This document shows positions 1-64,000 of a stretch of 64,000 nucleotides of DNA, piece after piece (within the stretch, counting starts at the first letter, position 1; every line of letters starts with the position of its first letter). A program made the translations under genes and the position numbers. The notes beneath the pieces are model-generated. The model did not search any database and was not told the DNA's origin. It saw nothing but the letters and a program-made list of their open reading frames with translations. Origin of the DNA: Mya arenaria (lineage: Eukaryota; Mollusca; Bivalvia; Myida; Myidae); NCBI RefSeq assembly GCF_026914265.1, contig NC_069135.1, positions 36,093,756 to 36,157,755 of the forward strand. Direction: 5' to 3'.

Positions 1-118
1 TTGTCACCAACCTTATATCATCGGTCTGCAGATATTTACGCAAAAATTTGCTCTTTCCAAGTCAAAAAATAAAAAAAAGTTGTAAACATGGTAGATCTGT
101 GAAAGTGCAGCTTTAAAC
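1..118 (+). repeat. MITE family A, right half only
   Basis: The sequence matches the right arm of a foldback element seen several times in this window (34407-34757, 60671-61032). It holds the marker 'gcagatatttacgcaaaaat' and ends in 'gtgaaagtgcagcttta'. The left arm is missing or lies beyond the window. Confidence 0.7.
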
Positions 119-289
119 CGTTTCAAATGATACCAACTTGAAATGGAGTGACCAGGCGACAAACACCCAAAAAATTGTACATTAGGTACCTCAGGTGCTG
201 AACACTAGACTTATACCTTTAAGTTGAAAATGAAACTGGGTACAGTAGCCAAAATAAACAACCATGGATCCAACAATAAACTACCCCGG

Positions 290-772
290 GCCCAGCAGCC
301 GAATATAACCTGCCCCAAGCACGCCGAGCAGCCGAATATAACCTGCCCCAAGCACGCCGAGCAGCCGAATATAACCTGCCACAAGCACGCCGAGCAGCCG
401 AATATAACCTGCCCCAAGCACGCCGAGCAGCCGAATATAACCTGCCACAAGCACGCCGAGCAGCCGAATATAACCTGCCACAAGCACGCCGAGCAGCCGA
501 ATATAACCTGCCACAAGCACGCCGAGCAGCCGAATATAACCTGCCACAAGCACGCCGAGCAGCCGAATATAACCTGCCACAAGCACGCCGAGCAGCCGAA
601 TATAACCTGCCACAAGCACGCCGAGCAGCCGAATATAACCTGCCACAAGCACGCCGAGCAGCCGAATATAACCTGCCACAAGCACGCCGAGCAGCCGAAT
701 ATAACCTGCCCCAAGCACGCCGAGCAGCCGAATATAACCTGCCACAAGCACGCCGAGCAGCCGAATTTAACT
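290..772. repeat. 33-bp minisatellite, about 14-15 copies
   Basis: Near-identical head-to-tail 33-bp units carry the core 'cgaatataacctgcc' followed by 'caagcacgccgagcag'. The main variation is C or A after 'ctgcc'. Because 33 is divisible by three, the array is open in several frames on both strands, but the predicted peptides are simple 11-residue repeats and no real gene is implied. It lies beyond the 3' end of the GST gene. The flanks at 773-1009 hold a few decayed units ('ggcccagcag') and nothing else recognisable. Confidence 0.9.
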
Positions 773-1009
773 ATTGTGGCCCCAGCAGCGTCATATCTAC
801 CTTGGGCCGAGCAGTCAAACATTAATAACTATGGACCTAGCTGCTCAAAAATTATACCCTGGGCACAGTAGCAAAAACTAAATTACCCCAGACATAGCAG
901 GTTAATAATCCCTGGGCCCGGCAGCCCATAATAACTCACCTCTGGCCCACCATGGTCTTGTTTAAAGACGCATTAAATTAAGAACCTAACATTCACACAG
1001 CAAGAGCTA

Positions 1010-2785
1010 AACTACGCCACAAGACAACATATCACATAAAAATCAGATACCCAATTTTTGCTTCACTACGCCACAAGACAGCTTAACACATGCCACTCAA
1101 TCTCCAATATTCGCTTTACTACGCAACAAGACACTCATGACATTAAAATAAGATCCTAAGTACCCGCTTCACTACGCCACAACACAACACACATTAAAGA
1201 AAGTCAGATACCCAATACTCACTTCACTACGCCACAAGACAACCTATCACATTAAAGTCAGATACCCAATACTCGCTTCACTACGCAACAAGACAACATA
1301 TCACATTAAAGTCAGATCCCAAATACTCGATTCACCACGCCACAAGACAACCTATCACATTAAAGTCTGATCCCAAATACTCGCTTTACCACGCCACAAG
1401 ACAACATATCTCATTATAACCATATCCCCAATACTCGCCTCACCACGCCGCAAGACAACATACATGTATTCAATTTTAACCATATTCCCAATACTCGCTT
1501 CACTACGCCACAAGAAAACCTATCACATTAAAGTCAGATCCCAAATACTCGCTTCACTACGCCACAAGACAACCTATCACAATAAAGTCAGATACCCAAT
1601 ACTCGCTTCACTACGCCAGAAGAACCCCTATCATTGTAAAGTCAGATACCCAATACTCGCTTCACCACGCCACAAGACAACCTATCACATTAAAGTCAGA
1701 TCCCAAATACTCGCTTCACTACGCCACAAGACAACCTATCACAATAAAGTCAGATACCCAATACTCGCTTCACTACGCCAGAAGAACCCCTATCACTATA
1801 AAGTCAGATTCCAAATACTCGCTTCACCACGCCACAAGACAACCTATCACATTAAAGTCAGATCCCAAATACTCGCCTCACCACGCCGCAAGACAACCTA
1901 TCCCATTATAACCATATCCCCAATACTGGCTTCACCACGCCGCAAGACAACATACATGTATTCAATTATAACCATATCCCCAATACTCGTTTCACCACGC
2001 CGCAAGACAACATATCCAATTATAACCATATCCCCAATACTCGCTTCACCACGCCGCAAGACAACAACTCCAATTATAACCATATCCCCAATACTCGCTT
2101 CACCACGCCGCAAGACAACATATCCAATTATAACCATATCCCCAATACTCGCTTCACCACGCCGCAAGACAACATATCCAATTATAAACATATCCCCAAT
2201 ACTCGCTTCACCACGCCGCAAGACATCATACATGTATTCAATTATAACCATTTCTCCAAATACTCGTTTCACCACGCCGCAAGACAAACTATCCAATTAT
2301 GACCATATCCCCAATACTCGCTTCACCACGCCGCAAGACAACATATCCAATTATGACCATATCCCCAATACTCGCTTCACCACGACGCAAGACAGCATAC
2401 ATGTATTCAATTATAACCATATCCCCAAATACTCGATTCACCACGCCGCAAGACAACATATCCAATTATAACCATATCCCCAATACTCGCTTCACCACGC
2501 CGCAAGACAACATATCCAATTATAACCATATCCCCAGTTCTCGCTTCACCACGCCGCAAGACAACATATCCAATTATAACCATATCCCCAATACTCGCTT
2601 CACCACGCCGCAAGACAACATATCCAATTATAACCATATCCCCAATACTCGCTTCACCACGCCGCAAGACAACATACATGTATTCAATTATAACCATATC
2701 CCCAGTTCTCGCTTCACCACGCCGCAAGACAAGATATCAATTTATAACCATACATGTATTCCCAATACTTGCTTCACTACGCGAC
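1010..2785. repeat. 54-bp minisatellite, about 33 copies, two subfamilies
   Basis: The constant core is 'cttcaccacgccgcaagaca'. The first part (about 1010-1890) carries the variable segment 'taaagtcagatacc' with 'cacaagac'. The second (about 1890-2760) carries 'tataaccatatcccc' with 'cgcaagac', and some units have an extra 'atgtattca' making them about 60 bp. The subfamily switch is fairly sharp near 1890. Long open frames on both strands follow from the unit length being a multiple of three. Confidence 0.9.
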
Positions 2786-3773
2786 GCGAGTACCAGCTAG
2801 TACTCAGATTGGCAACACTTATCGTTAACAGCTCCTTTTGAAGTACCATGAGTCCACATATAATGTCTTAAAGGGTATGCGAGTTGTGTAAGATAAAACA
2901 TTTGCATTCTTCTTTAGTTTAAGGTTTGAATAGAATATAAGCAAGTGTTATATTCGCACAGATTGTACGCGTGTGTCTGCTATTCGATTCAAAATTTGCG
3001 CTCGTACAAGGTAACCATGATGAAATAAGGCTTGCTCCAGCAATTAGCCATACATGCTATATTTCTGAGAGACTTCCCAGGGGATTTTGGTCTGAATTCC
3101 AGGGGATTTTGATATAACACCAGGGGATTTTTACGCGGCGAATTTTTGCGCAATATCTGCATTTATAATATAAGAATAAATACAGAAATACACTCTAATT
3201 ACAATATTGTTTTGATTTAGTCATCAAAGTCCTTCATGGAATGTTACAATCATAAGATTATAAATGCTTTCCACTGTCAACATAAGCAAGTTAAAAAAAA
3301 TAATAATAAAAAATAAAAATAATTAATTCCAGGGGACCAGGGGATGGGTCGAAATTCCGGGTGATTTTTACCCCCGCCGGGGGATATTGCATGTATGAAT
3401 TAGCAGCCATTACGATAATATCAAACACGATCTGAACTTAATCGATTTTATTGCATTTTAGAACAAAAAGAAAACAAGACTTAAACATGACAACGTTCAT
3501 CCGTTATAATGCGTCAAAGCAATTATTAGTCCATTTTTAATGTATTTGCATACTTGCAACATAAGCGTGGCCAGAGTAAAGACTGTTGAATTGGTTTCAG
3601 GCGATTTTGTGTTTGATCTTCTTTCGCCATCCATTTTGTCATAAAATTTTGTTTCATTTATCATCTATGGTATATAAGGATAATACATGCATAGCCAGCT
3701 AAAAATAAGTTCAAACATAATTATTATGGTACGTATGTCCATATTTAATAGTCTTTCTGAGGGCGGTCCGTGT
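2786..3773. other. 3' flank of the GST gene, no gene seen
   Basis: AT-rich sequence with no supportable coding region. A short motif close to 'ccaggggattttg' recurs several times between about 3077 and 3385. On the minus strand a possible AATAAA polyadenylation signal lies at 3447-3452, about 320 bases past the GST stop codon; this is only a motif match. Confidence 0.5.
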
Positions 3774-3950
3774 TTAAAATTCTGTCTGAGGACGTTCCTT
3801 AAGCCACTTTGCAATATTAGGCAGCTGCTCCACCCTGGCCATGTGGTCACTGATAGCCGTCCGGCCCTCCAACAGATCAATGTCGTACCTTTTCATAAAC
3901 TCACGGATCTTGAACATCATGTAGTAGATCCCAAGATCGGCAACCGTCAC
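3774..3950 (-). CDS. GST exon 5 (C-terminal helices and stop)
   Basis: The acceptor 'caatatcaaag' is followed by 'VTVADLGIYYMMFKIREF' and the stop TAA at 3776-3774. The Val-Thr-x-Ala-Asp motif is the N-capping box of the GST C-terminal domain. It ends 'KERPQTEF', 58 residues in this exon. Confidence 0.87.
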   Translation of the reverse strand: MTVADLGIYYMMFKIREFMKRYDIDLLEGRTAISDHMARVEQLPNIAKWLKERPQTEF

Positions 3951-6308
3951 CTTTGATATTGAAATAAATTATGAGCACACTTTGTTTTTTTGTGATGTGA
4001 TATAGAGTCCACCTATCACACGTGATGTCTTGGGTCCGAGCCCGCCACTACAACTACAACTACTACAATTGCTACTAGTGCTACTAGTGCCTCTACTACT
4101 ACCACAACTGCTACTAGTGCCTCTACTACTACCAAAACTGCTACTAGTGTCTCTACTACCACCACTTCAACTACTACAACTGCTACTAGTGCTACTAGTG
4201 CCTCTACTACTACCACAACTGCTACTAGTGCTACTAGTGCCTCTACTACCATCACTACAACTACTACAACTGCTACAAGTGCCTCTACTACCACCACTAC
4301 AACTGCTACAAGTGCCTCTACTACCACCACTACAACTGCTACAAGTGCCTCTACTACCACCACTACAACTACTACAACTGCTACTAGTGCCTCTACTACC
4401 ACCACTACAACTACTACAACTGCTACTAGTGCCTCTACTACCACCACTACAACTACTACAACTGCTACTAGTGCCTCTACTACCACCACTACAACTACTA
4501 CAACTGCTACAAGTGCCTCTACTACCACCACTACAACTACTACAACTACTACCAGTGCCTCTACTACTACCACTACAACTACTACAACTGCTAATAGTGC
4601 CTCTACTACCACCACTACAACTACTACAACTACTACTAGTGCCTCTACTACTACCACTACAACTACTACAACTACTACTAGTGCCTCTACTACCACTACT
4701 ACAACTGCTACTAGTGCCTCTACTACCACCACTACAACTACTACAACTACTACTAGTGCCTCTACTACCACCACTACAACTACTACAACTGCTACTAGTG
4801 CCTCTACTACTACCACTACAACTACTACAACTGCTACTAGTGCTACTACTACTACTACTACAACTACTACAACTACTACTAGTGCCTCTACTACTACCAC
4901 TACAACTACTACAACTGCTACTAGTGCCTCTACTACTACCACTACAACTACTACAACTGCTACTAGTGCCTCTACTACTACCACTACAACTACTACAACT
5001 GCTACTAGTGCCTCTACTACCACCACTACAACTACTACTAGTGCCTCTACTACCACCACTACAACTACTACTAGTGCCTCTACTACCACCACTACAACTA
5101 CTACAACTACTACTAGTGCCTCTACTACTACCACTACAACTACTACAACTGCTACTAGTGCCTCTACTACTACCACTACAACTACTACAACTACTACTAG
5201 TGCCTCTACTACCACCACTACAACTACTACTAGTGCCTCTACTACTACCACCACTACAACTACTACAACTGCTACTAGTGCCTCTACTACCACCACTACA
5301 ACTACTACAACTACTACAAGTGCCTCTACTACCACCACTACAACTACTACAACTGCTACTAGTGCCTCTACTACTACCACTACAACTACTACAACTACTA
5401 CTAGTGCCTCTACTACCACCACTACAACTACTACTAGTGCCTCTACTACCACCACTACAACTACTACAACTGCTAATAGTGCCTCTACTACTACCACTAC
5501 AACTACTACAACTACTACTAGTGCCTCTACTACCACCACTACAACTACTACAACTGCTAATAGTGCCTCTACTACTACCACTACAACTACTACAACTACT
5601 ACTAGTGCCTCTACTACCACCACTACAACTACTACTAGTGCCTCTACTACCACCACTACAACTACTACTAGTGCCTCTACTACTACCACCACTACAACTA
5701 CTACAACTGCTACAAGTGCCTCTACTTCTACCACCACTACAACTACTACAACTGCTACTAGTGCCTCTACTACTACCACCACTACAACTACTACAACTGC
5801 TACTAGTGCTACTAGTGCCTCTACTACCATCACTACAACTACTACAACTGCTACAAGTGCCTCTACTACCACCACTACAACTACTACAACTGCTACTAGT
5901 GCCTCTACTACCACCACTACTACTCCTACAACTGCTACTAGTGCCTCTTCTACTTCCACTACAGCTGCTACAACTACTACAACTGCTACTAGTGCCTCTA
6001 CTACTACCACTACAACTACTACAACTGCTACTAGTGCCTCTACTACTACCACTACAACTGCTACTAGTGCTACTAGTGCCTCTACTACTACCACTACAAC
6101 TACTACAACTGCTAATAGTGCCTCTACTACTACCACTACAACTCCTACAACTGCTACTAGTGCTTCTTCTACTTCCACTACAACTGCTACAACTATTACT
6201 AGTGCCTCTACTACTACCACTACAACTACTACAACTGCTACTAGTGCCTCTACCACTACCACTACAACTGCTACTAGTGCTACTAGTGCCTCTACTACTA
6301 CCACTACA

Positions 6309-6389
<81 letters not shown>

Positions 6390-6504
6390 ACTGCTGCTGC
6401 TGCTGCTACTGCTGCTGCTGCTACTACTGCTGCTGCTGTTGCTGCATATACTACTACCATAACTACTTCCACTACTGCTACTACTGCTGCTGCTGCTACC
6501 TCCA

Positions 6505-6557
<53 letters not shown>

Positions 6558-6617
6558 ACTGCTACTGCTACTGCTACTGCTACTACTACTACTACTACTA
6601 CTACTATTACTCTGCTA

Positions 6618-6708
<91 letters not shown>

Positions 6709-6716
6709 CATGATGA

Positions 6717-6789
<73 letters not shown>

Positions 6790-9700
6790 ATGATGATGAT
6801 GATCTACTACTACTACTACAACTACTACTACTACCTCATTTCAAGTTTGAAATTTATTTGTACGCATAGAGATAAGATATAGGTAGGATTTGGAATTTTG
6901 TATGAAGTTTGGCTGAGACACAGTGAAGTGTTAGAATATGTGTGTAGAAGTACATATTTTTTTAAATTAGAATTACATATGAATAAAATACGTGCCGTTT
7001 TTCCGACATAGTACCCGTCTTCACCATTCTTGTTTTTGTTTTCATCTAGTCGTTTTTCAATGAATGACGAATACAAAGGAAAGGTCTCCTCTTTAAACTT
7101 CTTGACCAGTTCGAGCTGAAACAATGAACATATCTGGTAGCTGTAAAGGGGATATACACCGTATGATGAAAAAGCGGAAAAAAGAAGAAAATTGTCGAAA
7201 ACTGACATAAACTTGGTATCGATGTGTACAATGCATTGAAACTAACTAACTGAAGTACCCCATAGTTTACAAATATTTTTTTTTCGCATTTTCTTCGTAT
7301 TTTTCCATTAAAAAGATTACTAGGTATGTCTACTTAGTAGAATTCATTTTTATGCGTGATTGGCTAGTCGATGTTATCACGTGATATTACGAAGTTAGGT
7401 ATATAGCTTAAATATTCCAAAGGTCTAGGGTAAGCCTTCGTAGCACAGTGAATACAACACGGGACTGCAATTTTGGCGACACTGGTTCGAACCCGGACTC
7501 AATTCCTTTTTTGCATTTTGGTATTTTTTTTACAATAATGATATCAAAGTGTAAATCATTTTATTAAATAATTGTCCTGAGATTCGTTACAGAAAAAAAC
7601 TTTTTTTGGTGCCAATCTTGTGTATAGTCCCTTTTAGATAAAACAATCAATACAAAGCCACGTTCCGTAAATATTTGAAATAACTCCTTTCTCGTTATAT
7701 ATATATTGCTTTGCATATTTTAAATGGTACATATATTAAAGACACAATGACTGTATATGAACGCATCATTGGCAAACATTATATAGGTCATACAAGTATA
7801 CACAATGGCATATATATATAAAAAATCCCACTCATTTTTGTAAACCAGCAGCATTTACTTAAGGATAATATTGCTATGATTACTATTTTCAGCAAAACGT
7901 TCATATGTATCTTTTATTTTACTTAATTGGACAAGACACCAGATGATCCAAAATTCGACAAATACAGTATTTCCTCAAAACATAAGACTAGAGCGGTTAA
8001 AGCTAGCCAGTGGAAGGTCATCAATACACCCCTTAACATGATTAAAAGAATAATCGATACCTCCCTTAACTTGATTAAAAGAATAATCAATACACCCCAT
8101 AACATGATAAAAAGATTAACCAATACAAGAATAATCAAAACACCCCTTAACATGATTAAAATAATAATCAATACACCCCTTAACATGATTACCAGAATAA
8201 TCAATACACCCCTTAGCATGGTTAAAATAATAATCAATACACCACTAAACATAATTAAAAGAATAATAAAATACCCCTTAACATGATTAAAAGATTAATC
8301 AATACACCATTTAACATGGTTAAAAGATTAATCAATACACCCCATAACATGATTAAAAGAATAATCAATATACACTTTAACATGATTACAAGAATAATCA
8401 ATACACTCCTTAACATGGTTAAATAATAATTAATACACCCCTTAACATCATTACAAGAATAATCAATACACCCCTTAACATCGTTAAAATAATAATCAAT
8501 ACACCCCTTAACATGATTAAAGAAACAATCAATATACCCTTAACATGATTAAAAGAATAATCAATACACCCCTTAACATTATTCAAAGAATGAGCAATAC
8601 ACCCCTTAACATTACTAAAATAATAACCAATACACCCCTTAACATGATTAAAAGAATAATCAATACACCCCTTAATATGGTTAAAATAATAATAAATACA
8701 CCCCTTAACATTATTTAAAGAATAAGCAATACACCCCTTAACACTCATCTTAAATTCGGGCTCCATTTGATTTTTTTATTACACTACTTAACATGATTAA
8801 AAGAATTATCAATACACCCCTTACCATGATTTAAATAATAATCAATACACCCCTTAGCATGATTAAAAGAATAATCAATACACCCCTTAACATGATTAAA
8901 ATAATTTTTAATACACCTCTTTACATGATTAAAAGAATTAACGTATTGATCATGTTGCTGTCTCATCTGAGGTTCCCCATTTAAAAATAGCGCATAATGA
9001 TTTCCCGTGTTGACAACTTTCTTTTTGTTACCTGCAATTGTATTATCAGGTGTATAGTCCCTTTAATACCAATGAAGCGATGTTTAGATAACACGAACGG
9101 CCAGGTGAAATCATTCTCTCAATGATTCCTACCTTTTTGGATTCATCCTGCTCCGTCTTGAAACCTACGAGGTGTTTGTTCACCATTTCCGCAAACACCT
9201 CCATGAGTTCATCAACAACAAGTCCCTCCTCCTCGTCCGATCCCATCAGACCAAACAAACACAAACGTGATAACAGGCTTTCTTGACTGCGTACCAAGGA
9301 TAGATTTTAAACATTTCATTTAAAGATGCACTCTTATTCCCAAATAAGATTACCAAAATTAATAAAGTTGTTTTAATCTATCAAAAAGGATGAATAAATG
9401 TCTAAAACAATGGTTTTTATGAAGGATACCGAGTTTAATTTGAAAGAAATGAGCATAAAACACGGTATTTCTACCTTATGAGACTATAGTAGACCGCAGT
9501 AAATCTTTTAGCATTCACCAATCATTTAATATGTTTGCACTTTCTGCTATTAAATACAAGGCTACACTCGTGTTATCAGTAATTAATATTTTCCATAAAT
9601 GCATTATTTAGTAAGTAGTTAAAGGTATATAAGTCAAAATTGATATTTGTTTTACATATGTTTGCATTGATTTTGAATAAGAGTGTCACTTTAAGGATAT

Positions 9701-12700
9701 TAATGCATCAGTACTATTGTCGAAAATCTAACCCAGGTATGAAACCGATACTAGAAATCTTGATTAAATGGTCTCACCAAGGTACGAAACCAATCCTAGA
9801 ATAATCTTGATGAAATGGCAATCTCCCACAGAAATGAGACCGCTCATAAGATTGTCGATGGAATCAATGCGCCAAACTCAAACCTTAATCAGTACATGCA
9901 ATACAATATTTTGTGGCTTCAAAACCCTTGTTCCTACTCAATTCCAATGAACTCATCAATTATCACTGACCATTCTATGGCGGTGACCATTCATTGTAAA
10001 CTTCCTTTGCTGTATTGTGTGTCTTTCATCAATAGTCTGCATGGCTTTGCCTCATGACCATCGTGCCATACATGAATGATCCCCTGCCTTATGACCATCG
10101 TGCCGTATATGAATGATTCTCTGCTTTATGACCATCGTGCCATACATGAATGATTCCCTGCTTTATGACCATCGTGCCATACATGAATGATCCCCTGCTT
10201 TATGACCATCGTGCCATACATGAATGATTCCCTGCTTTATGACCATCGTGCCATACATGAATGATCCCTTGCCTTATGACCATCGTGCCATACATGAATG
10301 ATTCTCTGCCTTATGACCATCGTGCCATACATGAATGATTCCCTGCTTTATGACCATCGTGCCATACATGAATGATCCCTTGCCTTATGACCATCGTGCC
10401 ATACATGAATGATTCTCTGCCTTATGACCATCGTGGCATACATGAATGATTCCCTGCCTTATGACCATCGTGCCATACATGAATGATCCCCTGCCTTATG
10501 ACCATCGTGCCATACATAAGTGATTGCCTGCCTTATGACCATCGTGTCATACATGAATGATTGCCTGCCTTATGACTATCGTGCCATACATGAATCATTC
10601 TCTGCCTTATGACCATCGTGCCATACATGAATGATCCCCTGCTTTATGACCATAATGTCATACATGAATGGTTCTCTGCCTTATGACCATCGTGCCATAC
10701 ATGAATGATCCCCTGCTTTATGACCATAATGTCAAACATGAATGATTCTCTGCCTTATGACCATCGTGCCATACATGAATGATACCTAGCCTTATGACCA
10801 CCGTGCCATACCTGAACGATTCTCTGCTTTTTGACAATCGTGCCATACATGAATGATCCCCTGCCTTATGACCATCGTGCCATACATGAATTATTCTCTG
10901 CCTTATGACCATCGTGCCATACATGAATGATTCCCTGCCTTATTACCATCGTGTCATACATGAATGATTCCATGTCTTATGATCATCGTGCCATACATGA
11001 ATGATTCCCTGGTCATATTATGGGCATCGTGTCATACATGAATGATTGCCTGCCTTATGACCATCGTGCCGTATATGAATGATTCTCTGCTTTATGACCA
11101 TCGAGCCATACATGAATGATTCCCTGCTTTATGACCATCGTGGCATACATGAATGATCCCCTGCTTTATGACCATCGTGCCATACATGAATGATTCCCTG
11201 CTTTATGATCATCGTGCCATACATGAATGATCCCTTGCCTTATGACCATCGTGCCATACATGAATGATTCTCTGCCTTATGACCATCGTGGCATACATGA
11301 ATGATTCCCTGCCTTATGACCATCGTGCCATACATGAATGATTCCCTGCCTTATGACCATCATCCATACATGAATGATTCCCTGCTTTATGACCATCGTG
11401 CCATACATGAATGATCCCTTGCCTTATGACCATCGTGCCATACATGAATGATTCTCTGCCTTATGACCATCGAGCCATACATGAATGATCTTCTGCCTTA
11501 TGACCATCGTGCCATACATGAATGATTCTCTGCCTTATGACCATAGTGACATACATGAATGATCCCCTGCCTTATGACCATCGTGCCTTACATGAATGAT
11601 CCCCTGCCTTATGACCATCGTGCCATACATGAATGATTCTCTGCCTTATGACCATCGTGGCATACATGAATGATTCCCTGCCTTATGACCATCGTGCCAT
11701 ACATGAATGATTCCCTGCCTTATGACCATCGTGCCATACATGAGTGATTGCCTGCCTTATGACCATCGTGCCATACATGAATGATTGCCTGCCTTAAGAC
11801 CATCGTGCCATACATGAATCATTCTCTGCCTTATGACCATCGTGCCATACATGAATGATCCCCTGCTTTATGACCATCGTGCCATACACGAATGATCCCC
11901 TGCCTTATGACCAACGTGTCGTACATGAATGATTCTTTCCTTATGACCATCGTGCCATACATAAATGATTCCCTGCTTTATGACCATCGTGCCATACATG
12001 AATGATCCATTGCCTTATGACCATCGTGCCATACATGAATGATTCTCTGCCTTATGACCATCGTGGCATACATTAATGATTCCCTGCCTTATGACCATCG
12101 TGCCATACATGAATGATTCTCTGCCTTATGACCATAGTGCCATATATGAATGATCCCCTGCTTTATGACCATCGTGCCATACACGAATGATCCCCTGCCT
12201 TATGACCAACGTGTCATACATGAATGATTCTTTGCCTTATGACCATCGTGCCATACATGAATGATTCCCTGCTTTATGACCATCGTGCCATACATGAATG
12301 ATCCCTTGCCTTATGACCATCATCAATACATGAATGATTGCCTGCCTTATGACCATCGAGCCATACATGAATGATTTTCTGCCTTATGACCATCGTGCCA
12401 TACATGAATGATTCTCTGCCTTATGACCATAGTGCCATATATGAATGATCCCCTGCTTTATGACCATCGTGCCATACCTGAATGATCCGCTGCCTTATGA
12501 CCATCGTGCCATACATGACTGATTCTCTGCCTTATGACCATAGTGCCATATATGAATGATCCCCTGCTTTATGACCATCGTGCCTTACATGAATGATCCC
12601 CTGCCTTATGACCATCGTGCCATACATGAATGATTCTCTGCCTTATGACCATCGTGCCATACATAAATGATACCTTGCCTTATGACCACCGTGCCATACC

Positions 12701-15700
12701 TGAACGATTCTCTGCTTTATGACCATCGTGCAATACATGAATGATCCCCTGCCTTATGGCCATCGTGCCATACATGAACCATTTTCTGCTTTATGACCAT
12801 CGTGCCATACATGAATGATTCTTTGCCTTATGACCATCGTGCCATACATGAATGATTCCCTGCTTTATGACCATCGTGCCATACATGAATGATCCCTTGC
12901 CTTATGACCATCGTGCCATACATGAATGATTCTCTGCCTTATGACCATCGTGGCATACATTAATGATTGCCTGCCTTATGACCATCGTGCCATACATGAA
13001 TGATTCTCTGCCTTATGACCATAGTGCCATATATGAATGATCCCCTGCTTTATGACCATCGTGCCATACACGAATGATCCCCTGCCTTATGACCAACGTG
13101 TCATACATGAATGATTCTTTGCCTTATGACCATCGTGCCATACATGAATGATTCCCTGCTTTATGACCATCGTGCCATACATGAATGATCCCTTGCCTTA
13201 TGACCATCATCCATACATGAATGATTGCCTGCCTTATGACCATCGAGCCATACATGAATGATTTTCTGCCTTATGACCATCGTGCCATACATGAATGATT
13301 CTCTGCCTTATGACCATAGTGCCATACATGAATGATTCTTTGCCTTATGACCATCGTGCACTACATGAATGATACCCTGCCTTATGACCACAGTGCAATA
13401 CGTGAATGATTCTCTGCCTTATGACCATCGTGCCATACATGAATGATTCCCTGCCTTATTACCATCGTGCGATACGTGAATGATTCCCTGCCTTATGATC
13501 ATCGTGCCATACATGAATGATTACCTGGTCATATTATGGGCATCGTGTCATACATGAATGATTCCCTGCCTTATGACCATCGTGCCATACATGAATGATT
13601 CCCTGCCTTATGACCATCGTGCCATACATGAATGATCCCCTGCCTTATGACCATCGTGCCATACATGAATGATTGCCTGCCTTAAGACCATCGTGCCATA
13701 CATGAATCATTCTCTGCCTTATGACCATCGTGCCATACATGAATGATCCCCTGCTTTATGACCATCGTGCCATACACGAATGATCCCCTGCCTTATGACC
13801 AACGTGTCGTACATGAATGATTCTTTCCTTATGACCATCGTGCCATACATGAATGATTCCCTGCATTATGACCATCGTGCCATACGTGAATGATTCCCTG
13901 TATTTTGACCATCGTGCCATACATAAATGAGTCCCTGCCTCATGACCATCATGCCATACATGAATTATTCTCTGCCTTATGACCATCGTGCCATACATGA
14001 ATGATTCTCTGCCTTATGACCATCGTGCCATACATGAATGATTCTCTGCCTAATTACCGTCGTGCCATACGTGAATGATTCTCTGCCTTATGACCATCGT
14101 GCCATACGTGAATGATTCTCTGCCTTATGACCATCGTACCATACATAAATGATTCACTGCCTTATGACCATCGTGCCATACATGAATGATTTCCTGCCTC
14201 ATGACAATCGTGCCGTACATGAATGATTCCCTGCCTTATGACCATTGCGTATAATTGTCTGCCTTATGACCATCGTGCCATAAATGAATCATTCTCTGCC
14301 TTATCACCATCGTATCATACATGAACGATTCTCTGCCTTATGACCATCGTGTCATACGTGAATGATTCCCTGCCTTATGACCATCGTGCCATACGTGAAT
14401 GATTCTCTGCCTTATGACCATCGTGCCATACGTGAATGATTCTCTGCCTTATGACCATCGTGACATACGTGTATGATTCTCTGCCTTATTACCGTCGTGC
14501 CATACACGAATGATTATCTACCTTATGATCATCGTGCCATACGTGAATGATTTTCTGCCTTATGACCATTGTGTCATACGTGAATGATTCTCTGCCTTAT
14601 TACCGTCGTGCCACACACGATTGATTATTTGCCTTATGACCATCGTGCGATACATGAATGATTCCCTGCCTTATTACCATCGTGCAATACATGAATGATC
14701 CCCTGCCTTATGACCATCGTGCCATACATGAATGATTCTCTACGTTATGACCATCGTGCCATACAAGAATGATTCTCTGCCTTATGACCATCGTGCCATA
14801 CCTGAATGATTCTCTGCCTTATGACCATCGTGCCATACCTGAATGATTCTCTGCCTTATGACCATCGTGCCATACCTGAATGATTCTCTGCCTTATGACC
14901 ATCGTGCCATACATGAATGATTCTCTACCGTATGTTCATCGTGCCATACAAGAATGATTCTCTGCCTTATGATCATCATGCCATAACTGAATGATTCTCT
15001 GCCTTATGACCATCGTGCCATACATGAATGATTCCCTGCCTTATGACCATCGTGCCATACATGAATGATTCTCTGCCTTATGACCATCGTGCCATACATG
15101 AATGATTCTTTGCCTTATGACCATCGTGCCATACATGAATCATTCTCTGCCTTATGACCATCGTGTCATACCTGAATGATTCTCTGCCTGATGACCATCG
15201 TACCATACATGAATGATCCTTTGCCTTATGACCATCGTGTCATACGTGAATTATTCCCAGCCTTATGACCATCGTACCATACCTAAATGATTCCCTGCCT
15301 TATGACCATCGTGCGATACATGAATGAGTCTCTGCCTCATGACCATCGTGCCATACCTGAATGATTCCCTGCCTTATGACCATCGTACCATACATGAATC
15401 ATTCTCTGCCTTATGACCATCGTGCCATACATGAATGATTCCCTGCCTTATGACCATCGTGCCATACATGAATCATTTTCTGCCTTTTGATCATCGTGCC
15501 ATACATGAATGATTCTCTGCCTTATGACCATCGTGTCATACCTGAATGATTCTCTGCCTGATGACCATCGTACTTAACATGAATGAGTCTCTGCTTCATG
15601 ACCATCGTGCCATACATGAATTATTCCCTGTCTTATGACCATCGTGCCATGTAAGAACGATTCTCTGCCTTATGACCATCGTGCCATACATGAATGATTC

Positions 15701-16784
15701 TCTGCCTTATTACCGTCGTGTCATACATGAATGATTCCCTGCTTTATGACCATCGTGCGATACATGAATGATTCTCTGCCATATGACCATCTTGTCATAC
15801 ATGAATGATTCCCTGCCTTATTAACATCGTGCCATACCTGAATGATTCTCTGCCATATGACCATGGTACCATACAGGAATGATTCCCTGCCTTATGACCA
15901 TCGTATCATACAAGAATGATTCTCTGCCTTATGACCATCGTGCCATAAATGAATGGTTCTCTGCCTTATGATCATCGTGCCATACATGAATGATTCTCTG
16001 CCTTATGACCATCGTGCCATACATGAATGATCCCTTGCCTTATGACCATCGTGCCATACATGAATGATCCCTTGCCTGATGACCATCGTGCCATACGTTA
16101 ATGATCCCTTGCCTTATGACCATCGTGCCATACATGAATGATCCCTTGCCTTATGACCATCGTGCCATACATGAATGATTCCCTACCTTATGACAATCGT
16201 GCCATACATAAATGATTCTCTGTGGCTGGGCTTGCCCTTTGGTTTCACTTATTCCTAAAATAAAAATCCTTGACATACAATTTGCAAGATAAACTACAGC
16301 GTCGATAAACTCACCAAACTTCTTTCCTAGATATCGTACGATTGCTGCAGACTGACAGAACTTCCGGCCGTCTATCTCCAATACCGGAAGTGCCTTCATC
16401 GGCTGTTCTGTGGAGAAAGAATATTGAAAATGAAACGGTACGATAATACTGTAGAAATTCGCTATCCCGAAGGGAAAAAGACTTCGAGTCAACATAATTC
16501 CGAGATATCCATCATCGCACCCACCTCGGTACGTATTTTACTTGAAAATGAAACAATGTTGCGAATTGCCATGATCTGATATGTAGTCATTTATTTGTTT
16601 ACCTTTTTTCTGAACATTTTAACTAAAACAATGCTCGCTACTTAGACCAACCTTCTTTAATCCCGGGCCATTGATCCATCGGTATTCGAACATCCTCGAA
16701 CTCCTGTCCAGCCTGCTTAAACACGAGCCGTGCAAATTCCGCTGTACCTCGGGCATCAAAGTAGGTCAGCTTATAGGATGGCAT
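3774..16784 (-). CDS. Sigma-like glutathione S-transferase, 5 exons
   Basis: Cytosolic GST with a sigma/HPGDS-like pattern; such enzymes conjugate glutathione to electrophiles or isomerise prostaglandin H2, and the exact substrate cannot be read here. Exons on the minus strand are 16784-16652, 16407-16315, 9251-9133, 7115-6996 and 3950-3774; summed they give 642 nt, about 213 residues, normal for the family. The N-terminal thioredoxin-like domain carries the catalytic-type Tyr in 'YKLTYFDARGTAEFAR' (residues 4-19), the cis-Pro segment 'KALPVLEIDG' and 'SAAIVRYLGKKFG'. The helical C-terminal domain includes 'GYYVG' and 'VTVADLGIYYMM'. Introns 2, 3 and 4 are swollen by three unrelated minisatellites. 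Exon 3's expected acceptor reads TG and exon 4 has no in-phase GT donor, so the gene may use unusual junctions or be decaying. Confidence 0.85.
4040..6310. repeat. 42-bp trinucleotide-derived array in GST intron 4
   Basis: About 50 units with the core 'actagtgcctctactacc' and an ACT/ACA-rich remainder, with 27-, 42- and 45-bp unit variants. It is open for about 800 codons on both strands (poly-Val/Ala/Glu one way, poly-Leu/Pro the other), a trivial result of its three-base periodicity. It fills nearly all of intron 4. Confidence 0.92.
6304..6834. repeat. Compound microsatellite (TAC)n, (TGC)n, (GAT)n
   Basis: Pure TAC to about 6374, TGC/TAC mixtures to about 6610, then a long ATG/GAT run to about 6800 and a short TAC tail to 6834. 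It continues directly from the 42-bp array and stops about 160 bases from GST exon 4. Confidence 0.95.
6996..7115 (-). CDS. GST exon 4, 3' boundary uncertain
   Basis: The acceptor 'cattgtttcag' is good. It encodes 'LELVKKFKEETFPLYSSF' and ends near 'GEDGYYVGK'. To stay in phase with exon 5 the exon must end at 6996 (ACG|GCACGT, a weak GC-type donor). The nearest GT (6991-6990) gives phase 1 and would shift exon 5 out of frame. Confidence 0.75.
7433..7506 (+). repeat. tRNA-like SINE head
   Basis: The segment has a box A-like 'tagcacagtgaata' and a box B 'ggttcgaaccc' about 40 bases apart, typical of a Pol III internal promoter. The ends do not pair as an acceptor stem, so it is not a tRNA gene. 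A T-rich stretch follows. No second copy was seen in this window. The rest of 7116-7922 (intron 3) shows nothing recognisable. Confidence 0.5.
7923..9066 (+). mobile_element. MITE family C copy expanded by an internal minisatellite
   Basis: The ends match the family C copy at 43915-44321: left 'acaagacaccagatgatcc', right 'tagtccctttaa', both with TTAA. Flanking internal parts also match (left 'tcctcaaaacataagactag', right 'agcgcataatgatttcccg'). The core between them is replaced by the array at 8020-8955. It sits in GST intron 3. Confidence 0.8.
8020..8955. repeat. 33-bp minisatellite inside MITE C, about 28 copies
   Basis: The units read close to 'ccccttaacatgattaaaag' plus 'aataatcaataca'. 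Unit sequence resembles the unexpanded core of family C ('attattaaaataataaaagc' at 44030-44050), suggesting the array arose from that core. A fragment 'aaattcgggctccatttg' at 8750-8767 also occurs at 17578-17595. Confidence 0.88.
9133..9251 (-). CDS. GST exon 3 with a TG instead of AG acceptor
   Basis: Family alignment puts the junction so that KKFG continues into 'LMGSDEEEGLVVDELMEVF'. That start (9251) is in phase with exon 2, but the intron ends in a pyrimidine/G tract '...gtttgtttg' and not AG. The next upstream in-phase AG would start the exon at 9281 and add ten residues in a segment that is normally ungapped. The donor AAAAAG|GTAGGA at 9132 is canonical. Confidence 0.75.
9320..9694 (-). 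mobile_element. MITE family B copy
   Basis: Ends 'taaagatgcactcttattcc' and 'aataagagtgtcactttaa' match four other copies in the window (17638, 39974, 55394, about 62345). Short inverted termini lie beside TTAA. It is in GST intron 2. Between 9695 and 10043 nothing recognisable was seen. Confidence 0.8.
10044..16221. repeat. 37-bp minisatellite, about 167 copies, in GST intron 2
   Basis: The unit is close to 'cttatgaccatcgtgccata' plus 'catgaatgattccctgc', tandem for 6.2 kb. There is higher-order structure: a three-unit cycle (tccctgcttt, tcccttgcctt, tctctgcctt; 111 bp) near 10225-10430, and longer duplicated blocks (for example 11761-11942 matches 13651-13831). Units decay toward the right, where ctg/gtg variants of 'catacatg' are common. 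The array stops only 94 bases from GST exon 2. Confidence 0.95.
16315..16407 (-). CDS. GST exon 2 (glutathione-binding segment)
   Basis: Acceptor 'ttctccacag' and donor TTTG|GTGAGT are canonical; phase 1 at both ends. Encodes 'EQPMKALPVLEIDG' and 'QSAAIVRYLGKKF', the cis-Pro loop and the SAAI-type glutathione contact of the family. Confidence 0.88.
16652..16784 (-). CDS. GST exon 1 (start codon and N-terminal strand)
   Basis: Starts with ATG at 16784 and encodes 44 residues beginning 'MPSYKLTYFDARG', then ends AAAGAAG|GTTGGT in phase 1. The Tyr within 'LTYFDARG' aligns with the glutathione-activating Tyr of sigma GSTs. No upstream in-frame start was seen. Confidence 0.88.
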
Positions 16785-17637
16785 AGTAGCAATGTATCGA
16801 GTGATCCCTAATTAACTGAAATTATTTGAATGTCCTGTTTATTATATAATGGACGTAATCTGAATCCGCAATCACACTGTCTTGGTTAGGCCTAAATAAA
16901 TAAATTGCTTGGTTAGGGTAACATCCTATATACATATAAAAAAATACAAAAATAAAAAACCTATCTACCCTACCTATTGGAGAATGGTGTTAAAGTTATC
17001 TTCTGTATAAGCATTTAAGGTTTTAAACTACATATCGAAAAGCAATTGAAATATATATATATATATATATATATATTTTAAGTTTTTCATTGTTTTTTCA
17101 TTTTGACAATAAAAACGGTAGGGTCGGCGCGTATTCGGTAGATACGGTCGGGTAACCCGAACCAAATGTATTTTTAAGGCCTTATCTCCCCTATTTTGAT
17201 GACAAACTGGTCAGGATGGGCTCAGTTGTAAACGAGCTAGATTAGAGTTCATATCATTTAATGTACACCTCTCTGCATATATAAACTGAGATATGATCAT
17301 GAGCATTATCGTTCACAAGAGTGATTATGCTATGCGTACCACAGATTTATCACGATCGAACCTCTGATGAATGAGAATAAATCATGAGTAACTCATGTTA
17401 AACATAAGTATAAGCGTAGTATTTGATTTGCATTTTGCATTGTGACAAATACAAAATATTCTTCATATTAAAATTATAAATAGGAAGTCGTTTTGTTCCA
17501 TGAATTCAGTATAGTTTACATTATGTTTACATTATGTCCAAAGTATTTAACTTTAGGCTTATCAAGGACATTCATCTTAAATTCGGGCTCCATTTGTTTA
17601 TACAGGAGAACTTCTATAGAGACCATATCAAGGCCAC
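16785..17637. other. Region 5' of the GST start, no gene seen
   Basis: Presumed to contain the GST promoter and 5' untranslated sequence, but no core promoter element could be assigned. A (TA)n run lies at about 17052-17085. The sequence is otherwise unremarkable and AT-rich. Confidence 0.4.
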
Positions 17638-17989
17638 TTAAAGTGACACTCTTATTCAAAATCAATGCAAACATATGTAAAACAAATATCAATTTTGACT
17701 TATATACCTTTAACTGCTTACTAAATAATGCATTTATGGAATTTATTAATAATGATAACAAGATTGTAACCGAGTATTTAATAGCAGAAAGTGCAAAAAT
17801 ATTAAATGATTTGTGAATGCTAAAAGATTTGCTGCGGTCTACTATAGTCCCATAAGGTAGAAATACCGTGTTTTATGCTATTTCTTTCAAATTAAACTCG
17901 GTATCCTTTATAAAAACCATTGTTTTCGACATTTATTCATCCTTTATTAATTTTGGTAATCTTATTAGGGAATAAGAGTGCATCTTTAA
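17638..17989 (+). mobile_element. MITE family B copy
   Basis: Starts 'ttaaagtgacactcttattc' and ends 'ggaataagagtgcatctttaa', with TTAA at both ends. Internal markers 'ttttatgct' and 'attgttttcgacatttattc' match the other copies. Confidence 0.82.
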
Positions 17990-18930
17990 GTGACATTTTT
18001 CCACGGCTAAAGTGGACTATTTGCTTTGGTCACTATTTTGTAATTGCAACCTTTACCTTTGTTAAAGTAAACTTTTGCTACGTTCACGATTTTGTAACTG
18101 TACATTTTTCCTTTAGCCAAAGTGGACTTTATATAGTATATTGTCGTATTTTTTTTTGTATTTTTTAGCTGCATTTTCTAAAATATGCAAAAATGTACCA
18201 GTTCAAATATACATTACTATAGTTCATTTCACATTTTTTTTTTAAATTTTAAAATGCCATGTGTATTCAGACAGTGACAAAGCGTACTATTTTTGACCAG
18301 TTTACCGTTTATTAATTTGTAGCAAGGGTCTGATATGCCTACGATGAACGTTGGACCTGAAGGTCTTCCGTTCAGAAACTAACTGTGGTGTTTGTATGCC
18401 CTTGTATGAGTCTCTAGTTGGCTGTCGTTTTGACCATCACCAGGGTTTACAATTGAATTTTTGGGTGCTGTTTTTGTCCCTCTAGTTTTTTGACAGGGTT
18501 GTTTTCAACCCTGTTCAGTGTAGCCACAAACTCGACACTCACAACATAAGATGCCTATTAATACTAACAAGTGTCGTCTGCCTCTTTACCACCAAAATAT
18601 AGTTTGAGAAAGTGCGGACCATAAAAATTGCAAGCTATGTTTCCAATAACCGAGCTAGATTTGACAAAGCAAGAACAAATCATAACACAATAGCTATTTA
18701 ATTATTGTATAGTACATGAGCGGGATGTTGGAGATTAATGTTATAATATGTTAGGATTTAATACTTTTACAAAGAGAATGATAAAAAACTTGAGCAATGA
18801 ATGGTGTTTGAATGTTAATTAAGGAAATGCATAAGAAATGTATTTTTTTAAATTCCACGATGGTAGCAGCAGAAAAAAGTTTTATATAGTTTTATGCATT
18901 ATGCGAAACTGTAACAGTTTGTTGCTTGTT
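17990..18930. other. Intergenic DNA, no gene seen
   Basis: Holds a small diverged duplication around 18005-18130 (variants of 'ctttagccaaagtggac') and AT-rich sequence. No coding exon was recognised on either strand. Confidence 0.4.
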
Positions 18931-18934
18931 CATG

Positions 18935-19320
18935 TCTACTTCGGAAGGCAATATTTTGTTTTGAATGAAGACTTTAAACTAAGATCACTTCACGATTTCA
19001 TCACTATTGTAAATGAAACATAACGCATTATACGATGCTTAAAGATCCCTACCTTCGGTATTTAAGCAGAGTTTGATTGAGAGCTTAGTTTCTGAAATCA
19101 CTTCGACAAACCTTACACAAAACCGCAGATTGATGTAGCACTGTCAAAACATTTATTTGGAAACAGGTTTGTCGAAGTGTTTGAGGAATCTAACCAAATC
19201 AAACTCAGGTAATAAAACGAAGGCGTGGCTCTTTGCGCAGCACAGACCTCCTTTTGTTTCATGTCATCATTCGAAGCCTTCCGCATTTTTGTGACGTAAT
19301 TTATCACGTGGTATACACAC
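18935..19320. mobile_element. MITE family G copy
   Basis: Shares 'cggaaggcaatattttg', 'aacaggtttgtcgaag' and 'atcacgtggtatacacac' with the fuller copy at 38794-39241. The left end is eroded. Confidence 0.7.
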
Positions 19321-19424
19321 ACTGTTGTTTAAAGTTCCAAAGTCTATATTCCTACTCCCAGTAGCTACTTTGATATGCCTATTATGCCAATTTGGATGGT
19401 AACCATTGATGGAGCTCATTCAAA

Positions 19425-19590
19425 CCATTATTTTGCCAACAGGTTTGTCAAAGTATTTGAGGAAACTAATCATGTAATCAAACTCCGGTAATAAAACAAA
19501 AGCGGTACTTTTTGAGCGGCAACGTCTGCCCTTTGTTTCATAATTGAATTACGTAATTTATCACTTGGTTAACTTACACAGGTTTTAATA
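19425..19590. mobile_element. MITE family G, partial copy
   Basis: Matches only the central and right part of family G ('aacaggtttgtcaaagtatt', 'ggtaataaaac', 'ctgccctttgtttca'). Confidence 0.6.
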
Positions 19591-19611
19591 ACCTTGGTAA
19601 CATGGACGTTT

Positions 19612-19805
19612 GGAGAAGGTTATACATTTTATAGTACTTTCGAGAAGGCAATACATTTTATAGTAGCTGACTTTGGAGAAGGCTATATATTTTTATATTA
19701 GCTGAATTTGGAGAAGGCTATACATTTGATATTAGTAGCTGAATTTGGAGAAGGCTATACATTTTATTGTAGCTGACTTCGGAGAAGGGTATAAATTTCA
19801 TTGTC
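19612..19805. repeat. About 36-bp tandem repeat, roughly 6 copies
   Basis: Repeated 'ggagaaggctatacatttt' followed by 'attgtagctgactt' variants; the units are diverged. Confidence 0.8.
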
Positions 19806-20100
19806 GCTGGTAGAGTTCTTGGATGAATCTTGGTATAGAGGTACGGGACACATGTTTGCAAGAAAATTTGCCCAAAGATATCGTGTTAATTATAGTGTTA
19901 ACATTATCGTATATTGTATATTGCAATTCCAAAAATAAAAATGTAAGTCTCGTCATCGGAAGTATAGGGCCCAAAAATATGTCAATTGTGGATAGATGGT
20001 AGCCCCACATGAATTTGGTATATTTTGAAAGGTTTAATATACATACAAAATTGACAAAAACTAATATAACATATCAATCAAGTATTTTCGGCTTTGAAAG

Positions 20101-20133
20101 CTTGCACATAAGTCTCTCTCTCTCGCTCCCTCC

Positions 20134-20168
<35 letters not shown>
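20101..20168. repeat. CT-rich microsatellite
   Basis: Mostly (CT)n with 'ccctccctcc' interruptions between 20114 and 20168. Confidence 0.9.
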
Positions 20169-20172
<4 letters not shown>

Positions 20173-20429
20173 TTTTGGCAATGTATACCACTTCGTGAAG
20201 CATTCACTATTTTCGCATGCATTTCATTTTTTAAGACCTTTTTTTTAACTTATTGTGAAAGTAACTCATTTTAAAGGACCAATGTGACATCTTTAAACCT
20301 TTTTAACTTTACAGTGTTTTGTTTGCTAAATGAATCGGAGATATTCCGAGAACTTCTTACAAATTGTTATGTTTTTAGACCTTGAACATTTATCCTTTTA
20401 CTACAAACATATTTCGTCAATTATTGCTC

Positions 20430-20860
20430 ACAGTTTCTTGGGTAAGTTTATAGGCAATTTCACTTGATACCGTCTCTTTTATTGTTTACTTGTTAAAGAC
20501 TCTTGTGCCATATAACAGTTTCTTGGTTAAGTTTATAGGCAATTTCACTTGATACCGTCTCTTTTATTGTTTACTTGTTAAAGACTCTTGTGCCATATAA
20601 CAGTTTCTTGGTTAAGTTTATAGGCAATTTCACTTGACACCGTCTCTTTTATTGTTTACTTGTTAAAGACCCTTGTGCCATTTAACTGTTTCTAGGTTAA
20701 GTTTATAAGCAAATGCACTTGTAAATGCTATTTGTGTCCTTTGATTTTTAAAGACCCATGTGCCGTTTATTATGATATTGGTTTAGTTTATAGGCAATGG
20801 CACTTGACACTGTCTCTGGTGTGTTGTTTGATTGTTAAAGAGCCTTATACCAAATGTTTA
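20430..20860. repeat. 85-bp tandem repeat, 5 copies
   Basis: Three nearly identical units begin 'cagtttcttgg' at 20431, 20516 and 20601, and two decayed units follow. All share 'agtttataggcaatttcac' and 'ttgttaaagactcttgtgcc'. The remaining DNA to 21395 shows no gene. Confidence 0.9.
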
Positions 20861-21395
20861 TTATTATATTTAATATAACCTAACGACTTCTGTTACCTTA
20901 TTTATAGCGCTTAATTTGTAATTGATATGTACTTTATTAATTAAGTTTTTAAATGATAGAATTTCATGTGTTTTTTTAATATATCCTCTGTATTCCCTAT
21001 GTCCCCTGATATTTTTAGTAGTCAAACTGTTGTACAACAAGAATATTAACTCGCAGTCGGGAACGTTTTATGAAAGGGTATTTACCCACTGTCTGGAGAG
21101 TTTTTTTGACACGATATTTGCAGCTGTGTTGCAACCATTTACCCGACAGACCTCGCGCCAACTCTCTTGCGGTAGTCGGACGAGTATAGGACGGTATCTG
21201 TGAGGATGATTTATTTTAATATAAAGGTAATGTATACCCGTGTGCTGGTGATTAAGCTCATTTCAAGGATACAAAGGTAACATATACATAGTTTACAATA
21301 TATTTTATTACTATGTTTTAACTCCAATTGCAAATATTTCTTTTTGAATACACTACAAGTCTATGAGTAACAACATAATAGTTAGATCGTATAAC

Positions 21396-21600
21396 ACAAA
21401 GTCTCGAAACTTCTTAAGATAACAAGCTTATTTCATTTGACCAAATACAGATTGGCTTATCGTGTTAATCATACGATTATTCAATATCAAAGTCCGAATA
21501 CAAAGATTGTAAAAATAAATATTAGAACGAAATCAAAATATAAAAACGTAGTGACCTTAGCTTAGTCATGTTACAGGAGATATTTCGAGAAATTGAAGCC
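21396..21600. mobile_element. MITE family E, diverged copy
   Basis: Inverted ends 'tctcgaaacttcttaag' (left) and 'tttcgagaaattgaagcc' (right) match the better copies at 24605-24857 and 38330-38518. It lies just beyond the SLC6 stop codon, so it may be part of the 3' untranslated region. Confidence 0.6.
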
Positions 21601-21904
21601 ATATTCTTAAGTTTAAGACTACTGTACATGCATCTTTTCCGCTATATACACACAACATATTTGTTTAAGGATAAACTATATGAAAAGTTATTTTTCTTGA
21701 TATCCCGTTCTTGCTCTAAAAACACAACGTGTGTCCTAATTTGCGCACTCTCGTTCCCATTACTGTCAAATGTTCACGGCCTTGGTTCAACAACACACCC
21801 TTTGTCCGAGCCGCATAGCAAACAAAAAACTGCAAGCTATCAAGCTGTTTCATCTGAAGAATCCCCACAACTCACAATCACCTCAATACCGCGTCGCCTT
21901 CAAT

Positions 21905-22015
21905 CTAGACGGCCGCGTCTCTAAGCACGTGCATAGTAACCTCAGAGTACGGCGGAGGTGCGTCTGGTCGCTCCCCCGGTAGTTTGATATCGGGCCGGAA
22001 GATGGTCTTGCACCG
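21905..22015 (-). CDS. SLC6 exon 14: C-terminal tail and stop
   Basis: Acceptor 'aacactttcag', stop TAG at 21907-21905. The tail has '[13 protein letters not shown]' and ends LRDAAV. PPPY is a typical ligand for WW domains of Nedd4-type ubiquitin ligases; the end could be a weak class II PDZ ligand, which is inference. Confidence 0.85.
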   Translation of the reverse strand, partial: RCKTIFRPDIKLPGERPDAPPPYSEVTMHVLRDAAV

Positions 22016-25000
22016 CTGAAAGTGTTTTACATAGCATGAATCCCTCCAAATGAATTGATAATATATGATTTAATATGTCAAACGTGTAAGTCGCCCTGTG
22101 TGTTTAGTTGATTGCCTATTTTGGATTATTTTTTTTGCCTTAAATCAAGATCAACATATCACTGCTTTCCTCGTCCATGCACGTAGTTTTCATTACACTT
22201 CAATATAAGGGTTTATTTAAATTTGCTATTTATACAGTTTTGCCAACCGTTGAAAAGATATAAACGCACCAAATAACCTTGTACACATTAAATGCTACTG
22301 TTGATATACATGTTCATAAGAATCACAGCCAAACTAAATAAAATCACGTTTATTCCGAATGAAAACTACACGTAGATTTTATTGGAGAGATTTAAGACAA
22401 AAAGATACGTAAATTACGGAACTAACAGTTATATAACAACCTCAGTATATGTTCCAGGCGTCTTTAGAAAGATGTACACCATGTAGATAGGTATGAGCCC
22501 GACCGAGGACAGCGCCATCATAACACCGATGCCATGAGCCCAGCCCGGGTACTTGTAGCTGAGGTAGGTCACAGGCTCAAACTTGACCGTGTAGAAAAGA
22601 AACACGCCCTGAAACATTAGGAAGCAAAGCAGATAGACAGGTCATTCTTTTATACATCTACCATGAAGAAAGTAACAGTTAATGATATTGAAATGTTATG
22701 TCAAAGTAAACACAGTAAAACAAACAAACAAAACTGAGCATTGTTAAAGTAAAATGAAAGAATATACTGCAGGAGTAGTTTAGAGTAATACTGAGCATGC
22801 GAGAGTCACAGCATTTTTCAAAGGTAGCTCCGGATATAGAAAGAAAATCATTGGTTCAATGTAAACATAGCAAATAAAACTGAATATAGTTGATGTAAAA
22901 TAAAAAAAATAAATACCGCAGGAGTAGTTTACTGATTGATACTGAGCATGCGCGAGAGTCATCGCATTTTTCAAAAGTAGCTCAGAAAATATTTAGAAAA
23001 TTATTGTTTCAATGGATAACGTATGTATGCAGGTAGGATTTCATGTTCACCTCGAAATTTGTCGACTGTCAACGCTGCATTAATGCATAGTCTACTTTGA
23101 ATCGTATGTAAAGACATTGCTAGCGTAGCTGCGGTTATTAAAGATGTACGTAAGTGTGGTTCCCTCCTTCCTACTGGCAGACTACCGGACATGTCAAGGA
23201 ATTTATGCACCAAATTTCTTGCGTTTAATTAATATAGCATGGAAAGTCGGAAAACAGGGATATGAGGTATGTAAATGTGTCAGTAAGATTTAAAAAATAT
23301 GTTGATAACGTAGATTATATGATTGTTTTAATATTTTGACCAATCGAGGCTGCATAGAACAACAGCTATCCCGACTTATATCCCAAATTGTATAAAATCT
23401 ATATGGCTATTCCTGTTATTAGAGACATATTGTTCTAAGATATATTCTACATTCAATATAAAACCCCCCACAAAAATTCAAGATTTAAAAAAAACAACAA
23501 AAAAACATGTTTTACTCAGTGCATGCGATTTACTAGTGTATGTCTACTACAAGGCGAGTTCAAAGTCTCATAACTACAAACGTGTAAGTATGAAATTAAT
23601 GAAGCTCCACAAGGGAGTAAAACTGCACCATATTACTAGTATTAATTATTGTAACATTGTTTGGACCTTAACGACCATTTTACTAAAAGTTTGCTAACTG
23701 AAGGATCGCCTAGCTTTTTTTGGTTTTTAGAAGATTTTTATTCAAGGAAAATAATATATACTGGTATAATGCCGTTTGATACCTTATTTGAGTATTTTGT
23801 CATTTAATTTACAAGTACTCATTTTTGATAGAGGCATTGAGAGAAAAGCATTCATTCTTTGATTAAACTTTGTAGCACTGAAGAAAGGATACATTTTCAG
23901 GCAGGAATTTAGAGCATTTGGCATTTTTTCGCAAATGTTTTAAGTAAAATTTAGGAAATGTGTTGTTTTGAAAAAATGTTAAGATGAATTTTGTTTTAAT
24001 TTTCGTTTCTATTTTGCCATAGCATCATGGCACATATTGGAAATACTCACTTTTCTGTCTTTCTACGAATATTTAAGCCATCATTTCTAAATCAATTTAA
24101 CGCAATTGATAAATCAAACTTGAACGTTAACAATCAAGTCAAGAACATGTAGTATCGTTTGTGAAGTACAATAAACAAATAAACACTATTATATTCAATC
24201 ACACACATGAGATCATGACATTGATAATATATATGCTTGTTCCTAAAACCCTTCGTTGGAATATGATTTTGTGTCAATATTTAGACTGAACGAAGAGTTT
24301 TTATCTTTAGAAAATGCTCGATTAATATATTCAATTCATATATATTCAATTCATTGCCAATTTTAATTGGTACGTAATTTAAAATAGTTCGCTACTTGGT
24401 AATCTTCATATTTTACTCACCATAGTAATTCCTGGTGTGCCGATCACCCACGTGAACTTCCAGAATGCGCTTGGGTAATAACCCAACATCGAATGGAGGT
24501 TTTCATAGAAACGGTTTATACCTGAAAACAATAATACAATGGAAACTACAGGGACAAGCCAAGAAGTCGAAAAAATAATAAAGATATAAACCCTGATTAG
24601 AGCCTGGCCCCAATTTCTCGAAACTTCTTAAGTCCCTTATAACAGGATTAAGCTAATCTCACTATTTTTGTTGTTCTATAACATGTGTTATATTTACTTC
24701 TTCAAGAATTTTTAGAAATTATGTAGGAAAAATCTGTATGATTAACAGAATAAACCATTTTTCATTTATCAAAATCCATTTTCAGTATGTTTTTTGGCTA
24801 ATTGAAATAAGCGACTTAAGCCTGTTAAGCTTAAGAAGTTTCGAGAAATTGAGGCCAGATGGCAAGGGTTCTAACGACGATGTGCTAAAGTCACCACCAA
24901 CACAAATACAAACACCACATACAAAGTCATTATTTACTATCAATTTTATTGCGTGCTTTACTCACTGTAGAACTAAGGTCTTTAGCGATACTTATATTGT

Positions 25001-28000
25001 TTTTCATTTCAAATGATAACAAAATTGGCTGAACAGTGTAAAGCCTCATTTTATTTTTAGTTCTTCCAAAATGTACTTAACAAATATCTTTATGTGGAAA
25101 TTTGGTTCCATTCATTTTAGGTAAAATTTGTCTTCCAAAATAGGACTTCGTAAAACGAATGAAAAACGAATAAATAAAGAGTGTTAAAAGACATCTAATT
25201 ATATAATAAAAGAGCTATAGAGACTCATCGGTACTCTTATAATCAAACGCTGTCCCATAAACCGAATTGTTATGGCTTAAACACGGAATAAAACAGATCA
25301 TTTCAAAAGCTAAACATACGGAGCGAATGTGGTAATTTGAGTAAAGAACAACACGAAATAGATGAAGGAAAAATTGCAATAAACTGAATAGTTTTAAGTA
25401 CCGTAGCCCCAAGCGACAGCGATGCACTCAAAGAAGATGAGGAGGAGAAGACAGAGGCCGCTGGCCGCGTAAAAGTCAAACAGCTGGTACATGTACATAC
25501 CACCCTGGAACAGGTTTTAAAATTTAAATCTAACTATAACATGAACTCCATAGTAAATTGTTTCCCTTGCCATGCTTTGTACCTTTTTAGAATAGTCTGC
25601 TTTGTAAAACGTTTTAGTCATCTTATTTATAAGTTGTGTCAACATATCAGCATTCAAATTAATACTGTTTTCTTTCGATTTAACTGTTTTTTCCTATTCC
25701 TTTTAGAATAATCAAAATGGTCATAGAAAGTATATTTGCTAGTTAATGGGATTGCACATACGTCTAAGGCATCCAAAAACTTGTTAAATGTATAATGTAT
25801 AATCTCTATATATAAACATTGTTGGCAAATAATTTATATGCCATAATGGAGTTTTATTATTGGCAAGTTTCCGTTTAGAGAAATTAACAAAAACACATGA
25901 TATGAACGGAAATTTGAAACTCAATCATGAAATGAATAATTGATGTCATGCATTTAATTATATTAGAGACAGCAGCCACACCTCAGTGACGCAGGACAGC
26001 CCCACGATATAAGACATGAAGCAGACGACACCGATAAAGATCTCGCGCCTCTTGGAGAACAGGGACGGGAACTCATCAATCAGAGCAGTGAAGAACCCCT
26101 CCATTGTCACAAACTAAAAAACAACAACAACGAAAAATGGATGGTCATATGCTTGCAATTCTAAAAAGGAAAAATATCACAAACACTTTCACAAAAGCTC
26201 TGTTTTTTGTGCAAATCTGGGGCATTTATTTCAACAGACCGCCCGAGTTAGCACGAAAATCTGGAACTACAAGTTTTTTTCGATACTATGGTGACAAGTC
26301 CTTTTCCTATAAAGATTATCCTCTACAGACAAGAGTCAAACCTGGATTAAGTGGCCACCTATAGGAGAAGGTCAAAGTGGTTGCTTTCGACAGATGGCCA
26401 CTTAATTCAGGTTGGAAATTTCCGCCACGTAATCTTTGTACTGCATTATTCTGTTCAAATTATTTTTTGTAAACTCTTAATTATACTGGGTGAACTGTAA
26501 TTTGTTACCTGACTGTCTAGTCCCAACATGAGGAGCATGAGGAAGAAAAGAACGGACCAGAGGGGCGAGATGGGCAGCTGCACCATTGCGCTCGGGTAAG
26601 CCAGGAAGGTCAGTCCTGGACCTGCAAGTTAAGCCCAGAACATTCAATATCTGTCAAAATTATATATTTCAAACCTATGTATTTTACAACGACTGTGAAA
26701 CAAGTTATTAGAACATTATACGTATTAATCACGCTCGTGGGCAACATGTTATGCGAGAATGTTGTCTTGTGTTAAAGGGGAAACCGGAGTACCCGGAGGA
26801 ACCCCATTTGTTCGGCTTGGTGACCACCAGCCAAACTCACATGCCCCCAGGCCGGGAATCGAACCCAGGTTTTCTAGCTGAGATATGAGTGCGCTAACAA
26901 CTAACAATACTCGTAAAATAATAACATAAAATCTAGACAAAAGTAAACACGAAATAAATAATGATACGCACCAGAAGCGGCAACCTCGCTGACCGGAAGT
27001 CCTTGTTCTCGTGCCATGAATCCGATGACAGAGAATATAACGAACCCGGCAAACAGGCTGGTACAGCTATTCAGAATTGAAATACACACAGCATCTCTGA
27101 AATTTAAAGATCATTACAAAGGTGATAAGTATACAGTAAGTATGTCTAAAATAATTTTATTGTACGATTGTTCAGTCTTTATCTAGGTCAATGAAATCAG
27201 AAACCATTAAACCAATATAAAATAACTGGTAAAATTATATCAACAATATTAAGCCGTCGACCGTGAGTTTTTTTATCAGGGTAGTACAAGCGTGGATTAT
27301 ATTCACGTCCTCGTGGACATTTGCTAGATCATCGGTCGTGTTACAACAAAATAACATATTTTAATGTTTTAAAGGGAGGCAAACGCGAACACGGTTGAGG
27401 AACTTTTGATGGTTATCGATAAACACAACGACTTATTAGCAACGTTGTCATTCACTATTCGACAAAGTAATAAAGCGGCGTATTTGTTTTCTAAAATGTT
27501 GAACAATTAACAACAATTTTGACATCAAGCGTTCGAAGTATTTCTTTACTTTGGAGCATACATTTGTTCGTCTTGCTACGCGTTCTGTTTTAAATATTTT
27601 AACTTGTAAAATCATGAAAAGGAAGCGTATCAATGATTCGTACATACACAAGAGATAATACCTGTAGAAAGTTCATGCTCAGTAAAAGTGTAAAGGTGGG
27701 ATGGAAAAATGAATTGGCAACCCGGTTTCTTATATGAAAGTCATCGTCGGTCGAGTGCTATGTATCTCTAATACAAGCAACGATAATTGATAAGTCCCAC
27801 TAATAATGTGTTCCGCACGTATGATATTTGGACATTATGTCCGGGTGCCAATATTTAATGATTAAACCGTGTGATATTTGAAACGGTCATACCTGTACAC
27901 CAGGTATTAAGGAAATGAGAGAACGACGTACACTTTGAATGTTCAAGAGGTTGGTTAACGGTTCGATTTGTTAGATGATTTGAATTACCTGACATTAACG

Positions 28001-31000
28001 AAAGAGAACAATTTTTTTATGAACATATGGGAGTTTTTGTTGAACGCATTAAATCTGCCAAAAACGGCCGAGTCTTTTGGTGAAGGAAACTCATGAACGG
28101 TTTTCATAAGCACAATATAGGAAGACGTCAATAACCTAAAATTTATGAAAGGGAATGGAAAGTCACAAATCAATTTTAAATGTTTGTGTGGAACTTGTTG
28201 TAGCTACAAGGTCCGGCCATCGATCCAATACCGAGCCCATGGGATGAAAATACTTAGCGAAAATTCATTGGCGATTTTCATTCGCACGATATAAGAAGTT
28301 GTAAATAACCTGACCTTTACGAAAGGGAACAAAACAAAACACTTTGTAATTGTAGATGTTGTTTTGGAAAATGTTGTGGCTACCAAGTGAGACCAGCGAC
28401 CCTAGGTCGAGCCCGTAGGAGAAGAAGACTCATTGGGGATTTTCATTCACACGAAATAGTAAGATGTGAATAACCCGACCGTGACGAAAGGGAACCGAAA
28501 ACCACTATATACTTAAAGAGGATGTTGCGGAACTTGTTGTAGCTACCAACTAAGACCACCAACCCCTAGCCGAGCCCTTAGGAGAATACAATTCATTGAG
28601 GAGTTTCATTCGCACGAAACTAAAAGATGAAAATAACATATATGGAAGGGAAAGGAAAATACAATGAACATGACTCAATGAACATGACTATTGTATATGT
28701 TGGTGTGGAACTTGTTCAAGCTACAAAGAACAACGATCCTTTAGTAGAAGTAAATTCATTGGCGATTTTCATCAGCATTCATTTAGATGTGAATAACCTG
28801 AAATTAACGAAAGGGGACGGAAAAACGCAAGGTAATTGTATATGCTGTTGTGGAAAATGTTGTAGCAACAAAGTACGATCAGTGACACTAGTCCGAGCAC
28901 GTAGGAGAATAAAAAAATATTAGGGATTTTCATTCGCACGAAATCCGACGTGAATAACCTGATCTATGCGAAAGGGAACGGAAAAACACAATGAAATGAT
29001 AAATTTGGGCTCGGAACATGTTGAAACTACCAAGTGCGATCAGCGACCCTAAGCCCAGCCCGTGGGAGAAGAAAATACATTGGGGTTTTTCATTGCACAA
29101 CATATGAAGATGTGAATAACCGGACCTATACGAAAGGGATCGGACCCCCCCCCCCCCCGCCCCCTCTATATACTTGTAGATGTTGTTTCTGAACGTGTTT
29201 TAGCAACCAAGGGCGACCAGCGACCCGAGGCCGAGCCCGTCAGAGAAAAAAAAACTTATTAGGGATTTTCATTCGCACGAAACACGAACCTATACGAAAG
29301 GGATCGGGGAAAAACACTATATACGTGTAGATGTTGTTTCTGAACGTATTGTAGCTACCAAGAGCGACTAGCGACCCAAGGCCGAGCCCGTCGGAGAAGA
29401 AAACATATTGGGGATTTTTATTCGTACGAAATAAGATGTGAATAACCTGATCTATACGAAAGGGGTCGAGAAAAAAACCCACTATATACTTGTAGATGTT
29501 GTTTCTGAACTTGTTGTAGCTACTAAGAGCGACCAGCGACCCTAGGTCGAGCCCGTCAGAGAAGAAATTTCATTGGCGACTTTCATTCGCACGAAATAAG
29601 AAGGTGTGATTCACCTGACATATACGAAATGGAACGGAATAAACTCTATAAATATGTAGATGTTGTTTTGTCCAGAACATGTTGTAACTATTTAGTGCGA
29701 CCATCGACCCTAGGTCGAGCCCGTAAAAAAAAGAAATTTCATTGGCGACTTTTATTCGCTCGAAATAATAAGGTGTGAATGACCTAAAATATACGAGAGG
29801 AAATGGGAAAAACACAATATACTTGTAGATGTTGTTGTGGAACTTGTTGTAGTGCGATCAGCGAACCTAAGCCGAGCCCGTAGGAGGTGATTTTCATTCG
29901 CAAGAAATAAGAAGATGTAAATAAATTGAACTATACGAAAGGGAACGGAAAAAACACTATATACTTGTAGATGTTGTTGTGGAACTTGTTGTAGCTACCA
30001 AGTGCGATCAGCGAACCTAAGCCGAGCCCGTAGGAGAAGAAGATTTGAGTGACCGCGTCGATCCATACCTAAAAGGGAATAACCACAATTTAACTTTAAC
30101 ATCTTATTAATTTTGCAACGATTATAAAATATGTTATAACAACAGGTCCCTAATTACTTTCATGATAATGGTGTTACGCTAGAATGTGGTATCATTCTAA
30201 CCAAGTAAACCGAGTTCATGGTGGACACCCACTTCTCCGGCTTTGTCAAGAAGACTATATTTGAAGGTGGGAATGAACTAGTTGTATAGGTGCTCGCCTC
30301 TAACATATTGAGTCTGTGGGCTCGATCAAATAAGTGGCTACTTAAATTTGCCTTCAAAAAATCGTTCTTTAATGAAAACGAATAAAGGTGAAGTCGCACT
30401 TACAACAATTAATAACGTTTCCAAATAATTTCAGCATTGTTATGTTTATAGAATTATGTTTACTGGTTGTCGGTTACGTAGGGAAAAGTAGGACACGATG
30501 CTCGGTTCTGATCATATAAATCAAAGATAATTAGCCAACACTTACACTTGAGTTCTTGATCTTCTCGAAGTCTGGAAGTAGGTAGAACTTGATGCCGTCC
30601 ATGGCCCCGGGGAGGGTCACACCTCGTATAAGCAGTATTGACATTAGGATGTAGGGAAACACCGCGGTCACGTATACGACCTGTTGGTGGAGAAAACAAT
30701 GAAAGTTATCGTATATCAATCGTGTCAAATGAATCACCATAAGGCTCCGCTTAGGCTGATCCTTTATTGTGGAAGGGTGTCAATGCACTTAAAAGTTAAA
30801 TGCAATGCATATACCATATCCAGGCATGTATCGATATCGTTTTGAATAATTAAAAATTAAAGTAACTACAGTCAAAACCTGTTGTGTCGAACTCCCAGGG
30901 ACCTTGAGCCACGGGGAGTTCGAGCCAAGCGGGAATGCTTACAATTAGTATAAAGAGTTCGGTTCTTTACATCCAGTTCGAGCCAACGAGGTAATCGAGC

Positions 31001-34000
31001 CAAACGAGTTCGAGCCAACGGGTTTCGACTGTATATCTTATAATCGTAACATACAAGTATAGACTTTGGTTTGTCCACTTATTACAACACTTATGTTTTA
31101 TGTGTTCTTAATGTATCTTTGCTTATGTTTGCTTTATCTCTTTCTTAATCAACTTTACATCAGCATCGTTTCCTATTAACTTAGTAGTTGGCATTAATGT
31201 ATCCGCAAATCACCTTTCCTGTCCATTTGATTCCTTTCCAGATACAGAAGTAGCACATGATCCAGACCGCCGCTAGACAAAGTGCGAGCTGCCACCGTAT
31301 AGCGCCCGGCTCGTCTATACCGGACGAAATCTGCAGCACGTAACGTCTGCAACACATGCCACATATCAAGATTATCTGCGTATTATAATGAACTTAACAA
31401 CTGTCAAAATGTGTCTATATATTTCGGACCAGGGGGTTGAAGGGGTGGGATGCAAGCTTATTTACCCTCGCAATTGGGTTATAGCCATTCGGTGAGCACA
31501 TTTCTGACGATATTTTGGGGGTTTCTTTTATGTAACCAATGTATAGATAGAACAATCCTGATTCCTCGGCGGCTTTAACAACTACAGTCAAGCCTGTATT
31601 ACATGTAAGTGGTCACACTGGGGAAAAGGTCGAAGTGGCTGCTTAAAACAGGTGGCCACTTTATCCAGGTTGGACCTTTTTTTGGTAATGACTTGCATCA
31701 GTTACATTCCTGTACAATGACTGTTAATTAGGCCATTTTTTTTCGACAAGCGTATTGCTTCACAAAAGCCATAAAGGGAGTACGAATCCTGCATCCGGAT
31801 GTTATTTAAAGGGAAAAATGGAATTGGTGCGGTAAAATATAGAACGATATGTTCGAAACAATTGTTGACGATGACAACGAATGACCACTGGTACCGGATT
31901 ATTTGAAACTCAAGTAAAAGAAAACCCACACAAAAACCCGTATAATTCCTAACTAAAAACTACGATGCAAAACATGTGAAAAATATTGAAATATTCTTTT
32001 TTCATAAATATTTTATTTGTACTGTCTATAAAGTACAAAGTTATTAGTTGTGAAAAAACAACAATACTATTTTTTCAATACATCCGGTGCAAGAGCGAAT
32101 GACTTGCAATACTTACCTTGGGTCTGTTTTAATAAAGGAATTCGTAACTTCAAATATCTAACATTCTTATGCTAGAACGTCACACCTATCAATATTCATC
32201 TTTAATTCTGAGAGAAGTTCAATTCACTCAAATATAAAATAAAACAACGAAAACACTACGACTTATTTGAAACAGGCCACTAAACCTTAAAACTGATTTG
32301 TATAACGATACATGATCCGTATTTAACGGACTGTGAGCGGACAAGTTATTTAAAAATAACACTTTGGCATAAAATAGTAAATATATTGGGTATTTTGGCC
32401 ATAAAAGACAGGTTTAGGATAAAAAAAAATAATTCTTGTTTGTACAGAAGAGCTGCTCATTGGGCTAGTGTTAGTAAATTATTATTTATCTGAATTTAAA
32501 TGAAGAAAATTGAGTCCTGAATCATGTATCTTGACGCTCTAATGCCTTTCGTTGGCAAGGGAGATCTCAATAACCAAAAATATGAACTTTATGGTCATTG
32601 GTTGTTGCTAGTTCTGTTTACTTGGCGACCTGTTTAAATGTCTGAATGCTAACGACTCTCCCTGTTCCTAACTTCACTACTTACATTCAGAACACCTCGG
32701 CCATTTTTCATCGAAAACAACCTCTGACAATGTCAGAAATCTGTACGTTTCACTATGCTGCAAGTAGATCGCGTAGTAGTTTCAATTAAGCAGTTAAGCT
32801 TAATGACTTTACTCTTTGGAATCATAAGTATTTATGCAATAATACACTTCAATGGCAATCAATTTAGACTTAGTGCGACACAACACACGTTAGAACACTG
32901 CAATTAATTAATCTATTATTTAAAAAAATGCACTACTTCTACTGATGTACCGGCATACATCCGAGGTTGTTTTCGACGGAAAATGGCAAGGAGTTCCGAA
33001 TACACTACTTACTCCCAGAATTCACGGACAGGCGATGTGTACTTGGTGCCATCGTAGTACTGCTTGCAGGAAAACTCACTTACATTTCCATACATTAGCG
33101 ATATATTTGAATAGTCGGTTTTGTTCACCTGAAAGAAGACGCGCATAATGAAACAGAGTTGAAATGAACAGTCTTCTTCATACCTATTTTAGAAATCGGA
33201 CTCAATGCCCTTGCCTCTCGCTGAGAAAGATTTCAAGTGGTGTAACACAATTATTAACAAGAACAATGGCAAATAGAAACTGTGGAGCATGTTTTCTACA
33301 TTTTGTGTACACAGTCAGAAACAACGCCCTTGCAGTTGAGCTGTTTCAGTTGAGCTGTTATGAAATAATTTACAAGTGCAATAACAAAAAGAAAACTGTG
33401 GAGTGTGTTTTCTACGTTTTGTCAAAAATCAGACCCCACACTGCGCTTATGTTGTTCCAGGCCATTTACTTTGCAAATAGGATCTGTGTGGAAAGCATAG
33501 TCATACATGTCAACAAGAGCAAGCCAATATTTGAAACTTAAGTACACACAGAACATGGAGAAATAGTGTTAAAGGGACTAGACACCAGATGATACAGTTG
33601 CAAGAAAAAACAACAACAAAAAATGTAAAAAAAAACCTTACATTAAATTGATATCGTTGTGTAAAACACAATACTCTTACTTACTGGTGTACCCCATCGC
33701 TTTCGCGGTTTTGTGCATTTGAATAAAGGAAAGAATACTCGAAAATTGTCAAAAAGTTACATAAAATTAATATCGTTGTGTACAACACAATACTCTACTT
33801 ACTTTCGCGGTTTTTGTGTATATTTTCCAAATCGAAATTAACTGGGCCACGAAAATCCCAGTAAATTTAAAAATGGGGCCGGTATATGTATCTATACTAA
33901 TCACGTGACGTTCACACACTAAATATAAACACTATAAACTGGGAGACCATTGTGCGCTCTTTTCAAAACTCAACAACACAATATTGTTTTAATTAGAAAA

Positions 34001-35313
34001 TTGGTGTATTATCGGCCTAATACTAGCTTTTTTTGGCAATTCTATGCTTGTTTTGTGGAAATAATGTATTTGCCGATTTTGAGACAATCTGGTGTCTAGC
34101 CCCTTTAACAGTCAGTGTAGTAAAACATTAATAGTTTCAAACCCAAAATACAAAGACCCTGACTTCTCACCATACAGAGGAATGCCTGCTTCCACCACAA
34201 ACGCGTACTAAATACCTGGGCTGGTATTCAATATTGATCTTAACTGGATCTAAGAACGATGTAGCTAATCGGATTATTTGTCAATAGTAACTGACCAATT
34301 GAGTAAATAAAGTCAATGATGCATGACCATAAGATTTACTTCAGTTGAGTATTGAATACCACCACTTAGCCTCTTTCAAAACTTCACAAAAGCGTCTGAT
34401 TGGATTGAAAGCTGCACAGATTGAACGTTTTGACAACTTTTTTATTTTTTGTCTTGGAACGAGCCAATTTTTGAGAAAATCCATGGAAACCAGTTATATA
34501 AGACTGCTGATAAAAAAATCAGATCGCAGATTTTTATATATAAAAACAAAACTTGATATTTTATGCATTTTCTTAAACCGTTAGTAACGGTTTAAGCCAT
34601 AAAACATTAATTTTCGAACGGAAATATGAATAAATACGATACGAGCAATCTTATATCATTGGTGTGCAGATATTTACGCAAAAATTTGCTCTTTCCAAGA
34701 CAAGACAAAAAATAAAAAAGTTGTTAAAATGGCCAATCTGTGAGAGTGCAGCTTTAATAGATCTGCAAACCACTGTAAATACCTCAAACACAAATGTCTT
34801 ATTCGTGCATCGGAAGGGGATATGATCTCGGTCATAGTTGGACATGCACGTCTGGGTGTTCCACCAATTATCGCACGAGGCCCAAGGGAGCGCTGCCCGG
34901 AAGCTCGAAAACAGGTAGAACAGGCCCCAGGCCAGGATCACGATGTAGAATATGTTCAGCCACGCTGCCATCACTGCGGCTGCGTAACCTACGCCTGCAT
35001 CCAAAATATATTACATACATTAGCCTTGTCTTTTTTATTGAAACAATAATTCCGCGAATGGAATAATTCACTTGCTTGGAGCGCCCTCTACTTTGATTGG
35101 GAAATTATTAAACAATAATGCATTAGGTAGGACTGTTGTAAATATTGAGCAATTTGAATTTTAACATTATCATGATAAACGAAACAGTCGAACTTGGCAA
35201 TTTCGTCACGAACAAAATGAATGCTGCAGTTTGGCAAGCAATCAAACTAGAGCAATTTTAAAAGTCTATAATCGTTGCAATTCATTCTCATTCATAATAA
35301 TAACAATAACAAC

Positions 35314-35358
<45 letters not shown>

Positions 35359-37444
35359 TATAATAACAACAACTTTATTTAACGAAGGTTACATACTAAG
35401 TGTACAATCATTACAGACATACTACTTATTTCCAGCATGGCCTTCACACAAAAAGTATTACAAAAACACATATACTAAGTTACATATTAAGCAACATACA
35501 AAACATACAATCACACTATCACTATCATACATTTCTTCGACAAACACAACTTAGTTTAATAAAATGATTATAAATTACAATAAGTTCATACTGTAAGTAA
35601 TGTAGATATATTCGGTAAAACCACATTCAATCAATATATTTTCAACATTTACATATTTGGTAGTACAATGAACTACATGTATTTATTATAATGTGAATTA
35701 AATAAAGTGTCAAGATTTTTTTTCATGTGATAAAATTATTCTGCCAATAAGTAGCCTTTTAATGCATGTTTAAAGGCTGGTAGCTTATCTTGACATTAAA
35801 TGTATGTAGGAAGAGAATTTCAAATTTTCATTGCTTTATAGGCAAATGTAGTTTTGATATAGTTTGTTCTAGGTTTTACAACAAAAATATCCTTGTTTTC
35901 TGAAGAACGCAAGCTATAGTGCTCATTTTTGGCAAATGTTAACAATTCTGTGAAGTACGAAGGAGTCAAACATTTCATGCTTTTGAAAACAAGTAATGAA
36001 AGATGATAATAGCACCTGTCTTCAAAAGATAGCAACCCTGACTGTTTGAATATGTTTCCACAATGGCTAGTTCCCGACTTCATTATTAGCTTAATCGCTC
36101 TTTTCTGAATATTAGTGATTTTTGTGGTATCTGAGGAATGTGTTAGTCCCCAGACACTACAACAGTACTCAATGTTTGACATGATAATTATATGCATTAT
36201 AATACAATAATTTCATCTCATCTGTTAGATGATATGCTATTCTTCTTAGAATTGCCAATTTTGAATTAAACTTATTCACTACAGTCTTAACATGTGTATG
36301 CCATGACAATGTCTGATCAACATGCACCCCGAGGACCTTTTGACATTTCACGTTTTCTACTGACAATCCATCTATTGATAGTTCAAGTTACAATGCATTT
36401 TTGCCTTATAATTAGTACATAGAATCATACATTTGGTTTTTGATGGATGGATTGACATATTATTTGTCTTACACCAACAGTTCACGCTATTAAGACTTTT
36501 TTGTAGATCTGATTGAATGCTCAATATACTTGGACCTATTTTGTATAACGTGGAATCATCTGCATATAAGTCAATACATGAGTTGGAAGAAATTAAAGGC
36601 ATATCATTGATGTATATTAGAAAAAGTAAGGGACCGAGTATTGATCCTTGAGGGAAACCCGACCTAGTTTTCATTTTCTCAGAATTAATGTTGTTCCCTT
36701 TCACAAATTGCATCCTGTTAGTAAGATAGGACCTAAATAACTTCATAGACCTTTCTATGAAGTGATAAAGTTTAAGTTTGTGTAAGAGTATTTCATGGTC
36801 AACTAAGTCAAATGCTTTTCGAAGATAGAGATAAATGGCCCCCACATAATCACCACTGTCTATTCATCAGAGCTTTGATAATGATATTTCTGTGGTGCGC
36901 ATATCATCATCACTCTGGTATACGAGAATGTTGCTATTATGTTTGGTAATTGTTTGCTAAATATAAAGACAGCTGCAAGGATGAAACACAACCGGAGTAA
37001 AATATATGCATGTAATTATTCATATAATCATAGTGACAACAGTTGGAAAAGTTTGTGAATAAGAATTGCTACGTTCAAGGGGAGGACATTTGGTGAATTT
37101 GGTCAGAGCTGACAGTTTTAGAGCAACAACACCACAGTAAATAGTGCGATCTCGGTGTCACTCGAACTTCGTCAGGATAGAACATCTTACGCATGGGACT
37201 TAAAAATGGTCGTTCATATGGGGTTACAACGTTATTTTGTATACCTAAGTTGTGTTCTAATTAAATCAACGCGAGATTATTTAACCAATTATATACGACG
37301 TTAAAATTACTGCATCGGCTGTTTCTGTTTTAATACATATAACATAGAACCTTTCATTAACTAATATTAAAATTATGTTAAAGGCCTAGTTTAAGCTTTC
37401 TATAAGTGAACCCCCCCCCCAAAAAAAAAAAATAATAAAAAAAT

Positions 37445-37475
<31 letters not shown>

Positions 37476-40400
37476 AATAAATAAAAAAAATCGTGTATAG
37501 TACACAACTTCTGTGTATTGATCTTTATCTTAATTGACTTGGGTTGCTTATCAGATCTCCGATCTGAGTGTCCAGCTGTGCAGTTATAGAGGTTTTATTA
37601 TCGAAATGGACAATATATTTTGTCTTTTAGTTGTTTTTGTTGTTGTTTTCAAATGATAATTATATCATTATTACAATGCCTTTGAATAAGAATAAGAGTC
37701 ATTTGATATATAACAATCCATTAATATAATTTAACCAGGATGGTTTTTTATATAACAATGGTGACCATGCAATTAAAATGGATTTAAATTTATATGTTAT
37801 ATAACTATTTAAAAACTTATCACTCTTATTTGTTTATTATTTATTTCCATTTGGTCTAATTGATAAATACATCAGCTATGCAAATTGTTTTATATGTATT
37901 AGTGAGACAAATACACAGGAATTTGGCCCCTACTGGGACACCAGTGCAATTAACAGGAGATGCACAGCAGGGGATTATCATGGCAAACATTCCTTAAACT
38001 AGGCCTTTAAAGTGGAATTAACTAACTTTTATCACTGATTAATAACTAGTAAGGATTTGATCACATTTGTTTGTAGTAACATAATTTTACATGCAAATCT
38101 GATCAAATCTGCCAAGATGCGCTCTATGGATTCATTATCTTTATAACCGGGCGTTCTTTATACACATAAGCATACGTATGTCCATAAAATAATTATGTAC
38201 AGGTTTGGAACTCATATATATAATTGAATATTTCTTTATATATGTCTTACTCTAAAATTATAATTATTAAAAATTTAACCATCAATTAATACCAACATAC
38301 TTATTTCATAAAATAATTCGGTGAAATAAGGCCCCAATTTCTCGAAACATCTTAAGTCCCTTATAACAGGATCAAGCTCAGCACGCTATTTTTGATTTGG
38401 CATAGATTGCGTTATATTCTAATTGTTTATGAAATCCTATTAACGTCAGTAATTATGCTAAATGAGATGAACTATTTAAGTGAGTTACGCTTAAGAATTT
38501 TTGAGAAATTGTGGCCAGATTTCGAACAGCGTTAGTCTGTTTTCTAGTGTTTTTACAGAGAAATGTAGTTCTAAATGATTTTGAGAAAAATGTCGTCAGG
38601 TTCACAAGTCGGTAGTACCGTGCCCTTTGCAAATATCTCAGTTTACAAATTCATATAGAACGATTGTATCAAGCAATGTTTTTCTAATATAAACAGAAAC
38701 CCTATGCGTTCATATATATTAAAACAAGTGAATAACTGACACGAGAATTACTCAATCCCAACTACTTTATTAAAACAATCCATCCCACACTAAGTATGTG
38801 TATACCACGTGATAAATAACGGCTACGTCAGAAGGCAATATTTTGCTTCAAATGAAGACCTTTAACAAAGACAGTTTTACTATTTATTCACCATATTAAA
38901 TAAAACATGGCACAGTCTACGCCGCTTACATATTCCCGCATTCAGTCTGTTACTAAAGTGTTTAGTTTCTTAAAACACTTCAACAAACCTTTTCACAAAA
39001 CCGCCGCCTGATGCAGCACTGTCAGAACATTATATTGAAAACAGGTTTGTCGAAGAGTTTGAGGAAACTAACCACCTAATCAAACTTTGGTAATAAAGCG
39101 AAGGCGGGGCTCATTAAGCAGCATAGACTGCCCTTTGTTCCAATTAAAATGGTGGAGAAAAAGAAAAGTCATCTTCGTTTTAAGTCATCATTCGAAGCAA
39201 AATGTGCCTTCCGACCTAGCATTTCATGTGGTATACACACACCGCACACTTATTTCAGCTAACTTTTCGTTTTATGACTATCACTGCATTTGCCTATATT
39301 TTGACACAGTTACTAAGCACAAGGCGTGCTTATAAGCGTGTCTAAGCAGTGCGATTTATCTGGCCGTAATGTACTTGCAACTACTGTATTTGTTACTATG
39401 ATTGTTTTGCTTTTTTCACTTTGATGCTGCTTCGATTAGACATTGCTTTTATTGATAAATGTAGGATAATGCGAGGTTTCAGAACCGGTTTTGGCACCCA
39501 GTGAATTGTTTTCACTTGGTGTTGAAAGGCGGTAGACCGTACATTTGTATTAGTCGCAGAATAAAGACATCTTAGTTGTTTAAACATTGTATATTTTACA
39601 ACGATTGTGAAGAAAGTTATGATAACTTATACTAAGTCACTCTCTTTGGCACTATGTCGCGCGAGATTGTGGTCTTGTGCTGTCGGGGAAACCAGAGTAA
39701 CCGTTGAAAAACCACTTGTCCGGCTTGGTGACCACTAACCACAAACCAAACTCACATGGGCCCAAACGTCTTGAGGGATGCATGTTTCCAATGTTGATAA
39801 AATATATATTTTCAAACTAAAACCTATTCAGACGCGTCTTTGATGTCTTTGTATCAAAATTCGTCTCGTAATCTTATAAATGTGATATGTGTTTGTTCTC
39901 TGGTGGCGTTGTGTGTCCCTTTGAGTGAATCTGGGACTTTGATCTTAGTGTCTGTGGGCTAGGTAAGGCCTTGTTAAAGTGGCTCTCTCATGCAAAATCA
40001 AATATTCACATGTATAACAGACATACATTTTGACTGACAACTCTTTAACTACTTACTCTTCTTAATGCATTTATGAAAAATATTAATTACTGATAACACT
40101 GTGTATTTGAAAGTTCAAAAGGCAAAAATATTAAATGATTGGTGAATGAAATAAAAGATTTACTGTGATCAGCTAATGTCTCATAAGGTAGAAATAATGT
40201 GTTTTATGCACATTTCTCTCAATTTAAACTCGGTATCCTTCATAAGAACCATTGTTTTCGACATTTATTCATCCTTTTTGGAATATTAAAACAAAAATAA
40301 TAATTTTGGTAAACCTTATTTGGGAGTAAGAGTGCATCTTTAAAATACATTATTAGAAGTGCTTTGACAGAGACTAGAATTATACTCGATTCTTATCGGT

Positions 40401-42302
40401 CCTCACATGCTTTTGTCCACTACACATGGAAGTATATACAGTCGAACCCCGTTAGCTCGAACTCCCAGGGAACTGCGAAAATACCTCAAGCCTCGGAAAA
40501 TTCGAGCCAAGCGGAAATGTTTAACTTCAGTATACAGAATCGGCCATTTACATCTAGTTGGAGCAAACGAGGAATTCGAGCCAAGCGAGTTCGAGCCAAA
40601 GGGTTTCGACTGTATTAAACCTTACACAAAATTAAATCCTTGTTCGGATTACTTCTTCTATTTTCTGCATTCTCATTCATCAAAGGTTTAATAATGATAA
40701 ATCTAGTATAGCATCGCATTCTGGTGTACGAGAATGATTTGCTTTAGAACGTTAGTCATACTAGAAACAGAAAACGACCTTTGTTTAAGGATTGGCCTTA
40801 GTGGTGTGCTTGACCATCCTGTATGAATGCAGGAGGCCATAAAGCACGTAAGCGCTAATGGTGACATTTGCATATCAGCCCTCCTGCGTACACACACCAT
40901 GACAATACATAAAAAATGTACCCCATACACTTCGAAATCAATTATTATATCACTTAATGGTTTTGTCTAATAGACCAACGCGTCCGTATATATTAAAAAC
41001 AAGTCTGGAAACGGGGACATGATAAACAAGATGGCCATGTTATATGGAAAAAAAAACGAAAAGAAAATCAAATAATGTTTTATCTTATAGAATGAGTAGA
41101 CCTTTATAAAAACAAGTAAATTTGGACAAATACAGGACATGATAAACAAAATGGCCATGTTATATGAAGAACAAAGAGAAAATCAAATAATGTTTATCTT
41201 ATAGAATTAGTTGACCTTTATTAAAACAAATAAATTTGGACAAAAACAGGACATGATACACACGATGGCCATGATATATGAAAGCGCGAAAAGAAAATCA
41301 AATAATGTTTTATTTTATAGAATTAGTTGACCTTTATTATAACAAGTAAACAGACGCAGGATATGATAAGCAAACAGGCTATGTTACATGAAATCAAATA
41401 CTGATTTATCTTATAGAATTAGTAGACATTGATTAAACAAGTACATTTGGAAAACACAGGATATGACAAACAATGGCTATGTTATATGAAGAACGAAAAG
41501 AAAGTCATGTTTTTTCTATTTTAGAATTAGTAGACCTAAGTTAAAAAAGTCAATTTGGACAGACACATGATATGAAAAATAAGATGGCCATAATATATAA
41601 AAGCACGAAAGGAAAATCAAATAATATTTTATCTTATAGAATTAGAAGACCTGTATAAAAACACGTAAATTTGGTGAGAGACTCATTTAAAATACATATA
41701 TCGCTGTACAAGTTTATACAGTTGCATCACATATTTCTCTTTACCTAATAAAAACAAACGTTATCACACGTGCACAACTATATTATATGTAGAATGCAAT
41801 TACCTTTAAACGCCGGTGTTATTTTCCACACTCCGATTCCTCCGATGCTGAGCCACTGGCCGAGGGCGAGCTCCATGAAGTACATGGGGATACCGGCAAA
41901 GCACATCGTCAGTAGGTACGGGATCAGAAACGCCCCTGTCAACGAATGTAAATTATATTATAACACCAATAAAAAGATAAACATTGACATTATAATGATA
42001 TATTTTCGGACATAGGGATACAACTGTAACATTCATTATTGACCCCGTTGTGTATTGACCACTAGGGTCATTTTACAATTTTGAAAATTGACCCCGACAA
42101 AATGTTAAGGCTAGCTTTTGATAACAACAGCTATTGAAAACTATTCACTGTTTGGTCAGTCTGTTTTTATCAGTTGTGGAGTAATTCTAAAATTTAAGAT
42201 GAACGTTAAAGATAGAAGTAGACCAATAGAAGATACCCCCCCCCCCTCCTCCCAAGGAGGAACCAGCGCCTTATTAGTTTTATTATTATTAATATTATTT
42301 TA

Positions 42303-42359
<57 letters not shown>

Positions 42360-42362
42360 TTA

Positions 42363-42418
<56 letters not shown>

Positions 42419-42432
42419 TATTATTATTATTA

Positions 42433-42510
<78 letters not shown>

Positions 42511-45500
42511 TTTTTTTTTAATTATAATTATTAAAGAGAAGTTGCAGGTTTAAATGTACGGCTACGCCAAAGGGCACCAAAAAAAAAATGTCCTGAAATC
42601 GGAGAATAAAACCTTCACGGTATAAGATTACACCAATTACTGTGATAAAATCGGTTCAGGCAAGGAAACAATATATCACTACAGATAAGCCCCGCAAGAT
42701 CTACACTTTTAGATGTAGGCAAATTCTTAATGTCATAATTATTTCCTCAGATGTTTATATCCTGGAACATGTGTTTTCTTAAGAAATGAAAAAAAAGAAG
42801 ATTTTTTTATTATATTTTTAAATTTGTAAAAATGATCGTCAAAATGCTTTTATTGAAAAAAAATGTCTTTCAAAAATAACAATGCCATTGATATGTAACA
42901 GAATCGGTTCCCAGTTAAACTACTCGGCATATCTATATAACAACGGTGAGGTATATAGTAGTTTTGGAATACACTGTCCGTCCCTCTGTATGTTCAAGCT
43001 ATGACTTGAATTTTGATTGAACTTCACATATAGTATAGAGCACCATGGGAAGGTGTGTCCAGGATAAATTTCGTGCCCTATTGTCACACGTGGTCTGATA
43101 TCAATGTTGTACAATACATTGTCTATGCATTTTATAGCAAAATTTGCAGAATTTGTAAAAGTTGAGCTTTTTTAGGGCCTTTCACAGAGCAAAAGTCGTT
43201 TGAAGGACCAAAACAAAAAAAAATGTTTAAAGAATTCATATAATTTATTTCTGAGTTTCAATATTCAGCAAGCATAATATGTACATACATCCGTTGCAAC
43301 ATGTGTAGCTGTTATTAGGAGTTGAGCAAATTTTACGGAAGCAGATTTTATCAGATTTCTTATCAAAACGGATTGGCTTTTTCAGGAAATGTCTGTATTA
43401 ATATTGAATATGTTTTAAAAATAGCCAGAATAACTACCATGTCAACAATGTCTTGTTGGTGATTGCAACCAAATAAGACTGCTGTCAAAATTTTAGATCG
43501 CAGTTTTTCATATTTATGTTCGAAACTTGATGTTTTATTTATGGCTAATAGCGTTCCATTCCATTGAAGGAAATTGATTGCAGCTATGATATCAGTTTAA
43601 TAAAAGACGTTTAATATACATTGACATAATAAGGTGTTAACCGATTACCTCGAAAACTCTGTTATACCCATTATCTTACGATTTTGTTCCTCATTTTCCA
43701 AAATAAAACAATGGGAACCAAACTAATATCGCGTTTATATGCCGAACATTTACCGATGTGGGCAAATTTACCAACGTACCGCCGAGGGTAAATTTATTTA
43801 CCCCAATTGGGCAATTTGCGTTCAGATGCACATATTTGCTCTCAGTGGTAAATCTCGCCATATCATCAGCATAAACGATATACGCGTCCGTACAAATAAG
43901 CTTTCACACTATTTTTAAAGGGGTAAGACACCAGATTGTCCCAAATTCGGCAAGTATATTTTATCCTCAAAACAATCCTAGAATTGTCAATGCGAGCAAG
44001 TACAAGACCGATTATACATCATTTTACATTATTAAAATAATAAAAGCAACGATTATTTTGCTGCCTCATCTTTGTTTCACCGTTTAAAAAAGAGCGCATA
44101 ATGGTTTCCCGGTTTAAATCATATCTGATAATTATACAGACGCTATATGAATTGTAAAAATGCGCAAAGAATCAAAAGATACATGTCTTGTAAGCAATAT
44201 GATACATCAGTAATAAAGATTAAAATTTAATGCGTTGTATACTACGATGTCAATATTATATAAGTTTTTGACATTTCTCTTTTCTTCTTGCAATATTATC
44301 ATCTAGTGTCTAGTCCCTTTAGTACCTTTGTCATGTAATGGTGGGTACCAATGTCAGTTAATTAGCAGCAATAGATTGATTTCAATATCAGACAAGTATC
44401 AGCAGAGTTATTGTCCTTGGTTTAGCAAACAAGTAGTATTTTCACCCTGCACGGTATCACCAATTTAAAATTATTACCGACACGTTCCTGAATATTACAA
44501 AAAATGTTAGTCTAGAAGTTGTTTCCATACAATTACTGTTGATCAGTTTTAAACGAGGGCCAAAATATTACAAGAGGAAAGGTCATGAATTAACGGTAGG
44601 TCATTTTTAAACGTATCGAATTATCACTAAAAAATGACCCTGGGGGCTACATTTTCAACTGGGTAAAATGTAATGTTTCATAGTTTATCACATATGCTTT
44701 AATGCCTGAGGTCCATGAGCATAAACCAATGATGTTACACCGGCAAACACATCGTCAGGTAAAGTAAGAGGGCCAGAAACGCCCCCTGCCGAACACCAAT
44801 AATAAGATATGTACTTGTAAGTGTATACAGACTAAAATTGTGTTCATTTAAAGTACATACATAGAAATAACATTGTCAGTTGAACTTGATCCAATTTCGA
44901 ATTACAGGTAAAGGATCGGGAAAGGGGTGAGACTTCATAACTATGCATACCGTTTTCCATATTTAACATGCGAATATTATTCTGATTTTCACAACCGCAG
45001 ATACATGTTTTACGTCGACAAGAGACCACGTTGGAAAACCTCCGAAAATAGGACCAAGCGGGAGAACATTTTACAACTTATGTTTTTATATTTAAATTAT
45101 AAAAATTGTTATATGTTTTACTGTTGTTTATATGCAAGATGTATGGATATTAAAACTAAAAATCTCTTACGGTGCGTATTCACAGAAGTATGTATATACA
45201 GTTATTATATTTATACAGTCGAACCTTGTTGGCTCGAACTCGCTTGTCTCGAATTCCTCGTTGGCTCGAACTGGATCATTATACTGAAGGTAAGCATTCC
45301 CGCTTGGCTCGAATTTTCCGAGGCTCGATGTATATTTCGCCGGTCCCTGGGAGTTCGAGCCAACGGGGTTCGACTGTATATCAAATTCATTTGAAAGTTG
45401 TTATTACTGCCTGTTAAGATTCTTACCGCCGCCATTCTTGTAACAAAGGTACGGAAACCGTGTGACATTCCCAAGTCCTATACACTGTCCTACGCAAGAC

Positions 45501-45793
45501 AAAATGAACTCTATCTTGCCGTTCCATAAGTCACGCTGCTCAGGAGGCGCCACGGAAGAGAGCATCGTCTCCATGGATTTCATCGGCGGTTGATTTTGCG
45601 AAATTGGTGGCTTGGAGGCAAGCGGGGTCCTTTGACTGTTGTAGCCGAACTCTGAGCTCGTTCCGACGTCCCTAGTCTCAATACCCGGACTCAAACGGTT
45701 ATCCCCCAAGCGGGAAAAGTTTGCCTTATCGTCACTTGTAAATAAATTCATTTGGTGATTCTCTATTGTTGGATCCATGGTAACCTTTTTCAT
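21905..45793 (-). CDS. SLC6 sodium/chloride GABA transporter, GAT-1-like, 14 exons
   Basis: Complete 12-TM neurotransmitter:sodium symporter; GAT-1 relatives couple GABA uptake at the plasma membrane to Na+ and Cl-. Fourteen exons with matched phases give 2052 nt, 683 residues from the first ATG (GAT-1 is about 600). GAT-1-type signatures are TM1 '[19 protein letters not shown]', TM2 '[15 protein letters not shown]', TM6 '[20 protein letters not shown]', TM8 'LLMLGLDSQ' (Na2 Asp-Ser) and 'GINRFYEN'. The EL2 disulphide pair is kept ('[11 protein letters not shown]'). Odd points: at the GAT-1 Tyr60 position it has Gln103, and at Trp68 it has Thr111; EL2 is about 39 residues longer with two extra Cys; the C-tail has PPPY. 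Introns hold MITEs, a LINE and a half-exon array. Nothing shows the substrate directly; GABA is inferred from similarity. Confidence 0.93.
22441..22608 (-). CDS. SLC6 exon 13: TM11 end and TM12
   Basis: Acceptor 'ctaatgtttcag', donor ACTGAG|GTTGTT. Encodes 56 residues including '[18 protein letters not shown]' and TM12 '[11 protein letters not shown]'. Confidence 0.92.
22703..23013. repeat. About 155-bp tandem duplication in SLC6 intron 12
   Basis: Two diverged units share 'gcaggagtagttta', 'actgagcatgcg' and 'gcatttttcaaa', separated by about 155 bases. The rest of the intron up to 24420 shows nothing recognisable. Confidence 0.75.
24421..24521 (-). CDS. SLC6 exon 12: loop and start of TM11
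   Basis: Acceptor 'tattgttttcag', donor ACTATG|GTGAGT. Encodes '[18 protein letters not shown]' (GAT-1 has VNRFYDN here) and the start of TM11. Confidence 0.92.
24605..24857. mobile_element. MITE family E copy
   Basis: Terminal inverted repeats are 'ggccccaatttctcgaaact' on the left and 'tttcgagaaattgaggcc' on the right, followed inward by 'tcttaag'. It is in SLC6 intron 11. Confidence 0.8.
25402..25504 (-). CDS. SLC6 exon 11: TM10
   Basis: Acceptor 'cctgttccag', donor GGCTACG|GTACTT. Encodes '[16 protein letters not shown]' and the rest of TM10. Confidence 0.92.
25982..26113 (-). CDS. SLC6 exon 10: end of TM8 and TM9
   Basis: Acceptor 'gttgttttttag', donor ACTGAG|GTGTGG, 44 codons in phase 0. 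Encodes '[18 protein letters not shown]' and '[11 protein letters not shown]'. Confidence 0.92.
26333..26415. mobile_element. MITE family J copy
   Basis: Short palindromic element: 'agtcaaacctggattaagtg' at left and 'ggccacttaattcaggttgg' at right. A second copy lies at 31584-31676. Confidence 0.6.
26509..26621 (-). CDS. SLC6 exon 9: EL4 and TM8
   Basis: Acceptor 'cttaacttgcag', donor AGTCAG|GTAACA. Encodes '[13 protein letters not shown]', '[12 protein letters not shown]' and 'LLMLGLDSQ'; the Asp-Ser of TM8 forms the Na2 site in the family. Confidence 0.93.
26683..26905 (-). repeat. tRNA-derived SINE, nearly full copy
   Basis: On the minus strand it starts with 'gttagcgcactcatatctca', has a perfect box B 'ggttcgattcc', then a central domain with 'catgtgagtttggc' and 'ctccgggtactccggtttcc', and a tail ending 'ttgtaaaata'. 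The central domain resembles the conserved V-type core of some animal SINEs (from memory, not searched). A second, 5'-truncated copy lies at 39590-39765. Confidence 0.75.
26972..27096 (-). CDS. SLC6 exon 8: TM7
   Basis: Acceptor 'taaatttcag', donor GCTTCTG|GTGCGT. Encodes '[18 protein letters not shown]' and '[18 protein letters not shown]', TM7 and the start of EL4. Confidence 0.93.
27097..27949. other. Remainder of SLC6 intron 7, no gene seen
   Basis: AT-rich, with perhaps one further very decayed half-exon unit near 27790-27950. Open frames here are short and unsupported. Confidence 0.4.
27950..29964 (-). repeat. Tandem array of about 12 half-exon copies in SLC6 intron 7
   Basis: The unit is about 155-175 bp: the 3' half of exon 7 (about 70 bp from 'FFSYG' on), its donor, and about 90 bp of adjoining intron. 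Recognisable units are centred near 29870, 29715, 29550, 29385, 29225, 29055, 28890, 28740, 28570, 28410, 28220 and 28065, with divergence increasing away from the exon. Plus-strand marker: 'gccgagcccgt'. Several keep the donor block 'actatatacttgtag' (near 29480 and 29170; 'cacaatatacttgtag' near 29820). None carries the exon's acceptor half. Some still translate to '[14 protein letters not shown]'-like peptides; the nearest copy has an 8-base deletion. Confidence 0.9.
29965..30068 (-). CDS. SLC6 exon 7: TM6, source of the half-exon array
   Basis: Acceptor 'ttcccttttag', donor ATCTACAA|GTATAT, phase 2. Encodes '[19 protein letters not shown]' and '[16 protein letters not shown]', the unwound TM6 that contacts substrate and ions. 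Its 3' half is repeated in the downstream intron. Confidence 0.93.
30546..30680 (-). CDS. SLC6 exon 6: TM5 and EL3
   Basis: Acceptor 'ctccaccaacag', donor TCAAGT|GTAAGT, 45 codons in phase 0. TM5 carries '[20 protein letters not shown]'. Confidence 0.93.
30867..31034 (-). mobile_element. MITE family D copy (mariner-like ends)
   Basis: Termini 'acagtcaaaacctg' and 'ggtttcgactgta' are flanked by TA. Internal tandem 'gagccaa(a/g)cg' segments match copies at 40437, 45214 and 60025. CAGT ends with TA target sites suggest a Tc1/mariner-mobilised element. Confidence 0.82.
31214..31346 (-). CDS. SLC6 exon 5: TM4
   Basis: Acceptor 'catgtgttgcag', donor GGAAAG|GTGATT. Encodes '[12 protein letters not shown]' and TM4 '[16 protein letters not shown]', matching GAT-1 closely. 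Confidence 0.93.
31584..31676. mobile_element. MITE family J copy
   Basis: Ends 'cagtcaagcctgtatta' and 'ggccactttatccaggttgg' match the copy at 26333-26415. Confidence 0.6.
31677..32674. other. SLC6 intron 4 sequence, no gene seen
   Basis: AT-rich intron with no recognisable exon or repeat on either strand. Confidence 0.4.
32685..33001. mobile_element. MITE family I inserted at the exon 4 splice donor
   Basis: Inverted ends are 'attcagaacacctcggccat' on the left and 'ggcaaggagttccgaat' on the right. The 10-bp direct repeat CACTACTTAC flanks it at 32675-32684 and 33003-33012. The exon-side copy is exactly the first ten intron bases (GTAAGTAGTG on the minus strand), so the insertion duplicated the 5' splice site. 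A 9-10 bp target site fits Mutator-like elements. Confidence 0.85.
33013..33128 (-). CDS. SLC6 exon 4: extended EL2
   Basis: Acceptor 'cttctttcag', donor TGGGA|GTAAGT, phase 2. Nearly the whole exon is extracellular loop 2 with N-glycosylation sequons NKT, NIS and NVS and one more Cys ('[10 protein letters not shown]'), ending 'VREFWE'. The donor is duplicated by a MITE insertion (see 32685-33001). Confidence 0.92.
33569..34108. mobile_element. MITE family C copy
   Basis: Ends 'ttaaagggactagacaccag' and 'ctggtgtctagcccctttaa' with TTAA at both ends. An internal direct duplication ('ttgtgtaaaacacaatactc' / 'gtgtacaacacaatactc') is present. It is in SLC6 intron 3. Confidence 0.82.
34216..34367. 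mobile_element. MITE family F copy
   Basis: Ends 'ggctggtattcaatattgat' and 'gagtattgaataccaccac', with internal 'gctaatcggatta'. Two more copies lie side by side at 63549-63842. Confidence 0.75.
34407..34757. mobile_element. MITE family A copy, foldback type
   Basis: Near-palindromic, about 350 bp: left arm 'aaagctgcac...gattgaacg', right arm ending 'gtgagagtgcagctttaa'. The centre is 'aaaccgttagtaacggttta', itself a perfect inverted repeat. The right end lies 25 bases from the splice donor of SLC6 exon 3. Confidence 0.85.
34783..34994 (-). CDS. SLC6 exon 3: TM3 and start of EL2
   Basis: Acceptor 'tttggatgcag', donor TTTGAG|GTATTT. TM3 includes '[15 protein letters not shown]', keeping the Tyr that matches GAT-1 Tyr140. 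EL2 begins with the conserved Cys pair '[11 protein letters not shown]' and has an additional Cys in 'FRCTNKT'. Confidence 0.93.
35295..36870 (-). mobile_element. 5'-truncated LINE (non-LTR retrotransposon) fragment
   Basis: The minus strand encodes a reverse transcriptase: motif A region '[15 protein letters not shown]', motif B '[18 protein letters not shown]', motif C '[10 protein letters not shown]', then the C-terminal '[10 protein letters not shown]' block. Jockey/CR1-like in style; clade not resolved. The catalytic Asp expected in motif A (usually FLDLRKAFD) is Tyr. Frames change near 36370 and again near 36190, so it is a dead copy. It is cut at the 5' side near 36870, and its 3' end is an AATAAAG signal followed by an (ATT)n tail on the minus strand (35300-35365). 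It sits in SLC6 intron 2. Confidence 0.88.
35296..35362. repeat. (AAT)n microsatellite at LINE 3' end
   Basis: Nearly pure AAT/ATA run, abutting the LINE 3' untranslated region. Confidence 0.9.
36871..38329. other. SLC6 intron 2 sequence, no gene seen
   Basis: AT-rich. A short poly(C)/poly(A) junction lies near 37410-37440 and a (TA)n run at about 37450-37471. No exon was recognised. Confidence 0.4.
38330..38518. mobile_element. MITE family E copy
   Basis: Left end 'ggccccaatttctcgaaaca', right end 'tttttgagaaattgtggcc'. About 60 bp shorter than the copy at 24605. Confidence 0.78.
38794..39241. mobile_element. MITE family G, fullest copy
   Basis: Inverted ends 'tatgtgtataccacgtgata' and 'atttcatgtggtatacacac'. 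Inner inverted segments flank 'acacttcaacaaacc' and 'aacaggtttgtcgaag', so the element folds on itself. Confidence 0.75.
39590..39765 (-). repeat. tRNA-derived SINE, 5'-truncated copy
   Basis: Matches the 26683-26905 SINE from the central domain ('catgtgagtttggtt', 'ggtcaccaagccgg') to the tail ('cacaatcgttgtaaaatata'). The tRNA head is missing. Confidence 0.72.
39974..40342 (+). mobile_element. MITE family B copy
   Basis: Starts 'ttaaagtggctctctcatgc' and ends 'gtaagagtgcatctttaa', with TTAA ends. Internal 'attgttttcgacatttattc' matches the other copies. Confidence 0.8.
40437..40615 (-). mobile_element. MITE family D copy (mariner-like ends)
   Basis: Starts 'tacagtcgaaccccgttagc' and ends 'ggtttcgactgta'. 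TA lies at both ends. Confidence 0.85.
40965..41690. repeat. About 100-120 bp tandem repeat, 6 copies
   Basis: Units share 'catgataaacaagatggcca', 'aaaatcaaataatgtttta' and 'tagaattagtagacct'. Repeats of the first block fall near 41018, 41137, 41250, 41360, 41465 and 41570. The array ends about 115 bases from SLC6 exon 2. Confidence 0.88.
41804..41935 (-). CDS. SLC6 exon 2: TM2
   Basis: Acceptor 'gttgacag', donor AAAG|GTAATT, phase 1 at both ends. Encodes TM2 and the first intracellular loop, including '[18 protein letters not shown]'. Confidence 0.93.
42275..42512. repeat. (TTA)n microsatellite
   Basis: About 240 bases of nearly pure TTA with a few TTTTAA and TCA interruptions. The poly-Ile open frame on the minus strand is an artefact. 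A C-run lies just left (42236-42246). Confidence 0.95.
42513..43914. other. SLC6 intron 1 sequence with a family A fragment
   Basis: No exon seen. 43484-43560 matches the centre-left part of MITE family A ('ttagatcgcag', 'gatgttttat'). 42990-43095 ('ttgaacttcacatatagtat', 'caccatgggaaggtgtg') has the look of an interspersed repeat fragment, but there is no second copy here. Confidence 0.4.
43915..44321. mobile_element. MITE family C copy, unexpanded
   Basis: Left end 'ggggtaagacaccagattgt', right end 'atctagtgtctagtcccttt'. The core around 44010-44070 is the likely ancestor of the array in the 7923-9066 copy. Confidence 0.82.
45214..45381 (+). mobile_element. MITE family D copy (mariner-like ends)
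   Basis: Starts 'tacagtcgaaccttgttggc' and ends 'acggggttcgactgtata'. It lies 46 bases from the splice donor of SLC6 exon 1. Confidence 0.87.
45427..45793 (-). CDS. SLC6 exon 1: N-terminal tail and TM1
   Basis: The first ATG (45793) directly follows 'acttttag', which looks like a splice acceptor. The sixth codon ATG at 45778 sits in ACCATGG, a strong start context, so translation may begin there (678 residues). The tail of about 90 residues is Ser/Pro-rich. TM1 carries '[17 protein letters not shown]'. Donor GGCGGCG|GTAAGA, phase 1. Confidence 0.92.
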
Positions 45794-46212
45794 CTAAAAG
45801 TAGCGTATTGAAACAGACTAACCGTTTGTCACTATTATTTTAATCAAATAAAAGTAAATCCATTTTTAACTGAATTCCATAAGAAAAAAAACACAAAGGT
45901 TTAATTATTTTCTTAAAAAAAGTCCTAAAGCTTTTTATTCTCTCGTATGTTGATATGATGAAACAATTTTCTGTCAAAATGCTTCACATATATTACGTAA
46001 TCTTGTAAATTGCTTTATCTCTGTAATACAGCACTATTAATAAATATCCCGGTCGTACGGCAGTTCGGGACGGGTCTAATCTCGTAGTGAAGGCCGGGCA
46101 GTTTCCATAGTGAAATTAACCAATAAATCACAGGATATGAAAGTAGTTCAGCATCCGAAATATATCGGAATTTCATTCGGGTAATTCCGTAACCTGTTAT
46201 ACGGGTTACTCG
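45794..46212. other. Region 5' of SLC6 exon 1
   Basis: Likely a 5' intron or promoter-proximal sequence: the bases just before the first ATG read 'gctacttttag', like a splice acceptor, so an untranslated first exon may lie further upstream. A GC-richer patch at about 46050-46100 could be promoter sequence; no defined motif was assigned. Confidence 0.35.
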
Positions 46213-46289
46213 CTAATCGGAACACCTCGGCCAGTATCAAACAAAATTGACTCTCGAGGCTTGCCGGAGATGGCCGAGTTGTTACGATT
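46213..46289. mobile_element. Short MITE family I relative with 9-bp target repeat
   Basis: Ends 'atcggaacacctcggcca' and 'tggccgagttgttacgat' resemble family I. The direct repeat GGTTACTCG flanks it at 46204-46212 and 46290-46298. Confidence 0.7.
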
Positions 46290-47157
46290 GGTTACTCGTT
46301 TCTCACGGGTCTGGATTTCACACGGTCGATGTTATCTTAAATTGTGATGGATAGGAATGAACGGGAACATGTGGCGAATTGTTTTACAAAACATTTTTTT
46401 TCACTCAAATTTTACTCAAGAATGTTTCTAGCTTTGTTTTTTTTTATAATGAGTAGGTTATTCTACAGTGTATATTAACACAAATTATTCTTTTACAGGA
46501 ATAATATTCGAACTGAAATGACCTTCAAAATGATATATTTTGGAATTATAGAGAAACAAACTCCGAGAGTGATGCTTATCATTTTTATTTCACTTTAATC
46601 AAAATGTTGTATTCATAAATGTAAACTAACAAACGATGTTCCAGTTCTTGAAAGCTTAAAAATTGTAAAGTTTCTCAAACAAAGAAAACAATTAGAGAGA
46701 TGTTTGGCAGAATCAAAACTAAAAAAAAATACAGCTACATGACCTAAAATGAACCAAAATATAAGTCGAATTTTATTTTAAAGGCAATCCTATTTTTTCT
46801 TACATTACTTACTTTATTGGATTTGATTTTCTTATTCGACTTATTATTTTTCGCTCATTTTTTTTACAAAACTTTATTTTCCTAAGGTAACAAAAAAAAA
46901 TAATAAAGCATTTCCATCTCATGTGTAACATATACCAATATCAATATTTGGACCAATATATCTATATAGCAGACAATTTTAATATTATATTAATATATTT
47001 TCAAAGATGGTGTAAAATGTATGTTATGCATGATACCAAAATAAAACTTTACCACAAAAGCGGTAGCACAAAGCTCAAGCTTAGATAGGTCCTAGAAATG
47101 GCATGATTTAATTGCATATTACCATTTGATTAAAATATTACATGTATCAGGAACGTA

Positions 47158-47394
47158 GCTAGCCCTCTAATCATGTGGATTCAAAATTGTTCTAGGGGGG
47201 CTCGGGGCATGCCCCCTCAGAAGATTTTGAAAACCATGGTGAAATCTGGTGCATTCTGAGGTGCTTTATTTAGTACTGAAAATGGACAGTTTTAGGATCA
47301 TGGAGTCAAGTATGCATATTGCAACTTTGGCTGATTGTTCGTCAGAACCATGCGCATTCAGCCGCGTACTCGCGTTTAGGCAGCTACGCGCCTG
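47158..47394. mobile_element. Inverted-terminal element with CAGG...CCTG ends
   Basis: Left 'caggaacgtagctagcc' pairs with right 'ggcagctacgcgcctg'. TGTAT flanks both sides. A single end of a similar kind ('caggggcgtagctaggcc') is at 54662-54679. Superfamily not determined. Confidence 0.6.
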
Positions 47395-47564
47395 TGTATA
47401 TTGCAATGTTTTCCGTTTGTAATTACTTTAATAATTTTGATTCACATGCAAATATGAGAATAAATTTATATTGAAAATAATAAAGAATAGTTTTTTTCCA
47501 AGATTAAGTGTTCAGTATAGCTTTAAAGCTACGGAAAGGACGTGTTTTATGACTGATAATCAAT

Positions 47565-47602
47565 TATTAATTAATTAATTAATTAATTAATTAATTAATT
47601 AT
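47565..47602. repeat. (TTAA)n microsatellite
   Basis: Run of TTAATTAA units. Confidence 0.9.
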
Positions 47603-47718
47603 TAATGTGCCAAAAAGTACTCTTATTAACTTATACCTTAAAGGCAATTTGTTAATTTCAGAATACTACATCTCAATTGAACGATTATTATATTTCAGCA
47701 AACCCTTTGCACTATACA

Positions 47719-47775
47719 AAACAGAACAGAACAGAACAAAACAGAACAGAACAGAACAGAACAGAACAGAAAAGA
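47719..47775. repeat. (AACAG)n microsatellite
   Basis: Pentamer 'aacag' repeated about ten times with one 'aacaa' variant. Confidence 0.9.
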
Positions 47776-47851
47776 TATAAAATATATGTATAACTTAAGA
47801 AATCTTTACCGTAAATGTATGAGAACCAATAATATAAGAGTGATGACAAAT

Positions 47852-48072
47852 GATCATATTACGTTCGAAAATTAATGTTAATAATACCCATTTTCCTAAA
47901 GCGTTAGTAACGCTTTTAGCCACTAAACCTAAATTTATGAACGTAAATATTAAAAGCTGTGGTCTGATTTTTATGTCACCAGTCTTATGTCACTGGTTTC
48001 CAGATACGTTTGCAAAGATTGGTTCATTACAACACAAAAATAATAATGTCAAAACGGTCGATATGTAAGAGT
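47852..48072. mobile_element. MITE family A, diverged partial copy
   Basis: Contains the centre 'aaagcgttagtaacgctttt' and a right arm ending 'taagagtgcagctgaaac'. The left arm is truncated. Confidence 0.7.
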
Positions 48073-48425
48073 GCAGCTGAAACCGACTTTGGTGACCTTT
48101 CTGCACTGATATTTGTTTCTATAAATATGTATCAACCAAGTTTGAAAAATGGAATTTGTTGGCCAAGGCAGTCAAGCACCCGGGTTTGAAAAAAATAGGA
48201 ATTAGTGTGGCCAGAAACTATAAAATAGAGTTTTATTATTCACGAACATATGTCTATATAGTTTACAGACATTAATGTCCTCATTTGCATTGTTTATTAT
48301 CTCAAAATAAGTTTTAAAACGATTTCATTTTAACTTTCAGAAAAAAAACACATTAGAACACAACTTACATTTTCAGCCAATGAAATTGCAGATAGGCAAT
48401 CGTAAAGTACTACACTTAATCATGA

Positions 48426-48700
48426 AGAATTTTAACTTTCGCGGGTGTTTAAAGGTCCATCTCCTGCCAATCTCATTAAAATCATATCGTGACGTTCACT
48501 TCATTTCATTACGTTATGTAACGTCGTGAAGCGTGTATTGGGGATCTGATATTAATGAGACTGATCTTCTGCCACTCATCCGATACACAAACCGTGTGTC
48601 AGATTTTGCGTTGACAATGTATCAGCAAATAAGATTGTATTCTTAGTCAGTTGGATGACCTGAAGTAGTATCTGAATGATTAAGAAGGGCTCGTCCGCTA
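48426..48700. repeat. Repeat family L copy, interrupted by MITE K
   Basis: Shares 'ctttcgcgggtgtttaaa', 'gccactc(a/g)tccgata' and 'gacaatgtatcagc' with an inverted copy at 51700-51838. Continues into 'cactccacccattcttta', which recurs near 58180. Confidence 0.75.
48468..48563. mobile_element. MITE family K with 9-bp target repeat
   Basis: Ends 'caatctcattaaaatca' and 'tgatattaatgagactg', 96 bp. The direct repeat 'atctcctgc'/'atcttctgc' (48459-48467, 48564-48572) is one mismatch apart. The inverted copy of family L at 51700-51838 lacks it, showing the empty site. Confidence 0.85.
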
Positions 48701-49490
48701 CGCTCACTCCACCCATTCTTTATCATAAAGAATTTTCTTCATGTCATCTTACTATTACATAAGCTCAGGTAGTTGAATTAAGAATTATGTTGCTTCTGAT
48801 AAACGGGCAGGTACCAACCTTAACCATTTAGAGATACGTTACTATCTAAATTTAAGTATCATTTTGTGAGCAAACAAACAAAGCAACCAGTCTTATTTTT
48901 TTCGATAGTTTTTCTTTTTCTAAATAGGATGTTAATCGGTCACATAACACTTTTCATAAACAAATGATACGCACATAATTTTATATTTTGCAGTGCAGTA
49001 AAATAAGTGAACAGAAGTATATAACATTTTATAACACATATAACACTATAAGCAATACATGTAAATGTCTTTTAAAGGTTACCTACTAAATAATAGACTA
49101 ATGCATTTATGTATGCTAATATAAATAACGTGCTGTAGTTAATGGGTAAAACATTTCATCGTGAATTCAATTATATTTCATGGCATTTAGGAAAACGCCA
49201 GTGCAAAGAAAAAAGCTTCCCTTATTATCATACAAGTGATTTACGCGTTTGACATTATTTTAGGTAAAGCTCAATATCATAATGTTTTCGGTGGCACTGC
49301 TTGCTTTAAAGTAAAATTGAATTTGCATTTGCACTTTGATATACTACTATCCTTGATCTATCTTTATTAATATTTTTTCTCATTTGACTTCTTTTTTCTT
49401 AAGAAAATTCTCCTCTTTTCTTTCGCCCCTTCACGTCCATCTGCTTCATGAATTTTAGTTCTATTGCCGCAATTAAATGATATTGATGAT
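48701..49490. other. Spacer, possible terminal exon near 49393-49465
   Basis: No clear gene. On the minus strand 49465-49393 reads 'ELKFMKQMDVKGRKKRGEFS' and then stops, after an 'aatag'. It could be a last exon of the CNBD2-like gene, but there is no family match to support this. Confidence 0.2.
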
Positions 49491-49494
49491 GAAA

Positions 49495-49670
<176 letters not shown>

Positions 49671-50394
49671 GATGAAGATTCCAGTGAATCTTCTCAAGAA
49701 GCAACCAGTGAACTTACTTAGACAACTTAAGAAGCCTTCAGTTAATGTACTGAATAATTTATTATTAACAATGTTTTAAATGGGATTTAATTACGGAATG
49801 AAACAGAAGAAAACAACAACAACAAATTGTTGTTTTCAGTTTATTTGTTAAAGTAAATTTTCACAGCATCTAATGATCACACTAATATCACAAGGGAACG
49901 TACATGATACATAACACAATGTTAAATAATGCTTCGCAGTGCATTTAAACCATATTAACAAGTGAGTATTCTTAATAAGAATTTGATTGACAGGCCCTAA
50001 AATTGTAGGTGAATATAAACTCTGATAAATAGAGTAGTATACATTCAATTTAGTGTATTTATATATCAGTGCTTATAAAATAAGACAAATATTAGACAAA
50101 AATGTTTATAAAATGTATAAGAACAAAAATATCACCAACTGTTCTTTTTATAAAATGCTTTAAAACTACGATGAACTGTCATTGTACATACGTATTGGCC
50201 TAATAAAAAGATGAATGTTTGGTTTCAGTGTAAGACCGCTATAAAGTTGAACACCAAACGTTAATATTTCAATCGTAGCTACGCCACTCCAAAAATATAG
50301 CTTTTTGTGCTCTCTCATAGCGGACTATACTATTTCTTTACTTGGAAACAAACACACTTTATCCTTTATAACTTGTAAATTGACAGTGGACGTT
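49671..50394. other. Spacer, no gene seen
   Basis: AT-rich sequence with no recognisable repeat or exon. Confidence 0.4.
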
Positions 50395-50638
50395 ATACTG
50401 CACACGTTTATACGTGCTTTACTTACGCTATACTGCGCACGTTTATACGTGCTTTACTTACGTTATACGGCACACGTTTATACGTGCTTTACTTACGTTA
50501 TACTGCACACGTTTATACGTGCTTTACTTACGCTATACTGCACACGTTTATACGTGCTTTACTTACGCTATACTGCACACGTTTATACGTGCTTTACTTA
50601 CGTTATACGGCACACGTTTATACGTGCTTTACTTACTT
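50395..50638. repeat. 35-bp minisatellite, 7 copies
   Basis: Unit 'cacacgtttatacgtgcttt' plus 'acttacgttatac'; adjacent units differ at one or two bases. The inner 'cacgtttatacgtg' is an imperfect palindrome. No spacers, so not CRISPR. Confidence 0.93.
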
Positions 50639-51103
50639 TGTAGTCATTTCACGTTTATTTAATGTCATTTTTCACCAGTTATTGCGACCATAATACCAAT
50701 CCGTCTAGTTTCATAAACATGATCCATCAAAATGTATGAATACCATACTGATACGGTATAGAAATATCGTTTAATCAAACGTTTATCTAGCGTACTGGCG
50801 GCAAACGTAAAGTCGATCTAGCGTCATTGACGTCGCTTTTACGTTGATTGACGTCACGCAGAATCGTGTTTATCGTAAGTTTTTTATGAAGGTCCCATCT
50901 TATCTTATTTTCCAGATTTGACTGTAAATTTTCATTCGATGGGTAAGGGAATGTCTGAAATAAGAAATATGTACTTACATTTTTAAAAAGTCAATATGTG
51001 TGAGAGTTAACATTTTTAATTGGTTTAATTTTAAGCGATTTTCTATATGTTATTCGTTCGGAAAAATAAGCAAAGAAGTTACAAAAAATATGAAAAAAAA
51101 TAT

Positions 51104-51363
51104 GGGCCGATTGTTTAGAACTCCACTTAAGGTTTCAACGTTGTTAACGATGATATTGTTGTTGTTAACTATTAAAGTTTTACTGCTCTGAAAGTTCAAC
51201 GGACACACCAGTGATCTGCAGCACGTCTAATAAGATTTGAGACAGTTTCAGCTATTCTTGTGTCATTTAAGTACATGGCGATATCGTTCGTTATCGTTCA
51301 TTATCATTTAAAAGTTAACAACGATACCGTTAACAACATTGTTAACTTATAAAAATCAGCCCT
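51104..51363. mobile_element. MITE family H copy
   Basis: Ends 'gggccgattgtttagaact' and 'aaaaatcagccc' with TAT on both sides. Inner 'gttaacaacattgttaact' is a near-perfect palindrome. A larger relative lies at 59152-59597. Confidence 0.7.
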
Positions 51364-51417
51364 ATATCTCATGCGAAACCACAGGGACAAACCAAGCTGC
51401 CAAAAACTTAATCTTGC

Positions 51418-51552
51418 TTAAATCTGCGATCTGATCTTTTGTCAGCAGTCTTTCATCACTGGTTAGCAGATATTTACGCAAAAAATTTTTAATTCCAAGA
51501 CAAAAAAAAGAAAGTTGTCAAAACAGTAAATCTGTGAGAGTGCAGCTTTAAT
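51418..51552. mobile_element. MITE family A, right half
   Basis: Matches from 'tctgcgatctgatcttttgt' to 'gtgagagtgcagctttaa'. Confidence 0.75.
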
Positions 51553-51699
51553 GGCACGAAGGGTAAAATGGGAAAGGTCAAACATGGAATTAAACATAAT
51601 ACACAAAAGACATCAAATACTGAAATATCGTTTGTCATTTAAGTAATAGATAGATGACATCAATTTTATTGAATTGAATGGGCCATTCATTTAGAAATT

Positions 51700-51838
51700 A
51701 CTTTAGGCCATCTAACTGACTTAGAATACAACCTCATTGGCTGATACATTGACAACGCAAACTCTGACGCAGGGAATGTTTATCGGACGAGTGGCAGAAG
51801 GCGGAATTTTAAACACCCGCGAAAGATGAAATTCTTAA
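51700..51838. repeat. Repeat family L copy, inverted, without the MITE
   Basis: Reverse complement matches 48426-48700 except that the 96-bp MITE K is absent. Confidence 0.75.
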
Positions 51839-51921
51839 TGATAAAGTCAAGTACTTAATAATTGCCTATCAGCAATTTTATTGATGAAAAATGTAGATCG
51901 TATTCTAATTATACTTATTAC

Positions 51922-52056
51922 CATTTCCTTCAGTTTGACAATCTGCGCCTGTGATGCATTCTCCATGTAGAACTTCTTCTCGATCATAATGCACTCCGCT
52001 CCGTTACTGACCAGACTGAAGTTAGGCTGATTTTCAAACAGCATTTCCGCCAACCC
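51922..52056 (-). CDS. CNBD2-like exon: end of cNMP fold
   Basis: Acceptor 'atgaactgcag', donor GAAATG|GTAATA, 45 codons in phase 0. Encodes 'GLAEMLFENQPNFSLVSNG' and 'AECIMIEKKFYMENA'. Confidence 0.86.
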
Positions 52057-55000
52057 CTGCAGTTCATTTACATGAAAAGTTACATAATTATAATTTTATG
52101 GTCGACATTTTTTTTTCGATTGTCGAAATAATTATTTATTGCTGTTTTGATACAACTTGCTTTTTCGATATTATTTGCTGTTTCTAGATTGCTTGCTTTT
52201 TCGACATAATTTGCTTCTTCGATATAATTTACATTTTCGATGTTATTTGCTGTTTCTTGATTACTTGCTGTTTCGATGGTTTCTATATCACCTGCTTTTT
52301 CGATATTACTTGCGTTTTCGATATTGTTTGCTGTTTCTATATAACTTGCTTTTTAGATAGTATTTGCTGTTTCGGTATTATTTGCTGTTTCGATAGTTTC
52401 TATATCACCTGCTTTTTCGATATATCTTGCGTTTCCACAATTGTTTGCTGTTTCTATATAACTTGCTTTTTCGATATTATTTGCTGTTTCGATATAACTT
52501 GCTTTTTCGATATAACTTGCTTTTTCGAGATTATTTGCTGTTTCGATATAACTTGCTTTTTCGATGTAACGTGCTTTTTCGATATCATTTGCTGTTTCGA
52601 TATAACTTGCTTTTTCGATATTATTTGCTGTTTCGATATAACTTGCTTTTTCGGTATGTTTTGCTGTTCAGATAACTTGCTTTTTCGTTATCATTTGTTA
52701 TTTCTATATCACCTGCTTTTTTTAGTTACTTGCTTATCCGATACGTTTTTATTACTAGAAGAAATGTAAATTTTAGTATTTAAATTGAAAGAGTAAAGAA
52801 TAGTGAACCCTTGTTTTGTAAGAATTTGATACACCGAAATAATGTTTCATTATAATTGTTAAAGTTTTCAATGGATTTGTCTATATATTTTACAATTTAT
52901 TGTAAAACAAAAAAAAACACTTATCAAACCCAGACAGTAAGCATTGTAAAAAGTTATGCATCTCTGAAGCCTTATGTTGGACATTTTGTTTAAATTCAAA
53001 TTCAATCGTACATATTTTAGTGAATTTCATGCGTACACCATCAGCGTTCGTGGAATAAGCCGGTCACGTGACTAGGCTTATGAAACAAGTGAATCTCATT
53101 GGCGGATAATAGTAATAAAATACGCCCAAGAGGCACCATTTCGAATAAGAAAAATGTTTAAATTTTCCCAGTGGAATACACCTCAAACCCCATGCCAACA
53201 ATTAAATCCAAATAAACTTCGGTTCCGAGGAAGGGGCGCAAGCTAAAAGGTTACGCCCCTTAGCTTCACCCCCTCTAATGTCAAATCCTAGTGCCGCCCA
53301 TGAATTTAGCCATAGCTGCTGTTGTGGCGTGTACTGCTTGGCCTTTAATTTGATTGAAACTCGGCTTATAAATGCAATCGCCATCCAAGCTAATAAATTC
53401 CTTACATTACTGGTTTGTGTTCTTTTGTATGTGCAATTAGTCAAAAATAATAAAACAAGCTTGTAGTTTCAATTGTATATTGTATTTACATTTTTATATA
53501 TCCAAGTAGTCAAAAATAATAAAACAACCTTGAAATTTCAATTGTAAATTTTGTTTACAAAAATATCAATAAGCCTTATGTAACGTATTGTATAATAGTT
53601 ACAGTTTTCTCTCAGTACGTTAATAAATGACAATCAGGAACGCCCGTCTTATTTAAGTGTGTAAACATGTTTGGTTCAGTTCCATTAACAGTGGCTGTTG
53701 GCGAAGAGAGACTCCAGCACGCTGTGATTAATATATAAAATACTAATCGCAGTAGGAGATGGCGAATATCATTTTTTTCACAAACATAACATGAAGTTAT
53801 GTAACCATTTGTTTTATACCCTTGCCCTTGGTTTTTTTATTAAGGAGTGATTCCTGTTTTCACAAAAGTGTATAATAACAAAATGTTGGAACATATATAT
53901 TCTATTTTTATATATGTATACAAATTGTTTCAACGCTTTCAGCGATGTGTTTTCGGTTTCAATTAGGTACAAGGACGATACGGACAATCCCTCCAAAGCC
54001 CAGACGATAGAACCATACGAACGGACGTCTGCCAATCTTGGCCGTATGGTCCCCCAAGCTGGACAGTTTCTTTTGCCAAACTGGGCTGTATTAAAAGTAC
54101 ACAAGTCTGGTCCGTATTGCATCGGAACTGCCCCCCACCCCTTCCCCTCTATATACATGTAATGCACCCTTCATTTGACCTTAGTGTCTTGTCACTTACA
54201 GTTACTTTGTCAGAGCCCAAGTGATTTGTTTCCATAAAGGATAGTCGGTATTGTTTCAGCGAGCGCAATTAAATATACAAAAAAGTAACTTACGAAAACT
54301 TGTCCTTTAAGAAGTGCCTGTATCTCTACGAACACAGGTCGTGCTTCTGGCGGCTTAATGGTCAGGTCCCGAATGGGGCTCCCAGCTACCATCGTGGGCA
54401 GAGCCATCTCCTGCCAGTCGTCCACCTTTTGGATATTGTCAATTTCAGATCCCTCTCGAGCTCCCAGTCTTAAATTTGCATAACTTTCTCTTCGGGCCGG
54501 TTTAACATTCGATTCACTTCCTCTGGTTACCGGTTTGACAGATAAATCGAACGCGACTCTTGAAGATTTTGCCTCGCGAGAAGCAATACCATTGCGAGAT
54601 GAAATCGAAGCAAACGAAGATTCTCTGTTCACTGAATAAAATATACACATGTTGACATATACAGGGGCGTAGCTAGGCCCGATGGTTGCACACAGCACAT
54701 AGTTTAGAAAAACACCAGACTTGCTTTTGCTAAAAAGAACGTGATATATCACTTTTGTACATGTCATCAGTTTTTATTGCATTTTGGGCTTATTTAAATT
54801 TAATCATTTTTCAGTTGAAGACCCAGGCCTACAAGGTCTATATGTAGATAAGCCACTGAATTATACCTAATTGAACAGAAGAATCAACATATTTAACATA
54901 CATTTGTGCTGTTATTACTTCTTGTTTACATCAACTGTTGAATTATCATCGTGTCTTTAGCGTGTGTTGTTTCTAACAGTCCATTAGACGGATACTTACC

Positions 55001-58000
55001 TCCACCCATTGATTTGAAAGGTCCCTGGAATGTAAAAGACAAAAACACTATCAAAGGCTATATTATAAAAATAAAAAGTATTGATAATACAATCATATTT
55101 ATTTAATGCTAATTCAATTATATATCTCAGTGTTTATACTAAGATATGTATCAAAAGTTAAGACTTGAATTTTATAACGATACATGCTCCTAATATTATA
55201 CAAGTATACAACTAAATACAATGAAAATGTATTCGCCAAGGCTTATAAGCCATCAAAATACTTCTATTTCCCGTTTTGGTTTAGGAGTTCCGACTTAGCT
55301 CATTTTTTCTGTTTTGACCCGGCGTTTTTTTACAAATATTTGCTTAACAGATCGGAAACACGCTTGGTACAAATATAGTAACAACTATTATAATTAAAGA
55401 TGCACACTTACTCCCAAATAAGATTTATCACAAATAATAATACTGCTTTAATATTCCTTAAAGGATGAATATATGTGGAAAACAATGGTTCTTATGAAGG
55501 ATACCGAGTTTAAATTGAAAGAAATGAGCATAAAACACGGTATTTCTACCTTATGAGAAGATAGTAAATCACAGTAAATCTTTTAGCACTCACTAATCAT
55601 TTAATGTTTTTGCGTTTTCTGCTATTAAATACACGGTCACAACCTTGCTATCAGTAATCAATATTTGCCATAAATGCATTATTTAGTAAGCAGTTAAAGG
55701 TTTATCAGTCAAAATTTATGTTTGTTATTCATGTGTGTGTATTGATTTTGAATAAGAGTGTCACTTTAAGTAATAATTCGCACAAAAGTTGTTATAATAC
55801 TAAATCGTATACCCCTGCTCTTAAAATGTTGGTATACATAGAAAAGTGAATTGTATGTCACATTTTGAAAAGTTCCAGGAACTGAGTAGATAAAACAGTA
55901 TACATAAAGGAACAAGGGTAAATTTCTCACTTTAAGCATGGCCAAGGACTTCCGTCTGCTCATCTGGAGTTTCTTAACAGATTCACTCCGCATGGAAGTC
56001 GAGTTTCCGGTCTCTGAGCGCACGTCCGCTCCCGCGTCCGCAAGCTTCTCCAACTGTCCGAGGGCGCGGTTTACAGTATTTGCGTTCATATACTGGAATT
56101 AACAGATGAAGCTGTAGGTTTAGCACAATGCTTTGGCAAGAATATATATTTTGTAATAGTAAACCGACCATAAATGTGTCCCGTCTTTGTATAAATAAAG
56201 TCGATCAATGTATTTTAACAAAAAAAACAAGTTTTATGACGCGGGTCCATATAGTATTTTGGCTGGTTGGGACCTGTCCAAAATATATGGACCTCTGACG
56301 TCGTAGAACTGCCAAGTGCGGGCAGAAATTTTGCAAGTAGACAAGGCCAAGTACAATAGAACACTTCAATAAAGATAAAAATGAATGGTAATAACAGAAA
56401 TGTTTGGTATAATATAAGAAATATGACAGTACACACTGGGCCATATGCCATTTTAAGGATCGGCCAGTCAGGCCCCGTAGGTGAATTGACTCCGGCTAAC
56501 AATTCGGTCCATATAGAACTACGGGAGCTTACTGACCGATCCTTATAATGTCATATGACCTTCAGTGGTATGTAATATTTCTTAATAAAGCGATTGCTTT
56601 ACCAGGAACATATAGTGTGCTCCACAAATGTAATTGTAAGCATTTTACGTAAAATACACAAATACGTGTTTACATATAATTGCTCACTGACATGTGCAGT
56701 TACAATTAATGTATTTACAATTCCAGCATTGCGAACAAAAACGCCAGTGTAACAATCCAGAATTAAGTTATACGACCGAATTTTTATTTTTATTTTATTG
56801 ACTTTATGTGTTTGAATTGTATAAAACGAAATAAATCTTGTTCTGTTCTATTCTGTTCTGCTCTGACAAAAAAATATGGTCATCTCACCTCATCCTTCAT
56901 AAGCTTGAGTTCGTTGTACGAGTCATTTGTTTTCACGTTGATCTCGGGAAGGGCGAAGAAGCGCACGTGCAGGTTCTGGTCCTCGACGTTCCGCTTCTCC
57001 TCCTCGAACATGAGCTGAACCTGCTCCTCGTGGCTTAACATCGCCTCTGACTCGACCGGACACTCAGATATCACTGGGAAAAAAAACGCTAAAATCATCA
57101 AAGGAAAACAAAAATTCAAATAAAATTAGGTTCATTTTCTGAAATATTAATGACATATGTAGACAAACATGAGCTGAACCTGCTCTGACTCGACCGGACA
57201 CATCACGGGACTAGAATGCAAAGGTCCTTAAAGAAAACAAAAATGGAACATAAAACATGTTCATTAGCTAAACTACTAATGACGTACATGTAGACAAACA
57301 TGAGCTGAACCTGCTCCTCGTGGCTTAACATGGCATCTGACTCGACCGGACACTAAGATATCACTGAACAAGTTTGCAAAGATTAGCAAAGGGAGACAAT
57401 CAATGTACATAAAAACTTTTATTTTCGGAAATATTAATGACACATATAGACTAACATGTCTTGACTGGACACTTCTATACCAGTCAAAAATAACACGAAC
57501 GTAATACAAAAGATTAGTATATATGATTTATATCAATACATATGATAAATGAAATATAAATAACATGGAAATATAAAAATGAGTTGTTTGCGCCTCTTAC
57601 TCGTTCTGACTCGATCGGACACCAAGATCTCATTATAAAATAACTGGAAATCGAAAAAATGTCATAAGATATTGAATTCGCTGTCAATAACTGTAGTTTA
57701 ACGGCTAACGACAAAATATTCTACCTGCTTAAATAACATAATCTATAGCAGTTGTATATATTTTTAATAGCGTCTAGAATACTACGATATTATTCTACGC
57801 TGTCAAATATTTACATATGGGATTTGACACTCTATGTAAGGTATCCATTGTCCATTAGGAATGCAGGCCAATAGTATGTAACCAGTAACTAGTAAATGTT
57901 GTTCAGTTTAATCGTTTATAAGTTGCCGACATTCACAAGATTCGGTCATTAGTCGACAAATTCAAGCCACCATGGGTCATTTTAGTTCAATGCCGCCTGG

Positions 58001-61000
58001 AGCTCAACCAGAAACATACCACGGAATCAAAACAATACTTTATACATAGTTTCACATACACCACAGTTTGTCTCTTTTTTTTTATTTTTTCTTACAGACG
58101 CAGGGGGGCTTCCATTATCACTGAACTGTACACGTCGAACCTTCCATCGCTCCAATTTCACGATAGGCACAACGTTTGCTCACTCCGCTCATTCTTAATC
58201 ATGAAGATTTTTATTCATGTCATCTAAATACTACATATTCCTCGTGGTACAATTCCCTAAAACTCGAACCGACATATATAACTGATATCGGTTCGAGATC
58301 ATAAAATAACAATTGCATGCATTATACAGTAAAAATTAGGATTTCTCGCAATGTATTCGAGTGTTTTCATGAACATATGAAGACACGAAAGCAAAGAAGT
58401 AAAAATACTATATATGTTATTCTCCAAATTTGAGAGCAGTAAAACAATCGAACATTCCTTGTACTTTTTCTTATTCGTCACGATTAAAATTAGTTAAATG
58501 TTTTGTCGCTTAGTATTTATTATATAGCGGTTGTGTTTGAAATAATAGTCGGTACATCGTGAACAGTTGGTTAATAGACGTCACGTTAATCAACTCAGGG
58601 CCGGTTAATAGACGTCACGTTAATCAACTCAGGGCCCTTATTTGAACTATAAGCTTTTATTTCTGGGTCACAAGCCCATTGGTACGTTTTGATATATTAT
58701 GTATGTTTGTATTAAATTCCTGTCGGAAAAAATAGCTCATTGAGCGTATGTTTATTGGTAACATATACCAGACTTTAAATAAAAATTCTTGTGTCTTGTA
58801 TCTTGTGCGTAATATTAAAATTAATAATGACGTATTAAACGTTTGTGGACGTCAAGTGGTATCGATACAACAATTTAGATAAAAGAAATATGTGCTTATA
58901 ACCGTAAATCCCGAATAACCAAGCTTAGTGCATGATCTTTAAATAAACCGTGAATAAGTGGACAGTCGGCAACTTTCAAAGATAGAATAACACGCCATAT
59001 TGACCTATCTGTGTATATACATAATAATACAAAAAATTCATGTTCCTTGTTCATAATGCCTCGAAATATCATAAAGCTGACGGCTATCAATGATTTTTTT
59101 TCGTCCATACGACAGTATGTTTCACAGCTAATAAGTAAATAAGTGTATGATAGCCCCGATTGTTCAGAACTTTGCTAAAGTTAACAACCTGATTATTTAA
59201 CGACATCATTGTTAACTTTTAAAGGTGAACTATTTGATGATATGCTCATATATTTAAATAAAACAAGAACAGCTGAAATAGTTGTCTCACCTCTTGTTAG
59301 GAACACTGCATATCATAAGTGTATCTGTGAAACTTACAGAGCAATATTAATTTGAAAGTTAACAATGATGGCGTTAACAACATTGTTAACTATAACAAAG
59401 CTCTGAACAATCAGCCCATGGAGTGTTAACTGAGAAGTAATTTGACAAAGACCAGAAACAGTTGTCTCACCTCTTGTTAGGAACACTGCAAATCATACGT
59501 AGATCTGTTAAACTTACAGAGTATTATTGATTGGAAATTTAACGACGATGACGTTAATACCGTTGTTAACTTTCACAAAGTTCTGAACGATCGGCCCAAT
59601 TGTTTTGTCTTAATTTGGAACATTCCATTGCACTTTCACAGATTGAACTTTTTTACAACTTTTTTTATTTTTTGTCTTGGAATTAGCCAATTTATACAAA
59701 AATGCATGGAAACCAGTGATATAAGACTGATGACCAAAAAAAAAACCCAGATCGCAGATTGTCATATTTAAGTTCAAAAATTGATGTTTTATGCATTTTT
59801 CTTAAACCGTTAGTAACGGTTTAAGCCATAAAACATTAATTTTTGAACGGAAATATAAGAATCTGTGATCTGATCTTTTGTCAGCAATCTTTTATCATTG
59901 GTTTGCAGATATTCACGCGAATACTATATACACATAGCATATTTGTTAAGGTCTTTACATTGAGGTTATGATATTTTATGCACATAGCATATATGTTGGT
60001 CGTTGCATTGTTATATTATACAAATACAGTCGAACCCCGTTGGCTCGAATTCGCTTGGCTCGAATTCATCGTTGGCTCAAACTGGTTGTAAAGGACCAAT
60101 TTCTTTATACTATTTGTAAGGATTCCCTCTTGGCTCGAATTTTTCGAGTTTCGAGACTCGAAGTATTTTCGCCGGTTCCTGGGAGTTCGAGCCAACGAGG
60201 TTCGACTGTATTGTAATTTCATATCCCGGTAATAGATGTAATAATCAACCTTCATCTCTAAGATCCCAGAATTGTTCTTTTGTCTTCTTCTTCTTCACAT
60301 TGACGTTCTGAAGTTTCTTTAGAAGACTTGCACTCCCCTATGAATGGACAAAAAAAACACGTTGAAATAAGAAAGAGTAATCTATAAATAAAATCAGGAG
60401 ATAATTAGTAGAGAGGAATGGCGTTATAGGATTGATCTTTTAGAACTTAGTTATCTAAGTGTGTGGGATTTTCTGTTATACAACAGCCAGTAATAAACTA
60501 GGAGAAACAGCGATAATTACTGTATATAAAGTTAATATCCATCCCTTCTATTTTGTTGTTTCTTATATTTTAGAACAAATGCACTCCGCATTCATAAAAT
60601 TGATGTTTTATAACGCCCAGTGCACCGGTTCTAAGATGTTTACATTCTCAATAGAATGTAACATGATTTTTGAAGCTGCACTCTCACAGATTTACCGTTT
60701 TGACAGCTTTTTAATTTTTTGTCTTGGAATGAGCCAATCTTTCGTAAATATCTGTAAACCAGTGATATAAGACTGCTGACAGAAGAGCAGATCGCAGATT
60801 TTCATAGTTCCGTTCGAAAATTAATGTTTAATGATTAAAAGCGTTACTAACGGTTTAAGAAAAAATGCATAAAACATCATTTTTTTCAACCTACATATGA
60901 AAATCTGCGATCTATGGTTTTAGTTAGCAGTCTTATATCACTGGTTTCACATTTTCGCCTAAATTGGCTCCTTCCAAGACAAGAAAATAAAAAAGTTGTC

Positions 61001-64000
61001 AAAACGTTCAATCTGTGAGAGTGCATCTTTAACTGGTACAATAATACAATGAAAACTACAAGGAACATCCAGTAATCAAACAAACATTCAAATATAGACT
61101 CTGTTGAGAAAGCACAAGGTAAGATCCCAAGTGCCAATGAAGGACAGACACATGCGTCCATAGACTGCAAACAGACCGCACAACCAGAACAGATTGGAAA
61201 CATTCTTCACAATGCGGGTCTCATTTATGTAAGAATGCGGTGCATATACACTTACTAAAGCTTATAAAAACCTGCGATCTGATCTTTTGTCAGCAATCTT
61301 ATATCATTGGTTTGCAGATATTTACGCAAAAATTGGTTCATTCCAAAACAAAAACAAAAAGTTATAAAAATGGTATACCTGTGAGAGTGCAGCTTTAACA
61401 CCATTGAATATACATCTTATGTTGCATACATTTATTTTAGATATTGAATCGAAGTTATATCGTACAGTCAAAGGCTTTGAAAAAGAGGTTAATAGTGTCA
61501 TAGATGATGCCCTATGTAGCTTTGTGTTACATGTATTCAATATATTATGAATTGTCCGATATTGTATAAAACGTTCTACTTGTATGTGCAATTCCGAGGT
61601 CTACGATGTTACTGTTGGTGTTAAACAGGGTGAACCGTTGTCCTCACTATTAATTATATTATTTTTTAAATGAAATCAAAGACTGTAAATGTGATACAAC
61701 CGTATTAAAAAGGACTTATGTAAGGGTGTTCATAAATTCGCACATTTTAGAAAATGGCAAGAGTGTGATGGACATCGGTTAGATTTCAATCTCATTAAAA
61801 TCAGAAACCAATACACGTTTTAAGACGTTACGCTATGTGCCTAACGTAATGAAACGAAGTGAACGTCACGATTTAATTTTAATGAGATTGGTTAGATTTT
61901 TGACGATGTCCACGTACTATTTTTCGTTTTCCCATTTACAAAGAAAGAAAAATAATACAACGTTGCACATTTCAAATTTCGGTATGATGATTTCGCTAAC
62001 AAATTGGTATGATAAAAAACAATATGGTATCGTACCGATTTTACCACTATAATCCAGTCGCTATGACTAGTGTCAGTAACCAGTATGGTCCCTCGTCTGA
62101 AAAAAAATAAGCCTCACTATACAGGCAAATAAAAGAAGAAACTTATTAATCAATGATACTCTTTAAATTTTGATCGTCAAATCACTGTTGAAACCACTAT
62201 TCACCCACATTTCCATAATATATCTTATTAACTAGCTATACATATTTTTTATCTATTAGTATTCATAATATTGCTATACACGAACATTCTCCATATTTCC
62301 AAAGCTTTACTTGAATTGTAACTGATACTGGCTACCTAATGCCACGATTATCATCTTTAACTTCTTACTTAATGATGCATTTGTGGAAAATATTAATTAC
62401 TGATAACAAGATTGTAACTGTGTATTTGACACGCAAAAATATTAATTAAATGATTGGTGATTGCTAAAAGATTTTCTGTGGTCTACTATCTTGTCATAAG
62501 GTAGAAATACCGTGTTTTATGCTCGTTTCTTTCAAATCAAACTCGATATCCTTCATAAAACCCATTGTTTTCGACATTGATTCATCCTTTTTGGAATATT
62601 TAAACAAAAGTTTGAATTGTTAGAAATCTTATCTTGGAGTAATAGTGCATCTATAGTAATCTGCATAAATCTACTAAAACCTATAATTTATTAATACAAA
62701 CAAAATTTATTGGGACATGGCGCCGATATTTTCCATGCATTTCTACTAAACATAATGCAATTCATATATTTACTTTTAAGTCGGGCCTCCACACACTCCC
62801 ACCATTATTTTTGAAGCAAACAGGTCAAATAGTATGGCATAACACGTGATTGCATTCATTTTTATATATCCTGTTTTCTACAACACAAATAACAAATGTA
62901 TAGTAAATCCTTTTTTCATAGCTAAATTCGAATCAACAAGAACATATTTACAACAACATCTTGTGTATACCCACTTGAAGTAACTGAAAATACATCGCTT
63001 GGGATTGTCTATCAGGAGTTCCCGAGGCCATCCCTTCAAGAAATTGATGGATCTGAAAAACACGTTGGTTTATTTCACGTGACTTCTAGAAAATACTAAC
63101 AAAAACTTTCGTGTTTTTTTTGTTAATTTCTGAAAACCATTCCATATAAATGCATTGTGTGGAATAGTAAAAAGATAAATAATTATTTTTTTTAAAACGA
63201 AGATTTCAAATGGATCAAATTGGCTCACACCACACGTCTTAAAACATTAATGATATCCTAGTTAGGATAATTAGCAATAAATATATATTTTGATTTACAT
63301 GAACGAAAACTGTACTGCGCTTTTCTTCAAAATAACATTTTCAATTTTAAAATAAAACCCAATGTTGATGAAATATTCCAAATACATAACTTGTACTTGC
63401 TATAACTAACCCACCGGCCGTTGGGGGGGGGGGGGGGGGGGTAGGGTTATAATGTGAAGAATTGCTAAATAGTGTATTCACTTATTCAGTTATGTGTTAC
63501 CACCTTTTCACTTATTTATTCCTACCGTTACTAATCTATCCGTTGCTCCAGGGGTGGTGTTCAATACTCAACTTCGATCAAACTTATGGCCATACATCAT
63601 TGACTTCATTCACACTATTGGTCAGTTATTAATAACAAGTAATCCGATTAGCTACATCGTTCTTAAATCATATTAATATTAATTATGAATACCAGCCCTG
63701 GGCCAGTATTCAATATTGATCTGTTCTTTATCCTTCGACATGCCTTAATTATTCCACTCAGCTTATTGGTCAGCTAAATATACAGGCCAATCAAAACACT
63801 TCGATTAAAAAAATCAACTTAAGTTTGAATACTACCCCGGGTTATTAAGTTCTTAGTATGATAAATTGTACATTACATCATAATACATTTAAAATTCATA
63901 TTTGTTTTAACTATGGCTATACACGCGCAAATTACAACACTTAGAAAGAAGTTTCTTACTGCAGGAAAGGGTCATTTGAATCTCTGATCCCACCAGACAT
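51922..64000 (-). CDS. CNBD2-like cyclic nucleotide-binding-domain protein, 5' and 3' incomplete
   Basis: Nine exons with matching phases encode 371 codons in this window. The cNMP-fold strands read 'FLKGWPRELL', 'YFKRGTILVTDTSHSDWIIV', 'VKSGSASLLKKL', and later 'EARPVFVEIQALLKGQVFGL' and 'NFSLVSNGAECIMI', the split pattern of CNBD2. An insert of roughly 220 residues, polar and probably disordered, separates the two halves; it carries two basophilic sites (SRRKS, ARRES). In the phosphate-binding cassette region the Arg of typical cNMP binders is absent (ENQPNFSLVS), so nucleotide binding is doubtful. The first exon runs off the right edge. No exon after 51922 could be identified, although family members continue further. 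CNBD2 has a reported role in sperm; the function here is not shown. Confidence 0.8.
52140..52755. repeat. 18/36-bp minisatellite
   Basis: Alternating 'cttgctttttcgatat' and 'tttgctgtttcgatat' half-units make a 36-bp unit, about 17 copies, with 'gatggtttctatatcacctg' interruptions. It begins about 85 bases upstream of the CNBD2-like exon at 51922-52056. Open frames here are repeat-derived. Confidence 0.9.
52756..54293. other. CNBD2-like intron, no exon seen
   Basis: AT-rich, with a short duplicated stretch near 53445-53540 ('gtcaaaaataataaaacaa' twice). The segment 53200-53300 is GC-richer and looks repeat-derived ('ggttacgccccttagcttc'). Confidence 0.4.
54294..54631 (-). CDS. CNBD2-like exon: Ser/Arg-rich insert and fold re-entry
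   Basis: Acceptor 'tattttattcag', donor GTTTTC|GTAAGT. 112 codons plus two bases. Mostly polar ('KPARRESYANLRLG'), then 'DDWQEMALPTMVAGSPIRDL' and 'PVFVEIQALLKGQVF', where the cNMP fold resumes. Confidence 0.86.
55000..55024 (-). CDS. CNBD2-like microexon, 25 bp
   Basis: Acceptor 'tttacattccag', donor GGTGGAG|GTAAGT. Encodes GPFKSMGG in the phase required by its neighbours (0 to 1). Skipping it would shift the frame. Confidence 0.78.
55394..55769 (-). mobile_element. MITE family B copy
   Basis: Ends 'ttaaagatgcacacttactc' and 'gaataagagtgtcactttaa', with TTAA at both ends. Confidence 0.82.
55931..56092 (-). CDS. CNBD2-like exon: insert with SRRKS site
   Basis: Acceptor 'gttaattccag', donor CTTAAA|GTGAGA, 54 codons in phase 0. 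Encodes 'ALGQLEKLADAGADVRSE' and 'QMSRRKSLAML'. Confidence 0.85.
56889..57073 (-). CDS. CNBD2-like exon: acidic coiled insert
   Basis: Acceptor 'ttttttcccag', donor GATGAG|GTGAGA. Encodes 'EEQVQLMFEEEKRNVEDQ' and 'LHVRFFALPEINV'. Its 5' part is duplicated several times upstream. Confidence 0.85.
57160..57640 (-). repeat. Half-exon tandem copies upstream of a CNBD2-like exon
   Basis: Plus-strand blocks 57168-57215, 57297-57366, about 57449-57480 and about 57600-57635 match the acceptor-side part of the exon ('acatgagctgaacctgctcc', 'ctgactcgaccggacac', 'agatatcactg') plus flanking intron. Spacing is about 130-160 bases. The copy at 57297-57366 is nearly intact. Copies farther from the exon are more decayed. 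Confidence 0.88.
57641..59150. other. CNBD2-like intron; includes a 36-bp direct duplication
   Basis: 58566-58637 is two copies of a 36-bp unit ('ggttaatagacgtcacgtta' plus 'atcaactcagggcc'). 58165-58250 shares 'cactccgctcattcttaatc' with repeat family L. No exon was recognised. Confidence 0.6.
59152..59597. mobile_element. MITE family H, internally duplicated copy
   Basis: Outer ends 'agccccgattgttcagaac' and 'ttctgaacgatcggccc'. Two inner units of about 185 bp share 'gttgtctcacctcttgttag' and 'gaacactgca', each closing with an inverted 'gttaac' block. Confidence 0.75.
59628..59920. mobile_element. MITE family A copy, right end truncated
   Basis: Left arm, centre ('aaaccgttagtaacggttta') and part of the right arm up to 'gcagatattcacgcg'. 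Confidence 0.78.
60025..60212 (+). mobile_element. MITE family D copy (mariner-like ends)
   Basis: Starts 'tacagtcgaaccccgttggc' and ends 'acgaggttcgactgta'. It lies about 38 bases from the donor of the exon at 60250-60337. Confidence 0.86.
60250..60337 (-). CDS. CNBD2-like exon: GSASLLKKL segment
   Basis: Acceptor 'ccattcatag', donor GATGAAG|GTTGAT, phase 0 to 1. Encodes 'GSASLLKKLQNVNVKKKK', then a basic linker. Confidence 0.85.
60671..61032. mobile_element. MITE family A copy, full length
   Basis: Left 'gaagctgcactctcacagat', right 'atctgtgagagtgcatcttt', foldback arms of about 170 bp around a central 'aaagcgttactaacggttt'. Confidence 0.85.
61266..61398. mobile_element. MITE family A, right half
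   Basis: From 'ctgcgatctgatcttttgtc' to 'gtgagagtgcagctttaa'. Confidence 0.75.
61787..61890. mobile_element. MITE family K with perfect 9-bp target repeat
   Basis: Ends 'caatctcattaaaatca' and 'taattttaatgagattg', 104 bp, inverse orientation to the 48468 copy. GTTAGATTT flanks both sides (61778-61786 and 61891-61899). Confidence 0.9.
62036..62096 (-). CDS. CNBD2-like exon: beta-strand pair
   Basis: Acceptor 'ttttttttcag', donor AAATCG|GTACGA, 61 bp. Completes 'K' and encodes 'RGTILVTDTSHSDWIIVVKS'. Too short to stand out as an open frame; found by family logic and phase. Confidence 0.85.
62345..62655 (+). mobile_element. MITE family B, eroded copy
   Basis: Shares 'aaggtagaaataccgtgttt' and 'attgttttcgacattgattc'; the ends have lost the TTAA. 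Confidence 0.65.
62975..63052 (-). CDS. CNBD2-like exon: start of cNMP fold
   Basis: Acceptor 'gtttttcag', donor TTCAA|GTGGGT. Encodes 'SINFLKGWPRELLIDNPK' and 'RCIFSYF'. Confidence 0.82.
63422..63444. repeat. Poly(G) run
   Basis: About 20 consecutive G with one T near the end; a likely sequencing or replication trouble spot. Confidence 0.95.
63549..63702. mobile_element. MITE family F copy
   Basis: Ends 'ggtggtgttcaatactcaac' and 'tatgaataccagccctgg'; reverse orientation to the 34216 copy. Confidence 0.75.
63703..63842. mobile_element. MITE family F, adjacent second copy
   Basis: Starts 'ggccagtattcaatattgat' and ends 'tttgaatactaccccggg', directly abutting the copy before it. Confidence 0.7.
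63960..64000 (-). CDS. CNBD2-like exon at the window edge
   Basis: Reads 'MSGGIRDSNDPFLQ' in the frame that joins the next exon (CTGCA|GTAAGA, phase 2). The ATG may be internal because the exon probably extends beyond the window. Confidence 0.65.

Follow-up and report, generated by a model that had tools for sequence, protein, structure and literature searches.

Intron 7 of a minus-strand SLC6/GAT-1-like transporter gene contains a tandem array of 12 units that follow exon 7 head to tail and in the same orientation, 11 of which are strong and one of which is degenerate. With its head-to-tail units inside a single intron, this array is by anatomy an intronic minisatellite whose unit crosses the exon-intron border. 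We consider it likely that the array is neutral, that it was born from the gene's own exon plus intron and that it later exchanged sequence with this exon. Specifically, a segment that ran from about nucleotide 28 of the exon through the 5' splice site and into some 60-90 bp of intron 7 would have been tandemly duplicated.

The SLC6/GAT-1-like identity of the host gene is indicated by the best match of the joined exon pieces in the PDB, which is GABA transporter 1 (E 5.4e-129) and makes GAT1 the best solved relative, and by the match of a shorter join of exons 6-9 to the Pfam SNF family (PF00209, E 1.3e-76). A tblastn search with human GAT-1 located 13 exons between positions 45616 and 22417 of the window (the whole 64-kb stretch of DNA that was analyzed); 12 of these reach E 6e-7 or better, whereas the loop exon in fourth place reaches only E 7.1. 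The number 7 that an earlier note on this DNA assigned to the exon coding for TM6 agrees with this exon count, provided that the weakly matched fourth exon is real. Exon 7, which we also treat as unit U0 of the array, lies at 29965-30068 on the minus strand, where it was identified by tblastn with human GAT-1 (E 4e-15) and by its junctions and frame with its neighbors. It is 104 nt long, begins in phase 0, stops two bases into a codon and is bordered by the acceptor TTTTAG/GTATGG and the donor CTACAA/GTATAT. Its upstream neighbor exon 6 (TM5, 30680-30546) and its splice partner past intron 7, exon 8 (TM7, 27096-26972), were likewise placed on the minus strand by tblastn, junctions and frame, and exon 7 joins in frame to both. 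Intron 7 is 2,868 bp long, and about 1,992 bp of it are occupied by the array.

The array was recovered by TRF, by a repeat search and by nhmmer, and like the gene it reads on the minus strand, from 29964 down to about 27973. When a single period of exon plus intron was used as the query, the exon itself and 12 further places were found, 11 of which matched at E 3e-9 or better (U8 being the weakest of them at E 3e-9), with the twelfth place, U12, matching at E 0.06 over 28087-27973. A profile built from U0-U11 recovered the same 13 places in the window. U0-U11 match their own profile by construction, so the independent test of this profile is U12, which lies outside it and scored E 7.3e-7. No further copies were found by the profile in the 64-kb window, where the next match had E 7.5, and the best match in three shuffled windows had E 3.1. 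These results confirm the array, and they bear out the earlier note's count of about twelve units following exon 7 in its own intron, a count that refers to the one haplotype from which the array data come. When the 12 other exons with 80-base flanks were searched against the window, an array was found in the intron of none of them; their other matches were short (at most about 74 bases) and scattered, and several of them fell in the flanks.

The units are 147-178 bp long and typically about 160 bp, the far cut of U12 being arbitrary. Most of them hold about 77 of the 104 bp of exon 7 (from about TTCTTCTCC on), the donor region and an intron tail of 62-89 bp, with shorter exon parts in U1, U8 and U12. 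The earlier description of the unit as the 3' half of the exon with some 90 bases of intron was therefore correct as to the 3' exon part and the intron tail but not as to their extent, as the exon part amounts to about three quarters of the exon and the tail to the length given above. Its further statement that the acceptor half is never included fits 10 of the 12 tails, which score like shuffles for similarity to the acceptor part (p above 0.16), but two tails reach p 0.03 (uncorrected), and overall there is no clear trace of the exon 7 acceptor part in the unit tails.

Individual units, all on the minus strand, differ in what they have retained. In the unit alignment the tail of U0 (76 bp, 29889-29964) lies directly behind the real donor. 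It is followed by U1 (29742-29888), whose exon part shows no difference from exon 7 over 63 aligned sites but carries an 8-bp deletion, whose tail is of the array type and whose GTATAT donor is kept. U2 (29577-29741) has a 4-bp insertion in its exon part and has lost its donor, U3 (29413-29576) carries the same donor 9-mer as exon 7, and U4 (29263-29412) keeps GTATAT in the context CAC/GTATAT. U5 (29085-29262) again has the donor 9-mer of exon 7, together with a stop codon in its exon part and a minus-strand G-run in its tail. The donor is lost in U6 (28926-29084), in U7 (28761-28925) and in U8 (28604-28760), the last of which also has a deletion in its exon part. U9 (28437-28603) keeps GTATAT (TAA/GTATAT) and has stop codons in its exon part, and both U10 (28262-28436) and U11 (28099-28261) have lost the donor. 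The degenerate terminal unit U12 (27973-28098) has kept GT at the donor place and has not kept GTATAT. Altogether stops or indels are present in the exon parts of U1, U2, U5, U8, U9 and U12.

Exon-part p-distances to exon 7 are 0.000 for U1, 0.127 for U10 (the second closest unit despite its position near the far end), 0.155-0.232 for the nine remaining units of U2-U11, and 0.42 for U12. Among U2-U11 the exon parts and the tails diverge alike (0.268 and 0.280, respectively). Variation at codon positions 1, 2 and 3 is 0.234, 0.250 and 0.318, and this somewhat greater variation at third positions (p 0.08) leaves room for a coding constraint that is weak or has ceased. Pairs of units within U2-U11 have a mean K80 of 0.35 (range 0.13-0.65), or about 0.17 per unit lineage; if neutral sites are assumed to change a few times per billion years, this value would place the age of the array at tens of millions of years, and related species should consequently carry it.

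Adjacent units among U2-U11 are closer to each other than in permuted orders (K80 0.301 versus 0.346, p 0.013), and because neighbors are more alike we infer that the array expanded and turned over through local unequal exchange or slippage. Over all lags there is no significant trend of distance with separation (r 0.148, p 0.19), and the branch to exon 7 is short in the trees of the units, which are star-like and mostly of low support. In its tail, U0 is nearer to the other units than those units are to one another, which counts against equal-rate decay since equal rates do not predict such closeness. It had also been proposed that similarity falls with distance from the exon and that the array grew outward from it. 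For the exon parts of U1-U12 such a gradient is indeed observed (Spearman 0.61, p 0.035), but it is lost upon removal of either end unit (U2-U12, and also U1-U11, Spearman 0.49, p 0.12) or of both (U2-U11, Spearman 0.32, p 0.37), and for the tails of U1-U12 it reaches only Spearman 0.48 (p 0.11). The gradient thus hangs on U1 and U12, and steady outward growth is not supported.

Between the working exon and U1, the copy nearest to it, sequence was exchanged fairly recently over a tract of about the length of the shared exon part. Gaps aside, U0 and U1 differ at 0 of 63 sites in the exon part and at 17 of 76 sites in the tail (Fisher p about 2.5e-5, with the same contrast in three of three further alignments). 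This is the signature of gene conversion, an identity tract followed by an abrupt shift to normal divergence, and when exon 7 was compared with each of U2-U11 in turn, exon part against tail gave p above 0.2 in all ten cases. The longest matching run between U0 and U1 covers 59 polymorphic sites, and no permuted maximum exceeded 47; across all 78 pairs and 2000 permutations this gives a global p of 0.0005, the lowest attainable, and the next longest run, that of U0 and U3, has a global p of 0.47. There are four exon sites and four tail sites at which U0 carries a state other than the majority state of U2-U11. U1 sides with the exon at all four exon sites, which lie at window positions 30020, 30015, 30008 and 29979, and with the array at all four tail sites. 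A conversion tract that ends behind the donor fits these data best because duplication of a whole unit would have left the tails equally alike. Protein-level selection on U1 fails to explain the identity because the 8-bp deletion breaks its frame. The direction of transfer was most likely from the exon to U1, given that the shared tract encodes the conserved TM6 unchanged, with transfer in the opposite direction being less likely. The suggestion that units could be swapped into the gene by unequal exchange or conversion was thus right in that exchange between exon and array is seen for one unit, but this exchange appears to have run from the exon into the array.

The repeat unit spans the splice donor of the exon. 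Unit donors could act as decoy 5' splice sites that compete with the modest donor of exon 7 and so lead to an extended exon, an early stop, decay of the message and less transporter. An effect on splicing is conceivable because five unit donors keep GTATAT and because the real donor has only six of nine consensus matches, where nine other donors read in register have 6-8. The exact 9-mer of exon 7 is present in three units (U1, U3 and U5), and joining the exon 7 acceptor to any of the five GTATAT donors gives an in-frame stop after 45 codons. However, GT stands at the aligned donor place in just 6 of the 12 units and GTATAT is lost in 7, so the earlier statement that units usually keep the donor region holds for about half of them at best. 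In addition, no unit donor comes closer to the consensus than that of exon 7. The donor columns are kept below average, with an identity of 0.722 as compared to a mean of 0.785 for 9-column windows, 85% of which are equal or better, and this opposes decoy donors that are under selection. Five intact donors are also not unusual, as 29% of 6-column windows show five or more. We therefore regard decoy splicing as unlikely. Instead, in the neutral minisatellite that we favor, the copies, within the power of the data, decay with no apparent constraint on coding or on splice sites, and the array would probably be spliced out together with intron 7 and have no function.

A broader version of the same idea makes the array an in-gene reservoir, in which diverged TM6 copies convert with the exon in both directions and may supply the gene with an altered TM6 or 5' splice site, with intact unit donors tuning the amount of productive message. 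We judge this to be quite improbable.

Use of the units as alternative exons, either mutually exclusive or cassette, is very doubtful. Such exons would draw a pyrimidine-rich tract and AG from the tail of one unit and the donor from the exon part of its successor, and many tails do contain pyrimidine-rich tracts ending in AG, for example CCCTTTCGTATAG. However, only 5 of the 12 units retain AG at the main site, and the first residues of TM6 would change. We searched for pseudo-exons defined by an AG preceded by at least 70% pyrimidines and a GTATATWG donor 40-260 nt apart; exon 7 aside, none of the nine pairs of such sites had both a fitting length modulo 3 and an open frame. An array of true exons would have an acceptor, a donor and a fitting open frame in each copy, and here the acceptor part itself went undetected, apart from the two tails with uncorrected p values of 0.03. 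There is also no clear codon-position bias in the units. Within the power of these sequence-based comparisons the array thus appears to carry no sign of coding or of splicing selection. Additional scans found no inverted repeats of at least 20 bases in 27700-30400, no notable RNA structure in two 128-base stretches (z -0.88 and 0.92), and no known RNA families (Rfam gathering scores) or tRNAs (ARAGORN) in the window.

Tandem arrays are hard to assemble, and an assembly artefact or collapsed repeat would be a trivial explanation. This is highly unlikely, as the K80 values among U2-U11 are far above read error, the 64-kb window contains no N, and the exons of the gene are in order on both sides of the array. 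Capture of exon 7 from a satellite older than the gene or located elsewhere in the genome, which the earlier note had named as a refutation, is scarcely credible, and nothing in the window speaks for it: the exon shares 86% identity with human GAT-1 along all of its 35 residues, including the 5' quarter that was not seen in the units, the ten units found by tblastn with the same protein reach only 38-77% (best E 3e-8, with no match for U8 and U12), and there are no copies elsewhere in the 64 kb. The identity throughout, also in the part not seen in the units, indicates that exon 7 is ancestral and that the units are copies of it, as had been claimed for this GAT-1-like exon.

The array shows how a minisatellite can arise across an exon-intron border and trade sequence with a conserved exon. 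Because its seed sequence, a constrained exon, is known, one can trace how each unit has changed relative to it, something that most satellites are not known to allow. Should the unit donors be used, the array would also provide a natural test of competition between repeated 5' splice sites.

Several known systems share features with this array. Tandem repeats in SLC6 introns are known from the VNTRs in intron 2 of the serotonin transporter gene (about 17 bp) and intron 8 of the dopamine transporter gene (about 30 bp). However, the units of these VNTRs are short and are not known to be exon copies, whereas the unit described here is about 160 bp long and about half exon. A further likeness is the minisatellite of human IFI6 (6-16), whose unit of about a dozen bases reportedly lies over the 5' splice site of an exon. 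There, too, the repeat crosses an exon's 5' splice site and the donor itself is multiplied, but several of those donors are said to be used, whereas the present unit includes about 77 bp of exon, and 7 of the 12 donors have decayed. Tandem exon duplications and mutually exclusive exon arrays also place exon copies in a neighboring intron. In those systems every copy is a full exon that has its acceptor and an open frame, whereas the copies in intron 7 are truncated and are without a matching acceptor part, and the array is not of this kind. Finally, the exact sharing of a working-exon tract with a dead copy resembles conversion between a gene and a pseudogene fragment, with the difference that the dead copy, U1, sits in an intron of the same gene, some 80 bp past the exon.

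The tandem repeats that TRF reports in the window include a very long array at 10048-16222, which is built of about 167 copies of a 37-bp unit. A 15-bp motif of the AGTTCGAGCCAACG type is common to three separate short arrays (30975-31024, 45219-45271 and 60038-60078; TRF) that occur in both orientations, and this motif is a dispersed element. TRF also reports a 180-bp unit present twice at 59275-59598 on the minus strand (84% matches), outside the exons placed for the GAT-1-like transporter gene. Each unit has an acceptor-like TATGATTTGCAG or TATGATATGCAG followed by 15 bases and then by a donor-like GTGAGA, and judged from sequence the two units appear microexon-like.

A tRNA-like B box (GGTTCGATTCC) is located at 26865 in intron 8 of the gene, within a minus strand region (26730-26900) that is possibly a tRNA-derived SINE; neither Rfam at gathering scores nor ARAGORN matched this region. 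A stop-to-stop ORF of 130 aa (35820-36212, minus strand) is, to our eye, reminiscent of the C-terminal end of a non-LTR reverse transcriptase, and Pfam gave no match to it at E 0.001.

Finally, the first exon found of the GAT-1-like gene (45425-45616, minus strand; tblastn with human GAT-1) encodes GNVTRFPY and GQCIGLGN. We read this as a conserved motif with unusual residues, where human GAT-1 has what we take to be GNVWRFPY and GYAIGLGN, respectively.
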